NCBI GenBank assembly: GCA_947502645.1
Contig: CANNAD010000001.1
Location: forward strand, 682,001 to 746,000
From: an uncultured Micrococcaceae bacterium
GTDB taxonomy: Bacteria > Actinomycetota > Actinomycetes > Actinomycetales > Micrococcaceae
Reading direction: 5' to 3'
DNA length: 64,000 nt
The notes under the pieces: generated by a model
Database searches by the model: none
Seen by the model: only the letters and a program-made list of their open reading frames with translations
What the model was told of the DNA's origin: nothing
In this document: piece by piece, positions 1-64,000 of the stretch
Layout: each line of letters starts with the position of its first letter
Numbering within the stretch: position 1 is the first letter of the stretch
Program-made: the position numbers and the translations under genes

Positions 1-1
1 G

Positions 2-250
2 GTGCCGGGCGAGGAAAAGACAATGCGCCCCGGCGTGGACCAGCTCAACATGTACGCGACGATCCTCGAAGCCGCGGGACTGACGCTGAAAGATCATAAA
101 GCGGGACTCGGCATTTCCGCTTTCACCCCTAATGTTCCAAAGGACTCAGCTCAGGCCATGGAACCGGATGTTTACGCCGATCTACTCAACTCACGCTCCG
201 CAAAGTTCTACGCGGAGGCCTGGGCCGGCGAGGATGCTGTAGCGGAATAG
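2..250 (+). CDS. Sulfatase / LTA-synthase-family protein, C-terminal end only
   Basis: Only the last ~82 codons lie in the window; the gene starts upstream. The stretch DQLNMYATILEAAG, followed by an AGLGIS motif, matches the C-terminus of alkaline-phosphatase-superfamily sulfatases and phosphoglycerol transferases (the usual form is D-x-YPTILEAAG...RAGLGxS). These enzymes act outside the membrane on sulfate or glycerol-phosphate esters, for example in lipoteichoic acid or capsule synthesis. The catalytic metal site lies upstream and cannot be checked, so the exact substrate is open. The stop is TAG at 248-250. Confidence 0.6.
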   Translation: MPGEEKTMRPGVDQLNMYATILEAAGLTLKDHKAGLGISAFTPNVPKDSAQAMEPDVYADLLNSRSAKFYAEAWAGEDAVAE

Positions 251-488
251 TGCAGGCACCCATGAGTCAGAATCTCGAACCCTGACCGGCGATCTGGAAT
301 GGGAGAACTCCCGGCTCATGGACCAGCCGCTCGAGGACTTCGTGCGCACCCTCAAAGCGGGCGACGGCGGTGAGATCAGCGTTTTCGCCAGTATCTCCCT
401 CGTGAGACAACTGCTTTTTGAACTGCAGGATTCGCAGTCAACCAGCCGGGGAAATGTGATTGTGCGCTACGGTCTACGCAACAGCTGA
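246..488 (+). pseudogene. Dihydrofolate reductase / RibD_C family fragment (remnant)
   Basis: This open frame overlaps the end of the preceding gene and has no good start for its conserved part. It reads SRTLTGDLEWENSRL and then LKAGDGGEISVFAS-x-x-LVRQLL. That is the middle of the YwjB/RibD C-terminal dihydrofolate reductase family, which shows SRTL...LEWENS-x-L...LKxxxGGDIxVxGSxxLVRxLL. The normal N-terminal half is absent because the sulfatase-like gene sits there. After LVRQLL the expected VDEL...HPVVLG block is replaced by unrelated residues ending at TGA 486-488. A start at ATG 318 would give 56 residues without the nucleotide-binding N-terminus, so I read it as a decayed remnant. Confidence 0.65.
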
Positions 489-547
489 ATCACCAAAAGT
501 GACTCGTAGGCACGTACTCAGGCAACGCGCATCATCGGAGGAGACTC

Positions 548-1570
548 ATGACAAATCTGGACGTGGACCCCGAAGAGATCGTCTGTGAGGCAGATTCCCG
601 AGTGGACGCCGAGTTGCTCACGCCGCGCGATGTGCCGCTCGGCGGACAGCGTGCCATGACCGTGCGCCGGACCATGCCGCAGCGTCAGCGCAGCTTGATC
701 GGCGCGTGGTGTTTTCTGGATCATTACGGGCCGGACCGCGTTTCCTCCTCCGGCGGGATGAGGGTTGCCCGCCATCCGCACACCGGCCTCGCTACGGTGA
801 GCCTGTTGTTCACCGGGGTTATCAGCCACCGTGATTCTGTCGGGACTGAAGCTCTGGTGCGCCCCGGCGAGGTGAACCTCATGATCGGCGGCCGCGGTAT
901 CTCCCATCAGGAATTCTCCACACCTGAGACCACGTACCTCCACGGCGTGCAGCTCTGGTACGCCCTGCCGGACGCCACCCGAAACATGGCCCCGGCGTTC
1001 GAGCACTATGAGCCGCCCGTTGTTACCCGTGACGGTGCCTCCATGCGGGTTTACATCGGATCGCTGGCGGGCTCCCACTCTCCCGTGGAGACGTATACGC
1101 CGCCGTTGCTGGCCGCGGAAATCAACCTCGCCGCGGGCGCGCAGCTGGAACTGGACCTGGATCCGGGCTTTGAGTACGGCGTCCTTCTGGACACCGGGGA
1201 CCTCTCGCTCAACGGGTCTGACGTCCCGCTGCACCATCTGGCTTACCTGCCAACCGGCCAGCGGTCTCTTGTTCTGTCATCCGGGGCTGAGAGCGCGCGG
1301 CTCATCCTCATCGGCGGCGAACCGTTGAACGAGCAGATCGTGATGTGGTGGAACTTCATCGGCCGCAGCCACGAAGATATCGTTGCCTACCGTGAGGCCT
1401 GGCAGGCGGAGATCGGCGAGTCCTCCACGGCTGAGCCAACTAACGGAGCGTACGACGACGGCGCCCCCTGGCCACGTTTCGGCCCCTACCCGGAAGGTCA
1501 GCCGGATCCGCTTCCGGCGCCGGCGATGCCCACTGTTCAGCTCCGGCCGCGCGGAGGAAGCGGCCGCTAG
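548..1570 (+). CDS. Pirin family protein
   Basis: A 340-residue bicupin of the pirin family. Pirins bind a metal ion; some have quercetin dioxygenase activity and others act as redox-linked regulators. The metal ligand pattern is visible in the N-terminal cupin: H76 and H78 in HPHTG, then H120 and E122 in ISHQE. The second cupin covers the C-terminal half (VYIGSLAGSHSPVETYTPPL onwards). The start at ATG 548 is supported by GGAGGAG at 537-543. It stands alone and faces the amino-acid ABC transporter genes tail to tail. The substrate is unknown. Confidence 0.9.
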   Translation: MTNLDVDPEEIVCEADSRVDAELLTPRDVPLGGQRAMTVRRTMPQRQRSLIGAWCFLDHYGPDRVSSSGGMRVARHPHTGLATVSLLFTGVISHRDSVGTEALVRPGEVNLMIGGRGISHQEFSTPETTYLHGVQLWYALPDATRNMAPAFEHYEPPVVTRDGASMRVYIGSLAGSHSPVETYTPPLLAAEINLAAGAQLELDLDPGFEYGVLLDTGDLSLNGSDVPLHHLAYLPTGQRSLVLSSGAESARLILIGGEPLNEQIVMWWNFIGRSHEDIVAYREAWQAEIGESSTAEPTNGAYDDGAPWPRFGPYPEGQPDPLPAPAMPTVQLRPRGGSGR

Positions 1571-1579
1571 ACCTGCAGT

Positions 1580-2353
1580 CTAGAACGGGTGGAGCAGCCG
1601 CTGCACAAACTGCTTGGTGCGCTCCTTCACAGGATCACGCAGGACGACGTCGGGACTCCCCTGCTCCACCACCACGCCCTGATCCATGAACACCACCTGA
1701 TCCGCGACCTCGCGGGCAAATGCGAGTTCGTGCGTGACGATCACCATGGTCCAGTGTTCGTCAGCGAGTTCCTTGATGACGGTGAGAACTTCGCCTACGA
1801 GTTCGGGGTCCAGGGCCGACGTCGGCTCGTCAAACAGCAGCACGTCCGGGCGCAGCGCAAGCGCACGCACAATCCCGACGCGCTGCTGCTGCCCGCCGGA
1901 CAACTCCACCGGGTACTGATCCTTCTTCTCCGTCAGACCCACTCGTTCGAGCAGGCTTTCGGCCGCCTCAACCGCGTCAGCACGACGTCGGCGCTGCACC
2001 TGCACCGGCCCCTCGATGATGTTCTCCAGTACGGTCTTGTGCGGGAACAGGTTGTACTGCTGAAACACCATGGCGCTGCGGTCCCTCAGCGCCGCCAGTT
2101 GGCGGCGGCTCACGGGCCGGGAGAAGTCCACAGGCGTATCGCTACGGAAGGCAACGGTGCCGCCGTCGGGCGTTTCCAACCCGTTGAGGGAACGCAGCAC
2201 CGTGGTTTTCCCGGAGCCGGACGGGCCAATCAAGGCAACAACTTTGCCCTGCGGGACTGTCAGATCAATGGATTTCAGGACCTGATTGTCGCCGAAAGAC
2301 TTCTGCAAACCGCGCACAGTCAGGACGGGTTCGGTGCTCTCAGTGGGCGACAT
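1580..2353 (-). CDS. Amino-acid ABC transporter ATP-binding protein (cystine type)
   Basis: A 257-residue ATPase of the polar amino-acid uptake (PAAT) class. Walker A is GPSGSGKTT at residues 43-51, the Q-loop is near residue 98, the signature LSGGQ at 151-155 and Walker B LLFDEP at 172-177, followed by the D-loop SALD. It is the last gene of a three-gene minus-strand operon (binding protein, permease, ATPase), and its start overlaps the permease end by 14 bases. It energises import through the permease at 2340-3005. The binding protein suggests cystine as the substrate. Confidence 0.93.
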   Translation of the reverse strand: MSPTESTEPVLTVRGLQKSFGDNQVLKSIDLTVPQGKVVALIGPSGSGKTTVLRSLNGLETPDGGTVAFRSDTPVDFSRPVSRRQLAALRDRSAMVFQQYNLFPHKTVLENIIEGPVQVQRRRRADAVEAAESLLERVGLTEKKDQYPVELSGGQQQRVGIVRALALRPDVLLFDEPTSALDPELVGEVLTVIKELADEHWTMVIVTHELAFAREVADQVVFMDQGVVVEQGSPDVVLRDPVKERTKQFVQRLLHPF

Positions 2354-3005
2354 AGCGGTCCAACTTCCTTTCCAGACGGGACTGTCCAGCCGAGAGGACC
2401 AGGCAGATGACCCAGTACAGTGCCGCGGCTTCGATGTAGAGCGCCATGAATTGCTGGCTGAACGCTGCGATCTCCTGCGCCTGGCGGAAGAGTTCCGTGA
2501 CCGTGATCAGGGATGCCAGGGATGTGTCCTTGACCAGACTGATGAACGTGTTGGACAACGGCGGCACCGAAACCCGGGCGGCCTGCGGCAGGATGATGCG
2601 CCGCAGGGTCGTTCCGTACGACATTCCGATGGTGTGCCCGGCCTCCCACTGTCCCTGCGGGACGGAGAGGATCGCGGCGCGGATGATCTCGGCTGCGTAG
2701 CCACCCACGTTGAGGGTGAACGCGATGACGGCGCTCGGCCACGGCTCAATAGTCAACCCGATCGAAGGCAACCCGTAGAAAATCACGAACAACTGCACCA
2801 GCAGCGGCGTGCCACGGATCACTGAAATATACGCGGTGGCGATACCCCGCAGCACAGCAACCGCACTGAGCCGCATCAACGCCACGACGAGGGCAAGAAC
2901 AAGTCCCAGAGAAAAAGAGACCAGGGTCAGCGGGATGGTGCCCTTGATGGCACCCTCGACCATAGGCCAGAAAGAACGGGCCAGCAGGTCCCAGTCAATA
3001 CCCAT
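2340..3005 (-). CDS. Amino-acid ABC transporter permease
   Basis: A 221-residue membrane protein of the HisM/GlnP type with several hydrophobic helices. An EAA-like cytoplasmic loop (EAGHTIGMSYGTTLRRIILP) contacts the ATPase. It starts 3 bases after the stop of the binding-protein gene, consistent with translational coupling; no strong ribosome binding site of its own is visible. It overlaps the downstream ATPase gene. A single permease gene implies a homodimeric pore. Confidence 0.92.
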   Translation of the reverse strand: MGIDWDLLARSFWPMVEGAIKGTIPLTLVSFSLGLVLALVVALMRLSAVAVLRGIATAYISVIRGTPLLVQLFVIFYGLPSIGLTIEPWPSAVIAFTLNVGGYAAEIIRAAILSVPQGQWEAGHTIGMSYGTTLRRIILPQAARVSVPPLSNTFISLVKDTSLASLITVTELFRQAQEIAAFSQQFMALYIEAAALYWVICLVLSAGQSRLERKLDRYVAH

Positions 3006-3008
3006 CGG

Positions 3009-3830
3009 CTAACCGGTGACGTCTGTGCCGAAGTACTTCTCGGAGATGTCCGCCAGCGTCCCGTCCTGCTCGAGCTCGGCGAGCGCCTCGTTCACGGCGT
3101 CGACGAGTTCCGTGCTTCCATCACGGAATGCAAGGGCGGAGTAGGACTTCTCTTCCGTTTCAGCGGCAATCTTGATGGCGTCGTCCGGAGAGGACTTCTG
3201 GTAGTCGAGGTAGGTGAGCTTGTCGTTGATGGTGGCGTCCACCCGGCCCTGCTTCAGCAGCGTGACGGACTGCGCCCAACCTTCTATTGCCTGTACGTTC
3301 GCCCCGGATTCCTTGGCGAGTTTGTACCAGTTGCTGGTCAGCGACTGTGCTGTGGTTTTGCCTTCCAGGTCCTCGAACGAGTCGATGCTGTTGTTGTCAG
3401 CTTTGGTCACGATGACTCCGGAACTGACGGTGTACGGCTCTGAGAACGCGTATTCGGCTTTGCGTTCGTCGGTCATGGTGACCTGGTTCGCGATGACGTC
3501 GAACCGTCCGGCCTTGAGCCCCGCAAAGATTCCGTCGAACTGCGTTTCCTCAAACTCTGCCTTCACACCGAGCTTCTCGGCAACTGCCTTCATGACCTCG
3601 ACGTCGTAGCCGGTGAGCTCGCCGGTGCCGTTCTCGTGAAAAGTGAAGGGCCGGTACGTGCCCTCGGTGCCAACGGTGATGACGCCGGCTTCCTGAATTT
3701 GCTCCAGACTGCTGGGCGGGGCGCTGGACTCCGGAGCGGCAGGATCTCCGCCTTCCGAGCCACCGCAACCGGCAACCGCGAGGGTGACTGCGGTGATCAA
3801 ACCAAGGAGTGAAAGCCGACGGCGGTTCAT
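3009..3830 (-). CDS. Amino-acid (probably cystine) ABC transporter substrate-binding lipoprotein
   Basis: A 273-residue family-3 solute-binding protein. The N-terminus has a lipoprotein signal with lipobox LAVAGC and lipidated C22. The segment FDVIANQVTMTDERKAEYAF carries the VIANQVTxTxER signature typical of cystine binders such as FliY/TcyA, which is why I favour cystine over glutamine or arginine. The protein would sit on the outer face of the membrane and deliver ligand to the permease encoded next in the operon. No regulator gene is adjacent. Confidence 0.9.
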   Translation of the reverse strand: MNRRRLSLLGLITAVTLAVAGCGGSEGGDPAAPESSAPPSSLEQIQEAGVITVGTEGTYRPFTFHENGTGELTGYDVEVMKAVAEKLGVKAEFEETQFDGIFAGLKAGRFDVIANQVTMTDERKAEYAFSEPYTVSSGVIVTKADNNSIDSFEDLEGKTTAQSLTSNWYKLAKESGANVQAIEGWAQSVTLLKQGRVDATINDKLTYLDYQKSSPDDAIKIAAETEEKSYSALAFRDGSTELVDAVNEALAELEQDGTLADISEKYFGTDVTG

Positions 3831-3992
3831 GAGCGTCCTTCTGGTCGAGAGGGTGATTCCCAGTACTACAGGAGGAACAACCCGTTGGCTACTGCTTATT
3901 CCGTTTGTGCGGAGCAGCGCGGTGTTGCGAGTGTCAGGGCATCATGGTTATCGGGCCATGGATTCAGCAGACTTATTCGAGGAGGAAGCCGT

Positions 3993-4100
3993 GTGGAGCA
4001 CACGGTGGAGGTGCTCGACGCCGTTGAACGGTTCATCGCGGAGCGTCCGGAACTGGAACTACTCAGTGTTCGCCGGCGGTATTTCGAGACGGAGGACTGA
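3993..4100 (+). CDS. Small hypothetical protein (35 aa)
   Basis: A short frame starts at GTG 3993 and encodes MEHTVEVLDAVERFIAERPE and then a basic tail (SVRRRY) ending in FETED. A perfect GGAGG at 3981-3985 lies 7 bases before the GTG, which is the main reason to believe it. The sequence is amphipathic and helical-looking, without a signal peptide. It lies alone in the 296-base gap between the cystine transporter promoter and the PKD gene. I do not recognise a family. An upstream in-frame ATG at 3885 gives 71 residues but has no ribosome binding site. Confidence 0.4.
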   Translation: MEHTVEVLDAVERFIAERPELELLSVRRRYFETED

Positions 4101-4127
4101 CGTCGGACCTCTGTGGTTGAGGCATGG

Positions 4128-5045
4128 TCAGCAGGCCCAACCGTCCGGGTTTTCCAGGCAGGTCCCGGAAACGAGACGGGACTCGGACTTCCAGACACTG
4201 ATCATCTGAGAAGGTGTTGCGAACTCGCCTCGCCCATCGATCGGGATCATCGGACCGCCGTTGACCGAGTACTCTCCGGTGAAGTGCACGGTCACAGAGA
4301 CCTGGTAGTCACCGGTCTCCTGGTACTGGTAACTCGTATGCGTTTCCTCACCCAACTCATCATCGCGAAGAGCGTAACCAGAATCCCGGGTAGGCCCATA
4401 GGTGGAACCATCGCCGTAATTCCACGTGTACTCGGTCGGAGTAGCTTGGATCTTCACGTCCTGACCCAACAACTCGAAATCGAAAACCTGCTCTTTCGAC
4501 TCCACAAAAAAGTTCGTGTTCGCCCGGATCAATGTGTGAGGACTCGGCTGCAACGTCAGAACACCAGGGCTGACCGGGCGATTCTGAAACTCCTCCAGGA
4601 TGACTCCGGCGATCCGCTCAAGGACATCATCCGGGTTCGTGGCATAGACACACTGTGGACTATGCACACCATTAGTCTCTTCAACGGCGGGATAGGGGTC
4701 GTTCCACGTTGGCTTAGGTGTGCCCTTGAGACCAGCGAACCAGTAAACCAGCCTCCCGTCGTCGGTAGCATCACAATCGGGTTGGGTAGCCAAGCAGGCC
4801 ACAGATACATTTCCTTGCCGATCAGCACACGCGAGCTCGAAGCGGTAACCGTAAGGATCATCTACAATGCCGACAGGAACGCTCGTCCAATAACCTGACT
4901 CAGGGTCCTTCTTCCATGTACCTGTCACTCCACCGTCGTCGAGCTTGCCTCCACCCCCATTTGCGCCACTCGGTACAGCACTAGCAACGGCCGTGAAGAC
5001 AACGCACAGAAGGACTGCCAAGAGCCGTCGAGAACGGGCGCCCAC
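4128..5045 (-). CDS. Secreted PKD-domain-like protein
   Basis: A 305-residue protein with a Sec signal peptide (arginine-rich start, hydrophobic core, likely cleavage near residue 25-30). The C-terminal half contains YTWNYGDGST followed by a HTSYQYQETGDYQVSVTV segment, the two hallmark strands of a PKD (polycystic kidney disease) beta-sandwich. Several cysteines in the N-terminal half suggest disulfides. It starts 2 bases after the DUF6318 lipoprotein gene, so the two are co-transcribed. Secreted proteins of this build are frequent in Arthrobacter relatives; the role is unknown, possibly cell-surface binding. Confidence 0.75.
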   Translation of the reverse strand: MGARSRRLLAVLLCVVFTAVASAVPSGANGGGGKLDDGGVTGTWKKDPESGYWTSVPVGIVDDPYGYRFELACADRQGNVSVACLATQPDCDATDDGRLVYWFAGLKGTPKPTWNDPYPAVEETNGVHSPQCVYATNPDDVLERIAGVILEEFQNRPVSPGVLTLQPSPHTLIRANTNFFVESKEQVFDFELLGQDVKIQATPTEYTWNYGDGSTYGPTRDSGYALRDDELGEETHTSYQYQETGDYQVSVTVHFTGEYSVNGGPMIPIDGRGEFATPSQMISVWKSESRLVSGTCLENPDGWAC

Positions 5046-5047
5046 AC

Positions 5048-5716
5048 CTATCCCACCTTTTTGATGACCGAAAGCTCAGTCGCCCGCCACACGCCATCCG
5101 CGAACTCAGCCTCCATAATGAATGCGGCTCTTGAAAAACCCTCAGAGTCAGGGTTCTTTTCACCGGGTTCATGGTATTGCATGGCACCGTGGGCGATATC
5201 TAGGATTACCTGGTACTTGCCCTCTGGAGTCTTCTTGAACTCACTCACAACCTGCCTGACTTCCAACTTCGCGCCACCAAGCCAGCTGTCATCACGATAT
5301 GCGGCCTCAACCGTCGTGAAGTAGTTCGCACAAACGTCACAATCCGAATTGATAGCCGTCTTCATTGGCTCCACATCGCCTGTTTCGTAGCCGTAGCTGA
5401 ACAGCGCGATGACGTACTTCGAGAAGGCCTCCAGCCCCTCTTTCGTCTCTTTCTTCGCCGCCTCAGGCATCTTCGGCAGAGGGACATTTTGCGCTGGCCC
5501 CTCGGCGGAGGCAGGCTTGTACTCCTGCGTCGGTGTGGGCGTCGGGGTCGGCGTGGGAGTTGCGGTCGCCGTCGAACGCTCCGACGAACGGGGAGACGCG
5601 GGCTCATCAGAACCTGCGGACCCGCCGCAGCCGGAGAGAAGGAGGATCGCAGCCACACCGAGGGCCGCGTATTTGCGGGAAGGAATGAGCGCGCTTCGCG
5701 AGTGAGACTGAGACAT
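5048..5716 (-). CDS. DUF6318 family lipoprotein
   Basis: A 222-residue protein from the ATG at 5716; I prefer this start to the ATG at 5764 because it gives a normal lipoprotein signal (LLLSGC, lipidated C30). A proline-threonine linker (TP repeats, about residues 50-62) separates the anchor from a globular domain with the CDVC motif and a conserved acid-aromatic C-terminal strand, as in the DUF6318 family. The function is unknown. The gene is directly followed by the secreted PKD protein, suggesting a cell-surface pair. Confidence 0.75.
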   Translation of the reverse strand: MSQSHSRSALIPSRKYAALGVAAILLLSGCGGSAGSDEPASPRSSERSTATATPTPTPTPTPTQEYKPASAEGPAQNVPLPKMPEAAKKETKEGLEAFSKYVIALFSYGYETGDVEPMKTAINSDCDVCANYFTTVEAAYRDDSWLGGAKLEVRQVVSEFKKTPEGKYQVILDIAHGAMQYHEPGEKNPDSEGFSRAAFIMEAEFADGVWRATELSVIKKVG

Positions 5717-5859
5717 GGAGAACCTAAGGTTTGTTGGCCATATGTTATGTACGAAGCCCAGCATAACGAATCAGCAAATCTGCGGCGAAACTTATCCACA
5801 AGTGAGCGGCGCTTGTGACCCGCGTCATGCTTGCCGTAAAGTGTCCCCAACACATCGTA

Positions 5860-5892
5860 TTCGATTATGGAACGCTGAGTTCAACTATCGAA
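5860..5892 (+). promoter_or_regulatory. Twin TTC-N7-GAA operators
   Basis: Two copies of the palindrome TTCRAYTATSGAA lie at 5860-5872 (TTCGATTATGGAA) and 5880-5892 (TTCAACTATCGAA). They are exactly 20 bases apart, two helical turns, and sit 33-66 bases before the aromatic hydroxylase start. The layout is what a tetrameric IclR-type activator of aromatic catabolism would bind. No IclR gene lies in this window. Confidence 0.55.
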
Positions 5893-5925
5893 CACCAATA
5901 GAACCGCTTAGAAGTGAGGACACCC

Positions 5926-7812
5926 GTGCAGTTTCACCACCACGGTTACGTATCCGGCGATCCACGGGTCCAGCCGGCGGCCGGCGTCGGAATCAACCGC
6001 CCCGAGGAACTGCCTGAAGAAGTGGACGTCCTCATTGTGGGATCCGGCCCAGCTGGCATGCTGACCGCAGCGCAACTGTCCCAGTTCCCCAACATCACCA
6101 CCCGCATTGTTGAGCGCCGCGAAGGCCGGCTCGCGATCGGCCAGGCTGACGGCATCCAGGCACGCAGCGTCGAGACATTCCAGGCCTTCGGGTTCGCCGA
6201 GCGGATCACGGCGGAGGCGTACTGGATCACGGAAATGGCGTTCTGGCGGCCCGACACCGAGAACCCCGAGAACATTATCCGCGGCGGTCGCGCAGTCGAC
6301 GACGAACACGGGATCAGCGAATTCCCGCACCTCATCGTCAACCAGGCCCGCGTACTCGACTACTTCGGTGAAGTCATGGCGAACTCCCCCACCCGGATGA
6401 AACCCGACTACGGCTACGAATTCCAGAGCATGGAGGTCGCGGACGAGGACGAATACCCGGTCACCGTCACCCTCGCCCACACCTCCGGCCCCAAAGCAGG
6501 GCAGACGCGCACCGTGAAAGCGAAGTACGTCGTCGGCTCCGACGGCGCGCGCAGCAAGGTCCGTGAGGCAATCGGCTGCACCATGGCTGGCGATCAGGCC
6601 AACCACGCATGGGGCGTCATGGACGTGCTCGCGAAGACCGACTTCCCTGACATTCGCACCAAGTGCGCCATCCAGTCGCACACGGGCGGCAGCATCCTAC
6701 TCATTCCGAGGGAGGGCGGCCACCTTTTCCGGATGTACGTGGACCTCGGCGAGGTGACCAGCGAAGAAAAAGGCGCCATCCGTAAAACCACCATTGAGGA
6801 GATCATCGCGAAGGCCAACGCGATCCTCAACCCCTACACGCTCGACGTGCGCAGCGTCGCCTGGCACAGCGTCTACGAGGTGGGGCACCGTCTCACCAAC
6901 AGGTTCGACGACGTCGTCCCGGAGGAGATTGGCACCCGCACCCCGCGCGTGTTCATCACCGGCGACGCCTGCCACACCCACTCGGCCAAAGCTGGCCAGG
7001 GCATGAACGTGTCCATGCAGGACGGGTTCAACATCGGCTGGAAGCTGGGCCATGTTCTGGAGGGCCGGAGCCCCGAGTCGCTGCTGTCCACCTACTCGGC
7101 TGAGCGTCAGGTTGTTGCGAAGAACCTGATCGACTTCGACAAGGAATGGTCATCGCTGATGGCCAAGAAGCCGGAAGAGTTCGCGGATCCTTCGGAGCTC
7201 GAGGACTTCTACGTTCGCACCGCCGAATTCCCGGCAGGCTTCATGACCGAGTACACGCCGTCGATGATCACGGGCGAAGCAACGCACCAGGACCTGGCAA
7301 CGGGGTTCACGGTCGGCAAACGGTTCAAATCCGCGCTGACCCGCCGCGTCTGCGACACCAACCCGATCCATCTGGGTCACCATGCCACTGCCGATGGCCG
7401 GTGGCGGATCTATGTGTTCGCCGACGCCGCCCAGGCGGGTTCGCCGTCGGGCGTTACCGACCTCGCCGACTGGCTGGCCAACTCCTCGGAGTCCCCGTTG
7501 GCGGCAACGCCGGAGGGGGCCGACGTCGACGCCTGGTTTGACGTGAAGGTCATCTACCAGCAGCTTCACCAGGACGTGGATATCAACGCTGTTCCTGCAG
7601 TGTTCAAGCCGGAGGTCGGGCCGTTCGCGCTGACCAACTACGAGAAGGTTTACGCTGCGGATCCGGCGTCGGACATCTTCGAGGAGCGCGGGCTCTCCCG
7701 TGACGGCGTCATTGTGGTGGTGCGTCCGGACCAGTATGTGGCGAACGTTCTGCCGCTGACTGCAACGGATGAGCTCGGGAAGTTCTTCGGTTCGCTGCTG
7801 GCCGCACGCTAA
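5926..7812 (+). CDS. FAD-dependent aromatic monooxygenase (phenol 2- / 3-hydroxybenzoate 4-monooxygenase type)
   Basis: A 628-residue class A flavoprotein hydroxylase. The FAD-binding GxGxxG (GSGPAG) is at residues 39-44, the second flavin motif (YVVGSDGARS) near 200, and the GDACHTHSAKAGQGMN motif that contacts FAD near 345. A C-terminal thioredoxin-like domain (about 450-628) is typical of the phenol hydroxylase branch. The N-terminus (FHHHGYVSGDPR) matches 3-hydroxybenzoate 4-hydroxylases, so protocatechuate formation from 3-hydroxybenzoate is the best guess. I take GTG 5926 as start because AGTGAGGA sits 6 bases before it; an in-frame GTG at 5914 lacks this. It would use NADPH and O2. No ring-cleavage genes lie nearby. 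Confidence 0.85.
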   Translation: MQFHHHGYVSGDPRVQPAAGVGINRPEELPEEVDVLIVGSGPAGMLTAAQLSQFPNITTRIVERREGRLAIGQADGIQARSVETFQAFGFAERITAEAYWITEMAFWRPDTENPENIIRGGRAVDDEHGISEFPHLIVNQARVLDYFGEVMANSPTRMKPDYGYEFQSMEVADEDEYPVTVTLAHTSGPKAGQTRTVKAKYVVGSDGARSKVREAIGCTMAGDQANHAWGVMDVLAKTDFPDIRTKCAIQSHTGGSILLIPREGGHLFRMYVDLGEVTSEEKGAIRKTTIEEIIAKANAILNPYTLDVRSVAWHSVYEVGHRLTNRFDDVVPEEIGTRTPRVFITGDACHTHSAKAGQGMNVSMQDGFNIGWKLGHVLEGRSPESLLSTYSAERQVVAKNLIDFDKEWSSLMAKKPEEFADPSELEDFYVRTAEFPAGFMTEYTPSMITGEATHQDLATGFTVGKRFKSALTRRVCDTNPIHLGHHATADGRWRIYVFADAAQAGSPSGVTDLADWLANSSESPLAATPEGADVDAWFDVKVIYQQLHQDVDINAVPAVFKPEVGPFALTNYEKVYAADPASDIFEERGLSRDGVIVVVRPDQYVANVLPLTATDELGKFFGSLLAAR

Positions 7813-7823
7813 AGGTTCCGCAG

Positions 7824-8366
7824 ATGTGGGCTGAGTTCGGGCTCGACTGGGTCGATGCGGCGCGGGTTGTTGTCTCCGCTATCGCCTTCTACGTTGCGGT
7901 GCTCCTGCTCGTGCGGTTCCTGGGGCAGCGCACACTGTCCAGCCTGTCGAGCTTCGACCTCGCCGCGATCATCGCGCTCGGTGCCGTAATCGGTCGTGCG
8001 ATCCTCGGTGATACGCCGACGCTGCTGGCCGGACTCCTCGGGCTGACGACGCTGCTGGCCCTACAAGCCATCACCGGTGAACTGCGGCGGAACCGCAAAG
8101 CGGCGACGATCGTCAACAGTCCAGCGGTACTCCTCATGGCTGGACCACGGCTGCTCGACGAGAACCTCAAGCGGTCCCATATCGTGTCGAGCGAGGTCTA
8201 TTCGAAGCTCCGCATGGCGGGCGTTCGCTCGCTTGAGGAAGTGGCTTGCGTGATACTCGAACCGACCGGGCAGATCAGCGTGCTCAAGCGCGGAGAGAAA
8301 ATCGATCCCGCACTGTTGGTCGGCGTGGTCGGGGCTGAGCTGGTGCCCGAGGAATTCGTGGGGTAA
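7824..8366 (+). CDS. DUF421 / YetF-family membrane protein
   Basis: A 180-residue protein with three hydrophobic helices in the first ~85 residues, including LLVRFLGQRTLSSLSSFDL, the DUF421 family signature. A soluble YetF-like C-terminal domain follows, with EVYSKLRMAGVRSLEEVACVILEPTGQISVL. Function is unknown; the Bacillus homologue YetF has been linked to membrane phosphatidylserine handling and spore germination. It begins 11 bases after the hydroxylase and may be transcribed with it, but a metabolic connection is not obvious. Confidence 0.85.
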   Translation: MWAEFGLDWVDAARVVVSAIAFYVAVLLLVRFLGQRTLSSLSSFDLAAIIALGAVIGRAILGDTPTLLAGLLGLTTLLALQAITGELRRNRKAATIVNSPAVLLMAGPRLLDENLKRSHIVSSEVYSKLRMAGVRSLEEVACVILEPTGQISVLKRGEKIDPALLVGVVGAELVPEEFVG

Positions 8367-8404
8367 TGACGCCACCGTCTTGACGCCCTTCCCAGCTCCG
8401 CGGA

Positions 8405-8410
8405 TAGGGT
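8405..8410 (+). promoter_or_regulatory. Leaderless -10 element for argE
   Basis: TAGGGT lies exactly six bases before ATG 8417, which predicts that the mRNA starts at the start codon. TTGACG at 8380-8385 may be the -35 but the spacing of 19 is long. No ribosome binding site precedes the ATG. Confidence 0.5.
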
Positions 8411-8416
8411 CGATGC

Positions 8417-9604
8417 ATGACTTCTTCATTGGACTGGATCACCCGCCTTGTCGCTTTTGACACCACTTCGCGCGATTCCAACTGTGACCTGATCGACTGT
8501 GTTGCGGACGAGATTCGGAAGCACGGCGTCGAACCGTTGATTCTGTCCAACGAGGAAGGCGCCGAGGTCCGCAAAGCCAACCTCTTCGCAACGTTCCCCG
8601 CTCAGGATGGGACGCGCGACGGCGGCGTCGTCCTGTCCGGGCACACCGACGTCGTGCCCGTGGATGGGCAGGACTGGGACAGCGATCCGTTCACCGTTCA
8701 GGAACGCGACGGCCGCCTGTACGGGCGCGGCACCGCCGATATGAAGGGCTATTTGGGCGTCATTTTGGCCAAGCTGGAACGCATCAGCCAGGCGAAACTG
8801 TCCAAGCCTCTGCACCTGGCTTTCTCGTACGACGAGGAAGTGGGGTTGCTGGGCGCCCAGCGGATGGTCGGACAATTCGAAGAGCACGGTATCAATGCGG
8901 ACTCCTGCATTGTCGGGGAGCCCTCGGGCATGCGGGTGGTGCGCGGGCACAAGTCGATCAACCTTTTCGTAGCCCGTTTTCACGGGGTGGCCGCCCACTC
9001 GTCGCTGACGCCGAACGGTTTGAACGCCATCCACTACGCGGGCCGATTCATCGAGTTCTACCGGCAGCTGACCCAGGGCTGGCGGGAGAACGGGCCATTC
9101 GACGAGGCCTACCCTGTGTCGTTTACTACGGGCGGGGTGAACGTGATTTCCGGTGGTATTGCGGGCAACACTGTGCCGGACCTGTGCGACGTCGAGTTTG
9201 AGTTCCGCGCCCTGGGAACGGTGGATACCGACGCCATTGTGGAGCAGGTGCGCGAGTTCCTCTTCGACGTCCTCGAACCAGAGATGAAGGCCGAGAACCC
9301 GGCAGCCAGCATTGAACTGGTCACCAAAGCCCGCGGGCCAGGGCTGGAAACGGCCGACGACGCCGCGATCGTCCAACTCGCACAGGACTGTGGCGGCCTA
9401 CCCACGGAGGGGAAAGTTACCTACGGCACCGAGGCGGGGCTGTTCCACGGCGTCGGGATCGATACCGTCGTGTGCGGTCCCGGTGAGATCGCCGTCGCCC
9501 ATGCCGCCAACGAATATGTGGAACTGGAACAGATTGAAGCGTGTGAAGCGTTCATCGACTCGCTCGTCAGGCAGCTCGAGCAGGGCGACCAGCCGCGCGT
9601 TTAG
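8417..9604 (+). CDS. argE: Acetylornithine deacetylase
   Basis: A 395-residue M20-family metallopeptidase of the ArgE type, which hydrolyses N-acetylornithine to ornithine and acetate. The di-zinc site is visible: H76 and D78 in SGHTDVVP, D108 in TADMKG, E140/E141 in YDEEVGL, and a C-terminal histidine in AVAHAANEYV. The dimerisation domain lies in the middle (about 185-300). It is not in an arginine operon, so a salvage or catabolic role, or another N-acyl amino acid substrate, is possible. Its neighbour is an ornithine-type dehydrogenase. Transcription is probably leaderless. Confidence 0.85.
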   Translation: MTSSLDWITRLVAFDTTSRDSNCDLIDCVADEIRKHGVEPLILSNEEGAEVRKANLFATFPAQDGTRDGGVVLSGHTDVVPVDGQDWDSDPFTVQERDGRLYGRGTADMKGYLGVILAKLERISQAKLSKPLHLAFSYDEEVGLLGAQRMVGQFEEHGINADSCIVGEPSGMRVVRGHKSINLFVARFHGVAAHSSLTPNGLNAIHYAGRFIEFYRQLTQGWRENGPFDEAYPVSFTTGGVNVISGGIAGNTVPDLCDVEFEFRALGTVDTDAIVEQVREFLFDVLEPEMKAENPAASIELVTKARGPGLETADDAAIVQLAQDCGGLPTEGKVTYGTEAGLFHGVGIDTVVCGPGEIAVAHAANEYVELEQIEACEAFIDSLVRQLEQGDQPRV

Positions 9605-9692
9605 GTGCCGTGCCGTATCGTCAGAATACGGAACAAATCACTGTTCCTGTTAAAGCGCAGCATTCTTTGCTGTCGCTGAGGAGCTGAACAGC

Positions 9693-10835
9693 TTGACCTT
9701 ATTGACGCTCGGCGCACTGGCAACCACACGCAAACCTGACGAGCGCAGACTGGCCATTCACCCAGATCACATTGAACGCATCGACGCGGACCTCCGCGCG
9801 AACATCATCCTTGAAGAGGGCTATGGCGAGCGCTTTGGCGTCTCGGACGCCCACCTCGCACAGCAGGTGGGGCGGGTGGCGCCGCGTGCGGAGCTCATGG
9901 CGGCGGCGGACGTGGTTCTGCTGCCGAAGCCGCAACCGGAGGACCTTGCGGAGTTCCGTGACGGCCAGATCCTGTGGGGTTGGCCGCACTGTGTGCAGGA
10001 CAGTGCCATCACCCAGTTGGCCATTGACAAGCGGCTGACGCTGATTGCTTTTGAGGCGATGAACCATTGGGCTTCTGACGGCGGTTTTGGGTTGCACGTT
10101 TTCCATAAGAACAACGAAATGGCGGGCTATTGCTCTGTGTTGCATGCGCTGGAGCGGGCTGGTTCTACCGGAGACTATGGCCGCCGGCTCAGCGCCGTCG
10201 TCATTGGGTTCGGCGCCACCGCCCGCGGCGCCGTAACCGCGCTTAACGCGCACGGCATCCATGACGTTCAGGTCCTGACCAACCGTGCGGTTGCCGCGGT
10301 TGGTTCGCCGATCCACTCGGTGCGGATCACCCAGTTTGATCACGACGACGCCGCCCCATATCTCAGCAACGTCATCACGGACCGGGGCCGGATGCCGTTA
10401 GCTCCGTTCCTTGCCGAGCGGGACATTGTGGTCAACTGCACGCTGCAAGACCCGAACAATCCGCTCATGTACCTGGACGAATCGGATCTGGACGGGTTCC
10501 GTCCCGGTAGCCTGATTGTGGATGTGTCCTGTGACGAGGGCATGGCTTTCAGCTGGGCGAGGATGACAACCTTTGCCGAACCCACGTTCGAGGTCGGTGA
10601 CCACGTGATCTACTACGCCGTGGACCACACGCCGTCGTACCTGTGGAATTCAGCGACCTGGGAGATCAGCTCCGCGCTGATTCCATCACTGCGCACGGTC
10701 ATGAGCGGACCCGACAGCTGGGACGCGGACACGACCATCAGCCGGGCTATCGAAATCCGCGACGGCGCCGTCGTCAACCCGGCGATCCTGGCGTTCCAGA
10801 ACCGCTCGGCAGACTACCCTCACGCAGTTGCCTGA
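9693..10835 (+). CDS. N5-(carboxyethyl)ornithine synthase-like / alanine dehydrogenase-family enzyme
   Basis: A 380-residue protein of the alanine dehydrogenase/transhydrogenase family. The N-terminus has ERRLAIHPDHI and an EEGYGERFGV loop; the nucleotide-binding fold centres on VIGFGATARGA near residue 169; the C-terminal part has VDVSCDEG and a YYAVDHTPSYLW loop. These features fit N5-(carboxyethyl)ornithine synthase (Ceo), which reductively joins pyruvate to the side-chain amine of ornithine, better than true alanine dehydrogenase. The TTG start at 9693 follows GAGGAG at 9678-9683. The preceding argE would supply ornithine, which supports an ornithine-linked role. Confidence 0.7.
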   Translation: MTLLTLGALATTRKPDERRLAIHPDHIERIDADLRANIILEEGYGERFGVSDAHLAQQVGRVAPRAELMAAADVVLLPKPQPEDLAEFRDGQILWGWPHCVQDSAITQLAIDKRLTLIAFEAMNHWASDGGFGLHVFHKNNEMAGYCSVLHALERAGSTGDYGRRLSAVVIGFGATARGAVTALNAHGIHDVQVLTNRAVAAVGSPIHSVRITQFDHDDAAPYLSNVITDRGRMPLAPFLAERDIVVNCTLQDPNNPLMYLDESDLDGFRPGSLIVDVSCDEGMAFSWARMTTFAEPTFEVGDHVIYYAVDHTPSYLWNSATWEISSALIPSLRTVMSGPDSWDADTTISRAIEIRDGAVVNPAILAFQNRSADYPHAVA

Positions 10836-10854
10836 CATCGACTGATCACAGCAT

Positions 10855-10899
10855 AAGGAGGACGACGGCGGCGCTCACATGCCGTCGTCGTCCTCCTTT
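10855..10899 (+). terminator. Bidirectional hairpin terminator
   Basis: A 15-base arm beginning AAGGAGGACGACGGC pairs with GCCGTCGTCGTCCTCCTT, with a three-base bulge and an 11-base loop. It separates the plus-strand dehydrogenase gene from the convergent tetR gene and ends in TTTG on the plus strand. Confidence 0.75.
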
Positions 10900-10900
10900 G

Positions 10901-11554
10901 TTAAGTGGTGCCCGGGGGACGCAAATAGCCGTGTCGGAGGGCCTGCATCAGCTCATCGAGCATCTGTTCCCACAGCTGGGTGGGTACGTTGTCCCCGGTG
11001 TCCGGCTGGCTGAGCCAACGGATACAAATGGTGGCCATGCCGCCAGCGAAGGCGTTGATGAACAGCACAACCTGCAGTTCACTCGTTCCCAGGCACCGGG
11101 CGGAGACCAGGTCGCTGAACTTGGCGGTGGTACGGGCAAAGATCTCGTTCACGCGGGCCCGTCGCCGTGGGTCGGCCTCATCGATGGACTCGAACATCTG
11201 GGCGAGCTTGCGGATCGCGGCGCGCGATTCCTCTGTCCGCAGGACCGCGCGAAGATCGTCGAGCACCCCGTCGATCCCGGTTTTCGTGCCAGAGGCGATG
11301 CTCGAGCTGATTGTTTCCGTAAACGTGGACAGACCCTCCTCCGCTACCTCGAGCACCACCTCGTCCAGTGACGGAAAATGGTTGAACACTGTGCGCCGGG
11401 CAACATCCGCCCGCGCGGCCAGTTCGTCGACCGTGAACGCAGCGCCCCCATGCTCCTCGATCAGCAGACTGGCCGCCTCGACGATGGCGTGCCGGTGCCG
11501 CAGCTTCGTCGTTTCCCGGCGACCTGCCGCCGTCGGGCTCGATGCCTTGTCCAT
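10901..11554 (-). CDS. TetR family transcriptional regulator
   Basis: A 217-residue regulator with an N-terminal helix-turn-helix at about residues 22-65 (FTVDELAARADVARRTVFNHF), characteristic of TetR, and a ligand-binding C-terminal domain. It is the second gene of an operon, 9 bases after the MMPL exporter stop, and therefore most likely represses its own operon. Matching palindromes sit over the promoter at 14096-14123. The inducer is unknown, presumably a compound exported by the pump. Confidence 0.9.
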   Translation of the reverse strand: MDKASSPTAAGRRETTKLRHRHAIVEAASLLIEEHGGAAFTVDELAARADVARRTVFNHFPSLDEVVLEVAEEGLSTFTETISSSIASGTKTGIDGVLDDLRAVLRTEESRAAIRKLAQMFESIDEADPRRRARVNEIFARTTAKFSDLVSARCLGTSELQVVLFINAFAGGMATICIRWLSQPDTGDNVPTQLWEQMLDELMQALRHGYLRPPGTT

Positions 11555-11563
11555 CAGACCAAC

Positions 11564-14059
11564 CTACCTACTGGGAAGTTCTGCCAGTTCGCGTTCAGGC
11601 TCAGCGGGTGCGTGTGTCTCGTGGCGGCGTTCCAGGGCGGCACCCTCGACGTCGGCATTCGGCAGGATCCTGTCCAGCCACTTCGGCAGCCACCAGGCCT
11701 TCTCTCCCAGCAGATGCATCAGCGCGGGCATGATGACCATGCGCACCAGGAACGCGTCCACGAGAACACCAAACGCCAGACCGAAGCCAATCGGTTTGAT
11801 CATCGTCATGTGGGAAAAGATGAACCCTGAGAAGACGGAGATCATGATGATCGCCGCGGCAACCACTACCGTCCGGGCAGCCCGCATGCCCTTGACGACG
11901 GCGAGCCGCGCTGGTGTGCCGTGGGCGTACGCCTCCCGCATGCCGGAGACAAGGAACAGCTGGTAGTCCATCGCCAAGCCGAACAGGATGCCGATCATCA
12001 GCACGGGCAGGAAGCTGAGCACCGGAGCCGGGGAATGCACGCCAAACAGTTCACCGAGCCAACCCCACTGGAAAATCGCGACAACCCCGCCCATCGCTGC
12101 CGCAATGGAGAGCATGAACCCTGCGGTGGCAATCAGCGGAACCCAGATAGACCGGAACACCACCAGCATGATCACCAGTGACAGTCCGACGACGAGCGCC
12201 AGGTACAGCGGCAGGGCGTTGCCCAGTTTTTCGGAGATGTCGATGTTGCCACTGGCCTGACCAGCAACCTCGTAGGTCACGCCATCCACGCCATCGAGAC
12301 CACGCAGTTCGTGAACCAGCTCCTCGGTGGACTCGGCGGTTGGACCCTCGTCCGGGATGAGCTGGAACGCCACGATCTCGTTGTCTTCGCCCACCCCGAT
12401 CGGAGCGACGGCGCTGACATGTTCCACACCCGCGAGCTGTTCGGCGAGGGTAGCTTGGGTGGCGGTCAGGTCGTCGTCGGACACTGCGTCCTGAAGATTA
12501 GCGACGACCACCAGCGGGCCATTCAACCCGGCGCCGAACTTCTCCTCCACCACGGTGTACGCCTGGTACTGCGTGGAGTCCAGGGCCTCCGATGATCCGT
12601 CGGGGATGCCCAGGCGCATCGAGAGTGCAGGTATGGCGACGACGATCATGGCGGCCACGGCGACGATCACGCGCAGGATGGAGCGCGGCGTGGACAGGGG
12701 GCGCAGTTCCTTCTGAACCGGGCGTTCGCCAGCGGCAATGGAAGCCCGCATCTTGCGTGGAACCAGACGCATGCCTGCCAGTGAGATCAGAGCCGGTGCC
12801 AGCGTGACGGCGGCGAGCACTGCCACTGCCACACAGACCGCGGCAGCTGTGCCCATGAGTCCGAGGAAGTCGATGCCCGTCACGTTCAGGGCAGCCAGGG
12901 CGATGATCACGGTGGCGCCAGCGAAGACTACGGCGTTGCCTGACGTGCCGTTCGCGAGCGCGATCGATTCCTTTAACTCCACGCCCGCCCGCAGGTTCTG
13001 GCGGTGGCGGTTGAGGATGAACAGCGAGTAATCAATGCCCACTGCCAGGCCGAGCATGAGCCCCAGAATCGGGGTCACGGAGATCATTTCCACAACACCG
13101 GAGAAGGACAGGACGCCCAGGGCTCCGACGGCAACACCGACCAGCGCCATGAGGATCGGCAGGCCCGCGGCCACGATGGTGCCGAGCATGACCAGCAGCA
13201 CGATGGCGGCAATGATGATGCCGATTCCTTCCTGGCCACCTACGGCACTGGAGGCTACGTCCACCATGGAGGAGGAGACGTCTACCTCGGCCCCGGCCAG
13301 GTCCGCTGCTGTGAGGACGTCAACGACGGCGGCGGGCACCGTCATTTCCAGGTTGTTCTGGGAGGCGGTGAAGATGATGGTGCCGGTGGCGGCGGACCCG
13401 TCCTCGGAGACCATCCGGATCCCGGAGGCGTAGTCCATCAGCGCGGTGCCGTACTCGAGCTCCTCAACGTTCGCCTCGAGCTCGGCCTGCCCCTGTTCCA
13501 GCTCGGCGCGGCCCTGGTCGAGCTGTACCTGCTGCTGATCGAGTTGGGCTTGTGCCGCGGCAGGTGGTGCCGGCTGTGCGTCTAGTTGCGCCTGTGCGGT
13601 GTCCAACTGTTCCTGGCCGGCGTCGAGCTTTTCCAGTCCCTGCGCTATTTGCGTCCGCGCGTCCGCGATCTGTTCGCGACCGTTTTCCAGTTGGGCTTTC
13701 TGGTCGGCTCTGTCGGCTTCAGTCTGGAAGGGGTCGACGACGGTTTCCACGCCCTTGACGTCGGCTGCTTCGTCGAGCGCCAAAGAGATTGCTGTGCGCT
13801 GCTCGTCGGTGAGTTCAGCGCCGTCGGGATTGTGGAAAACGACGGTACCGGTAGCCCGGCTGGCGTCAGGCAGGGCTTCCTGCAGGGTCTTGGTAACCCG
13901 GTCTGTGGGGGTGCCGTCGAGGCTGATCGCGGTGCCGAGCTTGCCGCCCGCAAAGATGAAACCGCAGGCGACAATCACGATCACAGCGATCCAGCTGCCG
14001 ACCACCGCCCACGGGCGTCGAGCGGAAAACCGCCCCAGTTTGTACAGGAGTTCAGCCAT
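11564..14059 (-). CDS. MMPL family RND exporter
   Basis: An 831-residue membrane transporter with two repeats, each with a first transmembrane helix, an extracellular loop and a bundle of five helices (about residues 15-35 and 280-420; about 460-480 and 630-790). The helix-4 motif GLAVGIDYSLFILNRHR appears in the first half and LFGLAMDYQLFLVSGMR in the second; the Asp-Tyr pairs are the proton-relay residues of MMPL pumps. The first extracellular loop carries a glutamine-rich coiled coil (about 120-200). It probably exports a lipid or hydrophobic drug, driven by the proton gradient. It is co-transcribed with tetR. Confidence 0.92.
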   Translation of the reverse strand: MAELLYKLGRFSARRPWAVVGSWIAVIVIVACGFIFAGGKLGTAISLDGTPTDRVTKTLQEALPDASRATGTVVFHNPDGAELTDEQRTAISLALDEAADVKGVETVVDPFQTEADRADQKAQLENGREQIADARTQIAQGLEKLDAGQEQLDTAQAQLDAQPAPPAAAQAQLDQQQVQLDQGRAELEQGQAELEANVEELEYGTALMDYASGIRMVSEDGSAATGTIIFTASQNNLEMTVPAAVVDVLTAADLAGAEVDVSSSMVDVASSAVGGQEGIGIIIAAIVLLVMLGTIVAAGLPILMALVGVAVGALGVLSFSGVVEMISVTPILGLMLGLAVGIDYSLFILNRHRQNLRAGVELKESIALANGTSGNAVVFAGATVIIALAALNVTGIDFLGLMGTAAAVCVAVAVLAAVTLAPALISLAGMRLVPRKMRASIAAGERPVQKELRPLSTPRSILRVIVAVAAMIVVAIPALSMRLGIPDGSSEALDSTQYQAYTVVEEKFGAGLNGPLVVVANLQDAVSDDDLTATQATLAEQLAGVEHVSAVAPIGVGEDNEIVAFQLIPDEGPTAESTEELVHELRGLDGVDGVTYEVAGQASGNIDISEKLGNALPLYLALVVGLSLVIMLVVFRSIWVPLIATAGFMLSIAAAMGGVVAIFQWGWLGELFGVHSPAPVLSFLPVLMIGILFGLAMDYQLFLVSGMREAYAHGTPARLAVVKGMRAARTVVVAAAIIMISVFSGFIFSHMTMIKPIGFGLAFGVLVDAFLVRMVIMPALMHLLGEKAWWLPKWLDRILPNADVEGAALERRHETHAPAEPERELAELPSR

Positions 14060-14095
14060 GGGGAGGTCCTTCAGTCGCGACGGGAATCGCTCATT

Positions 14096-14123
14096 ACACT
14101 AAGTGCAACGACGCACTGAGTGC
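14096..14123 (-). promoter_or_regulatory. TetR operator pair over the MMPL-tetR promoter
   Basis: Two related palindromes, ACACTAAGTGC at 14096-14106 and GCACTGAGTGC at 14113-14123, share the form GCACT-N-AGTGC with centres 17 bases apart. They lie 37-64 bases before the exporter start. On the minus strand a TTGCAC / TAGTGT promoter would be embedded in them, so binding would block transcription. Confidence 0.65.
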
Positions 14124-14204
14124 AATTTTGCTTGGCGCAATCCAGCAACTTTGAGGGCAATGACCGCGTGTCGCACGGAAACACGCCCCAAAATGAGCCA
14201 CCTC

Positions 14205-14957
14205 TTAAATGATGTGGCGTAGGAATCGTTCGGGAGCATCCAGGAAAGCGCGCCAGTTCCGAACAAGGTCGAGGTCATCGTATTCGCTGGCGCGTATGCC
14301 CCACTCGCCGATCTCATAGAGGTCAGCGTCTGGGTAGGCGGCGAGGACCGGCGAGTGCGTGGATAGCAAGACTTGGGACCCACCATCCACGAGATCTCGA
14401 AGGAGACCAATCAAGGCGAGACAGCCGGGAAGTGAGAGAGCGGACTCCGGCTCATCGAGTACCCAGAGGCCGTGCATCTGGGACCGCGCCGCAACGAGAT
14501 CCAGGAAGGACTCCCCGTGGCTTCGCTGGTGGAACGAGCCTTCATCTCCGATCGATTCGAGGTATGTAAAAAGGCCATGCATCGTTTCGGCTCGTAGGAA
14601 GAATCCACGTTTCGAGGCCCCAGCTCCTCGGATTAATTGCAAATGGTTCGCCAGGTCGGACTCAGATGTGTAGCTGCGGTGCATTGTATTTGTGGATCCA
14701 CCCTCGGCGTTCATACCAAATGCCATAGCAATCGCTTCCACCAGCGTCGACTTGCCGGAGCCATTCTCTCCCACGAGGATCGTCATCGGTCCGAGATTCA
14801 GGCCCTCATCGAGGAGCTGTCTGACCGGCATGAGCGTCGCTGGCCACACATTGGGATCCATGAGCAGTGGCCTGGATCCCTCGACGCGTCGAAGGGGCGG
14901 TGTTCGAAAGCGCGAGAAGTTTGAAGACACGATCTGATTCTTCCAGCGACTACGCAC
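14205..14957 (-). CDS. AAA-family ATPase (COG3910-like, SMC/ABC-type P-loop)
   Basis: A 250-residue predicted ATPase. Walker A is GENGSGKST (about residues 63-71), Walker B is WVLDEPESAL (about 168-177) and the switch histidine is in LLSTHSPVL. It has an ABC/SMC-like head but no long coiled coil, which fits the stand-alone COG3910 group. The role is unknown; relatives are sometimes found near defence genes, but no partner nuclease is seen here. It is transcribed away from the P-loop kinase-like gene at 15011. Confidence 0.75.
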   Translation of the reverse strand: MRSRWKNQIVSSNFSRFRTPPLRRVEGSRPLLMDPNVWPATLMPVRQLLDEGLNLGPMTILVGENGSGKSTLVEAIAMAFGMNAEGGSTNTMHRSYTSESDLANHLQLIRGAGASKRGFFLRAETMHGLFTYLESIGDEGSFHQRSHGESFLDLVAARSQMHGLWVLDEPESALSLPGCLALIGLLRDLVDGGSQVLLSTHSPVLAAYPDADLYEIGEWGIRASEYDDLDLVRNWRAFLDAPERFLRHII

Positions 14958-15010
14958 GACGGCGACCGCGACCTGCCTTGATACAGCACCGGCATGGCAT
15001 CATAAGAACC

Positions 15011-15556
15011 GTGCACACACCATCGCCCACCCGGGTCCTGCTCTACGGCGTCACCGGGAGCGGCAAGTCATCGGCTGCTCGTGCGTATGCTGAGGCTGCC
15101 GGTCTTCCTGAATTTTCAGCAGACGACGACGTTGGATGGCTCCCCGAGTGGCGGCAGCGCAGTGTTGAGGAACAACGTAAATTAGCTGCCGGTATCGTCG
15201 CGCACGATGAATGGGTTCTCGACAGCGCGTATGCGACGTGGCGGGACATCGTACTTCCCCGCACGGAGCTTATTGTGGCGCTGGACTACCCACGCTGGAT
15301 TTCATTATGGCGGCTATTGCGTCGGACACTGCGCAGATCCACGACCGGTCAAATTGTGTGCAACGGCAACACCGAGACCTTTTGGCGTCTATTCACCAAG
15401 GAATCAATAATCCGTTGGCACTTCCAGAGCTTCAAACGGAAGCATGTGGTTATTGAACAGCTGAAGGCAAATCCAGATATGCCAGCGGTTGTGGTGTTCA
15501 AGCGCCCACGAGATCTGGATAACTGGCTGTCAGGGGTACACAAGTCCACCGTGTGA
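15011..15556 (+). CDS. P-loop nucleotide kinase-like protein
   Basis: A 181-residue protein with Walker A GVTGSGKSS at about residues 13-21 and a pattern resembling adenylate kinase / DNA topology modulation (FlaR-like) proteins. These have a WVLDSAYATWRD segment after the switch region, a short hydrophobic beta strand LIVALDYP and an arginine-rich lid (LWRLLRRTLRRSTTG). The start is GTG 15011; longer in-frame readings would overlap the divergent ATPase gene. It probably binds ATP and phosphorylates a small molecule; the substrate is unknown. Confidence 0.65.
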   Translation: MHTPSPTRVLLYGVTGSGKSSAARAYAEAAGLPEFSADDDVGWLPEWRQRSVEEQRKLAAGIVAHDEWVLDSAYATWRDIVLPRTELIVALDYPRWISLWRLLRRTLRRSTTGQIVCNGNTETFWRLFTKESIIRWHFQSFKRKHVVIEQLKANPDMPAVVVFKRPRDLDNWLSGVHKSTV

Positions 15557-15678
15557 TCAGATACGTCACCCTTGGGGAAAAGTTGGCAGCGACCGCCCTT
15601 CTGATCACCGACACCGCTTTGGCCCGAGGACCAGACGCTCTGGTCTCCACCCACTAACGCACTCGGACAGGATGAGCT

Positions 15679-16014
15679 TTGAAACACGCAGCTTCCACTG
15701 ACACGGACTCCACACGCCCCCGCCCTCGCATCGTCTGTATTTGCGGGTCGGTGAGGTTCTGGCCGGAGATGAATGCGCTGATGCGACGATTGTCCCTCGA
15801 CGGACACATAGTTGTTGCTCCGGTTAATCTCGAAGGTGGCCGCGACCAATTGACTGAGCAAGATCGACGGCGGCTCAACGCACTTCATCTGCGCAAGATC
15901 GACTTGGCAGATAGCGTGATGGTTGTCTGCCCCGGGAACTACATCGGCGAATCCACCGCCAAGGAGATTGCTTACGCCACCGCTGCAGGAAAACAAATCG
16001 ACTATGTCTCGTGA
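15679..16014 (+). CDS. Nucleoside 2-deoxyribosyltransferase-like / DUF4406-type small protein
   Basis: A 111-residue Rossmann-like domain with CICGSVRFWPEMNALMRRL at the start, a middle RRLNALHLRKIDLADSVMVVCPG segment and a closing GESTAKEIAYATAAGKQIDYV. This order matches the nucleoside 2-deoxyribosyltransferase / DUF4406 fold, in which small domains bind nucleotides. The start is uncertain: TTG 15679 follows AGGATGAG. It stands alone, close to the 3' end of a convergent flavin oxidoreductase. Confidence 0.6.
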   Translation: MKHAASTDTDSTRPRPRIVCICGSVRFWPEMNALMRRLSLDGHIVVAPVNLEGGRDQLTEQDRRRLNALHLRKIDLADSVMVVCPGNYIGESTAKEIAYATAAGKQIDYVS

Positions 16015-16081
16015 GCCATTTCGATGCGAGGGTGAAGCGGCGAAGGTCTCGGCCTGGCTATGGGCATCTACGAAGGCGCTA

Positions 16082-17101
16082 TCACCGCCTCCAACCCAGG
16101 GCTGGCGCAACGTCACGGGCAACGCTTTCCAGCAGCCGCGCGTTGAAGTCCACACCCAACTGGTTCGGCACAGTGATCATCAGTGTGTCCGCGGACTGCA
16201 CGGCTTCGTCCTTCGCGAGCTCAGCGGCCAGTAGGTCCGGCTCACCAATGTAGCTTTTGCCGAAACGGGAGCGGGCGCCGTCGAGCATCCCCACCTGGTC
16301 TTGCCCCTCAGAGGAACCACCAAAGTAGCCGCGCGTCTCGTCGTCAAAAATCGGCAGAACACTCCGACTCACCGAGACGCGGGGCTCCCAGCCGTGACCG
16401 GCGTCGGCCCAGGCCTGACGGAACAAACTGATCTGCTCGGCCTGCAACTGATCAAAAGGAACACCAGTATCCTCCGTGAGCAGTGTTGAACTCATCAGGT
16501 TCATCCCCTGCTCAGCCGCCCAGACCGCCGTCGCCCGTGTTCCAGCGCCCCACCAGATCCTCCGGCCCAAGCCCGGCGACTGCGGCTGAATCGGCAACAG
16601 CCCCGGTGCACCACCGGTCATACGAGGGTCAGCCTGGGCAATGCCAGCCCCGGCAATCGCCTGCCGAAACAGATCCGTGTGAACACGCGCCATGTCAGCC
16701 GGCGTCTGGCCCTCCGCCGGAACATGACCAAAGGTCGAAGCGCCGTCGAGCGCCGGCTCAGGTGACCCACGACTGATCCCCAACTGGAGCCGCTCACCAC
16801 CGATCAGGTCCGTGGACGCAGCCTCCTCCGCCATATACAGCGGGTTCTCGTAGCGCATATCAATGACGCCGGTACCCATCTCGATGCGGCTGGTCCTGGC
16901 TGCGATCGCCGCCAACAGCGGGAAGGGTGAAGACTGCTGACGCGCATAGTGATGGACGCGGAAGAAAGCGCCGTCTACGCCCAGCTCCTCGGCAGCAACC
17001 GACAGATCAATGGCCTGCAACAGTGCATCCGCGCCAGTGCGCGTGCGGGAGCCAGGATGCGGACCCCAATGACCGAAGGACAGGAAGCCAAAACGTTTCA
17101 T
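16082..17101 (-). CDS. LLM-class flavin-dependent oxidoreductase
   Basis: A 339-residue luciferase-like TIM-barrel enzyme that uses FMNH2 or F420. The start at ATG 17101 gives MKRFGFLSFGHWGPHPGS, a normal first beta strand; the longer frame to 17206 would overlap the neighbouring gene and is rejected. Family hallmarks include the GVDGAFFRVHHYA segment, the TSRIEMGTGVIDMRYENPLYMAEEAA block and the RLQLGISRGSPEPA loop. The substrate is unknown. It is transcribed divergently from the toxin-antitoxin candidate with 86 bases between. Confidence 0.85.
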   Translation of the reverse strand: MKRFGFLSFGHWGPHPGSRTRTGADALLQAIDLSVAAEELGVDGAFFRVHHYARQQSSPFPLLAAIAARTSRIEMGTGVIDMRYENPLYMAEEAASTDLIGGERLQLGISRGSPEPALDGASTFGHVPAEGQTPADMARVHTDLFRQAIAGAGIAQADPRMTGGAPGLLPIQPQSPGLGRRIWWGAGTRATAVWAAEQGMNLMSSTLLTEDTGVPFDQLQAEQISLFRQAWADAGHGWEPRVSVSRSVLPIFDDETRGYFGGSSEGQDQVGMLDGARSRFGKSYIGEPDLLAAELAKDEAVQSADTLMITVPNQLGVDFNARLLESVARDVAPALGWRR

Positions 17102-17175
17102 GCCCACAACAACCGCGCGGCAGAAGCGCTCATTCCCGGCAGACTCCGTAATGGACTTCAGAACACGTTCCGAGT

Positions 17176-17181
17176 TAGGCT
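17176..17181 (+). promoter_or_regulatory. Leaderless -10 element for the antitoxin gene
   Basis: TAGGCT lies exactly six bases before ATG 17188 and no ribosome binding site is present, so the transcript probably starts at the ATG. Confidence 0.45.
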
Positions 17182-17187
17182 TACGAC

Positions 17188-17643
17188 ATGAGCACATTAA
17201 CCCCATCGCGAACCACGTTTCAGTCTTCTGACCTGAGCCGCTCTTCCGCTGAGGTATTCGCGGCTGCGGCAGATCACCCTGTCGAGGTCACCCGTCGTGA
17301 CGGTGAATCTCTGGTGCTGATGTCCGGTAGCGCAGACCGGGCGCGCACTTCCCTGCTGGAACTCGCGGCTCAGCTTGTCGCCGTATCCACGAGCACGGAC
17401 GGAACTCTCGCGACTCGCATGAGCGATCGATTCCCGTGGATGCTCGCACTGAGCGCCACCGATCAGGAAGCCTGTGCCAATGATGTCTTGTCCGCCGCAC
17501 GCGCTTCCTTCGCCACCAACCAGCCTCACCTGGCCATTGCCGAACTCACATCTTGGCGGGAAACTGCGACGGCTATCGCCGCTGGTCTCGGCAAAGAACC
17601 TGTCGAGTGGCTTGATGACGCTGAACTCATCGAGCGCCCCTAA
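17188..17643 (+). CDS. Phd/YefM-like antitoxin candidate
   Basis: A 151-residue protein. The N-terminal ~50 residues (SSDLSRSSAEVFAAAADHPVEVTRRDGESLVLMS) form a Phd/YefM-type fold that starts with a residue pattern of the kind 'F-x-S-x-D-L-x-R-x-S-x-x-V' seen in antitoxins that bind DNA and a toxin. The C-terminal ~100 residues form a helical extension. The downstream 113-residue gene starts 3 bases after its stop, as in classical toxin-antitoxin operons. The call is by fold resemblance and gene order. Confidence 0.6.
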   Translation: MSTLTPSRTTFQSSDLSRSSAEVFAAAADHPVEVTRRDGESLVLMSGSADRARTSLLELAAQLVAVSTSTDGTLATRMSDRFPWMLALSATDQEACANDVLSAARASFATNQPHLAIAELTSWRETATAIAAGLGKEPVEWLDDAELIERP

Positions 17644-17646
17644 AGC

Positions 17647-17988
17647 ATGGCGAAGAGCGCAAAGGTCGAACGGCCAACCAAGAAGGTTGAATACGAGCTT
17701 CGGTTCGCCTCTGTTCCAGCGAAGCGTGGTTGGACGGACCTACAAGCCACGATCAGAAATTCATTGGTCGATACGTGGGATTTTCTGACCAAAACCCCTC
17801 GGGCCACTACACCCACCAACTACCGTTTACGTGGTGAGCTGGGTGTCGTGAAGCGGGATGGCTCCACCCATGAGCGATGGCAACACAAGCCGACGCTCAA
17901 GGGTGATGCCCGCATTTGGTTCTACGTTGCCGATCAAGTGGTCTACCTTGAGCAGGTACACACACGCCATCCGAACGAGACCAAATAA
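17647..17988 (+). CDS. Putative RelE/ParE-like toxin
   Basis: A 113-residue basic protein with YELRFASVPAKRGWTDLQATIRNSLVDTWDFL in the first half, then a beta-rich stretch (YRLRGELGVVKRDG...RWQHKPTLKGDARIWFYVADQVVYLEQVHTRHP). The closing ARIWFYVADQVVYLEQVHTRHP matches the last strands of RelE/ParE-fold toxins (RIxYxVxDxxVxVxxVxxRxxxY). RelE toxins cleave mRNA at the ribosome, ParE toxins poison gyrase; which applies here cannot be told. It follows the antitoxin candidate by 3 bases. Confidence 0.6.
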   Translation: MAKSAKVERPTKKVEYELRFASVPAKRGWTDLQATIRNSLVDTWDFLTKTPRATTPTNYRLRGELGVVKRDGSTHERWQHKPTLKGDARIWFYVADQVVYLEQVHTRHPNETK

Positions 17989-18001
17989 TAGTGCCCCCAA
18001 A

Positions 18002-18724
18002 CTACTCAGAAGCCCGGTTCATCCTTGCGAAGTAGTGGAACCGGTCTCCGCGGAACACTGATCTGGTCCACTCAACCGGCTTATCGTCAGCGTCCAGTCC
18101 GCGCCGGTGGATCATCAGCAGCGGAGCGCCTACTTCCACCACGAGAAGCCGGGCCTCATCCGGCCCCGCAACACGGGTGGCCACCGTATCTTCAGCGACG
18201 GCGATCTCGATCCCATAGCAACGGCTCAGCGTGGAATAGAGCGACCCATGCTCATCAAGATGGGTACGAATATCCCCAAGGTCTCCAGGTACGTGAGCGG
18301 TCTCGTGGGCGAGAGGTTCGCCGTTGATGAGGCGCACCCTTTCAACCCGGGTCAGTAGCGAGCCCGGGGCAACGCCGAGCTGCGCAGCCTGCAGGGCATC
18401 GGCTGGCACGACGTCTACGGAAATAATCCGGGACGAGGTGTCCAGGTTCTGCACACCGGCGTCCTCGGAAAAGGATGTCAGCTGGCGGACGTAGGTGGGA
18501 TGAGGCGCCGCGACAAACGTGCCTTTCCCCTGTGTGCGGTGCAGAACCCCTTCGGCGACCAGCTCCGCAATGGCCTGCCGCACCGTGGTCCTCGACGTCG
18601 CATACCGTGCGGCCAGAGTGCGCTCCGGCGGAAGTGTTGCGCCGGGCTCCGAGTCAGCTGCGAGCACGCGTAGCTCTTCTTTGAGCACGTAGTACTTGGG
18701 GGCAGTTGAGACGGGTAAGGCCAT
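18002..18724 (-). CDS. GntR/HutC family regulator (DasR/NagR-like)
   Basis: A 240-residue regulator. The N-terminal winged helix-turn-helix (about residues 8-72) includes LPPERTLAARYATSRTTVRQAI; the C-terminal UTRA domain (about 85-235) carries LTRVERVRLINGEPLAHETAHVP, typical of HutC-family proteins that sense phosphosugars. In actinobacteria DasR/NagR members control N-acetylglucosamine genes and release DNA on binding glucosamine-6-phosphate or a related sugar phosphate. The divergent sugar operon and the two palindromes between them support this role. Confidence 0.88.
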   Translation of the reverse strand: MALPVSTAPKYYVLKEELRVLAADSEPGATLPPERTLAARYATSRTTVRQAIAELVAEGVLHRTQGKGTFVAAPHPTYVRQLTSFSEDAGVQNLDTSSRIISVDVVPADALQAAQLGVAPGSLLTRVERVRLINGEPLAHETAHVPGDLGDIRTHLDEHGSLYSTLSRCYGIEIAVAEDTVATRVAGPDEARLLVVEVGAPLLMIHRRGLDADDKPVEWTRSVFRGDRFHYFARMNRASE

Positions 18725-18749
18725 GCATTGATAGTACCGCGAACAAAAA

Positions 18750-18800
18750 TGGACTAGTCCAATCTATTGACTTGGAAATTGGTCTAGGCCAAGCTAGTCA
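18750..18800 (+). promoter_or_regulatory. DasR-type operators and promoter of the amino-sugar operon
   Basis: A perfect 12-bp palindrome TGGACTAGTCCA is at 18750-18761, and a near-perfect one, TTGGTCTAGGCCAA, at 18779-18792. Both resemble the dre core TGGTCTAGACCA bound by DasR. A promoter TTGGAA (18772-18777), spacer 17, TAGTCA (18795-18800) contains the second palindrome in its spacer, so bound repressor would block it. The first palindrome lies nearest the divergent gntR gene. Confidence 0.7.
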
Positions 18801-18847
18801 GATACTTCCATGCACGAGTTTCATCCGCACCGAAAGGGACACTCACC

Positions 18848-20182
18848 ATGCTTCGAATCAAAGGGTCGCGTCGAGCCGCCGCGACAATCGGTCTGGGGCT
18901 TTCCGTAGCCTTGGCCATGACAGCTTGCTCCGGCGGGGGCTCGGACAGCGAAGGCGCGCAGGACGGGACCATCGAGGTCTGGGCCCACGCAGGTCAGGCC
19001 GCGGAGTCTGAGGCACTGCAGGCGCTGGTCAAGGAGTTCAACTCTTCCCAGGAGGACGTCACAGCAAACCTGACGCTCATCCCTGAGGCGGACTACACGA
19101 GCACCATCCAGGCAACCTCTGCCGATGAGCTGCCGGAAGTCATGGAAATGGACGCGCCAACCATGGCTGCTTTCGCCTATGACCGCAAGCTCATTCCGCT
19201 CGACGACGTCCTCGCTTCCGAGACCCTCGAGAACCGTATTCAGGGCGTCACGGAAAGCGGGACGTACAAGGACCAGACCTACGCGGTGGGCATGTTCGAC
19301 GTCGGCCTGGGCCTGTGGGGCAACAAGGCGCTCCTGGAAAAGGCTGGCATCAAGGACATCCCGACGACGGCCGAGGAAGCCTGGACCGTTGAGGAATTTG
19401 AGGAGAACCTCGCCAAGCTCGCGAAGGCCAGCCCGTCGGGTAAGGCCGTTGACCTCGGTGAAGCCAACGGCTTTGCATCGGAGTGGGGAACCTTCACGAC
19501 GACGCCGGACATCTGGTCTGCAGGCGGCACCCTCCTGAAGGACGGCAAGGCCGAGGGCGTCATCAACAGCGACGAAAACGTTGACGCACTGACCACGTGG
19601 GCGTCCTGGAAAGAATTCGCTGACCCGAACACCAGCGGATCGAACTTCCCTGAGGGAAAGACGGCTCTGACCTGGACGGGTAACTGGATGTACCCGACGT
19701 TCAGCGAAGCGCTCGGCGAAGATCTGGTCCTGATGCCACTGCCTGATTTCGGCAACGGCACGAAGGCCGGTCACGGTTCATGGCAGTGGGGTGCCACTCC
19801 TGCCGCTGAAGGCAACGAAGATGCTGCTGGTGCGTTCATTGACTTCCTGATGACTGACGACAGCATCACCACCATGGTGGAAGCGAACGCTGCTGTTCCG
19901 GGAAGCACCTCGGCCCTTGAGCAGAGCGAACTCTACGGTGAGGGTGGACCGCTGGAAATGTTCGCCAACAACCTTGAATCAGCCTGCAGTTCTGACGATG
20001 TCACCGCTGAGTGCATTGCCGTGGCACGCCCCGTTACGCCTGGCTACCCGACGGTGACCAGCTCATTCGGCAGTGCGTTGCAGGCCATCTGGGGAGGTGC
20101 GGACGTCAAGGAAGAGCTCGACGGCGCAGCTCGCGCCATTGATTCCGATTTCTCGGACAACAACGGCTACGAAGACGAATAA
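18848..20182 (+). CDS. Carbohydrate ABC transporter substrate-binding lipoprotein
   Basis: A 444-residue family-1 solute-binding protein with a lipoprotein signal (lipobox MTAC, lipidated C27). The mature start IEVWAHAGQAAESEALQALVKEFN and later WTGNWMYPTF are typical of sugar binders of the UgpB/MalE class. It is the first gene of the operon running to nagA, so an amino sugar or a GlcNAc-containing oligosaccharide is the likely ligand. No ATPase gene is in the operon; a shared MsiK-type ATPase elsewhere would be needed. Confidence 0.9.
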   Translation: MLRIKGSRRAAATIGLGLSVALAMTACSGGGSDSEGAQDGTIEVWAHAGQAAESEALQALVKEFNSSQEDVTANLTLIPEADYTSTIQATSADELPEVMEMDAPTMAAFAYDRKLIPLDDVLASETLENRIQGVTESGTYKDQTYAVGMFDVGLGLWGNKALLEKAGIKDIPTTAEEAWTVEEFEENLAKLAKASPSGKAVDLGEANGFASEWGTFTTTPDIWSAGGTLLKDGKAEGVINSDENVDALTTWASWKEFADPNTSGSNFPEGKTALTWTGNWMYPTFSEALGEDLVLMPLPDFGNGTKAGHGSWQWGATPAAEGNEDAAGAFIDFLMTDDSITTMVEANAAVPGSTSALEQSELYGEGGPLEMFANNLESACSSDDVTAECIAVARPVTPGYPTVTSSFGSALQAIWGGADVKEELDGAARAIDSDFSDNNGYEDE

Positions 20183-20190
20183 CCGAAACC

Positions 20191-20217
20191 GGAGCGGGGC
20201 CGTACAGGCCCCGCTCC
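20191..20217 (+). terminator. Intercistronic hairpin after the binding-protein gene
   Basis: An 11-bp perfect stem, GGAGCGGGGCC / GGCCCCGCTCC with a five-base loop, lies 9 bases after the stop. There is no real T-run. Such hairpins usually stabilise the binding-protein mRNA and reduce read-through to the permeases. Confidence 0.7.
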
Positions 20218-20237
20218 TTCGCATGTAGGAGCTTCCC

Positions 20238-21200
20238 ATCGCTACCTCAACTGGCGTAACCCTTCCCAAGGCCGAGACCGTTCGGCGTCCCCGGAAGAAG
20301 ACTCGGGCAGGCAGATTCGCGGGGCCGCTCATGGCTACCCCGGCCGTGCTGCTGCTCATCGCGTTTGTCGCGGTGCCGTTCCTGGCCGCGATTGGGTTCT
20401 CTCTTTACAACGTCCGTCTCGGCGATCCACGGGACCCCAACTTCATGGGCGTCGAGCAGTATGCCCGGATCTTCACGGATCCCAACATTTCCGCGCAGTT
20501 CCTCAGCGCACTACTGCACAACCTGATCTTCGCTGCCATTGTGGTTCCAGTTCAGACGGCCCTCGCGTTGGGCCTGGCACTGCTGGTCAAGAAAACCATC
20601 CCCGGTGTGGGAATTTTCCGCTCGCTCTACTTCCTCCCCGTTGTCTTTCCCATTGCCCTGGTGGCCATCATCTGGCGGCTGATTCTGGCCCGAGGGGATC
20701 AGGGTCTGCTCAACTCGGCGTTGGCCTTCTTCTCCGGCGGGGCTTTTGGTGCGCAGGACTGGCTGGGATCCGAAACCACAGCACTGGCGTCCGTCATCGT
20801 CCTGTCCATCTGGCAAGGCTGCGGGTTCCAGATGGTGATTCTGTTGGCAGCCCTCCAGCAGGTCCCGTCAGAACTCTATGAGGCGGCCGAACTAGACCGG
20901 GCCGGCCCCTGGCAACGGTTCATTCACGTCACGATTCCCGGGATCAGGACCACGCTGGTCTTCGTGGCTCTGTACACGATGATCCTTTCGCTGCGCGTGT
21001 TCGACCAGATCTACGTACTGGCCAAATCCGGTGGAGGACTCAACGAAGGAGCAACACGAACCGTGATGTATGAAGCGGTGACGGCAGCCTTCGACCAGAA
21101 CAACATTGGACGCGCGAGCGCGATCTCCGTGGTGTTCTTCGTCATCGTGGTCATTCTGTCCCTCATCCAGCGGCGTGCAACCCGGAACCAGGAGGGCTGA
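20238..21200 (+). CDS. Carbohydrate ABC transporter permease 1 (possible ATC start)
   Basis: A membrane protein of the MalF/UgpA type with six helices and the EAA loop (YEAAELDRAGPWQRFIHVTIPGI). ATG 20331 would start directly in the first helix (MATPAVLLLIAFVA). The frame stays open upstream to 20229 and encodes a normal basic N-terminus (VRRPRKKTRAGRFAG). No ATG, GTG, TTG or CTG occurs there, but AGGAG at 20227-20231 lies 6 bases before ATC 20238, followed by codons reading ATSTG. I therefore propose ATC as start (320 residues); the fallback is ATG 20331 (289 residues). Confidence 0.75.
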   Translation: MATSTGVTLPKAETVRRPRKKTRAGRFAGPLMATPAVLLLIAFVAVPFLAAIGFSLYNVRLGDPRDPNFMGVEQYARIFTDPNISAQFLSALLHNLIFAAIVVPVQTALALGLALLVKKTIPGVGIFRSLYFLPVVFPIALVAIIWRLILARGDQGLLNSALAFFSGGAFGAQDWLGSETTALASVIVLSIWQGCGFQMVILLAALQQVPSELYEAAELDRAGPWQRFIHVTIPGIRTTLVFVALYTMILSLRVFDQIYVLAKSGGGLNEGATRTVMYEAVTAAFDQNNIGRASAISVVFFVIVVILSLIQRRATRNQEG

Positions 21201-21203
21201 GCA

Positions 21204-22073
21204 ATGCAGACCACAACGGCACCTGCCCGGAACATCAACCGACGACGGCTTACCGCCTACGTGCCCCACTACATCGCGTTGCTGGTGACCGGGACCCTGT
21301 TCCTGGCTCCCGTGGCCTACATGGTGGCCGCCTCACTGGCCCCGGCCAACAAAACCCTTGCCGGTTTTGAGGTTTTCAACGTTTCACAGTGGGGCCTGCA
21401 CAATTACGCCGGTGTGGCCTCCAGCCTCTCCTCGGACAGTACCGGGCATCTGTGGCAGTTCTTCGCGGTCTCCTTCACGGTGACTGTCGCCGTCGTCGGG
21501 CTTGGCCTGATCGTCAATTCCATGGCCGCTTACGCCCTGTCAAGGCTTCAGTGGCGCGGGCAGGGCATCATCCTGCTCGCTATCCTGATGCTGCTGATCG
21601 TGCCGTTCGAAGCGGTCGCGGTTCCCATGTTCTACCTGTACAACGACGCGCGGAACACACTGTGGATCCAGATTGTGCCCTTCATCGGGAACGCTCTGGC
21701 GATCTTCCTGTTCTACTCATTCTTCAGCGGCATTCCCCGCAGCATCGACGAAGCGGCGCTCATGGACGGTGCGGGACCATGGAAGATCTTCTGGCGCATC
21801 ATCGCGCCCATGAGTAAGCCCGCCTACGCGTCCGTGGCGATTCTGACGTTCCTCACCCAATGGGGTTCGTTCCTGTGGCCGGTGCTCATGATCTCGGATC
21901 CGAGCCTGCGGCCGCTGCCGTTGCAGATCAGCGTTTTTGCGGGACAGCTTCCGCCGGCGTGGGGCCAGGTCATGGCGTTCGGTGTCCTGCTGGTCATCCC
22001 CGTCATTGTGGTCTTCCTGATCTTCCAGCGTTGGTTCATCGAAGGCGTTGCCAGTTCAGCCGTCAAGGGCTGA
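21204..22073 (+). CDS. Carbohydrate ABC transporter permease 2
   Basis: A 289-residue MalG/UgpE-type permease with about six membrane helices and the EAA loop DEAALMDGAGPWKIFWRIIAPM. It starts 3 bases after the stop of permease 1, with GAGGGCTGAGC just before the ATG. Together the two permeases form the heterodimeric channel that receives ligand from the lipoprotein at 18848-20182. Confidence 0.92.
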   Translation: MQTTTAPARNINRRRLTAYVPHYIALLVTGTLFLAPVAYMVAASLAPANKTLAGFEVFNVSQWGLHNYAGVASSLSSDSTGHLWQFFAVSFTVTVAVVGLGLIVNSMAAYALSRLQWRGQGIILLAILMLLIVPFEAVAVPMFYLYNDARNTLWIQIVPFIGNALAIFLFYSFFSGIPRSIDEAALMDGAGPWKIFWRIIAPMSKPAYASVAILTFLTQWGSFLWPVLMISDPSLRPLPLQISVFAGQLPPAWGQVMAFGVLLVIPVIVVFLIFQRWFIEGVASSAVKG

Positions 22074-22106
22074 ACCACCCCAACCTGCAGTACTGAGAGG
22101 ATTCCG

Positions 22107-22895
22107 TTGGAAGTTGTCATCCTGCCCGGCCCGGCCGACGTCGGCGATTACGTTGCCCGGCTGTTCGCCGAACATATCCAGCGGAATCCGAGCGTTGTGC
22201 TCGGCGTCGCAACGGGGTCCTCTCCCCTGAACACGTACCGCGCGCTGGCCCGGCAGACGCAGGAACACTCGATGCCCGTCGAGAACGTACAGTGCTTTGC
22301 GCTCGATGAATACGTTGGCCTTCCGCCCGGGCATCCCGGCAGCTATGCGGCCTTTGTGGACTCCGAAATCACGAAGCCGCTCGGCCTGAACCCGGAAAAC
22401 ATTCACGTGCCCGACGGCGCCGCCACCAACCTGGAGCAGGCATGCGCGGATTACGAACAGCTGATATCTGACCGTGGCGGAATCGATCTCCAGATCCTGG
22501 GAATCGGAGCCAACGGTCACATTGGGTTCAATGAGCCGACGTCGTCCCTGTCCTCCCGCACCAGAATCAAGGCTCTGTCAGCCCAGACGCGGAAAGACAA
22601 CGCCCGGTTCTTCGACTCCGCCGACGCCGTCCCCACCCACTGCCTGACCCAGGGGTTGGGCACCATCATGGAGGCGCGGAACATTGTTCTCGTGGCGCAG
22701 GGAGCACATAAGGCAGAGGCCGTGGCCGCGGCCGTGGAGGGCCCGGTGGCGAGCATGTGCCCGGCGTCGATCCTGCAATTCCACAACCAGGCCACACTCG
22801 TCATCGACGAAGATGCGGCCAGCCGCCTCTCGCTGCAGGACTACTACCGCTCGGTCCAGGCCGCCAAAGCATCTCTGGGAAGGGAAACAGCGTGA
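22107..22895 (+). CDS. nagB: Glucosamine-6-phosphate deaminase
   Basis: A 262-residue NagB: it converts glucosamine-6-phosphate to fructose-6-phosphate and ammonia. Seen are the N-terminal LGVATGSSPLNTYRAL phosphate loop, the active-site FALDEYVGLPPGHPGSY segment, and LGIGANGHIGFNEPTSSLSSRTRI, which carries the catalytic acid and histidine. Start is TTG 22107 after GAGAGGA. The end overlaps the next gene by 4 bases (GTGA), implying translational coupling. It is central to the proposed amino-sugar route. Confidence 0.93.
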   Translation: MEVVILPGPADVGDYVARLFAEHIQRNPSVVLGVATGSSPLNTYRALARQTQEHSMPVENVQCFALDEYVGLPPGHPGSYAAFVDSEITKPLGLNPENIHVPDGAATNLEQACADYEQLISDRGGIDLQILGIGANGHIGFNEPTSSLSSRTRIKALSAQTRKDNARFFDSADAVPTHCLTQGLGTIMEARNIVLVAQGAHKAEAVAAAVEGPVASMCPASILQFHNQATLVIDEDAASRLSLQDYYRSVQAAKASLGRETA

Positions 22896-23845
22896 CTTTT
22901 CGTCTCGAAGACCACTGGGCGTGGGACAGCTGGCTAGCCGACGACGGCGAGAACTATCACCTGTTCTACCTCCGGGCGGACCGGTCGCTGAAGGATCCGC
23001 AGAAGCGGCATCACCGTGCATCGATCGGGCACTCCGTGTCCCCTGATCTGGAGGAGTGGACGCACCTGCCGGATGCGCTGACGGCTGCCGAGGGGCCAGC
23101 CTGGGATGACCTGGCCACGTGGACAGGCTCAACAGTGCAGGGCCCGGATGGCCGCTGGCACCTCTTCTATACGGGAGTCAGCCGAGCCGAGGACGGTCTG
23201 CAGCAGCGCATTGGTTCCGCGGTCTCAGATGACCTTGTTTCGTGGACCCGGTCCGGGCGACCGCCCCTTGAGGCGGACGAGCGCTGGTACGAGAAACTCG
23301 GTGCCGGCACCTGGCCGGACGAGGCCTGGCGGGACCCCTTCGTCTTCTTCGACGAGGACACCAACCTCTGGCACATGCTGATCACCGCCCGGGCCGCCAC
23401 GGGGGATCCCGCCCAACGCGCCGTCGTCGGGCACGCCACCAGCCCCAACCTTGAGGACTGGGAAATCCAGCCGCCACTGTCCGCCCCCTCAGGTTTTGGC
23501 GAAATGGAAGTCCTCCAGACCCGCGAGGTCGACGGCGAGTTTGTTCTCATTTTCTCGTGCCTGCCCGAAAATGCTCCCGGAATCCCAGCGTCCAAGCACC
23601 ACACGGGAACCTGGATCGCCCGGGGGCAGAGCCTGCTGGGCCCCTGGACCATCGAGACGGGTTCGCCGTTCTTCATCCCCGGCATCTACGCAGCACAGCT
23701 GTTCCGTAAACGCGACGGCCAGTGGGTCCTCTTCGGCTTCGGGAACAGCGTCGACGGGGAGTTCACCGGCGAGATCATCGCCCCCATCCCACTCACCGAG
23801 CTACTCAAAGGCCAACCGATTTTTCCACCCAACGCACCGCAATGA
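22892..23845 (+). CDS. GH32/43/68-clan-like glycoside hydrolase (five-bladed beta-propeller)
   Basis: A 317-residue cytoplasmic protein (no signal peptide) from GTG 22892. The order of motifs is that of five-bladed propeller glycosidases: WAWDSWLADDGENYHLFYLRA at the start (nucleophile-type Asp), then the WTGSTVQGPDGRWHLFYTGV blade, the WRDPFVFFDE motif with the transition-state Asp, and EMEVLQ with a likely acid Glu. These enzymes act on fructosides or arabinosides, which is odd inside an N-acetylglucosamine operon. The true substrate may be a heterodisaccharide or a GlcNAc-linked glycan. Confidence 0.75.
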   Translation: MTFRLEDHWAWDSWLADDGENYHLFYLRADRSLKDPQKRHHRASIGHSVSPDLEEWTHLPDALTAAEGPAWDDLATWTGSTVQGPDGRWHLFYTGVSRAEDGLQQRIGSAVSDDLVSWTRSGRPPLEADERWYEKLGAGTWPDEAWRDPFVFFDEDTNLWHMLITARAATGDPAQRAVVGHATSPNLEDWEIQPPLSAPSGFGEMEVLQTREVDGEFVLIFSCLPENAPGIPASKHHTGTWIARGQSLLGPWTIETGSPFFIPGIYAAQLFRKRDGQWVLFGFGNSVDGEFTGEIIAPIPLTELLKGQPIFPPNAPQ

Positions 23846-23871
23846 AGGAACCACGAAGGGAAGTCATCAAC

Positions 23872-24774
23872 ATGTTCAAAAAATTGATAGCAACCAGTTC
23901 CGCGCTCGCGCTTGCCGCCACCGGCGCAATCCTCTGCGCACCGGCAGCCCAAGCCGATGCACGAGGCAAGGACAAGTCGCGGGAAGTGACCGTCATGTCC
24001 TTCAACATTCACTACGGTGCGGACAGTGACAACGTTCTCGACCTCGAACGCACAGCCAGCGTCATCGAGGACTCAGGCGCGGACATCATCGGGCTGCAGG
24101 AAGTGGATAACCACTGGTCCTCGCGCAGCGAATTCATCGCCGAAGCCGCCTGGCTCGCCGACCGTCTGGACATGCACTTCACCTACGGCGCCAACCTGGA
24201 CCTGCCGCCTGAACCGGGGCAGACAGAAAACCGCCAGTACGGTAACGCCATCCTGAGTGAGTACCCCATCATCCACTCCGAGAATCACCTCCTCGAAAAC
24301 ATTGAGTACGAAGAGCGGCCAACGGAACAGCGCGGGCTGCTTGAAGCAGTCATCAACGTGAAGGGCACCCACATGTCCTTCTACAGCACGCACCTGGATT
24401 TCCAGCGGGCCGAACAGCGCGAGCTCCAGGTCCAGGAAATTCTGAGCATCACGGGCGAAACGAACCGTCCCACCGTGGTGGTCGGTGACCTCAACGCTGA
24501 ACCAGATGCCCCCGAGCTGCAGCCGCTGTTCTCAACCCTGACGGACACGTTCAAGGCGCTGGGACAGAACGAGGACTACACGTTCGCCCCGGACATCGAC
24601 GGCGTACCCGGCAGCGGTTCCGTAGAGAATCCGAGCATCCGAATCGACTACATCCTCGCCTCACAGGGCATCACGCCGCTCTCCGCTGAAGTCATCTCCA
24701 CCACGGCCTCAGATCACCTGCCCATCGTGGCCAAGCTGCTGGTGCCCAAGGCCCCCAATGGCCTGGTCAAGTAG
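23872..24774 (+). CDS. Secreted endonuclease/exonuclease/phosphatase-fold hydrolase
   Basis: A 300-residue protein from ATG 23872 (preceded by GAAGGGAAG). A Sec signal with an AQADA cleavage site ends near residue 30. The EEP fold is clear: MSFNIHYG (metal Asn), LQEVDN (metal Glu), STHLDFQ, GDLNAEPD (Asp/Asn pair) and the terminal SDHLPIVAKL (catalytic His). Relatives include sphingomyelinases, inositol phosphatases and nucleases, so phosphodiester cleavage outside the cell is expected. Its place between a sugar hydrolase and a kinase of the amino-sugar operon suggests that it releases a sugar from a phosphodiester. Confidence 0.85.
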   Translation: MFKKLIATSSALALAATGAILCAPAAQADARGKDKSREVTVMSFNIHYGADSDNVLDLERTASVIEDSGADIIGLQEVDNHWSSRSEFIAEAAWLADRLDMHFTYGANLDLPPEPGQTENRQYGNAILSEYPIIHSENHLLENIEYEERPTEQRGLLEAVINVKGTHMSFYSTHLDFQRAEQRELQVQEILSITGETNRPTVVVGDLNAEPDAPELQPLFSTLTDTFKALGQNEDYTFAPDIDGVPGSGSVENPSIRIDYILASQGITPLSAEVISTTASDHLPIVAKLLVPKAPNGLVK

Positions 24775-24787
24775 CTGAAACCGAACC

Positions 24788-25720
24788 ATGACGACGACGG
24801 TGGAAACTGAGGCGGTGCTGGCAGTCGATGTTGGCGGAACCACCATCAAGGCTGCCATTTTCGCCGGAAGCCACCTGTTGTCGGAGCCCGTCAGTGTTCC
24901 AACGTTTACCAGCACGTCCAACGCGTACGACGGCGTCGTGCAGGTGTTGGAGGCACTGACGGGACAGGCGGAGCTGCTCGGCCTGGAACCACGGGTCATT
25001 GGAGTCGGCAGCCCCGGCCCCGTCGATTCAGAACGTGGCGTCATCCGGTTCGCAGCCAACCTCGGATGGAAAGATCTGCCCCTGGCCAGTGAACTCCAGC
25101 AACAGTTCGGTCTGCCAGTCGTCGTCGATCATGATGCCAGGACGGCCGCCCGTGCCGAGATGTCGGTGCGGGCGGGCCTCCGGGACTTTGTGTTCATTCC
25201 CATCGGCACGGGGATCTCTTCGGCTCTCGTCAGCCGCGGGATAGTCCTTCAGGGTTCGATGGGGCAATGCGGTGAACTGGGACATATTCCGGTGGTCCCC
25301 GGTGGAGAAAAATGTTCCTGCGGGAGTGCCGGGTGCCTTGAGGTTTACGCCTCTGCGAGCGGCATCCTGACCCGCTACCGTTCCGCGGGTGGAACGACAG
25401 CCCGTTCAGCCGCTGAGATTCCCGGCCTGATCAACGAGGACCCCATCGTCGCACGAATCTGGTCAGAGGGGGTCAACGCGCTGGCGACCGCCGTGACCAC
25501 GCTGACCTCACTGCTCGACCCTGAAGAAATCATCATCGGCGGCGGACTGGCATCAGCCGGCCCAACACTACTTACACCCCTTCAAACCGCCGTGGAGACT
25601 ACGCTTCCGTGGCGCAACACTCCGATCATCAGCCTGTCTCGCGTCGGCCCCACGGCCGGCCTGCTTGGCGCAGCGCTCCTAGCCAATTCGACCCTCACCA
25701 ATTCATCAGGGGAGCAGTGA
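24788..25720 (+). CDS. ROK family sugar kinase (putative N-acetylglucosamine kinase)
   Basis: A 310-residue ROK protein without an N-terminal helix-turn-helix, hence a kinase rather than a repressor. The ATP-binding loop is VDVGGTTIKAA (about residues 14-24), the sugar-binding motif ELGHIPV follows, and the zinc motif CSCGSAGCLE is complete. In an operon with nagB and nagA it most likely phosphorylates GlcNAc taken up by the ABC transporter to GlcNAc-6-phosphate. The last codons overlap the nagA start by 4 bases. Confidence 0.88.
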   Translation: MTTTVETEAVLAVDVGGTTIKAAIFAGSHLLSEPVSVPTFTSTSNAYDGVVQVLEALTGQAELLGLEPRVIGVGSPGPVDSERGVIRFAANLGWKDLPLASELQQQFGLPVVVDHDARTAARAEMSVRAGLRDFVFIPIGTGISSALVSRGIVLQGSMGQCGELGHIPVVPGGEKCSCGSAGCLEVYASASGILTRYRSAGGTTARSAAEIPGLINEDPIVARIWSEGVNALATAVTTLTSLLDPEEIIIGGGLASAGPTLLTPLQTAVETTLPWRNTPIISLSRVGPTAGLLGAALLANSTLTNSSGEQ

Positions 25721-26931
25721 ACCACCAGCAAAGGTCCGTTTTCGCGGGCGAGTTGAACACCGGCGTCGCCCATTACGCCTCGGGAATTGTAGCCGTGGAC
25801 GACGGCGTGATCGCCTACGCTGGCGAGCGCAGCGGGTTCTCCCTGGACGGGTGGCCAGATCCCGTGGTGCTCGATCCTGGGCAGATCTTGGTTCCCGGAT
25901 TCGTGGACGTTCACTGTCATGGGGGCTTCGGCACGGACTTTTCGTCGTCGTCGGAATCCAGTGTCCGGGAGGGCATCCACCAGCTGCACCAGAATGGCGC
26001 GACGACGCTGGCCGCCAGCCTGGTTACCGCGTCCCGCGAAGACCTGTTGCGCGGTCTTACGTTGTTCGCAACGTTGACGGCAGAGGGCCTTGTGGCGGGC
26101 AGCCACCTGGAGGGACCGTTTCTCTCGCATTGCCGTTGCGGCGCGCAGGACCCACAGTGGCTGCGGGAGCCCGACGTCGAACTGATGCGGGAACTGCTCG
26201 ACGCCGCCCAGGGCACGCTCCGGACTATGACGTACGCTCCCGAACTTCCAGGTTCCACGCAGTTGCTCGAGCTACTGGTTGAGCACGATGTTCTGCCGTC
26301 CCTGGGGCATACCAACGCCGATGCTGTCACCGCGGCACAGTCGCTCGCCCACGTGCGAGAGTTGCTGGCCGAACATCCCCAGGAGAGCCAGCGGCGTGTT
26401 CCGACTGTCACCCACCTCTTCAATGGCATGCCGCCCATCCATCACCGCGCCCCGGGCGCCGCACTGGCTTGCCTTCGGGACGCCGCGCAGGGCCGGGCGA
26501 TCGTGGAGCTGATTGCGGACGGGCACCATGTGGACCCGTTCATGATCACGACGACGTTTGAACTTGCAGGGGCTGACAACATTGCACTCATCACCGATTC
26601 CATGGCCGCTGCCGGGCTCGACGACGGCATCCACCGGCTGGGCTCCAGCGAGGTGCGCGTCAGCGACGGCCAGGCAACGTTGACCTCCAACGGGGCCATC
26701 GCCGGCGGCACCGCGACCATGTCCGATGTGCTGCGAACCACCATCGCGGCAGGCGTGCCCTTCAACGACGCCATCCGCTCCGCAACAGTTGTCCCCGCCG
26801 GGATCCTTGGACTCTCCCACCGCGTAGGAAGCCTCCGCGCGGGGATGGACGCCGACGTCGTCGTGCTCGACGCTCAGTACGAGGTCACCGGTGTCATGCG
26901 CAAGGGTAAGTGGATTGCGCCTGTCAGCTGA
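25717..26931 (+). CDS. nagA: N-acetylglucosamine-6-phosphate deacetylase
   Basis: A 404-residue amidohydrolase from GTG 25717 (AGGGGAG just upstream; GTGA overlap with the kinase stop). Metal motif HCHGG lies near residue 66; the later EGPFLS segment carries the metal Glu, GHTNAD and THLFNGM the histidines, and ITDSMAAAG the catalytic Asp. NagA removes acetate from GlcNAc-6-phosphate to give the NagB substrate. Last gene of the operon. Confidence 0.93.
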   Translation: MNHQQRSVFAGELNTGVAHYASGIVAVDDGVIAYAGERSGFSLDGWPDPVVLDPGQILVPGFVDVHCHGGFGTDFSSSSESSVREGIHQLHQNGATTLAASLVTASREDLLRGLTLFATLTAEGLVAGSHLEGPFLSHCRCGAQDPQWLREPDVELMRELLDAAQGTLRTMTYAPELPGSTQLLELLVEHDVLPSLGHTNADAVTAAQSLAHVRELLAEHPQESQRRVPTVTHLFNGMPPIHHRAPGAALACLRDAAQGRAIVELIADGHHVDPFMITTTFELAGADNIALITDSMAAAGLDDGIHRLGSSEVRVSDGQATLTSNGAIAGGTATMSDVLRTTIAAGVPFNDAIRSATVVPAGILGLSHRVGSLRAGMDADVVVLDAQYEVTGVMRKGKWIAPVS

Positions 26932-26986
26932 TTCGCTTGACGGCCTGGCCCGGACGCTTTCTCTACCGCGCAAACTATTTTCGTTA

Positions 26987-26992
26987 TACGAT
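26987..26992 (+). promoter_or_regulatory. Leaderless -10 element for the RHH protein
   Basis: TACGAT lies exactly six bases before ATG 26999 with no ribosome binding site between, the same layout as the other leaderless genes in the window. Confidence 0.45.
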
Positions 26993-26998
26993 TTGCTC

Positions 26999-27238
26999 AT
27001 GGTCACCGAAGAGCAAATCCAGAAGTGGGCAGACGAGGCCGAAGCGGGTTATGACGTCGACGAATTGAAGCGTCGCGGACGCGGTCGCCCCGGTCGCGGT
27101 GCCGAGCCGATGCAGGTCGTGGCCGTGCGCCTCACTGCCGAGGAGATCGCAGCGCTGGACGAGGCGGCCGAGCGAGAGCACCTGTCACGCTCGGAGGTAA
27201 TTCGCCGCGCCTTGGCTGACTTTGCGGCTGCATCGTGA
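26999..27238 (+). CDS. Ribbon-helix-helix (CopG-like) DNA-binding protein, possible antitoxin
   Basis: A 79-residue protein. The C-terminal half (VVAVRLTAEEIAALDEAAER followed by SRSEVIRRALADF) is a ribbon-helix-helix domain: one beta strand and two helices that dimerise on DNA. The N-terminal part is acidic, then GRGRPGRG-basic. Such proteins are often antitoxins or small repressors. No toxin gene lies directly beside it; the following 39-codon frame is discussed separately. It starts 67 bases after nagA and has its own leaderless promoter. Confidence 0.75.
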   Translation: MVTEEQIQKWADEAEAGYDVDELKRRGRGRPGRGAEPMQVVAVRLTAEEIAALDEAAEREHLSRSEVIRRALADFAAAS

Positions 27239-27284
27239 GTTGCGACTTGACTTTCGATCTGCGGCGTTGCACCCTGCTGTGAGT

Positions 27285-27404
27285 ATGTTCCCCTTGCCCG
27301 CACTCGAGCAGGACTACGAAGACGCTTGGAGCGAGTGGGAAGCTTCAGGCGATCAGGCAGCTTGGAGCGGGACGGCTGCGGACGGGATCGTCGATTCTGC
27401 GTAG
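27285..27404 (+). CDS. Small acidic hypothetical protein (antitoxin-tail-like)
   Basis: The frame encodes a 39-residue acidic peptide from ATG 27285: PLPALEQDYEDAWSEWEASG followed by a short tail containing WSGTAADG. This tryptophan-rich acidic pattern resembles the toxin-neutralising tails of some actinobacterial antitoxins. It lacks a DNA-binding part. The frame is open upstream to a TTG at 27222 that overlaps the RHH gene. It may be a split or decayed antitoxin, or a genuine small protein. The call is tentative. Confidence 0.35.
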   Translation: MFPLPALEQDYEDAWSEWEASGDQAAWSGTAADGIVDSA

Positions 27405-27461
27405 TGAGGACTCCAACCCGTCGAAATTTGCCGTGAGGGGGACGGGTCTAGAATTCTCACC

Positions 27462-27896
27462 ATGCTGACCCCCGATGCCATGGCTGGCCTGCCGACCGAA
27501 GAGTATGGCTTCCCGGGCCCACTCCGCGATGCGCTCGTCAGCGCGATCCTGGAGGGACGGAAGACAAGCACCACTTCGCTCCTTGTGCAGTACCAGCTGG
27601 ACAACGAGGCTCTGCCCGTAGTCGGGGACCGCGGCGTCGTCGTCGACTCCTCTGGACTACCCGTCTGTATTACGGACGTCACCGAAGTTCGCGTAGCGCC
27701 CCTGGGCGCTGTCGACTTGTCGCACGCAATCGACGAAGGCGAGGGCTATCAAACGGTAGCCGATTGGCGTTCCGGTCATGAGGAGTTCTGGCACAGCAGC
27801 GAATTTCGGTCAGCGATGGGTGACCCGAACTTTACGGTTTCAGACTCCACGAAGGCCGTCCTGGTCCGGTTCCAAGTCTCTCAGAGAGCCGCATAA
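27462..27896 (+). CDS. ASCH domain protein
   Basis: A 144-residue protein. FPGPLRDALVSAILEGRKTSTTSL at the start, GDRGVVVDSSGLPVCITDVTEVRV in the middle and a closing FTVSDSTKAVLVRFQVS match ASCH domains, a PUA-like beta-barrel predicted to bind RNA. TAGAAT at 27449-27454 lies 7 bases before ATG 27462, so transcription is probably leaderless. Some ASCH proteins hydrolyse N4-acetylcytidine; the motif GRKTSTT is where that activity's Lys and Thr would lie. It may be co-transcribed with the membrane protein 2 bases downstream. Confidence 0.8.
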   Translation: MLTPDAMAGLPTEEYGFPGPLRDALVSAILEGRKTSTTSLLVQYQLDNEALPVVGDRGVVVDSSGLPVCITDVTEVRVAPLGAVDLSHAIDEGEGYQTVADWRSGHEEFWHSSEFRSAMGDPNFTVSDSTKAVLVRFQVSQRAA

Positions 27897-27898
27897 GC

Positions 27899-28471
27899 GT
27901 GGCGATCATGGGAAAGCGAACCTGGACCACCCTCGTTGGTCCCCTTGGGCGCGGAGCATCGACTGTTGTAGTTGTGGCCGCCGCTTCGGCGGCCACCGTG
28001 ATCTTGACCTCCACAAGTCGTCGAGTAGGCGCAGCACGCGGCGCTGCGATGGGTGCTGTCGCATTCGACCTCTGCGGTGGTCTCGTGGCCTTCCAGCTCC
28101 GACCAACTCGCAAGAAGTACTCGGAATCGTCCCTCCAATCGCGCATGATGTTCGCACTGGCACACGTCCAGCCGTTCCTGCTTCCCATAATCGGTGAAGG
28201 CTCGTGGCGTCGGGCCACAGCGCGATATGCGGCCGCAATCATCGCCACCGCTGCTCTCGAACGTTTTGTACCCCACTCGACTAATCGGCGTGTGGTCGCC
28301 AACTGCGTAGCAGCGACGGTCAGCATTGCCGACCTTGCCTCAGATAAGTCCCAGCAACGCTGGTTAGGACCCGTATACCTGATGAAAGTGATCGGCGGCC
28401 ACTCCAGCATCAGCACCCAACATGACGCCACATTAACTGCCACCGTTGAGTCGAGCGGCACAAGCGCTTAG
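27899..28471 (+). CDS. Hypothetical membrane protein
   Basis: A 190-residue protein with hydrophobic stretches near residues 20-38 (TVVVVAAASAATVIL), 45-65, 105-118 and 128-145. The start is GTG 27899, with ATG 27908 as an alternative. I do not recognise a family. It starts 2 bases after the ASCH gene and may be translationally coupled to it. It ends just before the riboswitch leader. Confidence 0.55.
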   Translation: MAIMGKRTWTTLVGPLGRGASTVVVVAAASAATVILTSTSRRVGAARGAAMGAVAFDLCGGLVAFQLRPTRKKYSESSLQSRMMFALAHVQPFLLPIIGEGSWRRATARYAAAIIATAALERFVPHSTNRRVVANCVAATVSIADLASDKSQQRWLGPVYLMKVIGGHSSISTQHDATLTATVESSGTSA

Positions 28472-28484
28472 AGTCAATCCCAGA

Positions 28485-28570
28485 ATCAAGAGTTCCAACG
28501 TCAAACCCTGGTTTGTTGGACGGCAACCCTCTCGCTGTAGTGGGGTGCCCCAGGTGAGGATTCGGCCCGT
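28485..28570 (+). promoter_or_regulatory. SAM riboswitch (SAM-I/SAM-IV clan)
   Basis: The leader contains the SAM-clan core ACGGCAACC followed by GGGGTGCCCCAGGTGA. It is preceded by a hairpin arm CAAACC-CT-GGTTTG nested in TCCAA / TTGGA. This combination is typical of actinobacterial SAM riboswitches, which shut off sulfur-acquisition genes when S-adenosylmethionine is plentiful. It lies ~75-155 bases before the MHS transporter ATG. Confidence 0.7.
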
Positions 28571-28641
28571 CACGGACCGTGCGGGCAAGTACGGCGCCCC
28601 GCTATATCCGGCTGCGCCTCGACTGTGCAGAGGACTTTTCC

Positions 28642-30036
28642 ATGCCCATTCAGGATTCACTCGTCGAACCACGCCCGGGCGGCCAGCCCGGACCACAGGG
28701 CCCGCCCGGGACCCCAGCTCAACAGCCACGGATCCGCGACAAGAAACGCGTTCTCACCTCCGCGTTCGTCGGCACCACCATCGAGTGGTACGACTTCTAC
28801 CTCTACGGAACCGCTGCAGCCCTCGTCTTCAATGACCAGTTTTTCCCCGCCAGCTCCCCCGTGGCCGGAACCCTCGGTGCTTTCGCGACGTTCGCCGTCG
28901 GCTTCGTCGCCCGCCCGCTCGGTGGCCTGATCGCGGGGCACCTCGGCGACCGGATCGGCCGCAAATCACTCCTCGTAGCGTCGCTGCTGATCATGGGCGT
29001 CGCATCCACACTCATCGGCCTGCTACCCACCTATGCGAGCATCGGTGCGGCCGCCGTCGTCGGACTTGTCATCCTGCGGCTGCTGCAGGGACTGGCCTGC
29101 GGTGCCGAATGGGGCGGCTCTGCCCTCCTCTCCGTGGAACACGCGCCGCGACACCTGCGCGGGTTCTTCGGCAGCTTCACGCAAGTCGGATCGGCGGCCG
29201 GAATGCTGCTCGCCACCAGCGCCTTCGCCATCACACAGGCACTCACGACGACGGCCCAGTTCGAGTCCTACGGCTGGCGGATCCCGTTCCTGGCCAGCGG
29301 AATCCTCGTGGTCGTCGGACTGTATATCCGTCTCGGCGTAGAGGACGCACCGGCGTTCCGGCAGCTCAAATCCGACGACCTCACACTCAAAACACCAGCA
29401 CGCGAACTGTTCAGGAACAACAAGCGCGGACTATTCGTCACCATGGGTCTGCGCATGGCCCAGCCCGCCCTCTTCGCAATCCTCACCGTCTACACCATCG
29501 GGTACATCGCCGACCGGCGCGGGGACACGACGTCGGGCGTCACCGCCGTCATGATCTGCTCCGCCGTGGGCCTCGCATCCGGGCCGCTCTGGGGCTGGGC
29601 CTCCGACCGCTGGGGCCGCCGGCCCATCGCCGTCGCCTCCGTCATCGGAATCGGCGCCCTGATCTGGCCCTACTTCTGGTTCCTGAACAACGGTTCGCTG
29701 GTACTGCTGCCGCTGGTGATGATCTTCGCCATGAACCTGTTCCACGACTCCGTCTACGGGCCGCAGGCCGCCTGGTTCGCCGAACAATTCCCGGTCCGTG
29801 TGCGCTACACCGGCGTCTCGCTCGGATACCAGATCGCCACGATCCTCTCCGGCGGACTGACCCCCGTCATCGCCGCAGCACTGCTCATAGTGGGCGGCAA
29901 CGAACCCTGGCTGATCTGCGCCTACATTTCCGTGCTCGCCGTCGTCTCCCTCGTGGCCGCACGCGCCGCGAAAGATCCCGCCGGCGACTACCTCCGCAAC
30001 CCCGCCACCAAAGACACCTTCGAGGAGATCGCATGA
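28642..30036 (+). CDS. MHS-family MFS transporter (probable sulfur-compound or organic-acid importer)
   Basis: A 464-residue transporter with 12 predicted helices from ATG 28642 (AGAGGA 8 bases before). GTTIEWYDFYLYGTAAAL at the first helix and the GHLGDRIGRKSLL loop are signatures of metabolite:H+ symporters. An N-terminal proline/glycine/glutamine-rich tail of ~30 residues precedes helix 1. It overlaps the flavin monooxygenase by 4 bases (ATGA), and the SAM riboswitch is upstream, so I infer uptake of an organosulfur compound. Confidence 0.88.
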   Translation: MPIQDSLVEPRPGGQPGPQGPPGTPAQQPRIRDKKRVLTSAFVGTTIEWYDFYLYGTAAALVFNDQFFPASSPVAGTLGAFATFAVGFVARPLGGLIAGHLGDRIGRKSLLVASLLIMGVASTLIGLLPTYASIGAAAVVGLVILRLLQGLACGAEWGGSALLSVEHAPRHLRGFFGSFTQVGSAAGMLLATSAFAITQALTTTAQFESYGWRIPFLASGILVVVGLYIRLGVEDAPAFRQLKSDDLTLKTPARELFRNNKRGLFVTMGLRMAQPALFAILTVYTIGYIADRRGDTTSGVTAVMICSAVGLASGPLWGWASDRWGRRPIAVASVIGIGALIWPYFWFLNNGSLVLLPLVMIFAMNLFHDSVYGPQAAWFAEQFPVRVRYTGVSLGYQIATILSGGLTPVIAAALLIVGGNEPWLICAYISVLAVVSLVAARAAKDPAGDYLRNPATKDTFEEIA

Positions 30037-31412
30037 CCCGCCCCATCCTGCTCAACGCTTTCGAAATGCTGGTCCCCGCCTTCCAGTCCCCCGGTCTCTG
30101 GCGGCACCCCAAGGATGAAAGCGACCGTTACACCGAACTCCCCTACTGGATCGAACTGGCACAAACACTCGAGGACGGCGGTTTCAGCGGCATCTTCTTC
30201 GCCGACGTCCTCGGCCAGTACGACGTCTACGGCGGCAACGCCGACGAAGCGATGCGCGCCGGCGTCCAGTACCCGCTCCTCGATCCCACCCTGATCGTGA
30301 CCGCGCTCGCCGCCGCCACCCGGCGCATCGGCTTCGGCGTCACCGCATCGGTCACCTACGAACAGCCCTACCTCCTCGCCCGGCGCTTCAGCACCCTCGA
30401 CCACCTCACCGGCGGCCGCGTGGGCTGGAACATTGTCACCTCCTATCAGGACTCGGCGGCCCGGAATCTTGGTCTCGCCGGCCAGATCCCGCACGACAAG
30501 CGCTACGACCGCGCCGAGGAATACATGGACGTGGTCTACAAACTGTGGGAAGGATCGGTGGACGACGACGCCGTGGCGGCCGACCGCGAGCGCGGCGTTT
30601 TCGTGGACCCGGCGAAGGTGCGTGGAATAGGGCACGACGGCGAACATTTCAGCGTTCCCGGCCCTTCCCTTTCCGCGCCCTCCCCGCAGCGGACGCCGTT
30701 CCTGTTCCAGGCGGGCGCGTCCGCTCGTGGGCAGGCGTTCGCGGCGAATCACGCGGAGGCGATCTTCTTCAACGGGTACTCCACATCGATGGTCCGCGGA
30801 TGGGTGGATACGGTGCGGGAGTCCCTGGTGTCACGTGGCCGGGCCGCGGATTCGGTGAAGATCTTCGCGATGGCTACCGTGATCGTGGCGGAGACCGATG
30901 CCGCCGCCGAGGCGAAACTCGAAGAATACAAGCAGTACGTGGATCCGGAAGGTGCGCTGGCGCTGTTCGGTGGCTGGACCGGCGTCGACCTCAAGGGGCT
31001 GGACCTGGACAGTCCGCTGGAATACGTCCAGTCGGAGGCCAATCAGTCTGCGTTGGCGTCGTTCACGAAGCTGGATCCCTCGCGCACCTGGACTATCCGG
31101 GAGCTGGCGCAGTTCGTGGGTCTGGGCGGGCGCGGGCCGGTGATCGTGGGCTCGCCGTCGACTGTGGCCGATGAGCTGGAACGGTGGATCAACGAAGCCG
31201 ACGTGGACGGCTTCAACCTCGCGAGCGCCATCCGGCCTGCCGACCAGCGGGAGTTTGTGCTGCTGGTTTCGCCTGAATTACGACGCCGGGGCCTCCTCCC
31301 CGAGGCGCCGGATGGGCAGACCTTCCGTGAGGCGGTGCTCGGGCGGGGTCCGCGGCTGGCCGACGATCATCGGGGCGCGAGTTTCCGGCTGAGCGAGGTG
31401 CGCGCGGGCTAG
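30033..31412 (+). CDS. LLM-class flavin monooxygenase (NtaA/SnaA/DszA family)
   Basis: A 459-residue two-component monooxygenase of the NtaA/SnaA/DszA/SoxA family. Seen are LNAFEMLVPAFQSPGLWRHP, a long insertion after GFSGIFFADVLGQYDVYGG, FGVTASVTYEQPYLLARRFSTLDHLTGGRVGWNIVTSY and QAGASARGQAFAANHAEAIF. These enzymes take FMNH2 from a separate reductase. With a SAM riboswitch upstream, desulfurisation of an organosulfur compound is the likely role, though the family also attacks nitrilotriacetate and EDTA. Confidence 0.88.
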   Translation: MTRPILLNAFEMLVPAFQSPGLWRHPKDESDRYTELPYWIELAQTLEDGGFSGIFFADVLGQYDVYGGNADEAMRAGVQYPLLDPTLIVTALAAATRRIGFGVTASVTYEQPYLLARRFSTLDHLTGGRVGWNIVTSYQDSAARNLGLAGQIPHDKRYDRAEEYMDVVYKLWEGSVDDDAVAADRERGVFVDPAKVRGIGHDGEHFSVPGPSLSAPSPQRTPFLFQAGASARGQAFAANHAEAIFFNGYSTSMVRGWVDTVRESLVSRGRAADSVKIFAMATVIVAETDAAAEAKLEEYKQYVDPEGALALFGGWTGVDLKGLDLDSPLEYVQSEANQSALASFTKLDPSRTWTIRELAQFVGLGGRGPVIVGSPSTVADELERWINEADVDGFNLASAIRPADQREFVLLVSPELRRRGLLPEAPDGQTFREAVLGRGPRLADDHRGASFRLSEVRAG

Positions 31413-31439
31413 GGGTTCGCTGGTCCCTGGCCCACCAAC

Positions 31440-31496
31440 CTGTTGTACAGATCAGGGGCTCCCATCCCAAACCGGAGCCCCTGATCTGTACAACAG
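31440..31496 (+). terminator. Perfect 23-bp stem hairpin
   Basis: The arms 31440-31462 and 31474-31496 pair perfectly over 23 bp around an 11-base loop. The arm begins CTGTTGTACAGATC and ends GGGGCTCC. It lies 28 bases after the monooxygenase stop. There is no T-run, so it may act as an actinobacterial I-shaped terminator, or be an operator or repeat element. Confidence 0.7.
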
Positions 31497-31562
31497 CCGC
31501 CGCACTGGCCAACAACGCAAAGCGGGGAGCGCCGGATGCGTCAGGAATGATGTACTGAACCC

Positions 31563-32147
31563 ATGACGATCACACGCTCTTCTGAGGACTGGTACGCACG
31601 GGATCTCTCGGGTGAGGAGTTCACTGACGTTACGTTCACGGATCTTGACCTGACGGAGGCGACGGCGACCGGCGCTTCCTTTGACAGCTGCACCTTCAAG
31701 CGGGCGTCCTTCAACGTCGCGAAGTTCACGGATAGCTCGTTCGCGAACTGCACGTTTGCGCATTGCAACTTCTTCGACGCGAGCTTCACCGGCTGCCGCA
31801 TGGTGGGCAGTACGTTCGAGAAGTGCAGTTTCAACATCACGAGGGTCGACGGCGGCAACTGGTCCATGACGGCGCTGCCCGGTGCGGAGCTGTCCAAGGC
31901 GGTGTTCAACTCTGTGCGTATGACGGAGGCGGACCTGCGCGGCGCGAAGTGTGCGGGCGGTACGTTCCGTGAGGTCGATTTCGGAAATGCCTGGTTCGAC
32001 GGCGCAGACTTCAGCGGTGCGGATCTTCGCGGCAGCAATCTGGTGTCTCTGGATCCCAAGGACGTGAATGTCAGAAAGGCTGTGGTGGACATGCAGCAGG
32101 CCGTTGTCCTCGCGGAAAACCTTGGTCTCGACATTCGTCCGGAGTGA
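31563..32147 (+). CDS. Pentapeptide repeat protein
   Basis: A 194-residue protein made almost wholly of A(D/N)LXX-like pentapeptides, e.g. FTDVTFTDLDLTEATATGAS and, near the end, ADFSGADLRGSNL. These fold into a right-handed quadrilateral beta-helix. Several members (MfpA, Qnr) mimic DNA and protect gyrase; most have unknown roles. It begins after the long hairpin and is followed 13 bases later by the S4-domain protein, which may be its operon partner. Confidence 0.85.
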   Translation: MTITRSSEDWYARDLSGEEFTDVTFTDLDLTEATATGASFDSCTFKRASFNVAKFTDSSFANCTFAHCNFFDASFTGCRMVGSTFEKCSFNITRVDGGNWSMTALPGAELSKAVFNSVRMTEADLRGAKCAGGTFREVDFGNAWFDGADFSGADLRGSNLVSLDPKDVNVRKAVVDMQQAVVLAENLGLDIRPE

Positions 32148-32160
32148 AAGGGTTCCCCTC

Positions 32161-32544
32161 GTGAATGTTTCCAATTCCGCTGTCCGCATCGACGCCTGGT
32201 TGTGGGCGATCCGCGCGTATAAAACCCGTTCAGCGGCGACGACGGCGTGCCGGGCCGGGCACGTTCGTCTCAATGACAAACCGGCGAAGGCGTCCCAGAT
32301 CGTCATACCGGGCGACACCATTCGCATCCGCATGCCGGGCTTCGAGCGCATCCTCGAGGTGCGTCAACTGATTGCCAAACGTGTTGGCGCGGAGGCGGCG
32401 TCCCACTGTTTCACAGACCACACGCCGCCCCGGCCCAAGCTCCCCGCACTCGGCCTGCCCCAGCGCGACCGCGGCGCTGGCCGGCCCACCAAAAAGGACC
32501 GGCGTGAGCTGGACCGGCTGCGGGAAATGCGCGACGGCGGCTGA
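32161..32544 (+). CDS. S4-domain RNA-binding protein (Hsp15-like)
   Basis: A 127-residue basic protein from GTG 32161 (GAAAGGG upstream). The S4 domain (about residues 6-60: VRIDAWLWAIRAYKTRSAATTACRAGHVRLN) is the Hsp15/YrfH type, which binds 50S subunits with a stalled nascent chain in E. coli. The C-terminal tail is rich in arginine and proline. No nearby translation gene supports the assignment beyond the fold. Confidence 0.82.
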   Translation: MNVSNSAVRIDAWLWAIRAYKTRSAATTACRAGHVRLNDKPAKASQIVIPGDTIRIRMPGFERILEVRQLIAKRVGAEAASHCFTDHTPPRPKLPALGLPQRDRGAGRPTKKDRRELDRLREMRDGG

Positions 32545-32545
32545 C

Positions 32546-32758
32546 TCAGGCATTCTCCCGATACTCGTGAAAGACAGGGTCCGTCTGAAGTAAACGATCC
32601 ATACGCTCTTTTCGCTCGAGCGCTCGCTCATTGAGTGCGTACGGAATGATGAGCAAGAGTGGAGGGATCAAGCTGATGTAGAAGGGCCACCACTCTTTGA
32701 TGAATGGCACAAAAGCGAGAACCATAAGAAACGGATGAATCGCGCGATAGAACTTCAT
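32546..32758 (-). CDS. Small two-helix membrane protein
   Basis: A 70-residue protein with two hydrophobic helices (about residues 8-22 and 25-44: WPFYISLIPPLLLIIPYAL) and a charged C-terminal tail (NERALERKERMDRLL). I do not recognise a family. It lies between the S4 gene end (convergent, 1 base apart) and the Nudix gene, 4 bases downstream of it on the same strand, suggesting it is co-transcribed with Nudix. Confidence 0.55.
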   Translation of the reverse strand: MKFYRAIHPFLMVLAFVPFIKEWWPFYISLIPPLLLIIPYALNERALERKERMDRLLQTDPVFHEYRENA

Positions 32759-32762
32759 GAAC

Positions 32763-33398
32763 CTAGAGCACCATCCGTACGGGCTCGATCGGCCGGCCGC
32801 TGCGGAATTGTTTGTCGTCGGGTTCCAGGCCTGCGAGTTCCTCGAGCAGGTGGCGGGTGGGCGGCATGATTTTCAGGGCGCCGTCGTCGGCATCTTTGAG
32901 GATGGAGCGGACTGAAGCCCAGTGCGAGGAATCTGCTTCCGTGGTCTGGTGGCGCGGGTCAAGAGATGGGGCCGGTTGGGTGAGGTAGAAGTAGGTGTCG
33001 AACCGTTTGGGCATGCTCGCCGGCGTCACCCAGTTGGCCCAGGGTGTCAGCTCACCGGCGGTCAGTGACGCCCCGGTCTCTTCCTTGACCTCACGCAGCG
33101 CGGCGGCGAGCAGGATGGCGGACAGTTCCCGGGCGGAGCCTGCGCCGTTGTCGCCGATCGTGCACTTCTGCCAGGCGACGGCGTGGTTCTCCGCAATGCG
33201 GGTCAGTTCCGGATTCCGTGCGGTGCCGTAGTCCTTGCCGTCCACGCGTCCTCCCGGGAACACCACTACACCGGGCGCGAAGTCCATGGTCTGCACACGG
33301 TTCTGGATGAACACCTCGGGCTCGTCGACATCGCGGCGCAGCATGATGACGCTGACCGCGAGGCGGGGTACAACAGGGGTTTCGGGCGCTTCCGGCAT
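32763..33398 (-). CDS. Nudix hydrolase
   Basis: A 211-residue protein from ATG 33398 (AGAAGGAC just upstream). The Nudix box is split in appearance: AALREVKEETGA gives the REVKEETG core (family REXXEEXGU), preceded by GGRVDGKDYG. The N-terminus (VSVIMLRRDVDEPEVFIQNRVQTMDFAPGVVVFPGGRVD) is typical of nucleotide-pyrophosphohydrolase Nudix proteins, here of the CoA or ADP-ribose type; the substrate cannot be fixed. It is divergent from the MBL gene, 57 bases apart. Confidence 0.85.
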   Translation of the reverse strand: MPEAPETPVVPRLAVSVIMLRRDVDEPEVFIQNRVQTMDFAPGVVVFPGGRVDGKDYGTARNPELTRIAENHAVAWQKCTIGDNGAGSARELSAILLAAALREVKEETGASLTAGELTPWANWVTPASMPKRFDTYFYLTQPAPSLDPRHQTTEADSSHWASVRSILKDADDGALKIMPPTRHLLEELAGLEPDDKQFRSGRPIEPVRMVL

Positions 33399-33443
33399 GT
33401 GTCCTTCTTCCTTCAGACGTGCTCCCAGCAGACTACCCGTGTC

Positions 33444-33449
33444 TACGAT
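33444..33449 (+). promoter_or_regulatory. Leaderless -10 element for the MBL hydrolase
   Basis: TACGAT lies exactly six bases before ATG 33456, with no ribosome binding site, in the divergent intergenic region. Confidence 0.45.
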
Positions 33450-33455
33450 GGGACC

Positions 33456-34232
33456 ATGACAACGCCCGATGCCAGCGCCGCCGATTCCTTCACCCGCAGC
33501 AGCCCCATGACCCGTTTCCGGCTGGCTCCGAACCCGGGCCCCATGAGCCTGGAGGGTACGAACTCCTATGTGATCGGTGAGGGGATCATCGTTGATCCCG
33601 GGCCCGACGACGAGGCTCACCTTCAGCTCCTGGCCTCGGTCGGCGTCGACCTGATTCTCATTACGCACCGCCACCCGGACCACACGGCCGGCAGCGAGCG
33701 CCTGCGCGAACTCACGGGAGCGCCGGTGCGCGCGCTGAACCCGGAGCATTGCCACGGCGGGCAGCCGTTGATGGACGATGAGGTGATCGACGTCGACGGC
33801 GTTCAGGTGCGCGTGCTGGCGACACCGGGCCACACCTCGGATTCAGTGAGTTTCCACCTGCCCGACGACGGCCCCAACGGTTCCGTACTGACCGGCGACA
33901 CGATCCTCGGCCGGGGAACAACAATCATCGACTTCCCGGATGGCCGATTGGGTGCGTATCTGGAGTCCCTGGAACGGCTACGGGCGCTCGGCCCGGCAAC
34001 TGTTCTTCCTGCCCACGGACCTGTACTGCCGGATCTGACAGTGATTGCCGACGCATACCTGGCCCACCGGCGACAGCGGCTGGAACAGGTGCGGGCTGCA
34101 CTGGTGGAACTCGGTGCCGATGCTTCGGTGGAGCAGGTGACTGACCACGTGTATCACGACGTCGACTCCTCGGTTCGGCAGGCAGCCGAGGCCTCTGTCG
34201 GCGCTCAGCTGGACTATCTACGCAGCGAATAA
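33456..34232 (+). CDS. MBL-fold metallo-hydrolase (LACTB2-like)
   Basis: A 258-residue metallo-beta-lactamase-fold protein. The metal motif THRHPDHTAGS (H-x-H-x-D-H), LATPGHTSDS (third His), TGDTILGRGTT (bridging Asp) and a C-terminal LPAHGPV (last His) are all present. The C-terminal domain matches LACTB2-like ribonucleases and glyoxalase-II-like thioesterases. Divergent from Nudix, followed 9 bases later by the HAD gene. Confidence 0.87.
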   Translation: MTTPDASAADSFTRSSPMTRFRLAPNPGPMSLEGTNSYVIGEGIIVDPGPDDEAHLQLLASVGVDLILITHRHPDHTAGSERLRELTGAPVRALNPEHCHGGQPLMDDEVIDVDGVQVRVLATPGHTSDSVSFHLPDDGPNGSVLTGDTILGRGTTIIDFPDGRLGAYLESLERLRALGPATVLPAHGPVLPDLTVIADAYLAHRRQRLEQVRAALVELGADASVEQVTDHVYHDVDSSVRQAAEASVGAQLDYLRSE

Positions 34233-34241
34233 GGAGAACCG

Positions 34242-34916
34242 ATGACACTCAGAAAAGGCGTCTTGTTCGACGTCGACGGCACACTCGTGGACACCAACTA
34301 CCTGCACGTACTGGCCTGGTGGCAGGCATTCCGGCAGGCCGGACATGAAGTTCCCATGGCGCAGATCCACCGTTGTGTGGGGATGGGCGGCGGAAGACTG
34401 ATTGCCGAATTGTTGGGCGATGATCGGGACGAAGACCAGGACGAGGCGATCAAGGCCTCACACGGTGCCGTGTATGCCACGTACTGGCCTGCGCTCCGCA
34501 CCCTACCCGGTGCACAGAAAATCCTGGTGCGCGCCCACGAGTCGGGACTCGCCGTCGTCCTCGCTTCCTCCGCTGAGGAGGCGGAGCTGGACGTCCTACG
34601 TCAGGTGATTGACGCCGACGACGCCATTGACGCAGCGACGAGTTCGGCCGACGCGGAGGCCAGCAAACCCGCACCCAACATTCTCGAAGCAGCGCTGAAG
34701 GCTGTTGACGTGCAGCCGGAGAACGCCGTATTTGTGGGCGACGCCGTGTGGGATGTCATTGCCGCGAAGGAACTTGGTGTTCCCTGCATTGGGGTTGAGT
34801 CGGGTGGGACAGCTGCTGCGACGTTGAAGGAGGCCGGCGCCGTCGAGGTGTACAAAAACCTGGCAGAGCTGCTCGAGTCCTGGGACAACAGCGCCATCGG
34901 CCAACTCCTCAAGTAA
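34242..34916 (+). CDS. HAD-superfamily hydrolase (phosphatase/phosphoglucomutase type)
   Basis: A 224-residue subclass I HAD phosphatase. Motif I is FDVDGTLVDT (catalytic Asp12 nearby, cap after it), motif II LASSAEEAEL, motif III with Lys in ASKPAPNI and motif IV FVGDAVWDV. The small helical cap fits phosphoglycolate or beta-phosphoglucomutase-like enzymes. It starts after GGAGAACC and probably shares a transcript with the MBL gene. Confidence 0.88.
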   Translation: MTLRKGVLFDVDGTLVDTNYLHVLAWWQAFRQAGHEVPMAQIHRCVGMGGGRLIAELLGDDRDEDQDEAIKASHGAVYATYWPALRTLPGAQKILVRAHESGLAVVLASSAEEAELDVLRQVIDADDAIDAATSSADAEASKPAPNILEAALKAVDVQPENAVFVGDAVWDVIAAKELGVPCIGVESGGTAAATLKEAGAVEVYKNLAELLESWDNSAIGQLLK

Positions 34917-34937
34917 CGCACCCCTCCCCCACCAAAT

Positions 34938-34966
34938 GGGACATCCCTGCCGCTTTGGGACATCCC
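34938..34966 (+). repeat. Two GGGACATCCC repeats in the gap after the HAD gene
   Basis: GGGACATCCC occurs at 34938-34947 and 34957-34966, 19 bases apart, each with arms GGGA / TCCC. The surrounding 175 bases to the S8 gene hold no other gene. It may be a small intergenic repeat or a binding site pair for the S8 protease gene. Confidence 0.45.
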
Positions 34967-35091
34967 CACCACAATGGGCAGCGCAACAACCACAGAAACA
35001 CCAGGCAACGGATATGAACGTGGACCCTTCCGCTTCGCGGGGCCTCATGTAAGGATCGAGAAGTCTCAATCATTCTCATCTGGAGGTCCAA

Positions 35092-36600
35092 ATGACCAGA
35101 ACTGTCCTTGCCCGGCGCGCGTCGGCGGCCATCGCCGTCGTCGCCCTTGCTGCTTCCGCCATGGTGGGCAGCAGCGCCGCAGCAGCCCCCACCGTGGAGC
35201 CCATCTCCACGCCTGTCCCGTTCGACGCCGCCGACGGGCAGCTCATGAGTTACGTGGTCAACGCAAAGCGCGCCAACCGCGGCCAGACCAAGCAGGTGGT
35301 CAAGGCGATCGAGGCCGCCGACGGCGTGGTCATCCAGGAATGGCCGCAAATCGGGGTGGTCGTGGTGCAATCCACGAGCGCCGACTTCCGCACCGAAGTG
35401 ATGAAGCATGGCAAAAACTTCATCGAATCCGTGGGAGCCACGCGCACCGCGACGGTGTCCGAAGGAACCCCCGACGGGATCGACGTCCCGTGGACACAAA
35501 TGCAGCAGCGCCGCATGACGCAGGACGCCCAGGCCAAAGCCAACGTGAAGTTCGGCAACGCGACCTACGAGGGCGCCGCCGCGGATCCGCGCGAGGGTGA
35601 ACAGTGGGACATGCAGCAGATCAACGCCGACGACGCCAACGAGATCACGGACGGTTCCAGTGACGTGCTCGTGGGCGTGCTGGACAGCGGCATCGACCCC
35701 GACCACCCGGACCTCCAGCCCAACATCGACGTCGCGGCTTCGGTGAACTGCTCCGACGCCGGCCGCCCGGACACCTCAGCGACCGGCTGGCAGCCCACCA
35801 CCTCCTACCACGGCACCCATGTGGCCGGCACGGTAGCCGCCGCCCGCAACGGCGTCGGCATCGTTGGAGTTGCACCCGGAGTTCGCATGGCGTCGGTGAA
35901 GGTAGTGAACGACGACGGCTACATCTACCCCGAATACGCTGTCTGCGGTTTCATGTGGGCCGGGATGCAGGGCATGGACGTGACCAACAACAGCTACTAC
36001 GTTGACCCGTTGGCGTTCTGGTGTGGTGACCAGCCTGATCAGGCAGCGGTCCGCACCGCCGTCGAGCGCGCTGTCACCTGGTCCACGGATCAGGGTGTTG
36101 TCCACGCAGCGGCCGCAGGAAACTCGGCGTACGACCTGTCCAACAAGACCACGGACACCGGCAGCCCCAATGACAGCACCGCTATCGACCGGCAGATCAA
36201 CAACGACTGCAAGGACATGCCCACGGAGCTGCCCGGCGTAGTGACTGTTTCCTCGACCGACCAGGCGGCGCAGCTGTCCTCGTTCTCCAACCGGGGACTG
36301 AACGTCATCGACGTCGCGGCGCCCGGGTCTCGGATCCTCTCCACCATGCCAGACAACTCATACGCGAAGCTGAGTGGTACGTCCATGGCGTCACCGCACG
36401 TCGCTGGCGTTCTGGCGCTCATGAAGTCCGCTCACCCCGACTGGGCTCCCGCGAAGATGATCGAAGAGCTGCGCGAGCAGGCCACCGATCACGAGTGCGC
36501 ACCGGCATCCGCACCCCGCGGAGCCGAGTGTGTGGGCACCGAAGATAACAACAGCTACTACGGCGAAGGCATCACGGACGCACTCGCCGCTGTGCGCTAA
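35092..36600 (+). CDS. Secreted S8-family serine protease
   Basis: A 502-residue subtilase with a Sec signal peptide (MTRTVLARRASAAIAVVALAA, cleavage near residue 35-38) and an I9-like pro-region (about 50-150). The catalytic triad is complete: D198 in LDSGIDPDHPDL, H240 in YHGTHVAG and S431 in GTSMASPHVAG. Two short cysteine-containing insertions may form disulfides. It starts after TGGAGG. It probably digests environmental protein. Confidence 0.92.
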   Translation: MTRTVLARRASAAIAVVALAASAMVGSSAAAAPTVEPISTPVPFDAADGQLMSYVVNAKRANRGQTKQVVKAIEAADGVVIQEWPQIGVVVVQSTSADFRTEVMKHGKNFIESVGATRTATVSEGTPDGIDVPWTQMQQRRMTQDAQAKANVKFGNATYEGAAADPREGEQWDMQQINADDANEITDGSSDVLVGVLDSGIDPDHPDLQPNIDVAASVNCSDAGRPDTSATGWQPTTSYHGTHVAGTVAAARNGVGIVGVAPGVRMASVKVVNDDGYIYPEYAVCGFMWAGMQGMDVTNNSYYVDPLAFWCGDQPDQAAVRTAVERAVTWSTDQGVVHAAAAGNSAYDLSNKTTDTGSPNDSTAIDRQINNDCKDMPTELPGVVTVSSTDQAAQLSSFSNRGLNVIDVAAPGSRILSTMPDNSYAKLSGTSMASPHVAGVLALMKSAHPDWAPAKMIEELREQATDHECAPASAPRGAECVGTEDNNSYYGEGITDALAAVR

Positions 36601-36657
36601 CCACCCTCTTCGTCTGGCCGGGGCAGTGTCCCCGGCCAGACTTATGTCCTCCGGGTG

Positions 36658-36663
36658 TAGCCT
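36658..36663 (+). promoter_or_regulatory. Leaderless -10 element for the methyltransferase
   Basis: TAGCCT lies exactly six bases before GTG 36670; no ribosome binding site is present. Confidence 0.42.
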
Positions 36664-36669
36664 GACCAC

Positions 36670-37278
36670 GTGAGAAACGAAACCCTGTGGGAAGCGAAGA
36701 AGCGGGACAATCCCGGACATTCAGCCTGGTATATCCAGCGGTTTGAGCAGATGCGCGCAGACGGCGCGGACCTGCACGGGGAGGCGCGGCTGATCGACGT
36801 CATGGCTTCCCGCAATGCCCGGATTCTGGACGCCGGCTGCGGACCCGGCAGGATTGGTGGCGAGCTAGCGCGGCGAGGTCATCAGGTGGTGGGGGTCGAC
36901 GTCGACCCTGAACTCATTGAGGCAGCCAAGACGGACCACCCCGACGTCGAATGGCACGTTGGTGATCTCAGCGAGCTGGACCTGCACGACGACGACGGCG
37001 GCCGTTCGGTTTTCGACCTCATCGTCTGCGCGGGGAACGTCATGACCTTCCTGGCCCCCGGCACCGCCGAGGACGTGCTGCGGAACTTCGCGGCGCACCT
37101 TGCGCCCGAGGGTAGGGCCGTCGTCGCCTTCGGTGCTGGCCGTGGCTACAGTTTTGATACCTTCCTTACCGACGTCGAGGCTGCCGGGCTCACCTGCGAC
37201 GCACGTTTCGCGACATGGGAGCTGCGGCCGTGGACGTCGTCGTCGGACTTCCTGGTGGCCGTGCTGTCCACGACGTAG
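36670..37278 (+). CDS. Class I SAM-dependent methyltransferase
   Basis: A 202-residue Rossmann methyltransferase. The SAM-binding motif I is DAGCGPGRIG (about residues 57-66) and motif II GVDVDPELIEAA; FDLIVCAGNVMTF is motif IV. The substrate is unknown. A GTG start and leaderless promoter are proposed. It faces the ChaB-like gene tail to tail. Confidence 0.85.
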   Translation: MRNETLWEAKKRDNPGHSAWYIQRFEQMRADGADLHGEARLIDVMASRNARILDAGCGPGRIGGELARRGHQVVGVDVDPELIEAAKTDHPDVEWHVGDLSELDLHDDDGGRSVFDLIVCAGNVMTFLAPGTAEDVLRNFAAHLAPEGRAVVAFGAGRGYSFDTFLTDVEAAGLTCDARFATWELRPWTSSSDFLVAVLSTT

Positions 37279-37285
37279 TCAGGGA

Positions 37286-37708
37286 TCAGTCTCTGGCTTC
37301 GGCCGTCTTCTTGTCGTTGGCTTTTTGCAGCGCTTCGATGAGTTCGTCCTTGTTCATCTCTGAGCGGCCGGAGATGTCCAGCTTCTTCGCGAGATCGTAG
37401 AGGTGCTCCTTCGACGCGTTCTGATCAACGCCGCCGGCGGTCTCACGTGAAGTGTCCTTGCCGCCTTTGGCCTGCGGGTCAGAAGGGCCGTTCTCGTCCT
37501 TGGGCTCCCAGTGATCGCCCACCTTCTCGTGCGTATGCTTCAGCGCACTGTAGGCGACGCGGTTGGCACGCTCCTCATCGCCGTCGTACTCCTCCGCCGC
37601 TGAATCATGGGCCTTGGCATAGGTTTCCTGGGCCTTCTTGTCCGAGCGCTTGAGCGTGCTCGGCAGCTCCGACTCCCTGACCTTTCCGTCCTTCGTTGTC
37701 TTCGGCAT
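37286..37708 (-). CDS. ChaB-domain protein with a Rho-N/SAP-like C-terminus
   Basis: A 140-residue hydrophilic protein from ATG 37708. The N-terminal region (ELPSTLKRSDKKAQETYAKAHDSAAEEYDGDEERANRVAYSALKHTHEKVGDHW) is the ChaB domain. The C-terminal ~45 residues (KEHLYDLAKKLDISGRSEMNKDELIEALQKAN) form a Rho-N or SAP-like helical domain that may bind nucleic acid. ChaB was named from E. coli cation transport regulation but its function is uncertain. GAGGTG lies ahead of the ATG. Confidence 0.85.
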   Translation of the reverse strand: MPKTTKDGKVRESELPSTLKRSDKKAQETYAKAHDSAAEEYDGDEERANRVAYSALKHTHEKVGDHWEPKDENGPSDPQAKGGKDTSRETAGGVDQNASKEHLYDLAKKLDISGRSEMNKDELIEALQKANDKKTAEARD

Positions 37709-37867
37709 GCTGCACCTCATTTCTCCGCGCGAACGCGGTTCGGCTACACACCAACCTTGGACCCGCTGGCTATTGCACAGCAAGCTGTATAACGTTCTGT
37801 CCCAGAGAAAGGCTGCGAGCCACCACCGTCGCGGCCCCTATCCGGCTACCGAAAGGGACGCGTCAGC

Positions 37868-39241
37868 ATGGCAAAACCGAAGAAGGGCAAACCAGCGGAG
37901 GAATTCGCGGCCCCAGATCTTGAGAGCCCGGAGGGGCGCAAAACCATTCGACGGGCTATTGCCGGATCTGCCATTGGAAACGCAACCGAGTGGTTCGACT
38001 ACGGCGTGTACGCCGTCGTCGTCACCTATATCACCGCCAACTTCTTCCCCGGCGGCACCGAATGGGCGCTGGCAACATTCGCCATTTCGTTCCTGGTCCG
38101 CCCTCTCGGCGGATTCTTCTGGGGTCCGCTGGGCGACAAGATTGGCCGCAAGGCTATCCTGGCCCTGACGATCGTCCTCATGGCCGGCGCGACGTTCGCG
38201 ATCGGTCTCATTCCGAGCTACGAGTCGATCGGCTGGTGGGCTCCCGCACTGCTGATCCTGATGCGGCTCATTCAGGGTTTCTCCGCGGGTGGCGAATATG
38301 GTGGTGCGGCCACGTTCATGGCCGAATATTCCCCGGACAAGAAGCGTGGCTTCTTCGGCAGCTTCCTCGAATGCGGCACCCTGATCGGCTTTGCGCTCGG
38401 AACCGCCATCGTCCTCTTCCTGCAACTGATCCTCGGCGATCAGGCGATGCAGGAGTGGGGCTGGCGTATCCCGTTCCTGATCGCTGGACCACTGGGCCTG
38501 ATCGGCTTCTACCTCAGGAACAAGCTGGAGGACACCCCGGTATTTCGTGAGTTGGACGAAGCTAACGGTGAAGAGCCCAGTGCCAAAACGGAGTTGCGCG
38601 ACCTTGTCCGTAAGTACTGGCGCCCCATCCTCGCCATGTCCGGCCTGGTCATTGCGCTCAACGTAGCCAACTACACCCTCCTCAGCTATATGCCCACCTA
38701 TCTAGAGACCCAGATCGGCATGTCGAATAATGCCTCGCTCACCCTGATCCTCATCGGTGAGCTGATCATGATCGTCTTGATTCCATTCGCCGGACGACTT
38801 TCCGACAAAACAGGACGGCGCCCCCTCTGGCTGGTGTCCATGGGCGGACTACTGGTGCTCGCGATCCCGATGTACCTGTTGATGTCCACGGGTTTCGTTG
38901 GGGCCCTGATCGGCTTCGCGGTACTCGGCATCCTCTACATCTTCCAGTTAGCCACTATCTCGTCCACGTTCCCGGCGATGTTCCCCACCCAGGTCCGGTA
39001 CGCAGGTTTTGCGATCACCTACAACGTGGCAACCGCGATCTTCGGCGGAACCGCGCCTCTGGTCAACGAGGCTGCGATCGAGAGCACCGGTGATCTTCTG
39101 TTCCCTGCCTATTACATGATGGGCGCCAGCGCTATCGGTCTCCTGGCCCTCCTCTGGGTCCGTGAAACCAAGGGCGAGTCCATCCGAGGAACCGAAATAC
39201 CCGGAGAGCCGACGGCCGCGGAGAAAGCCACCACGGCCTGA
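37868..39241 (+). CDS. MHS-family MFS transporter (ProP-like)
   Basis: A 457-residue 12-helix transporter of the metabolite:H+ symporter family. GNATEWFDYGVYAVVVTYI at helix 1 and GDKIGRKAIL in the 2-3 loop match the proline/betaine ProP and alpha-ketoglutarate KgtP group. The substrate is unresolved: proline, betaine or a dicarboxylate. It has its own upstream ribosome binding site (GAAAGGGA) and precedes a semialdehyde dehydrogenase, which hints at shared use of a GABA-type or succinate-type substrate. Confidence 0.87.
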   Translation: MAKPKKGKPAEEFAAPDLESPEGRKTIRRAIAGSAIGNATEWFDYGVYAVVVTYITANFFPGGTEWALATFAISFLVRPLGGFFWGPLGDKIGRKAILALTIVLMAGATFAIGLIPSYESIGWWAPALLILMRLIQGFSAGGEYGGAATFMAEYSPDKKRGFFGSFLECGTLIGFALGTAIVLFLQLILGDQAMQEWGWRIPFLIAGPLGLIGFYLRNKLEDTPVFRELDEANGEEPSAKTELRDLVRKYWRPILAMSGLVIALNVANYTLLSYMPTYLETQIGMSNNASLTLILIGELIMIVLIPFAGRLSDKTGRRPLWLVSMGGLLVLAIPMYLLMSTGFVGALIGFAVLGILYIFQLATISSTFPAMFPTQVRYAGFAITYNVATAIFGGTAPLVNEAAIESTGDLLFPAYYMMGASAIGLLALLWVRETKGESIRGTEIPGEPTAAEKATTA

Positions 39242-39288
39242 CCGTTCGCAACTGGCTTAGCCACTGTTCAGACGGCGGCAACTGTGGC

Positions 39289-39294
39289 TACGGT
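39289..39294 (+). promoter_or_regulatory. Leaderless -10 element for the aldehyde dehydrogenase
   Basis: TACGGT lies exactly six bases before ATG 39301, with no ribosome binding site. Confidence 0.45.
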
Positions 39295-39300
39295 TGAACC

Positions 39301-40698
39301 ATGAGTGCATACAAGACAGTTAACCCAGCCACTGGTGAAACGCTGAAGGAATTCGAGCAGACCACGGACGCGGACATTCAGGACGTTCTGACGCGCTCGC
39401 ACAAGGCCTACGGTTCCTGGCGTCGCACCGCCGTCGAAGACCGCACCGCCATCCTGACCCGCGTCGCGGAACTCTACAAGGAACGCAAGGACGAGCTCGC
39501 CTCCATCATCACCATGGAGATGGGCAAGCCCAAGGGCCAGGCGCAGGCCGAAGTGGACCTTTCCGCAAGCATTTACCAGTACTACGCGGACAAGGGCCCG
39601 CAGTACATGCAGGATGAAACGATCGACGCCGTCGGCGGCGGTGAAGCGGTAGTCCGCACCGAACCCATTGGTTCCCTGGTGGGCATCATGCCGTGGAACT
39701 TCCCCTACTACCAGGTGGCACGTTTCGCCGCGCCGAACCTGCTGCTCGGCAACACGATCCTGTTGAAGCACGCCGAGAACTGCCCGCAGTCGGCCCTCGC
39801 CATGGAGCAGATTTTCAAGGACGCAGGCCTGCCCGAAGACGCGTACATCAACATCTTCGCAACCAAGGAACAGATCGCGGACATGATCGCCGATCCTCGG
39901 GTACAGGGTGTTTCCCTCACGGGGAGCGAACGTGCCGGATCCGCCGTCGCCGAGGTTGCCGGCCGCAATCTGAAGAAGTACGTGCTGGAACTGGGCGGAT
40001 CAGATCCGTTCATCGTGCTCGACAGCGAGGACCTGGACAAGACCGTCAAGGCCGCCGTCGCCGGTCGGTTGGGTAACGCTGGCCAGTCATGCGTCGCGTC
40101 GAAGCGGTTCATCATCCAGGAGAAGTACTACGACGATTTCGTGGAGAAGTTCACCGCACGGATGTCGAAGATGAAGCCGGGCGACCCCAGCCAGGCGGAT
40201 ACGCGTTTCGGTCCGTTGTCCTCACAGGCTGCAGCGGATGGTCTGATCGAACAGATCAAGGACGCCGTGGACAAGGGCGCCACGCTCCGTACGGGTGGAA
40301 ACCACATCGACGGGCCCGGAGCATTCGTCGAGGCCACTGTCCTCACGGACGTGACGCCGGATATGCGCGCCTACCATGAAGAGCTTTTTGGCCCGGCAGC
40401 GGTCGTGTACAAGGTGGCTGACGAGGAAGAAGCCATCGAGCTCGCCAACAGCTCGGCCTACGGTCTCGGCGGTTCCGTGTTCAGCGCGGACACAGCCCGG
40501 GCGCAGTCCGTGGCGCATCGGCTGGAGACGGGCATGGTGTGGATCAACTCCGTCACCAGTACGCAGGCAGACCTGCCGTTCGGCGGAGTGAAGCGCTCCG
40601 GCGTCGGGCGTGAACTCGCGAAGTACGGCATGGACGAGTTCGTGAACCGCAAGCTGGTCCGCACGCCAGCATCCAAGCCGGCACAGCCCGCTGGCTGA
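39301..40698 (+). CDS. NAD(P)-dependent succinate-semialdehyde dehydrogenase-type enzyme
   Basis: A 465-residue aldehyde dehydrogenase. The catalytic Glu is E230 in [10 protein letters not shown] and the catalytic Cys C264 in [12 protein letters not shown]. The N-terminus ([15 protein letters not shown]) and the [45 protein letters not shown] block fit the GabD/Sad group, which oxidises succinate semialdehyde to succinate. Other aldehydes cannot be excluded. No GABA transaminase is adjacent. Confidence 0.88.
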
Positions 40699-40717
40699 TT
40701 CGGGCCTAAACCCGTCA

Positions 40718-40776
40718 TTGAGTGTGCAGCTGACGCGACCGCAAGGTCCCCAACCCCACGTCAGCTGCACACTCAA
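40718..40776 (+). terminator. 18-bp inverted repeat with T-run
   Basis: Arms TTGAGTGTGCAGCTGACG (40718-40735) and its exact complement (40759-40776) enclose a 23-base loop, followed by ACCTTTTCG. It lies 19 bases after the dehydrogenase stop and 30 before the next gene. It may be a terminator; the long perfect arms also look like a mobile intergenic repeat. Confidence 0.7.
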
Positions 40777-40805
40777 ACCTTTTCGTCCCCACTGAAGGAG
40801 ACCCC

Positions 40806-41810
40806 ATGACCACCAGCACACAGATCCAGCTCGCTTCCCGCCCCACCGGTGAACCGACCCCCGAGAACTTCCGGACCGTGCAGGAGGAACTGCCCGAGCT
40901 GAAGCCCGGCGAGGTGCGGGTCCAGAACGCGTTCATCTCGGTTGACCCGTATATGCGCGGGCGCATGAACGACGCGAAATCCTACATCCCGCCGTTCCAG
41001 CTCGACGAAACGATGACGGGCGCCGCCGTCGGACGTGTCATCGAGTCCGCCAGTGACAGCCTTGCTGAAGGCGACCCCGTGCTGCACAACTTCGGGTGGC
41101 GCGACGTCGCTCAGGCCAGCGCAGATCAGTTCACCAAAGTTCAGGATGTGCCGGGACAGGAGCTGTCCGTCTACCTCGGCATTCTGGGCATGACCGGACT
41201 GACGGCCTACGCAGGACTGACGCGGATCGGTGCCTTCCAGGAGGACGACATCGTGTTCGTCTCCGGTGCCGCGGGTGCCGTGGGAAGCGCCGTCGGCCAG
41301 ATAGCACGGCTGCTCGGAGCGAAGCAGGTCATTGGTTCGGCCGGATCCGCTGAAAAGGTTGAGCTCCTCAAGAGCAAATACGGTTTCAGCGACGCGTTCA
41401 ACTACAAGGACGGCCCGGTGCGCAAGCAGCTCAGGGACGCCGCGCCCAACGGTGTGGACGTGTATTTCGACAACGTGGGCGGCGAGCATCTTGAGGCCGC
41501 GATCGACGTCCTCAACCGCAACGGCCGTGCGGCCCTGTGTGGTGCTATCTCCCAGTACAACAACACCAGCCGTGAACCCGGCCCTGACAACATGGGCAAT
41601 CTGGTCACGAAGTCGCTGAGGCTTCAGGGTTTCATCGTGGGTCAGCACCAGGACCTGCAGGGCGAGTTCATCGAAAAAATGTCCGGCTGGCTGACCAACG
41701 GTGACATTGTTTTCGACGAGACCGTGGTGGACGGGATCGATAACGCGGTGCAGGCATTCCTGGACATGATGAACGGTGCCAACACCGGCAAAATGGTGGT
41801 CCGCGTCTGA
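40806..41810 (+). CDS. NADP-dependent oxidoreductase (CurA/leukotriene B4 dehydrogenase type)
   Basis: A 334-residue MDR-family enzyme of the CurA / prostaglandin reductase group, which reduces alpha,beta-unsaturated ketones or aldehydes with NADPH. The N-terminal FISVDPYMRGRMND is its signature. The nucleotide loop is VSGAAGAVGSAVGQIARLLGAK. It lacks zinc ligands, as expected for the group. AAGGAG precedes the ATG. Substrate unknown; a detoxification role is common. Confidence 0.9.
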   Translation: MTTSTQIQLASRPTGEPTPENFRTVQEELPELKPGEVRVQNAFISVDPYMRGRMNDAKSYIPPFQLDETMTGAAVGRVIESASDSLAEGDPVLHNFGWRDVAQASADQFTKVQDVPGQELSVYLGILGMTGLTAYAGLTRIGAFQEDDIVFVSGAAGAVGSAVGQIARLLGAKQVIGSAGSAEKVELLKSKYGFSDAFNYKDGPVRKQLRDAAPNGVDVYFDNVGGEHLEAAIDVLNRNGRAALCGAISQYNNTSREPGPDNMGNLVTKSLRLQGFIVGQHQDLQGEFIEKMSGWLTNGDIVFDETVVDGIDNAVQAFLDMMNGANTGKMVVRV

Positions 41811-41894
41811 CGCCGTAGAAGTCTTGCGCGGCCCGCCCGCGGCGCCACAGACAACAATTCAGTGTCGTGTATAGGTGGCGCCCGTGCGGTCGCA

Positions 41895-41900
41895 TACAGT
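41895..41900 (+). promoter_or_regulatory. Leaderless -10 element for the ABC exporter operon
   Basis: TACAGT lies exactly six bases before ATG 41907, and no ribosome binding site precedes the ATG. Confidence 0.48.
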
Positions 41901-41906
41901 GCTCAC

Positions 41907-42839
41907 ATGACTGACATACATGGGGGAATCGTCGCTCGCGGAGTGCGTCGAAGTTTCGGCTCCGTCGAGGCCGTCCGCAACATCGATTTCGAGGCGCCAC
42001 CGGGCGAGGTAACGGCCCTGATTGGGCCGAACGGCTCCGGGAAAACAACACTTTTACTGATCCTCGCGTCCCTGCTGGCACCGGACGCAGGGACGGTGCG
42101 GGTCAACGGCATTGACCCATTGGAGAATGCGACGGCGGTTCGCCGCTCAGTCGGCTGGATGCCTGACACGCTGGGCGTCTGGGAATCACTGACCGCTACC
42201 GAAATCCTGACTACGTTGGGCACCCTGTATGGGCTCGGCCGGGCAGCCAGTCATGCCCGCGCGGATGAATTGCTGCGTACCGTGCGGCTTGAGGACCTGG
42301 CCCATCAGCCCGCGCGGGTCCTCTCTCGGGGACAACAACAGCGTCTCAGCCTTGCCCGTGCCCTCATTCACGATCCGCAGGTCCTTCTGCTAGATGAGCC
42401 AGCCTCGGGGCTGGATCCCGGTTCCCGTGTGGAATTGCGCAAACTGTTGCGTACGCTGGCCGGCCAGGGCAAGGCGATTGTAGTTTCCAGCCATGTGCTC
42501 TCGGAACTGGATGAAATCGCCGACCGCGCCGTCTTCGTCAACCGCGGTGAATCCGTGAAGACGCAGACGGTCCACGAAGCCGGTGGGCAGGCGCGGCGCT
42601 ACGTCATCCACGCGGACCCCAGTGAACCGCTGGTCGTGGCGCTGCGCGAGCAGGGGCTCAACTTTGCGCGCAGCGGCGATACCCGCCGTGAGGAGTACGA
42701 GGTGGTGCTCGGCAGCACCGCGGAGGCTGCAACCCTGCTGCGTACTCTGGTGATGAACGACGTCGTGATCACCTCCTTCGCCCCCGCTGGCGGCGCCCTT
42801 GAAGAGACGTATATGAGCCTGGAGACGGAGCGGCAATGA
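41907..42839 (+). CDS. ABC-2 type exporter ATP-binding protein
   Basis: A 310-residue ATPase. Walker A is GPNGSGKTT (about residues 39-47), the signature is LSRGQQQR (arginine replaces the second glycine, common in this class) and Walker B LLLDEPASGLDPG. The C-terminal ~90 residues form a regulatory tail as in ABC-2 exporters such as NatA/CcmA-like proteins. The stop overlaps the permease start by 4 bases. Start at 41907 is supported by the leaderless -10. Confidence 0.88.
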   Translation: MTDIHGGIVARGVRRSFGSVEAVRNIDFEAPPGEVTALIGPNGSGKTTLLLILASLLAPDAGTVRVNGIDPLENATAVRRSVGWMPDTLGVWESLTATEILTTLGTLYGLGRAASHARADELLRTVRLEDLAHQPARVLSRGQQQRLSLARALIHDPQVLLLDEPASGLDPGSRVELRKLLRTLAGQGKAIVVSSHVLSELDEIADRAVFVNRGESVKTQTVHEAGGQARRYVIHADPSEPLVVALREQGLNFARSGDTRREEYEVVLGSTAEAATLLRTLVMNDVVITSFAPAGGALEETYMSLETERQ

Positions 42840-43960
42840 CAGCTGAACTGAAGGAGAACGCGGGCGCACACCCCGACCATCGGCTCCCCTACGTCGCTGG
42901 GGTGAAGGCGATCTTCGGGCTCGAGATGAAGCAGCGCCTCAGAGCGCGCTCCTGGTACATCATGCTCGCGGTGTGGTTCGTCATCCTCGGCCTGGTGTTC
43001 GTGCTGGCGGCTGTGACGACGTCGAGCCTAACCCCCGACGAAGGGGGGCCAATCCTTTTCGAGTTGGTCGTCGGCTTCGTGCTGATGTTCGGGTTGCTTG
43101 TGGCACCCGGCCTCTCAGCAAACGCTGTCAATGGGGACCGTGCAGCCGGAACGCTCGCGATTCTCCAAGTGACACTACTGAAGCCGGGACAACTCCTGTG
43201 GGGTAAATGGCTCGCAGCGTGGGTCGCTTCGCTGGCGTTCCTCGTCATCAGCATCCCCTTCATTTTCTGGGCGCTAGCCCTTGGCGGAGTCAACATCGCC
43301 GAAGCGTTCGTCTCCCTGCTGATGCTCGGTGTCGAACTCGGATTGGTCGCTGCTATAGGTGTCGGTGTGTCGGCTATCGCGGCCCGCCCCCTGTTCTCGA
43401 TAGTGTCCACCTACATGCTTGTAACCATGCTAACGATCGGCACGCTGATCGGCTTCGGTCTGAGCCTCACTCTCGTGCAGGAGCAAGCCAAAGTCACCTC
43501 GGCGGACTACTACCTCCCCGAAACATTCGATTCGATGGCGGCGCCAACGGAAGATGACTGGGTGTGCGAAACCCAGACCTACGAGCAAACTGTGCTCCAC
43601 ACGGAGCGTACGGTTTGGCTATTGGCCGCGAACCCCTTCGTGATCGTTGCTGATTCGGTGCCCTACAAACGCGATGGTGACTTTGATACCGGCGACGGAA
43701 CGTCCTATTCTCCCGGCATTATGGAGAGCATCAGTAGCTCAATTCGGTCCGCCCAGGCTGGTCCGGACTATGAGCAGACCTGCGAAGAGGCGCTTCGACC
43801 GTATAGCGCCGGACCACCGGAGGCATCAGCGGACAAATTCCCCATCTGGCCGCTCGGCATCCTCTTGCAGGCGGCACTCGCGAGTACCCTCATCCTCTTC
43901 GGCAGAAAAAGGCTTGCTACCCCGGCGCAGCGTCTGCCGAGAGGTACTCGAATTGCCTGA
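42836..43960 (+). CDS. ABC-2 type exporter permease
   Basis: A 374-residue membrane protein with a first helix at about residues 45-65, a cluster of four helices from about 78 to 210, a ~130-residue extracellular loop containing two cysteines, and a final helix near 340-355. This is the NatB-like ABC-2 architecture. It pairs with the ATPase at 41907. The cargo is unknown. Confidence 0.83.
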   Translation: MTAELKENAGAHPDHRLPYVAGVKAIFGLEMKQRLRARSWYIMLAVWFVILGLVFVLAAVTTSSLTPDEGGPILFELVVGFVLMFGLLVAPGLSANAVNGDRAAGTLAILQVTLLKPGQLLWGKWLAAWVASLAFLVISIPFIFWALALGGVNIAEAFVSLLMLGVELGLVAAIGVGVSAIAARPLFSIVSTYMLVTMLTIGTLIGFGLSLTLVQEQAKVTSADYYLPETFDSMAAPTEDDWVCETQTYEQTVLHTERTVWLLAANPFVIVADSVPYKRDGDFDTGDGTSYSPGIMESISSSIRSAQAGPDYEQTCEEALRPYSAGPPEASADKFPIWPLGILLQAALASTLILFGRKRLATPAQRLPRGTRIA

Positions 43961-44001
43961 CGCTGGCATCGCGCAGCTGCGGTGATGGTCCCGAGTTCAA
44001 G

Positions 44002-45279
44002 CTAGCTCTGATCCAGCTGGCCTTCCAGTAACTGACGAAAAACTTCCGTGAGCATGTGGACGCCAGCAACAATATCGTCGTCGGACGTGTATTCATGCTC
44101 GTTGTGGGAAATACCTGCAACGGAGGGGACAAACAACATCACGGTCGGCACAAGGTCCTTCATATTGGTGGAATCGTGCCCGGCCAGAGTCTTGACGCGC
44201 CCGTAGGTCAGCCCAAGGCCGGCCGCAGCTTTTTCGGCCAGGTCAACACCCTCAGGCTGGTACGGCATGACAGGCCAGCAATGGGACGCGTGCTTCTCGA
44301 TCGCCACATTGGCGGCTTTTTCAATGGCCGCGACCCGCTTGTGCAGGGTGGCGTCCGCCTCGGCGAGCACCGCTTCGTCAGCGGAACGAAGGTCCAGCAG
44401 CAGACTCACGCGGGAGGGTACGACGACGGGCGAGTTGGGGTAGACGTCAAGCTGACCAACCGACGTGTGCAGAACTCCGGGATACTGATCTGCCACTTCA
44501 CGCGCGGCGACCACCAGCATAGATGCACCCAAAAGCGCGTCCTTGCGGTCTGCGATCACAGTGGACCCGGTGTGCGCCTGCTCGCCGTGCACCACAAACT
44601 CGTACTTGTTCGCGGCCCAGTTGGAGTCCACCAGACCGATGGTGACGCCGTCGCGCTCCATGCTGCGGCCCTGCTCTATATGAATTTCAGCCGCATACGC
44701 AGCCTTGGGCGCGGGCCCTGCACCGAGGCAACCGATGCTCTCCAGTGCCTGCCGGACCGTGATCCCGGACGGATCGGTCACGGCCAGAGCCTCAGCCAGA
44801 TCGAGTTTGCCGGTGTAGACAGAGCTGCCCATCATCGACGGCTTGAAACGTGCGCCCTCTTCGTTGAACCAGTTCACGACGGCGATGTTGTATCTGGGCG
44901 TCTGCCCGGACTCACGATACGAGGCGGCCAGCCGGAAGGCAGCGTGCGCTGCGGCGAGAACGCCATACGCACCGTCGTAACGGCCAGCTGTCGGCTGCGA
45001 GTCCATGTGTGATCCAACAATGACGAACGGAGCCCCGGGAACCAGCTCCAACAGACCGAACTGGTTGCCGATCTCATCGAAACGAACCTCAAAGCCCTGC
45101 TCCCGCAGGAGTGCCGTGAACCAGACCCGCTGCTCGCCGTCGGCCGCTGATCCTGCCTGCCGGTCAACGCCGCTGTTGCCTGTCGCGCCGAAGGTGCACA
45201 GGGTGGCGAAGTCAGTGATGAACCGGGCGTCGTCGCCGGTGAAGTTCGCGGGATTCGGTTCGGTGATCATGGTCGACAT
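44002..45279 (-). CDS. M20-family Zn-dependent amidohydrolase (allantoate / N-carbamoyl amino-acid hydrolase type)
   Basis: A 425-residue enzyme from ATG 45279 (AGGAATAGAT upstream). Zinc ligands are visible: His in VGSHMDSQPTAG, Asp in GRYDGAYG, Glu-Glu in NEEGARF, His in EIHIEQGRSME and a C-terminal His in ISHNEHEYTS. This set is typical of allantoate amidohydrolases, beta-ureidopropionases and N-carbamoyl amino acid hydrolases, which hydrolyse ureido or amide C-N bonds. It follows the thiamine-diphosphate enzyme gene by 56 bases. Confidence 0.88.
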   Translation of the reverse strand: MSTMITEPNPANFTGDDARFITDFATLCTFGATGNSGVDRQAGSAADGEQRVWFTALLREQGFEVRFDEIGNQFGLLELVPGAPFVIVGSHMDSQPTAGRYDGAYGVLAAAHAAFRLAASYRESGQTPRYNIAVVNWFNEEGARFKPSMMGSSVYTGKLDLAEALAVTDPSGITVRQALESIGCLGAGPAPKAAYAAEIHIEQGRSMERDGVTIGLVDSNWAANKYEFVVHGEQAHTGSTVIADRKDALLGASMLVVAAREVADQYPGVLHTSVGQLDVYPNSPVVVPSRVSLLLDLRSADEAVLAEADATLHKRVAAIEKAANVAIEKHASHCWPVMPYQPEGVDLAEKAAAGLGLTYGRVKTLAGHDSTNMKDLVPTVMLFVPSVAGISHNEHEYTSDDDIVAGVHMLTEVFRQLLEGQLDQS

Positions 45280-45335
45280 ATCTATTCCTGTCAGGCTGTG
45301 GTGGGGTTCAGGGGCGGAAGCGGCGGGCGCGGGTC

Positions 45336-47009
45336 CTAGACGTCCGATGACTTCGGTGAACGGGTGGTGGGATCCTGCAGCAGATGCAGGACGGCAGGCT
45401 TGCCGCTGGCGACGGCGCGGCGGAAGGCTTCCCGGAACTCTTCTGTACGTTCCACGCGCTCTCCGTGTCCGCCGTAGGACTCCGCCCACTGGCGGAAATC
45501 CGGGTTGGTCAGTTCGGTGCCGGAGGGGCGGCCCGGGTAGTGGCGCTCCTGGTGCTCGCGGATGGTGGCAAAGCAGCCGTTGTCGAGGACGATCGCGATG
45601 AACGTACCGCCGTAACCGATGGCAGTGGCGATCTCCTGACCGCTCATCAGGAAGTCGCCGTCGCCCTCAATAGCGATGACCTGGCGGTCCGGGAACATCA
45701 GGCTGGCCGCGACAGCTGCCGGAACTCCCATGCCCATGGCGCCGTTGCGCGGTGCTGCCAACGAATTTGCTGACGTGTGGGGCAGATAGCGTGCAGCCCA
45801 CAGGGCATGATTACCGGCACCGTAGGTGATGACGGCATCTGCGGCCATTTCTTCGCGGAGCACTTCCATGCACAGCCCGAAGTCCACGCCCTCGCCGCCA
45901 TCGGCCCGGGGAGTGCTGAAGCGCTCATACTCGTCCCGGCCGTTCGCCAGCCACTGAGCCGAACCACCAGTGGTGAAATCCTGATCCGCAAGCGCGCGGG
46001 CAAACTCATCTACATCGGCGACAATCTGCTGGTCCAGCCGGCCGAAGTGCCCCAGGGTATCTCCGGGCATAGCCACAATCGTCTCGGCTTTCAAACCCCG
46101 CGTATAGCCGTCGCTGAGCACATCACTGCGGGTACAGCCGATGAACAGCAGCAGATCCGCCTCATCGAAACGGCTGGCCAGCGCATCGCTGCGCCCATAT
46201 CCCAGGGACCCTACGTAACTGTTGCCGCCCTCGAGTATGTGCGGAACGGCGTCGTAGGCGCGGAAGTCAGCGGCCACGGGTATGTTGCTTGCGGCCGCCC
46301 AGCGGACCAGTGCATCGCTGGACTCCTGCGTCCAGCCTTCGCCGCCGACGACGATCAGCGGCTTTCGCGCTTCGGCGAACCGCTCCCCCAGCTCGGTCAT
46401 GGCGGAGACGGAGGGTTCCGCGACGGCGAGCGCGCGTGGCTTCACCGGCTGGCCGCCGTCGACCATGTGGGTGATGACGTCCTCGGGCAAACCGATCACG
46501 ACGGGGCCAGGGCGTCCGCTCATGGCAGTGTGCATGGCGTCGTCGACCACGAGAGCGGCGGAGGCTGCGTCGTCGAGCGTCACTACCTTCTTGGCGGTGC
46601 TGCCGAACCAGGCGTTGATGTCGAACTCCTGAAAGGACTCCCGGCCGCGGTCAACGATCGGGATCAGCCCTACAAACAGGACAAGCGGCGTCGCATCCTG
46701 ATAAGCGGTGTGCACTGCGATGAGTGCGTTGGCGGCGCCCGGGCCGCGGGTGACCATTGCGATGCCGGGGAGCTCGCCCAGGCGGCCTTCGGCCAACGCC
46801 ATGAACCCGGCCCCTCCCTCGTGGCGGGCAACTATCGTCGAAATCGAGGAATCGTGGAGGCCGTCCAGGACGTCGAGGAAGCTTTCGCCGGGAACGGAGT
46901 AGACCCGGCGGATGCCAGCAGTCTCCAGTTGGGACACGATCAGGTGACCTGCGGAAACGGCGGTGGACTGCGGTTGGGTGCCGGTGCTCAAAATTTCGTA
47001 ACCTTCCAT
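45336..47009 (-). CDS. Thiamine-diphosphate-dependent enzyme (acetolactate synthase-like)
   Basis: A 557-residue protein with three domains: Pyr (about 1-170, catalytic Glu in VARHEGGAGFMA), central (about 190-330) and PP (about 360-545, with GDGDFLMSGQE and LDNGCF, the thiamine-diphosphate/Mg site). It resembles acetolactate synthase and other 2-oxo acid decarboxylases or carboligases. An alternative start is TTG 46991, preceded by GGAAGG. It stands in a minus-strand pair with the amidohydrolase; substrate unknown, not obviously pyruvate. Confidence 0.85.
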   Translation of the reverse strand: MEGYEILSTGTQPQSTAVSAGHLIVSQLETAGIRRVYSVPGESFLDVLDGLHDSSISTIVARHEGGAGFMALAEGRLGELPGIAMVTRGPGAANALIAVHTAYQDATPLVLFVGLIPIVDRGRESFQEFDINAWFGSTAKKVVTLDDAASAALVVDDAMHTAMSGRPGPVVIGLPEDVITHMVDGGQPVKPRALAVAEPSVSAMTELGERFAEARKPLIVVGGEGWTQESSDALVRWAAASNIPVAADFRAYDAVPHILEGGNSYVGSLGYGRSDALASRFDEADLLLFIGCTRSDVLSDGYTRGLKAETIVAMPGDTLGHFGRLDQQIVADVDEFARALADQDFTTGGSAQWLANGRDEYERFSTPRADGGEGVDFGLCMEVLREEMAADAVITYGAGNHALWAARYLPHTSANSLAAPRNGAMGMGVPAAVAASLMFPDRQVIAIEGDGDFLMSGQEIATAIGYGGTFIAIVLDNGCFATIREHQERHYPGRPSGTELTNPDFRQWAESYGGHGERVERTEEFREAFRRAVASGKPAVLHLLQDPTTRSPKSSDV

Positions 47010-47104
47010 CAAGCGGTGACGACACCTCAGGCAGAGGGCCGCCTTCCCATCGTGCCATCCGGATTTCATCTGGGGAGTAGCTATTGCAAACAGGTTTTCC
47101 GTCC

Positions 47105-47110
47105 TAGAGT
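47105..47110 (+). promoter_or_regulatory. Leaderless -10 element for the PucR-type regulator
   Basis: TAGAGT lies exactly six bases before ATG 47117. TATTGC at 47082-47087, spacer 17, may be its -35. This supports the ATG at 47117 over the GTG at 47111. Confidence 0.5.
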
Positions 47111-47116
47111 GTGCGT

Positions 47117-48295
47117 ATGCACACGCCGGACTCCCCCACTCCCGGAGCCACCGCCACGGACCGAACGGACGAGCGCTGGTTCGAGTTGCTCAACGATCTC
47201 AAGTTGTCGCTGCCCAGGCTGCGTGAGATGTTTGTGGCGCGTGTGCAGGAAACTCCGGAGTATTCCCAGCACGCTGTGTCAGCTGAAGAACTACAGCAGG
47301 CGGCGTCGGTAGCCCTGTCGTTGATCCTTGATGCGATGTCCGGCGAACAATACTATCCGCGAATGCGTGTGTACGGTACGGAGCTGGGCACTCTGCGCGC
47401 CCGGCAGGGGTTGTCCTCGGAAGCGCTCATGTCTGCGGTGCGTCTGGATTTCCCGGTGATCTGGGCCGGGCTGCTGGAGGCTTCCCGTCCTGAGGACGCC
47501 GAGTTGCTGACGTGCCGGGCCGAGGAAGTCTGGCGGGTGGTGGATGACTTTGCCCAGGCCACCAGGGACAGCTACATTGACACCCGCATCCGGATGGCGC
47601 AGGAAGAGTCCGGCGTCCGGCAGGAGTTCATTGCAGCACTTTTTGGTGCCCAGGGCCGGCTGGCCGAAGTTCGCGAACGCTTCGCGAATGCTTTCGAGAC
47701 GGATTCCGAGGCACCATATGTCATTGCCGCTGCTACTGGCAGTGCAGCTGTCCAGCTCCGCCAATTGGCTAGCTTTCCCACACGTGACAAACGCGTTTTC
47801 CTGCATGAGGCTGAAAACTGTACTTATCTATTCTGGCCCGAGACTGCCACGCACGGGGCTGGCAACAACTTCCGGTGGGCGCCATTGAATAAGGTCAGCT
47901 GCGGGCTCGCGCGTTCAGAGCACGGGTTATCGGGTCTGGCAGCGGCGGCACGCGTGGCCGCAGCGCTCTCAGAGCTCGCAGACCCAGCTGAATCTGGGCC
48001 CAAAACGGTGGATCGGGACTGGCCGCGCATGGCGCGCTCGCGTCTGGATGAACTCGGCATTGAGCTGAGGGCCGAGCTGGAGGCTCAGATGGCACAGTGC
48101 CGGCCGGAAGAAGCAGACAGGATGCGCGAAACAGTCCTGTGTTTCATCGCCAACGGCAGCGTCAGTGACACTGCCGCTGAGCTGTACTGCCACCGGAACA
48201 CCATATTGAACCGGTTGCGGCGGTTCCGGGAGGTCACAGGCCTTGACCTGACCATTCCCCACCAGGCTGCCCGAATCGTTATCGCCTGGTCCTGA
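47117..48295 (+). CDS. PucR/CdaR-family transcriptional regulator
   Basis: A 392-residue regulator. The C-terminal ~60 residues (CFIANGSVSDTAAELYCHRNTILNRLRRFREVTGLDL) form the PucR-type helix-turn-helix (HTH_30); the long N-terminal part lacks a recognisable sensor motif and probably senses a ligand directly. It lies divergent from the thiamine-diphosphate enzyme and upstream of the TRAP operon, so it likely activates both. PucR proteins often regulate purine or ureide catabolism. Confidence 0.85.
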   Translation: MHTPDSPTPGATATDRTDERWFELLNDLKLSLPRLREMFVARVQETPEYSQHAVSAEELQQAASVALSLILDAMSGEQYYPRMRVYGTELGTLRARQGLSSEALMSAVRLDFPVIWAGLLEASRPEDAELLTCRAEEVWRVVDDFAQATRDSYIDTRIRMAQEESGVRQEFIAALFGAQGRLAEVRERFANAFETDSEAPYVIAAATGSAAVQLRQLASFPTRDKRVFLHEAENCTYLFWPETATHGAGNNFRWAPLNKVSCGLARSEHGLSGLAAAARVAAALSELADPAESGPKTVDRDWPRMARSRLDELGIELRAELEAQMAQCRPEEADRMRETVLCFIANGSVSDTAAELYCHRNTILNRLRRFREVTGLDLTIPHQAARIVIAWS

Positions 48296-48417
48296 AAGGA
48301 CGGAGGTTCATTCCTGCCCGGGGCTGCGCGCTTCCACAGCGTTGCGTGTGCGTCTGCCCAGTCCGACGGCGTCAATCGTGTGCGATTCATCCTTGTGAGC
48401 TCCGTCTCAGGACTGGA

Positions 48418-48430
48418 TAGTTGACAACTA
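48418..48430 (+). promoter_or_regulatory. Palindrome before the TRAP operon
   Basis: TAGTTGACAACTA is a perfect palindrome with a single central A (arms TAGTTG / CAACTA). It lies 84 bases before the TRAP binding-protein ATG in a 219-base gap and is a candidate binding site for the PucR regulator or another factor. Nothing else is recognisable in the gap. Confidence 0.5.
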
Positions 48431-48514
48431 GTTCCGCAGTGGATTGCACCGGTCATACCCCCGATCGAGGCGGCTTGCGGATGAACACAGGTTCGTTCAA
48501 GGGAAGGTAGACCC

Positions 48515-49609
48515 ATGCTAAAGAAGAAGCTCGTTCCAGCGGCAGCGCTTGCTGTAGCAGCACTGGCCCTGTCCGGTTGCGGCGGCGGAAGCCAGAGCGC
48601 CGATGATGAGAAGACGTGGGAGCTCAAACTCGCCTCGTACCAGCCCCCGACGGCGGCCGAGCCGGTCGCCACCAAGCGCCTGGCCGAGGAAATCGAAGAG
48701 AAAACCGATGGCCGGGTCAAGATTGAGTTCTTCTTCCAGGAAGCATTGCTCCCGGGTGCAGAGACGCTGCAGGGTGTGGCCGATGGCCGCGCCGACATGG
48801 GCTACATTGCGGATGCGTACTACCCCGCACAGCTTCCTTTGACCAACATCGCCGGCGTGCCGTTCCTGACCAGCAGCCCCGAAGCCCAGGGCCACGCCTT
48901 CTCCCAGATGTATGACGAGAACGAGGCCTTCCGCGCAGAGTGGGACAAGCAGGGCGTACACGTTCTCACCTGGTCTCCCGTCCCGCCGAACGTCGTTGCG
49001 GCCAAGAAGCCGGTAGACAGCCTCGATGACCTCAAGGGTCAGCAAGTCCGTCAGATCGGCTACTCCGGCCCGGCCTTCGAGATGGCAGGCATGAATCCGG
49101 TAGCAATTTCGCAAAGCGAGGTCTACGAGGCCCTGCAGCGCGGAGTGCTCGACGCCACGTCAGGCGGGTCACTGGACATCCTCACTGACCGCGATTACCA
49201 GGAAGTAGCACCCCATTTCGTGGATGTGAACTCCGGTAACTACGCCGTCACGATGAACGTGATCAACAAGCGCACCTGGGAAAGCATGCCCAAAGATATC
49301 CAGGACATCATCAACGAAGCCACCTCGGACTACATGGATTCCTACATAGAGGTGCTGTACGAAGCTGAAGCCAAGGCCTGCCAGGAGCTGCTGGACGCCG
49401 GTGGAACAGCCACCGTCCTCCCAGACTCCGAGACAGCTGACTGGGAAGCAAAGGCTGGTCCGGCTGTGCTGGATCTGTGGATGAAGGACGCAGCATCGAA
49501 CTCTGATGCAGACCCCGCCGCGTTCTACGACGAGTACACCGCGGCCCTGGAGAAGTTTGAGGCCGAGGCGGAGTACGTGCCAGCCATGCAGCGCTGCGCA
49601 GACAAGTAA
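48515..49609 (+). CDS. TRAP transporter substrate-binding lipoprotein (DctP family)
   Basis: A 364-residue lipoprotein (lipobox ALSGC, lipidated C22). A DctP domain follows: the QPPTAAEPVATKRLAEEIEEKTDGRVKIEFF start, PLTNIAGVPFL and the Arg-containing VRQIGYSGPAFEMAGMNPVAISQSEVYEALQRGVLDATSGG block, where the conserved arginine binds the ligand's carboxylate. Hence a carboxylic acid is the likely ligand. GGGAAGG precedes the ATG. First gene of a four-gene operon. Confidence 0.92.
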   Translation: MLKKKLVPAAALAVAALALSGCGGGSQSADDEKTWELKLASYQPPTAAEPVATKRLAEEIEEKTDGRVKIEFFFQEALLPGAETLQGVADGRADMGYIADAYYPAQLPLTNIAGVPFLTSSPEAQGHAFSQMYDENEAFRAEWDKQGVHVLTWSPVPPNVVAAKKPVDSLDDLKGQQVRQIGYSGPAFEMAGMNPVAISQSEVYEALQRGVLDATSGGSLDILTDRDYQEVAPHFVDVNSGNYAVTMNVINKRTWESMPKDIQDIINEATSDYMDSYIEVLYEAEAKACQELLDAGGTATVLPDSETADWEAKAGPAVLDLWMKDAASNSDADPAAFYDEYTAALEKFEAEAEYVPAMQRCADK

Positions 49610-49636
49610 CCGTAACGGAAACGAGATCACCCTCCC

Positions 49637-50203
49637 ATGAGTGAACAAATGCGTGAGCGCCGCGTCAGCTGGCCCCGGCGTGCCATCAACTTGGTGGCAC
49701 GCGGGCTGGCCGCAGTCGCCGTCCTGCTCATTATCTTCATGATGGTTTCCACCGTCGCCGACGTCATCAGCCGTCAGCTCACCGGTCAAGCCATTCCCGG
49801 CGTCATCGAAGTGGGTGAAGTGCTCATGGTCTCGACCGTGTTCCTGGGTCTGGCCTACGCCGAGACCCGTGGGGCACACGTCAACATGAACCTGGTGATC
49901 CGCAAACTTCCCCCACGAATCGCATCGATCGCAACCAGTCTCGGATTGCTGCTGGTTCTGTTCGTGGTCGGCTGGATGGTCATCGTCACGGGCATGCGGG
50001 CAGTCGAGGCGTTTGAGGTCCAGGAGTACAGGTTCGGTCTGGTGCAGATCCCCGTATGGCCTGCACGAATCGCCCTGGCCGTTGGCCTTGCCGCCTATTT
50101 CCTATCCCTGTTACCCCGCCTGGCGGATGACCTCCGCGGGATTTTCCGTCCTCGTGAAGCTCGCATCCAGGACACCACTATTCCGGAAGGAGGAGCATTC
50201 TGA
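49637..50203 (+). CDS. TRAP transporter small permease (DctQ)
   Basis: A 188-residue protein with four hydrophobic helices. The VADVISRQLTGQAIPGVIEVGEVLMVSTVFLGLAYAETRGAHVNM block is the DctQ signature. It overlaps the large permease gene by one base (TGATG). Confidence 0.92.
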   Translation: MSEQMRERRVSWPRRAINLVARGLAAVAVLLIIFMMVSTVADVISRQLTGQAIPGVIEVGEVLMVSTVFLGLAYAETRGAHVNMNLVIRKLPPRIASIATSLGLLLVLFVVGWMVIVTGMRAVEAFEVQEYRFGLVQIPVWPARIALAVGLAAYFLSLLPRLADDLRGIFRPREARIQDTTIPEGGAF

Positions 50204-51609
50204 TGGAAGTTTTCCCGGTCGTCGTTTCGATCATCATCCTCCTGTTCCTGCTCATCTCAGGCATCCCCGTAGCCAATGCACTCGGTAGCACCGGCATTAT
50301 CGGGCTGCTCATCCTCAGCGGCTTCGACCTGGCCAGCAACGTCATCGCCGGAACTTCATACTCGGCAGTAGGCAAAGCCAACCTCGTCGTGGTCCCCATG
50401 TTCATCCTGATGGGCATGCTGACACTACACAGTGGAATCGCTGAACAACTTTTTGCGCTCGCTTCCAGATTCCTGAAGAAACTCCCCGGCGGCCTAGCCG
50501 TTTCCACCATCTTTGCCTCGGCCGGGTTTGGAGCGGTGACGGGGTCAAGCCTCGCCTCTGTGGCGACCCTGGGCCGCACAGCGATCACAGAGATGATTCG
50601 CCATGGCTACAACAAGTCATTCGCCTCGGCCGCAGTTGCGGTCTCCGGTTCGCTTGCCGTCCTGATCCCGCCGAGCATCATCCTGGTGCTCTATGGATCC
50701 ATCACGGGTGAGTCGGTCGGCGCCTTGCTGCTGGCAGGTATTGTCCCCGGAATCCTGTCCGCCATCATGCTGGCCAGTTTCGCGATCATGTTGGCCTACC
50801 GCAAACCGGCGCTCGTCAACGCTGGGCGGGCGTCCTTGGTAGGATCCGCCGTCGGAGGCAGCGGAGGCAGCGGCATGTCCGCAGGCCAGAGTAATCTCGC
50901 GGCCATGGGCATTCCGGATGAGGGCGAGATCAAGCTCAGCCCGGCGTCAGCCATCCGCGCAATCATCGCCATCGCACTGATCTTCATCATTGTTATCGGC
51001 GGCATCTACTCGGGCTTCTTCACCCCGAGCGAGTCTGCAGCAGTGGGTGCCGTTGTTGCACTCATGCTGATCATCACCCAGTACATGAAGCAGCCCCGGA
51101 AACTGCTCAGCAACGTGTCATTGGCACTGCGCGAGACCGTCTCGCTGAACTCCATGATCTTCCTGATCCTGGTGGGCGCGGGGATCTTCTCCTACTTCCT
51201 CGTGATGGCCGGCGTACCAACAGCGCTGTCAGAGTTTGTCGTCGGGATGCCGATCGCACCGGAGCTGACGGTGATCCTGCTGCTTCTGGTCCTGATCCCG
51301 GGCGGCATGTTCCTGGACTCGATTTCACTGCTGGTCATCACCGTCCCGTTGGTCTACCAGCCCATTACGGATCTGGGTTTCGACGGAATCTGGCTCGGCA
51401 TCCTCGTGGTCAAGCTGATCGAACTGGGAATGATCACACCACCGATCGGACTGAATGCGTTCGTCACCGCCGGTACTACGCCGGGACTCGAGGTCGATCA
51501 GGTGTTCAAGGGAATCTTCCCCTACTACATCGCCGACTTCCTGATCATTGCGGTGCTGTTCGCCTTCCCTGAGATTGTGACCTTCCTGCCCGAAATGTCG
51601 GCGGCCTGA
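50203..51609 (+). CDS. TRAP transporter large permease (DctM)
   Basis: A 468-residue membrane protein with about 12 hydrophobic helices, including the SGSLAVLIPPSIILVLYGSITGESVGALLLAGIVPGI segment and the C-terminal GMITPPIGLNAFVTAG, both DctM hallmarks. With DctQ it forms the sodium-driven channel. A ~40-residue glycine-rich loop (GSAVGGSGGSGMSAGQS) separates the halves. Confidence 0.94.
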   Translation: MEVFPVVVSIIILLFLLISGIPVANALGSTGIIGLLILSGFDLASNVIAGTSYSAVGKANLVVVPMFILMGMLTLHSGIAEQLFALASRFLKKLPGGLAVSTIFASAGFGAVTGSSLASVATLGRTAITEMIRHGYNKSFASAAVAVSGSLAVLIPPSIILVLYGSITGESVGALLLAGIVPGILSAIMLASFAIMLAYRKPALVNAGRASLVGSAVGGSGGSGMSAGQSNLAAMGIPDEGEIKLSPASAIRAIIAIALIFIIVIGGIYSGFFTPSESAAVGAVVALMLIITQYMKQPRKLLSNVSLALRETVSLNSMIFLILVGAGIFSYFLVMAGVPTALSEFVVGMPIAPELTVILLLLVLIPGGMFLDSISLLVITVPLVYQPITDLGFDGIWLGILVVKLIELGMITPPIGLNAFVTAGTTPGLEVDQVFKGIFPYYIADFLIIAVLFAFPEIVTFLPEMSAA

Positions 51610-51625
51610 CCAGATTGGAAAAATC

Positions 51626-52276
51626 ATGACCGATACCGTGTCTGAAGTAGACCTCCAGGAACTGCTCAACAAACTCAGCAGAGTCGAGTTCCCTACCCTG
51701 GGGCACTTCCTCGAGGACGGGTTTTGTGCACCGGAAATCCGATCAATGGTCGCGGGTCCGCGGATGGTGGGAATCGCTTGCACCGCCAGGATTCCTGATG
51801 CCGATGCGATAGCCGTCAATCAGGCCCTCGTCCAGCTGAAGCCGGGTGAGGTACTGGTCCTGGACATGGCGGGTGACTATGGACACGCACCGGTCGGTGC
51901 CGTCACAGCAGCCGCCGCCCGGGCTCAGGGCGCCGCCGGAATCCTGGTGGACGGCGCTGTGACTGATTTGCCCGAGCTCAATGCCGGCGCCAACGGTAGT
52001 GTTCCGTTGCCGGTGTTTGCCCGCGGCACTACGTGCAGGACGACGAAACGCAAAGGCTCAGGCCAGGCGGAGTTCGGTGTCCCCGTCACTATAGGCGGGG
52101 TCACCGTGAATCCCGGCGACTTCGTACTCGGCGATGCCAATGGGGCACTGGTGCTGACTGCGGAGTCCGCTGCTGAAGTTGTCGATCTTGCCCTCGCCTC
52201 CGACGATGCTGAACCAGGTATTCTGCGTCGCATCGCGTCGGGGGAACCGCTGGAGAAGATCCTCTATATGGGGTGA
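51626..52276 (+). CDS. RraA-family protein (catalytic arginine replaced)
   Basis: A 216-residue RraA / demethylmenaquinone-methyltransferase-like fold protein. In HMG/CHA aldolases and related oxaloacetate decarboxylases the substrate-binding pair is R-D in DGAVRD; here it reads DGAVTD (T113, D114). The metal-ligand Asp is kept, the pyruvate-binding Arg is not. PVFARGTTCRTTKRKG and GVPVTIGGVTVNPGDFVLGD are otherwise normal. It is the last gene of the TRAP operon and may act on the imported acid by a different reaction. Confidence 0.85.
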   Translation: MTDTVSEVDLQELLNKLSRVEFPTLGHFLEDGFCAPEIRSMVAGPRMVGIACTARIPDADAIAVNQALVQLKPGEVLVLDMAGDYGHAPVGAVTAAAARAQGAAGILVDGAVTDLPELNAGANGSVPLPVFARGTTCRTTKRKGSGQAEFGVPVTIGGVTVNPGDFVLGDANGALVLTAESAAEVVDLALASDDAEPGILRRIASGEPLEKILYMG

Positions 52277-52308
52277 CTGGGGATCCTCTGGATCTTCTCT
52301 GGAACGGC

Positions 52309-52338
52309 GCCGCACCTGCACCCCCCGGCAGGTGCGGC
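52309..52338 (+). terminator. Hairpin terminator after the RraA gene
   Basis: An 11-bp stem GCCGCACCTGC / GCAGGTGCGGC with an 8-base loop lies 32 bases after the RraA stop. There is no T-run. Confidence 0.7.
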
Positions 52339-52394
52339 GTCCCCATAATATTGATAAGCTGACTGAGCAACGAGGCCATCCATGAGAGGCACCA

Positions 52395-53060
52395 ATGCTC
52401 AGCCATCAGCCGTACATCGACCGCGCTGATGCCGGTCGCCTCCTGGCCAATGACCTGAAGACATACCGCCGACGACGACGCCCCGTGCTGGTTCTCGCAC
52501 TCCCCCGCGGCGGTGTTCCCGTCGCGGCTGAGGTCGCCGTGAAGCTCAAGGCCAAACTCGACGTCGTCATGGTCCGCAAAGTCGGCCTGCCGGACCACCC
52601 AGAAGTTGCGATGGGCGCTATTGCCAGCGTGGGCGGTGAGCTCGAAGTTGTCGAGAACGCAGCCGTCATGGCCCAATTCCAGGACCACGAAGCCGCCGAG
52701 AAGACGTTTGGCGAAAGCGCCGCCGTCGAGCATGCTGAACTGGACCGCCGGCAACGCGAGTACCGCGCCGGGAAGCCGCCCATCGACGTCGGGCATTCGG
52801 CAGTGATCATTGTCGACGACGGCCTGGCCACCGGTGCGACCATGCGGGCGGCCCTGCAGGCTGTACGTGGACTGAATCCCGAGATTCTGGTGGCCTGCGC
52901 CCCCGTCAGTCTGGGCGGCGCGCTTGAGGGCGTTGCCGATCTCGCAGACAAGACCGTCTGTCCTTGGATTGCTGAGGACCTCCACGCGGTGGGGCAGGCC
53001 TACCGGGACTTCAGCCAGACCACGGACGAGGAAGTGCGCGAGCTTCTCGCAGACCGTTGA
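52395..53060 (+). CDS. Phosphoribosyltransferase family protein
   Basis: A 221-residue type I PRTase-fold protein. The PRPP-binding motif is VIIVDDGLATGATMRAAL (about residues 137-154), and the N-terminal VLALPRGGVPVAAEVA loop matches the common stand-alone COG1926 group. The reaction is not known for this group. It starts after the terminator and is monocistronic. Confidence 0.87.
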   Translation: MLSHQPYIDRADAGRLLANDLKTYRRRRRPVLVLALPRGGVPVAAEVAVKLKAKLDVVMVRKVGLPDHPEVAMGAIASVGGELEVVENAAVMAQFQDHEAAEKTFGESAAVEHAELDRRQREYRAGKPPIDVGHSAVIIVDDGLATGATMRAALQAVRGLNPEILVACAPVSLGGALEGVADLADKTVCPWIAEDLHAVGQAYRDFSQTTDEEVRELLADR

Positions 53061-53138
53061 GGCGATCAATTGCGGGCTTAGCGCGGGCGACGATCTGAGA
53101 AACACGCACCTGCTAGTGATGCAATTCACATAAAACCC

Positions 53139-53167
53139 TTGTAAGTTACTCATCAGTAGCCTAAAAA
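53139..53167 (+). promoter_or_regulatory. Candidate promoter of the heptad-repeat gene
   Basis: In the AT-rich 269-base gap, TTGTAA (53139-53144), spacer 17 and TAAAAA (53162-53167) form a plausible promoter 163 bases before the ATG. The rest of the gap shows no gene. Confidence 0.3.
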
Positions 53168-53329
53168 TGTAATAGACGTCACAAATGTTTGTTGTGTCGG
53201 CGTGCGGTTCTCGACGGGGAGCAGCACACTCGCCAAACACCTCGCCCCCATGACGAGGGCCTACAGGCCACGCCTCGTCCGTCCTTTACCGGTCGTTGAC
53301 CGCTGTTGCTACCCCAGAGGAAATTCGCC

Positions 53330-55636
53330 ATGCCCAATTCACCCCTGCGAGCCACCGCGGGCAGCCGTCTTCACGGCGTCCTGACAGTGCTCCTGGCACT
53401 GTTACTCATTGCCATGCTGGCCTTCTTTGTCCTGTTCTCCGGCAAGGTTTCCGCCGGCGCGAACGAGCTCAACGATGGAGCTATCCGCGCCTCGGACGGC
53501 GCTTCCGCCCTGAACACGGGGGCTGCCAAAGCTGCCGACGGCGCGGGCAAAGTCGCCGACGGAACCGCCAAGGTCGACGACGGCGCCCAGAAACTCGCCG
53601 AGGGCCTGAAGGAAGCCGACGCCGGAGCCGTGAAGCTGAAGAAGGGCGCCGCCGCACTGGACGACGGCGCCGGAAAGCTCGCCACCGGCGCCAATACTGC
53701 TGCCGAAGGTGCCATGACGTTGGAAGCGGGCGCTGCAAAGCTCGCCGTCGGAAATGACAAGGTGGCCGCAGGTGCTGGCCGTGCTGACGCCGCAGCGCAG
53801 AAACTCTTCGCTGGCGCCGCCAAATTGACGGCCGGAGCCATGGCTGCGAACAAGGGCTCCATTGATCTGTCCGAGGGTGCAGGCAAGCTCGAGGCCGGTG
53901 CGGGTGCGCTGGCCTCTGGCGCAACCCAGCTCAACACCGGCGCGAAGTCGCTCTTCCTGGGCGCGAAGGCCGTCGATCAGGGTGTCACCGACCTCGGTGC
54001 AGGCGTGGATCAGGTTCATACCGGAGCTGGCGCGCTCTCAGCAGGCGCGGGTCAGGTACAGGCAGGTGCGCAGCAGCTTGCTGACGGAACCGATCAGGCG
54101 AAAGCGGGATCGCAGCAGGTCGCCGACGGCGCGGCAGCTGTTGACGGAGGCGTGAAAACCGTTGACGGAGGCGTTCACCAGCTTCAGGCCGGTGCCGCCG
54201 AGCTGAAGGCGGGCACCACTCAGGTCAAGGATGAGGTCATCGCCAACCTTCCCGGCTCACAGCGGCTGGTCGACGGCGCCAAGGCGGTCAGCGACGGCGC
54301 CGCACAGCTGAACGCAGGCACCCTTCAGGTCGACGGCGGTCTGGCGCAGCTGCAGGCCGGATTCAAGGGCGACGGCACCCCCGAAAACCCGGGCGCCGTC
54401 AATGGTTCGAAGCAGCTCGCGGACGGCCTGGAGCAGCTCCGGCTCGCGCTCAAGGCAGGAATCCCCCCGGCACTGCTCATGGACAAGATTGACGAGGCCG
54501 TAGCTGGGGCGCACGCATTGAATGAGGGAATCGTGCAGGCGGATGCCGGAGTTGACCAGCTCAAGGACGGCTCCGCGCAGCTCGTCCAGGGGTCGGCTGC
54601 CCTGAAGGATGGGGCAGCCCAGGTCCATGCCGGCACGCAGGAGTCGCAGCGTAAAACCCAGAGACTCCTCGATGAAGGCATCACGCCCATCGACAACGGG
54701 GTAACCCGCCTGCAGGAAGGTATGAACCAGCTCGAGGCTGGCCTCCACCACGGCGGCGACGGTGACGGCGGAAAGCCCGGTCTCCTCGAGGGCACCAAGG
54801 CGCTCATGCTGGGATCAGCTAATCTGAACACCGGGCTTGGCAAGCTGCAGGCCGGTTTCCAGGGCGATGGCACCGCCGACAACCCGGGCCTGGTCAAGGG
54901 TGTCGGGGCACTGGAGCAGGGCGCGTCAGACCTTGCGGCGGGAACCACGAAGCTCAGTGCTGGTGCTGACAAACTGTCGAACGGCACCGGGCAGCTCGCT
55001 GCAGGTTCACAGGAGCTCTACAACGGAACAGACCGGGTAGCCACCGGAGCCAGCACCCTGGCAAACGGGGCCGGCGAGCTGAGCGCAGGATCCCTCAAGC
55101 TGGCCGATGGTAATGGTCAGCTTGCTGCAGGTGCCGTGAAGCTGGAAGACGGCACTGGCGAACTTGCGTACAAGACACCGGGCCTGGTTGACGGTGCCTA
55201 CGCAGCCGCCGACGGCGCACGACAGATCAGCGTTGGCGCATCGAAGCTCGCTGACGGCAACTACAAGCTCGCCGAAGGTGCCATCAAGCTCGAAGACGGC
55301 TCCGGGCAGCTCGCCACCGGAACCAAAACCCTGGCCAAGGGCACCGAAAAGCTCAGCACCGGTGCCGGCGACCTCACCGAAGGAACGGCCGAACTCAACG
55401 CCGGAGCTGCGGACCTCGCGGAAGGCAACGCGGCACTGGCCGACGGCGCGGAGAAGCTGGCAACAGGCAACGGCGAGATCCAGGACGGCACGGAGAGGAT
55501 GAGCACGTCGACGTCGGCCATGACGCCCGGCCAGCTGGCGTCCTCCCCCGCTATCCTGGCGATCCTCATCCCGATCCTGCTCGTGGGAAGCCTGCTGGTC
55601 ATGATGCTCGTAACCCGCTCACGCGGCGCGCACTAA
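53330..55636 (+). CDS. Membrane-anchored xxxLxxG heptad-repeat protein (YhgE/Pip-like)
   Basis: A 768-residue protein from ATG 53330 (AGAGGAAA upstream). One membrane helix (about residues 17-40), then roughly 690 residues of heptads of the kind KLADGTA / QLAAGAA with Leu/Val and Gly at fixed positions, i.e. the xxxLxxG repeat, then a final helix (about 740-760: ILAILIPILLVGSLLVMML). The repeats predict an extended extracellular coiled coil or solenoid. Such proteins are associated with type VII-like secretion or phage receptors in other bacteria. Highly repetitive DNA follows the protein repeat. Confidence 0.85.
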   Translation: MPNSPLRATAGSRLHGVLTVLLALLLIAMLAFFVLFSGKVSAGANELNDGAIRASDGASALNTGAAKAADGAGKVADGTAKVDDGAQKLAEGLKEADAGAVKLKKGAAALDDGAGKLATGANTAAEGAMTLEAGAAKLAVGNDKVAAGAGRADAAAQKLFAGAAKLTAGAMAANKGSIDLSEGAGKLEAGAGALASGATQLNTGAKSLFLGAKAVDQGVTDLGAGVDQVHTGAGALSAGAGQVQAGAQQLADGTDQAKAGSQQVADGAAAVDGGVKTVDGGVHQLQAGAAELKAGTTQVKDEVIANLPGSQRLVDGAKAVSDGAAQLNAGTLQVDGGLAQLQAGFKGDGTPENPGAVNGSKQLADGLEQLRLALKAGIPPALLMDKIDEAVAGAHALNEGIVQADAGVDQLKDGSAQLVQGSAALKDGAAQVHAGTQESQRKTQRLLDEGITPIDNGVTRLQEGMNQLEAGLHHGGDGDGGKPGLLEGTKALMLGSANLNTGLGKLQAGFQGDGTADNPGLVKGVGALEQGASDLAAGTTKLSAGADKLSNGTGQLAAGSQELYNGTDRVATGASTLANGAGELSAGSLKLADGNGQLAAGAVKLEDGTGELAYKTPGLVDGAYAAADGARQISVGASKLADGNYKLAEGAIKLEDGSGQLATGTKTLAKGTEKLSTGAGDLTEGTAELNAGAADLAEGNAALADGAEKLATGNGEIQDGTERMSTSTSAMTPGQLASSPAILAILIPILLVGSLLVMMLVTRSRGAH

Positions 55637-55652
55637 CGAGCACCAGAACGAG

Positions 55653-55688
55653 AGAGGGCGGCCACTGCTTCGGCAGTGACCGCCCTCT
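55653..55688 (+). terminator. TTCG-loop hairpin terminator
   Basis: Arms AGAGGGCGGCCACTGC and GCAGTGACCGCCCTCT pair over 16 positions with one mismatch around a TTCG tetraloop, followed by TCTACGTT. It lies 16 bases after the heptad-repeat gene stop. Confidence 0.85.
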
Positions 55689-55702
55689 TCTACGTTGCCC
55701 AG

Positions 55703-55766
55703 CGACCATTGGTCAGTAGTGGTGGGTGGTTACCCTTCTGATCCCACCACGAGTGACCATTGGTCA
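55703..55766 (+). repeat. Twin TGACCATTGGTCA palindromes in a larger inverted repeat
   Basis: CGACCATTGGTCA (55703-55715) and TGACCATTGGTCA (55754-55766) lie 51 bases apart; between them GTGGTGGG and CCCACCAC pair, so the whole 64 bases can fold on itself. It lies between convergent genes, beyond the terminator. Confidence 0.65.
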
Positions 55767-55781
55767 GTCGGGAAACCGTAT

Positions 55782-56330
55782 CTAACCCCAGACGTTCGGG
55801 GCCGGACGCCGGGTGCTGGGGAGGGCGTTGGATTCGCGCCACTGATGGACCCACTCGGGGAGCACCATGTCCGCTGGCGGCTGCTGACGAGCGGCTTCGA
55901 AGATGTCTTCATTGGTGACGGGACCGTTCTTGCTGACGAGACGGCCAGCGATGACGGCCCTGGCATAGATCTCTCCGTCAACGACCATGCGTTGCTCAAA
56001 AAAGATGGCGCGGTCATCAAAGCCCAGAATCTTCGACTCCATCGTGTATTTCTGCCAGAGGTTCAGAGACTTCCGGAACGCGATGGTCTCGGCATTGACC
56101 ACGGGGCTCCAACCGCGGCTCCGCATGGTTTTCCAGAATCCGTTGCGCACCAGCAGATCGAAGCGGCCCAGATCCATGAGCGAGAGGTACATGCCGTTGT
56201 TGATGTGGCGGGCCACATCGATGTCGGTGGGGAGCACCCGCATGGGCACAGAGGACGTGTCCCAGAAGCCCAGCTTGGGGCGCCTGGAGGAAAGCAGCAG
56301 GTGCAGGAGAGTGCGCAGAAGGAGATGCAT
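55782..56330 (-). CDS. Acyl-CoA thioesterase (4HBT hotdog fold)
   Basis: A 182-residue hotdog-fold protein. The VLPTDIDVARHINNGMYLSLMDLGRFDLL segment carries the catalytic Asp/Asn pattern of 4HBT-type thioesterases, with an N-terminal hydrophobic stretch. It hydrolyses acyl-CoA to free acid; the chain-length preference is unknown. The start codon at 56330 is preceded by a weak ribosome binding site. Confidence 0.85.
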   Translation of the reverse strand: MHLLLRTLLHLLLSSRRPKLGFWDTSSVPMRVLPTDIDVARHINNGMYLSLMDLGRFDLLVRNGFWKTMRSRGWSPVVNAETIAFRKSLNLWQKYTMESKILGFDDRAIFFEQRMVVDGEIYARAVIAGRLVSKNGPVTNEDIFEAARQQPPADMVLPEWVHQWRESNALPSTRRPAPNVWG

Positions 56331-56361
56331 ACGATCATGTTACCCGCGAGTAACAAGCAGT

Positions 56362-56408
56362 TAAAAACAGGCAGGCACGGCCCCGCTGAAGGGAACCGCG
56401 CCTGCCTG
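56362..56408 (-). terminator. Terminator of the S8 protease gene
   Basis: Read on the minus strand: a 13-bp stem (CAGGCAGGCGCGG / CCGTGCCTGCCTG, one mismatch) is followed by TTTTTAAC. It lies just after the protease stop. Confidence 0.85.
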
Positions 56409-56422
56409 GCTATAAAGAGGTA

Positions 56423-58345
56423 CTACTTCACTGAGACGTTCACGTCATCAATGTAGAAGCCCGTTGCCTGGTAGCTGTCTTCCTGGCCAAGGAAGCGCAG
56501 CTTCACAGTTTGGCCCGCGTAACCGTTCAGGTCCAGAGTCCGCTTGACGTAGCCCTGGCCTTTGTCGAGGTTGGAGTACGTTGCCAATGTCCGGGTGCCC
56601 GAATTCGAGATCACCTGGACACGAAGTGTGTCGTACTTGGAGTACCGGGTGGTCTCGTTGGAGAGTACTGCCAGGTAGAAATCGACCTGTGCAGCAGCAC
56701 CGTTGGACGGGACCTTGAACTGCTGATCCAGTGTGTAGGTGGTGCGGTATCCCCACTGGTTGAGGGCCGCGTACCCGGAACCGGAGTGAGCGTAACCGGG
56801 ACGGCTTTCGAAGGTGTCGGAGTCGTTGGAAACCCAATTCGAGGATCCTGCTTCGAAGCCCGGGTTGAGCAGCAGGTTGCCGCCCACCGGATCCGGGTCA
56901 GGAGTTTCGCCACCGATGACAGCATTGACAGCAGCCGCGGAATCAACCAGACCAGCGCCACAACCACCGGAGCAGGTACCTGCCAGCGGACGAGCGGTGT
57001 CCTTCAGGAGAGTTTCGATCTCGGCTGGTGTCAGTGAGCTGTCCGCTTCATTGAGCAGCGCTACGAGACCTGCAACGTGCGGGGTAGCCATGGACGTGCC
57101 CTGGTACTCTGCGTAGCCTTCACCGGATGGCCGGGTGCTGCCGGTGTTGATGGTCGACAAAACACCGCGGTCGTTGGAGGTGTCTCCACCCGGGGCTGTC
57201 ACATCAATGTCCGCGCCGTAGTTGGAGTACGGTGCGCGGTTACCAAAGCGGTCGCTGGCGGCCACGTTGATGACGTTGTCGCAGTTGCCCGGGTTGGAGT
57301 TGGCAGCGTTCTGGTTGGCGTTACCAGCGGCAACCACAACGGTGGTGCCGCGCGAAACGGCGCCGTTGATGGCGTTCTGGTAGGTGGAGCTGCAGCTGGA
57401 GCTCCCGCCGAGGCTCATGTTGATGACATCAGCCTTGTTCGGGTTGGAGGGGACGCCGCTGACGGAGCCACCTGATGACCAGATGATGGCATCGGCGATG
57501 TCGGACAGGTAACCGCCACACTTGCCCAGCACACGGACCGGAATGATGTTGGAATCGTAGGCTACGCCTGCAACACCCTTGTTGTTGTTGGTGACTGCAC
57601 CGATGGTGCCTGCAACGTGGGTGCCGTGCCAGGACGAGCTGCCTGAGTAGTTGCCACCACATTCACCTGCGGCGTACCAGTCACCTTCATCCGAAGCATC
57701 GTTGTCACGGCCGTTGCCGTCACGAGCCATGCCCGCTTCGCTGATGAAGTCATAGCCGGGCAGCACGTTCGCAGCGAGGTCGCTGTGGTAGGTGATACCG
57801 GTGTCGATGACGGCGACGTTGACGCCTTCGCCGGTGACCTTGTCCCAGGTGGCCGGGAGGTTCATGCCGGCTGCTTCACCGTAGTAGTGCCACTGGTCGT
57901 TGTAGCGGCTGTCATTGGGTGTGAAGGTGGGCTTCATGAGGATGTCGGGCTCGATGTACTCCACGTCAGTGGAGGAAACGAGCTTGTTCATGAAGGCTTT
58001 GGCCTTGTCCGATGACAGTTCCTTGCTCAGGTCGATGACCTGGGCGCCGTCGGTCATGGTCCGAAGTTCCTTGACCTTGACGCCGTATTCCTTGGCAATC
58101 TTGCCGTAGGCGTTGCCGCGCTTCTGCGAGTTGCTCGCCGTGGCTTTTTCCTTGAACTTGACGATGTAGCGGTCGTACGTCTTGTCTTTCTCAATGTTCT
58201 GTACCTGGGCGATGCCGTCCCCCGCGGACTTTGCCTTGTCGCTGTTGTCGCCCATAGCTGGGGCGACACTCAGCCCCATTGAACCGACGACGACGGCGGC
58301 CGAGAGGGCCAGCGCCTGCGCGGTTCTGCGATGTGATGCACGCAT
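56423..58345 (-). CDS. Secreted S8-family serine protease with C-terminal binding module
   Basis: A 640-residue pre-pro-protease. Signal peptide (about 1-32, ending PAMGD), an inhibitor I9 domain (about 55-135: YDRYIVKFKE...), and the catalytic domain with D181 in VIDTGITYHSDL, H240 in WHGTHVAG and S418 in GTSMATPHVAG. After a DPDPVGG linker (near 490) a carbohydrate-binding-like beta-sandwich (NLLLNPGFEAGSSNW...) closes the protein. It is exported and matured by removal of the pro-domain. GGAGAAA precedes the ATG; a CRP-like site lies upstream. Confidence 0.92.
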   Translation of the reverse strand: MRASHRRTAQALALSAAVVVGSMGLSVAPAMGDNSDKAKSAGDGIAQVQNIEKDKTYDRYIVKFKEKATASNSQKRGNAYGKIAKEYGVKVKELRTMTDGAQVIDLSKELSSDKAKAFMNKLVSSTDVEYIEPDILMKPTFTPNDSRYNDQWHYYGEAAGMNLPATWDKVTGEGVNVAVIDTGITYHSDLAANVLPGYDFISEAGMARDGNGRDNDASDEGDWYAAGECGGNYSGSSSWHGTHVAGTIGAVTNNNKGVAGVAYDSNIIPVRVLGKCGGYLSDIADAIIWSSGGSVSGVPSNPNKADVINMSLGGSSSCSSTYQNAINGAVSRGTTVVVAAGNANQNAANSNPGNCDNVINVAASDRFGNRAPYSNYGADIDVTAPGGDTSNDRGVLSTINTGSTRPSGEGYAEYQGTSMATPHVAGLVALLNEADSSLTPAEIETLLKDTARPLAGTCSGGCGAGLVDSAAAVNAVIGGETPDPDPVGGNLLLNPGFEAGSSNWVSNDSDTFESRPGYAHSGSGYAALNQWGYRTTYTLDQQFKVPSNGAAAQVDFYLAVLSNETTRYSKYDTLRVQVISNSGTRTLATYSNLDKGQGYVKRTLDLNGYAGQTVKLRFLGQEDSYQATGFYIDDVNVSVK

Positions 58346-58418
58346 GAAATTTCTCCGAACGGTAGTTGAGTGATGCGGGATTCGGCTCCACTGACAAGAT
58401 GCGAGCTTGTCCCAGTAG

Positions 58419-58432
58419 GTAATCTAGATCAC
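58419..58432 (-). promoter_or_regulatory. CRP/GlxR-like site before the S8 protease gene
   Basis: GTAATCTAGATCAC fits GTGA-N6-TCAC with one mismatch and sits 74-87 bases before the protease ATG. It shares GTRATCTRGATCACAA with the site at 61012-61025. Confidence 0.55.
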
Positions 58433-58498
58433 AATCGTTCAAAAATCATTACGTCCGTGTTATTTCCATCGAATTGGCCTCGCTTTTGCCCTATTCCG

Positions 58499-58526
58499 TT
58501 GACACGTGGACTTTGTGCCCTATACT
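58499..58526 (+). promoter_or_regulatory. Near-consensus sigma-A promoter pointing antisense
   Basis: TTGACA (58499-58504), spacer 16, TATACT (58521-58526) is the best promoter match in the window. It lies between two minus-strand genes and reads plus strand into the 3' end of the membrane-kinase gene. No annotated plus-strand gene follows. Confidence 0.5.
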
Positions 58527-58538
58527 TCGCGCAAAAGC

Positions 58539-61010
58539 CTACAGGTGATGATTTTTTGTCAACATCCGGATGGCAGCCCATCCGAACGGAACTCTCAACC
58601 AGAAACTGATGAGACGGAACAGCAAGACCGCGGACACCGCCACCGCGGCATCAACGCCCGTCGCCGTCAGTCCCAGCACGAGGGAAGATTCAACGGCTCC
58701 CAGCCCTCCCGGCGTCGGCACGATCGAACCGAGCAGGTTGCCGATCAGATAGACGATGACCAGCTGGATGGCGTCTACGGAGCCGCCGAAGGCCGTCAGA
58801 CACGCAGCGAATGTCAGGATGTAGCCTGCGTTGGAGATGACGATTCCACCCAGGGTTAGCAGCAGCCTGCGAGGTTGGGTCAGCACGTCCAGCATGCGCG
58901 GGAGGGTGCCGGTGACCAGGGCCTTCCATTGCTGCTGCGCGAACCGCCGGACCCTCGGGACCAGCAGTAGCCCCGCTGCCAGGACAAGAACTCCAAGCAC
59001 GACGGCGACTGCCGTAGGGACAGGCACGGGCCCTCCGGAGCCTGCCTGTGCTGCACCGCCGGAAAATCCGCTGGCGACGGCGAGAACGAGGACCACGAGC
59101 CCCATCACGGCGAGCATCGAGATCTGGAGGAGCCCCATGCTGGTCACAGCTATGGGCGTACGGACGCCGGCTTGCTGCAGGTATCTGGCGTTGAGGGCTG
59201 GTGCACCAACACCTGCGGGCGTGATGAGGGCAGTGAACGACGCGCCGATCTGCACCAGGACGCTGCGCCAGTAGCGCAGTTTTACTGGTGCGACCCCGTG
59301 CAGTGACATGGCTGTCCCTATATATGTGGTCAGGGAGAGTGCGAGAGCGGCTACTGCCCACCAGGGGTTAGCGGTGTTGAGCAGGTCTGCGAATTTGATG
59401 TCGGCTACCTGCACTGCCAGGAGGTAGGCGGCCAGCGCGCCGGCTGCGATGGTGATGATTTTCCGTGTGCTGAATCTGCTGACCTGCACTGGTTCGATTG
59501 TCGTGTCAGGGCGGAGTTCGGCGATCATTCCGCGAAGACCGGGCAGGATAGTGGTGTCCCTACGCAGGACGCGCCGGGTGGAACCCGGTATGACGAGGGG
59601 CTGGAGCACGGGTAGGGCACGCGTCACCGTACGTCTGCCGAAACTGCGCACAGCGGATCCCACTGCGCGGTGTGATCCAACCACGGTTGCAAGCGCTGTC
59701 AGGAGTTGGGCCAGGTCCAGCTGTTTGGCCAGCGGGGATGCTGCGGCTTCCCCCTCCTGCAGTCCACGGAGCCAGGCGTTGCCGTCGTCGTCAAAACACA
59801 CGCTGTCCCTGCTCAGGGAGCGGTGGGCAATATTGCCGTCGTGGAGTTTGCGCAACTGTTGCCAGACCTCGTCCAGTTGAGTGTCCGTGATGGTGTCGCC
59901 GTCGTGTTGTCCCAGCGGATGCATGACTGGAGTGGATTCCGTGGCGAGCAGCACGGAAGACAGGCCGACGTCGGCGATGGTCACCAGCCGGGGCACCCTG
60001 GCACCGGCGGCTTGCGCCATACTGAGGATGAGTGCATCCTTCTCAGCGGTTTGGCGCAGGGAAATACGGGCTTGGCGCCGCATGGCCTCACGAATTCTGA
60101 TGGCGCGCCAGAACTCCACAAGTGATCCGTGGATCCTGCTGTCCTCATCAAGTACTGCTATGTCCAGTTGGCGTCCGCTGCTCTCTTCCACCCGATACAG
60201 CCGTAGTCCGTAACTGCGTGGCGACTGCCAGGCATAGGGCTGGCGGGCGTCGTCGTCGAGCGGAATCCTCTGGATCCTCGCGGGTGCCAGCCCTGCCGCG
60301 CGCATGGACTGGACCAGCCCGGCCCCGGTGCTCCTGCGGTCGCTGAATCCACGTAACATCCGGACGGCAAGGCCTATAAACCGCCCCACGAAGAACGTGA
60401 GCAGTGCACCGGCCAACGCCAATCGATTGCCGAGAACGCTTAGCCCGAGCGAGAAGAACAACGCCATCCAGGCCACGTTGAGAGTGGTGAGGTTTCGCCG
60501 GGGTCCGAGCGCTGTCAGCAGTGCCACGAACGCCACGGAGTATGAGAGTGCCGGCGAGTCCTGGGCGCCTGAACTGACGACGGCGGTCGCGACCGCTGCG
60601 GCCAGGATTCCGGCCAGCAGGTGGTGGAGGGTGCGGCGGACGAGCAGTTCCACGAGTGTGATGAGCGGAATGAGCACGGCGATGGATGCCAGTGCATTAA
60701 GGGGCAGGCTGAGGAGCGGGCCGGAGGTTTCGAGCAGCTGGTGAAGGTCGCGGCCCAGGCCGTCGACGGTGCGCGGCAGGTACAGTCCGAGTCCGAGCGT
60801 GAGCAGGATTCCGGCGGCGGCGATCAGTAACTGGATGAGGTCCGAGGGCCTGCGCAGGCGGCTTCCTTTTCCCTCATCGGTGAAGTCGGTGACAGCCCGG
60901 AAGCCGGGTTCCCGCTCCCCGTTCCCCGATGTAACCACCCCTCGATTAAACCCGATCAACGCAGCGCCCCAAATCGCGGCCGTTGTCAATTCGTAATCGG
61001 CGTGTCTCAT
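58539..61010 (-). CDS. Membrane protein with degenerate kinase domain and LPG-synthase-like C-terminal region
   Basis: About 823 residues from ATG 61010 (alternative GTG 60938). An N-terminal bundle of about six helices (about 50-180), a soluble middle domain (about 200-450) and a C-terminal LPG_synthase_TM/UPF0104 region (about 500-815) of ~8 helices. The middle looks like a protein kinase fold, with LRKLHDGNIAHRSLSRDSVCFDDDGNAWLRGL, but the catalytic HRD reads HRS and DFG reads RGL, so it is probably inactive. The C-terminal half resembles lipid flippase or transferase regions. A CRP-like site overlaps the start region. Confidence 0.75.
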   Translation of the reverse strand: MRHADYELTTAAIWGAALIGFNRGVVTSGNGEREPGFRAVTDFTDEGKGSRLRRPSDLIQLLIAAAGILLTLGLGLYLPRTVDGLGRDLHQLLETSGPLLSLPLNALASIAVLIPLITLVELLVRRTLHHLLAGILAAAVATAVVSSGAQDSPALSYSVAFVALLTALGPRRNLTTLNVAWMALFFSLGLSVLGNRLALAGALLTFFVGRFIGLAVRMLRGFSDRRSTGAGLVQSMRAAGLAPARIQRIPLDDDARQPYAWQSPRSYGLRLYRVEESSGRQLDIAVLDEDSRIHGSLVEFWRAIRIREAMRRQARISLRQTAEKDALILSMAQAAGARVPRLVTIADVGLSSVLLATESTPVMHPLGQHDGDTITDTQLDEVWQQLRKLHDGNIAHRSLSRDSVCFDDDGNAWLRGLQEGEAAASPLAKQLDLAQLLTALATVVGSHRAVGSAVRSFGRRTVTRALPVLQPLVIPGSTRRVLRRDTTILPGLRGMIAELRPDTTIEPVQVSRFSTRKIITIAAGALAAYLLAVQVADIKFADLLNTANPWWAVAALALSLTTYIGTAMSLHGVAPVKLRYWRSVLVQIGASFTALITPAGVGAPALNARYLQQAGVRTPIAVTSMGLLQISMLAVMGLVVLVLAVASGFSGGAAQAGSGGPVPVPTAVAVVLGVLVLAAGLLLVPRVRRFAQQQWKALVTGTLPRMLDVLTQPRRLLLTLGGIVISNAGYILTFAACLTAFGGSVDAIQLVIVYLIGNLLGSIVPTPGGLGAVESSLVLGLTATGVDAAVAVSAVLLFRLISFWLRVPFGWAAIRMLTKNHHL

Positions 61011-61011
61011 A

Positions 61012-61025
61012 GTGATCTGGATCAC
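61012..61025 (+). promoter_or_regulatory. CRP/GlxR-like site between the membrane protein and putP
   Basis: GTGATCTGGATCAC is a full match to GTGA-N6-TCAC. Its centre lies about 66 bases before the predicted putP transcription start, a class I activation distance, and immediately before the membrane-protein ATG 61010 on the other strand. Confidence 0.6.
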
Positions 61026-61050
61026 AAAATTATGGTTTCTGGGTAAATCC

Positions 61051-61078
61051 TTGGAATAGTGGGCGACTGCCCTAAACT
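61051..61078 (+). promoter_or_regulatory. Promoter of putP
   Basis: TTGGAA (61051-61056), spacer 16, TAAACT (61073-61078), with GGAGGA further downstream before ATG 61110. Confidence 0.5.
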
Positions 61079-61109
61079 CGTACACCCCGAATTTTCCGGA
61101 GGACACTAG

Positions 61110-62642
61110 ATGACCGACCAGACATTCAAATACCTGGCGATGGCGATCTACATGATCGTCATGCTGGGTATCGGCTGGTATGCATGGAAAAAAACCAGCG
61201 ACCTTGACGACTACATGCTCGCAGGCCGCGGGCTTAAACCCGGTGTTGCCGCACTGAGCGCCGGGGCATCAGACATGTCCGGGTGGCTCCTCATGGGCCT
61301 GCCCGGTGCCATCTACATTTCCGGGCTCTCCGGTGTATGGATGGCCGCGGGACTGACCGTCGGCGCCTGGCTGAACTGGAAGTTCGTGGCTCCCCGTCTT
61401 CGTAGCTACACAGAGGTTTCCAATAACTCCATCACGGTGCCGAGCTTCCTGGAGAACCGCCTGAAGGACAAGAGCCGCATCCTGCGCGTCGTCGCCGGGG
61501 TCATCATTCTGGCGTTCTTCACGTTCTACGTTTCCTCCGGCATGGTGGCAGGCGGCGTCTTCTTTGAGAGCTCCTTCGACTCCAATTACTGGATCGGCAT
61601 ACTGGTTGTCGGCGGCATCACCGTCCTTTACACCCTGTTCGGCGGCTTCATGGGAGCTACCTTCACCGACGTCGCACAGGGCCTCATGATGTTCCTGGCG
61701 CTCATCATCGTTCCCGTCATCGGCCTGATTGCCGTTGGCGGTTTCGGTGGAATGATGGATTCCATCAACAACGTTGATCCTTCCCTGGCCAGCATCGGCG
61801 GCGGCACACTCCTTGGCGGGATTTCCGCTGCAGCGTGGGGGCTTGGCTACTTCGGTCAGCCGCACATCGTGATCCGCTTCATGGCCCTGCGCAACCCGCA
61901 GGACGCGAAGGTCGGGCGCCGCATCGGCATCACCTGGATGTTCATTTCCATCGTCGGTGCCGTCATGACCGCACTCGTGGGCATTGCGTACTTCCAGCAG
62001 AACCCGGACCTTTCACTCACAAACCCCGAGACAGCGGAGACCGTGTTCCTGGATCTGGCGCAGATCTTCTTCCACCCCCTCATCGGTGGACTGGTTCTCG
62101 CAGCAGTACTCGCAGCCATCATGAGCACCATCTCTTCACAGCTCATTGTCTGCTCCTCAGCGCTGGTCGAGGACCTTTACAACATGGTCGCCAAGAAATC
62201 CCTGACGGCGAAGCAGGGCGTCATGCTCGGCCGGGCCGGCGTGCTCCTGGTCGCCATCGTTGCCATCTCACTGGCAGCGAGCCGCAGCGAGTCCATCCTG
62301 TCCCTCGTTGCCTTCGCATGGGCTGGTTTTGGTGCAGCCTTCGGGCCGCTCATCCTGCTGGCACTCTACTGGCGAAAGCTCAGCCTTCCCGGCGCGCTCT
62401 CCGGCATGATTGTCGGTGCAGCCACAGTGTTCATCTGGGGCAACATCGACGCGCTGACCTCAACGCTCTACGAGATCGTTCCCGGCTTCATCCTCTGCGC
62501 CGTTGTGGCTATCGTGGTCAGCAAGCTGACCTACAAGCACAACGCCGAGATCGAAGCAGAGTTCGACGAAGCGGTCCGCCGCCTCGACGGTGCCGCCTGG
62601 CGTGAAGCACAGAAGGAGCCTGTCGCAGCAGCGAACAGCTAA
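61110..62642 (+). CDS. putP: Sodium/proline symporter
   Basis: A 510-residue sodium:solute symporter (SSS family) with about 13 helices. DDYMLAGRGLKPGVAALSAGASDMSGWLLMGLPG at the start and GYFGQPHIVIRFMALR in the middle are PutP signatures, including the sodium-site SAGASDMSGW. It imports proline with Na+. GGAGGA lies 11 bases before the ATG. No proline dehydrogenase is adjacent. Confidence 0.9.
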   Translation: MTDQTFKYLAMAIYMIVMLGIGWYAWKKTSDLDDYMLAGRGLKPGVAALSAGASDMSGWLLMGLPGAIYISGLSGVWMAAGLTVGAWLNWKFVAPRLRSYTEVSNNSITVPSFLENRLKDKSRILRVVAGVIILAFFTFYVSSGMVAGGVFFESSFDSNYWIGILVVGGITVLYTLFGGFMGATFTDVAQGLMMFLALIIVPVIGLIAVGGFGGMMDSINNVDPSLASIGGGTLLGGISAAAWGLGYFGQPHIVIRFMALRNPQDAKVGRRIGITWMFISIVGAVMTALVGIAYFQQNPDLSLTNPETAETVFLDLAQIFFHPLIGGLVLAAVLAAIMSTISSQLIVCSSALVEDLYNMVAKKSLTAKQGVMLGRAGVLLVAIVAISLAASRSESILSLVAFAWAGFGAAFGPLILLALYWRKLSLPGALSGMIVGAATVFIWGNIDALTSTLYEIVPGFILCAVVAIVVSKLTYKHNAEIEAEFDEAVRRLDGAAWREAQKEPVAAANS

Positions 62643-62669
62643 AGCTCAACGCCCATCCTCGAGCTGAGC

Positions 62670-62703
62670 GGCCGGCCACCCACTTTCCCGGGTGGCCGGC
62701 CGT
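62670..62703 (+). terminator. Terminator of putP
   Basis: A perfect 13-bp stem CGGCCGGCCACCC / GGGTGGCCGGCCG with an 8-base loop is followed by TTTCTCGTTTT. Confidence 0.9.
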
Positions 62704-62741
62704 TTCTCGTTTTCGTTCACGTTTTCGGAGAGAATAAGACC

Positions 62742-63233
62742 ATGAAGACGCACACGGTCATGGAGTCCCCCATCGGCGAACTTACCCTGGTCGCGACGGA
62801 CGGTATTCTCAGCGCCGTCTACATGGAGGTTCACGCTCACCGCCCCGGGATTTCCGCATTCGGTGAACGTTCGACGACGGGCCTGGAGCAGGCAGCCGAA
62901 GAGCTCACCGAGTATTTTCGCGGCGAGCGGCAGGAATTCACGGTCCCCACGGAGGCGACCGGCACTCCTTTCCAACAGCGCGTCTGGGCGTCGCTACGGG
63001 GCATCCCCTACGGCGAAACGTGGACTTATGCCCAGTTGGCTGACGCTTTGGGAGACCGGAAAGCGATCCGTGCTGTAGGAACCGCCAATGGACGCAACCC
63101 ACTCTCGATTATTGTGCCGTGCCACCGTGTGGTGGGCTCAGATGGTTCGCTGACGGGGTTTGCCGGTGGGCTCGAGCGCAAGGAATATTTGTTGAGCATG
63201 GAGAATCCTGGTCGACAGAAGTCGTTGTTTTGA
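62742..63233 (+). CDS. ogt: Methylated-DNA--protein-cysteine methyltransferase
   Basis: A 163-residue suicide DNA repair protein that removes methyl groups from O6-methylguanine. The methyl-acceptor is C127 in IVPCHRVVGSDGSLTGFAGG; the helix-turn-helix region GEALGVPGR-like is represented by GIPYGETWTYAQLADALGD. GGAGAG precedes ATG 62742. The gene stands alone between putP and cstA. Confidence 0.93.
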   Translation: MKTHTVMESPIGELTLVATDGILSAVYMEVHAHRPGISAFGERSTTGLEQAAEELTEYFRGERQEFTVPTEATGTPFQQRVWASLRGIPYGETWTYAQLADALGDRKAIRAVGTANGRNPLSIIVPCHRVVGSDGSLTGFAGGLERKEYLLSMENPGRQKSLF

Positions 63234-63334
63234 GCAAGGGATGCTTCCGGTCAGCACACCCATGACCTAGTCTGAGCTGTGACGGGCAACACCATCAGCC
63301 GTCCACGCCTCAACCACGGAAGGGGAGAACTTCA

Positions 63335-64000
63335 ATGGGTTCCCTGGTCCTCATGCTCGTTGGCCTGGCCATACTCGCAGCCGGCTACATGGTGTATTCG
63401 AAGTATCTCGCCCGTAGGGTTTACAAGCTCAACAACGCTTTCGTCACACCCGCACACGAGCTCAAAGACGGTGTGGACTACGTTCCCACCAACAAGTTCA
63501 TCCTGTGGGGCCACCACTTCACCTCAGTGGCCGGTGCCGCACCCATCGTCGGCCCGGCGATTGCCGTCATCTGGGGCTGGGGACCTGCCTTCCTGTGGGT
63601 CACGCTGGGAACCGTGTTCTTCGCCGGGATGCACGACTTCGGTGCGCTGTGGGCATCAACCCGCAACAAGGGACGTTCCATCGGAGCGCTGTCCGCCCGC
63701 TACATCGGCAAACGCGGGGCCAACCTGTTCCTGGTGGTGATCTTCCTCCTCCTGCTCATGGTGATCGCGGCATTCGCCGTCGTCATCAAGAACCTGCTCA
63801 TCAGCACGCCCGCCGCCGTCATCCCCACCTGGGGTGCCATAGTCGTCGCCCTGCTGGTGGGTGTGGCCGTATACCGTCTGCGGTGGCCGCTGCTCCCGGT
63901 GACCATCGTCGGCGTCGTCGCACTCTATGCACTCATCGTGGTCGGCGACAGAGTCCCGGTGGTGCTCCCCGAATCGATCCTCGGCATGACGCCGGCCACC
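63335..64000 (+). CDS. cstA: Carbon starvation protein A, N-terminal part
   Basis: The frame opens at ATG 63335 (AGGGGAGAAC upstream) and runs past the window edge without a stop. It encodes MGSLVLMLVGLAILAAGYM and later KFILWGHHFTSVAGAAPIVG, the CstA signature, with about six helices visible so far. CstA imports peptides or pyruvate during carbon starvation. CstA proteins are normally ~550-700 residues, so about a third is present. Confidence 0.92.
   Translation, partial: MGSLVLMLVGLAILAAGYMVYSKYLARRVYKLNNAFVTPAHELKDGVDYVPTNKFILWGHHFTSVAGAAPIVGPAIAVIWGWGPAFLWVTLGTVFFAGMHDFGALWASTRNKGRSIGALSARYIGKRGANLFLVVIFLLLLMVIAAFAVVIKNLLISTPAAVIPTWGAIVVALLVGVAVYRLRWPLLPVTIVGVVALYALIVVGDRVPVVLPESILGMTPAT

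Follow-up and report, generated by a model that had tools for sequence, protein, structure and literature searches.

A probable actinobacterial catabolic regulon with a MabR-type regulator, a ThDP-dependent enzyme and an atypical RraA-fold protein, in a form that relies on a TRAP importer

Do the genes for a regulator, a TRAP importer, a thiamine-diphosphate (ThDP) enzyme, an M20 hydrolase and an RraA-fold protein that lie together in an uncultured Micrococcaceae bacterium form one functional set, and on what kind of substrate would it act? The question was addressed in a window of 64,000 nucleotides (the whole stretch of DNA analysed), in which the open reading frame list and profile scores place seven genes at 44002-52276: M20, ThDP enzyme, regulator, DctP, DctQ, DctM and RraA-like. 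Every gene named by the first-pass annotation is present, and the families were confirmed by profile scores. The features, in window positions, are:

39301-40698, plus strand: SSADH-like aldehyde dehydrogenase (ALDH), candidate partner (67% identity to the ALDH adjoining RraA in locus L039)
44002-45279, minus strand: M20 hydantoinase/carbamoylase-type C-N hydrolase (NF006772, 453 bits; TIGR01879, 278 bits; reading frame opens upstream to 45489)
45336-46991, minus strand: ThDP-dependent enzyme, PRK08199 subfamily (NF006052, 572 bits; reading frame opens upstream to 47069)
47110-47123, unstranded: predicted operator TGTGCGTATGCACA, in the region from which the ThDP and regulator genes diverge; overlaps the regulator start codon
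47117-48295, plus strand: predicted MabR-type regulator (globin-like/RsbRD_N, GGDEF-like, HTH_30; Pfam of homologues and fold matches)
48325-48338, unstranded: weak operator-like site 5' of dctP, one mismatch (motif scan)
48347-48360, unstranded: a second such site, one mismatch (motif scan)
48476-48489, unstranded: a third such site, one mismatch (motif scan)
48515-49609, plus strand: DctP TRAP solute-binding protein (PF03480, 151 bits; Arg179 in LKGQQVR)
49637-50203, plus strand: DctQ small TRAP permease (PF04290, 82 bits)
50203-51609, plus strand: DctM large TRAP permease (PF06808, 260 bits)
51626-52276, plus strand: RraA-fold protein; its subfamily lacks the D-X20-R motif of the aldolases (PF03737, 107 bits; 3noj fold, Z 24.3)

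Gene starts were assigned by visual inspection of the upstream sequence and comparison with relatives. The upstream limit of the M20 frame falls within the ThDP gene, and the ATG at 45279 is the likelier start; the ThDP gene probably starts at TTG 46991, preceded by GGAAGG, and the regulator gene at ATG 47117.

Conservation was followed by a contig scan anchored on the ThDP enzyme. It was limited to the 80 highest-ranking matches (79 loci), and all shares given for the module are therefore shares among the closest ThDP relatives. M20 lay near the ThDP gene in 68 of these 79 loci and the regulator in 69; many of the loci are close kin and some records are duplicated (G121 was taken as L055, G175 as L056 and L202 as L082), so that the counts are not independent events. 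RraA, RidA and MFSb occurred all three together in 35 loci and were all lacking from the other 44. The usual partners, which the first-pass annotation does not mention, were RidA, an SSADH-type dehydrogenase, an MFS symporter and a YtcJ or ArgE/DapE hydrolase; no oxidase or dehydrogenase able to make a 2-oxo acid recurred in the module core of the 79. The catalytic Arg of RidA was kept in all 35 aligned module partners. When RraA served as anchor, it was found in 11 of 197 family genomes, the window genome among them, and a ThDP homologue lay within about 6 kb of it in 10 of the 11.

A palindrome, TGTG-N6-CACA, marks these loci. Among the 69 loci in which a regulator match of at least 25% identity was present (10 of the 79 were left out for want of one), the exact form occurred at 45 regulator promoters and was absent from 24. 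With up to one mismatch it occurred at 63 (six had none) versus 76 of 1336 control stretches, which may include MFSb promoters with real sites (10 exact in 1336). Sixteen of 34 MFSb promoters had no exact copy. In six genomes of one genus (g37), an unlinked MFSb-RidA-RraA unit carried an exact site 90-165 bases upstream of the MFSb match in every case, and the separate locus in which the regulator faces MFSa-ThDP-M20 had an exact site as well (6/6); the second loci L220 and L223 were taken as L113 and L107, which are already in the motif-count set, and the six units lie outside that set. Within the window the exact form occurs twice, at 47110 and 56204, and the longer TGTGC-N4-GCACA only at 47110, its single occurrence in the 2.67 Mb genome. 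One arm of the window locus thus has an exact predicted operator and the other has weak sites: the three one-mismatch sites 5' of dctP lie within 206 bases, the sole such stretch in the window, although this was noticed before chance was computed, and one-mismatch sites are not enriched across the whole window (17 observed, 28.7 expected from shuffles).

Judged from co-conservation and the common predicted operator, the association of M20, ThDP enzyme, regulator and RraA exceeds chance, which upholds the earlier claim of one functional set. Because the genes recur jointly and predicted operator sites mark both arms, the sequences speak against the two objections raised in advance, namely that the genes would not be co-conserved and that the regulator would bind neither promoter. 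No account of this gene set, which probably belongs to a conserved actinobacterial regulon, was found in the titles and abstracts of open-access PMC.

The TRAP genes behave differently, and the synteny that held for the other four genes did not extend to them: they were present in none of the 79 loci. The earlier view of the importer as an integral part gives way to one of local importer replacement. Since RraA elsewhere is accompanied by RidA and MFS, the window locus is, on gene content, a module variant with TRAP in the place of MFS plus RidA. It lies outside the type A loci, defined by RraA together with RidA and MFSb: RraA is there, but RidA and MFSb do not adjoin it, and the only RidA relative elsewhere in the genome is 32% identical. 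DctP has a lipoprotein-like signal (by eye) and an Arg179 that would, by family analogy, be the carboxylate-binding arginine; with its PF03480 score this places it among the TRAP binding proteins. The nearest solved DctP chains (4n6d, 4nap, 4pgn) were too distant for transfer of a ligand.

Given their absence from the 79 loci, the link of the TRAP genes to the set rests on adjacency, the weak operator sites and a case in Cupriavidus. They might instead encode an importer of C4-dicarboxylates or another acid that is unrelated to the set and was inserted next to RraA, on the side of the regulator, the remainder being the conserved pathway, and DctP matches in the sampled genomes and plasmids that are at most 35% identical would fit this. 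We consider it unlikely, however, as dctPQM and rraA are co-directional with gaps of 27, -1 and 16 bases, the weak predicted sites precede dctP, and the genome has no clear MFSb ortholog (matches 30-45% identical, versus 65-81% among module-locus MFSb proteins). Furthermore, plasmid pBB1 of Cupriavidus necator N-1 combines TRAP ORFs, ThDP, M20, ALDH, MFSb and RraA in a single run, and in genome G035 (L200) the set adjoins a GntP-type transporter (named by eye), with neither MFSb nor RidA found within 16.7 kb; the G035 set has no exact operator site and only a fragment of the hydantoinase-type M20. A different doubt concerns the palindrome itself, since half sites of TGTG and CACA resemble the consensus of the CRP class, and a CRP/GlxR-type site, such as the GlxR site quoted in the accessible part of PMC7652997, could be mistaken for the operator of a local regulator. 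This is highly improbable: the spacing is N6 and not N8 (45 versus 3 of 69 regulator regions), the palindrome accompanies both the locus of the regulator and those RraA units that are unlinked, and a single TGTGC-N4-GCACA in the genome is unexpected for a global regulator.

The identity of the regulator bears on the substrate. It carries the 'PucR C-terminal HTH' (PF13556) and lacks the PucR domain PF07905, of which the genome has one match, outside the window; none of 38 homologous regulators matched that domain either. In these homologues, Pfam recognised HTH_30 (38/38), GGDEF_2 (11/38) and RsbRD_N (10/38), and in the window regulator HTH_30 only; the fold of the latter matched 9f80 and 3onq at E near 1e-5 and, more weakly, globin sensors at E of 0.015 or higher. 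From these domain and fold-model matches the regulator is of MabR type (globin-like, GGDEF-like and HTH_30), not a PF07905 PucR protein, and the earlier argument that PucR implies ureido nitrogen therefore fails. That argument is weakened further by GabR of C. glutamicum: it does possess PF07905, yet what it governs is the use of GABA, according to the available portion of PMC7652997. Identity to the window regulator is only 24-31% for its counterparts in L078-L080 and L082, which are full type A loci.

The membership of the M20 and ThDP families makes the earlier proposals of C-N hydrolysis and of a 2-oxo acid intermediate plausible. The M20 protein is above the cut-off of TIGR01879 (hydantoinase/carbamoylase; 278 versus 204 bits) and of NF006772, and the ThDP enzyme is above that of NCBIfam PRK08199 (NF006052; 572 versus 539 bits). 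The ThDP function is assigned from the subfamily, and carboligation instead of decarboxylation is possible. Equivalog cut-offs for catabolic or biosynthetic acetolactate synthase were not reached; for 5-guanidino-2-oxopentanoate decarboxylase (PRK07524) the Cupriavidus homologue scored 235 against a cut-off of 500, and the model was absent from the 25 listed of 54 families matched by the window protein. Both assignments were set aside. ALDH genes neighbour the ThDP genes: ALDH/SSADH was present in 36 of the 79 loci, and an ALDH gene lay directly 3' of the ThDP gene in three of four annotated proteobacterial plasmid loci examined.

The name of NF006772, 'allantoate amidohydrolase', invites a ureide route, leading from allantoate to glyoxylate and on to tartronate semialdehyde, with M20 as allantoate amidohydrolase and a glyoxylate carboligase-like ThDP enzyme; glycerate kinase-like and aminotransferase-like ORFs (named by eye) do adjoin single loci, L080 and L077. 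Such a route is nevertheless very unlikely. M20 is far under the cut-offs of the AllC equivalog (188 versus 597.75 bits) and of NF006768 allantoate deiminase (226 versus 532 bits), and Val replaces the usual Asn in all 67 module M20 proteins aligned, the window member included (67 of 68 sequences passed the length and identity filter). Glyoxylate carboligase characteristically lacks the catalytic Glu, whereas the ThDP enzyme, a PRK08199 member, keeps it (Glu51, invariant in alignment A1); the regulator is without PF07905. It is likewise improbable that RraA is an ordinary aldolase of the 4-hydroxy-4-methyl-2-oxoglutarate/oxaloacetate type and that the pathway ends in pyruvate. The protein is clearly of the PF03737 family (107 versus 24.5 bits) and its nearest fold is the HMG/CHA aldolase 3noj (Z 24.3, rmsd 2.1 over 202 residues), but among the 35 module RraA proteins Arg123 is replaced by Thr in 34 (one gap) and Asp102 by Ala in 33 (one Asp, one gap). 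The window protein has both replacements, a loss that the first-pass annotation does not mention, and does not match the D-X20-R-D pyruvate aldolase motif. In the accessible part of PMC5065237, Arg123 of the aldolase is described as essential, R123K lowering kcat from 15.6 to 0.086 (about 180-fold).

The preferred explanation is that the locus probably serves to break down an organic acid that contains a C-N bond of amide type, and that it is a local regulon found in Micrococcales and other Actinomycetes, of which the window has a TRAP-importer variant. The MabR-type regulator would bind TGTGC-N4-GCACA and control two divergent arms, importer/RraA and ThDP-M20. The inferred chemistry runs as follows: DctPQM would import the acid, M20 would cleave the C-N bond by hydrolysis, the ThDP enzyme would decarboxylate the resulting 2-oxo acid and the SSADH-type dehydrogenase would oxidise the aldehyde. 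RidA, absent from the window locus, would hydrolyse any enamine or imine formed, and the RraA-fold protein may work on the acid skeleton, not as a classic pyruvate aldolase. Against this explanation stand the lack of TRAP genes in all 79 loci and of RidA in the window locus, the want of a recurring oxidase or dehydrogenase to supply the 2-oxo acid, the regulator and MFSb promoters with no exact site, the one-mismatch sites that are not enriched across the window, the low identity of the type A regulators, and the G035 set with its M20 fragment. More tentatively, RraA-fold proteins with the HAPVGAVT-VTD-TTK signature could carry out a reaction new to the fold (e.g., an amide-bearing acid might be hydrolysed, decarboxylated or isomerised) in an undescribed actinobacterial pathway whose substrate is sensed by the MabR-type regulator, which would offer a tractable MabR-type regulator-operator pair.

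On this reading the unassigned cluster becomes a regulon of defined content, for which an operator is predicted and the partners form a fixed set. Two features are surprising and open to test: the RraA subfamily has lost the aldolase residues, and the importer has been replaced. According to the available excerpt of PMC11617747, what MabR responds to is still unidentified, and a local catabolic regulon with a screenable substrate may be a way into them.

Several known systems resemble parts of the locus. As described in the accessible part of PMC12746152, the lumichrome cluster of Nocardioides simplex likewise uses several amide-type hydrolases and then ThDP-dependent decarboxylation; it seemed close and was set aside because its ThDP enzyme differs in kind (LumK and LumL, 20 and 23 kDa, versus a single PRK08199 chain here), and its P450, xanthine oxidase, Rieske and ring-cleavage enzymes do not recur in the module across the 79 loci. 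The ergothioneine enzyme ErtE is also of the M20 family, but the window protein scores 239 bits on its NCBIfam model against a cut-off of 520. With the beta-alanine synthase/L-carbamoylase/allantoate amidohydrolase family (TIGR01879) the module M20 proteins share, besides the score, the Glu pair of NEEG (67/67) and the substrate Arg (66/67), but they differ in the Val that takes the place of Asn in N-[IV]-[IV]-P. The module RraA proteins share with the HMG/CHA aldolases the fold and Asp124, but not Asp102 and Arg123, and have the signature HAPVGAVT ... VTD ... TTK. MabR (Rv2242), a class of PucR-type regulators as presented in the accessible part of PMC11617747, has the same globin-like N-domain, GGDEF-like domain and HTH_30; the match of the window regulator to its solved structure (9f80, E 1e-5) covers the C-terminal fragment, the globin part weakly matching other globin sensors. 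Mycolate genes lie beside MabR, whereas the window regulator lies beside a catabolic locus.

Seven open reading frames were found at about 44002-52276, m20 and thdp on the minus strand and the regulator, dctP, dctQ, dctM and rraA on the plus strand, in a genome of 2.67 Mb. The first-pass annotation had their positions and families right, but its assignment of the regulator to PucR did not hold, nor did the 5' extent of the M20 frame, which is over-long at that end. All that the regulator has in common with PucR is the C-terminal HTH_30 domain. HTH_30 was present in 38/38 of its homologues, GGDEF_2 in 11/38 and RsbRD_N in 10/38. The structural model of the regulator (pLDDT 90.9) gave E-values of about 1e-5 with Rv2242 and 3onq and weaker matches to globin sensors; as modelled, it has the MabR architecture described in PMC11617747. 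Nearby, positions 53306-55636 encode a 776-aa protein composed mostly of short Gly/Ala-rich repeats, with a membrane-like C-terminal segment (by eye).

Conservation was assessed by scanning genome contigs with an alignment of 15 orthologues of the thiamine-diphosphate (ThDP) enzyme and counting partners at the best 79 loci, which came from Arthrobacter, Pseudarthrobacter, Streptomyces, Agrococcus, Agromyces, Cryobacterium, Leucobacter, Brevibacterium and others. Among these 79, an M20 hydrolase lay near the ThDP gene in 68 and the regulator in 69. RraA, RidA and MFSb, the symporter that accompanies them, were each found in 35, all three occurring together in 35 loci and none in the other 44. 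A second transporter group, MFSa, was present in 51, a YtcJ-type amidohydrolase in 48 and an ALDH/SSADH in 36; DctP, DctQ and DctM were each found in 0/79. Two layouts recurred: type A, comprising the regulator and MFSb-RidA-RraA-ThDP-M20-SSADH (some loci miss single members), and type B, comprising the regulator and MFSa-ThDP-YtcJ-M20. In many Arthrobacter one regulator is flanked by both arms. An ArgE/DapE-type hydrolase recurred in 8/79 loci and may serve in place of the YtcJ amidohydrolase; by eye, such a second M20 hydrolase accompanies the module in L055-L057, L078, L079, L081-L083 and L200. A Cryobacterium type A locus (L080, 1-3502 and 4870-6012) lies near hutI-, hutF-, hutU- and glycerate kinase-like frames, identified by eye.

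With RraA as anchor, 11/197 family genomes were positive, the window's genome included, and a ThDP homologue lay within about 6 kb of RraA in 10 of the 11. The eleventh (L199, genome G162) lacks the ThDP gene and has recombinase-like and transposase-like frames (by eye) in its place. At 14339-18220 it holds a type A locus without ThDP and most of M20, with a broken regulator; MFSb-RidA-RraA and one operator site are still present. In the wider sample RraA occurred in 14/396 order genomes, from which 11 neighbourhoods were retrieved: one held the full type A set (L202, which is the L082 record again), six held MFSb-RidA-RraA without ThDP or M20, and four held only an RraA relative of 42-49% identity. 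Three such relatives (L209-L211, 42-43%) belong to large genomes of 7.8-8.2 Mb and had no module partner within 20 kb, save one 35% SSADH match at the edge of L210.

Reading of the divergent regions revealed a palindrome near the regulator start. Exact TGTG-N6-CACA sites occurred in 45/69 regulator promoter regions (310 b each) and in 18/34 regions upstream of MFSb; the other 1.39 Mb of these loci held 12 sites. With up to one mismatch, 63/69 regulator promoters had a site vs 76/1336 random stretches. The half sites were spacing-specific (N6, 45; N4, 8; N8, 3; N3, 1; 0 for the remaining spacings of 2 to 12 bases). Six genomes of one genus carry an MFSb-RidA-RraA unit apart from ThDP. These units lay outside the set used to count the motif, and 6/6 have an exact site 90-165 b ahead of their MFSb match. 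In all six genomes the ThDP enzyme is encoded elsewhere, at a second locus whose 12 kb hold the regulator, MFSa, ThDP, M20 and one exact site; two such loci (L220, L223) correspond to contigs from which the motif had been counted. As the genomes are relatives of one another, they do not amount to six independent events. The window's site, at 47110-47123, is the genome's single TGTGCN4GCACA (reversed-pattern control, 6). The region upstream of dctP has three one-mismatch sites and no exact one; such clustering is seen at no other place in the 64 kb (Poisson estimate from the window's remaining sites, 1.5e-5 for this single stretch). The whole window has fewer sites with up to one mismatch than its shuffles (17 vs 28.7). 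We infer that the regulator binds this predicted operator.

The nearest relatives of the window's ThDP enzyme (74-75%) are in Arthrobacter loci with RraA. Judged by gene content, the window locus is a variant in which the TRAP system would stand in place of MFSb and RidA. The window's DctP had no match above 35% identity among the 396 order and 197 family genomes sampled, and none above 32% among plasmids. In genome G035 a GntP-type frame (by eye) adjoins a related set with just a fragment of the hydantoinase-type M20; exact operator sites were not seen there. On Cupriavidus necator N-1 pBB1 (L178), TRAP frames (DctP and DctM recognised by distant similarity and DctQ by eye) stand with MFSb (64%), RraA (56%), a ThDP enzyme (38%), M20 (35%) and ALDH, and the same pathway may have been assembled here in parallel; this betaproteobacterial plasmid run also holds an HpcH/HpaI lyase. 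The SSADH at 39301-40698 of the window is 67% identical to one adjoining RraA in L039 and may serve the same pathway. Directly upstream of it, 37868-39241 encodes an MFS-type transporter, 34% identical to MFSb.

The AlphaFold model of RraA (pLDDT 92.5) is nearest, among solved structures, to the HMG/CHA aldolase 3noj (Z 24.3), aligned to which it has Thr at the Arg123 position and Ala at the Asp102 position. Over 35 members the former is Thr in 34 with one gap, and the latter Ala in 33, Asp in one (L080) and one gap. Arg123 is described as essential to aldolase activity in PMC5065237. The NEEG Glu pair is retained in the module M20s, as is the substrate Arg. Beta-alanine synthase has Asn in the N-[IV]-[IV]-P stretch, whereas 67/67 aligned module members have Val; this Asn has a role in substrate binding, so the two module types have the same change in the M20 pocket. 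The RidA partners keep the substrate Arg in 35/35, and the catalytic Glu of the ThDP enzymes is invariant in 15/15 aligned.

Beside the gene set, its co-conservation, the operator sites and the residue changes, all of them shown here, a pathway can be proposed in which the TRAP system would import a carboxylate, M20 would hydrolyse a C-N bond, RidA, where present, would hydrolyse an imine or enamine, the ThDP enzyme would decarboxylate a 2-oxo acid and SSADH would oxidise the aldehyde. No description was found in the open-access literature on the gene set, RraA-fold work or operator, coverage that takes in few subscription papers. Within the literature searched, the regulon, operator and TRAP variant appear undescribed; the component parts belong to known families.
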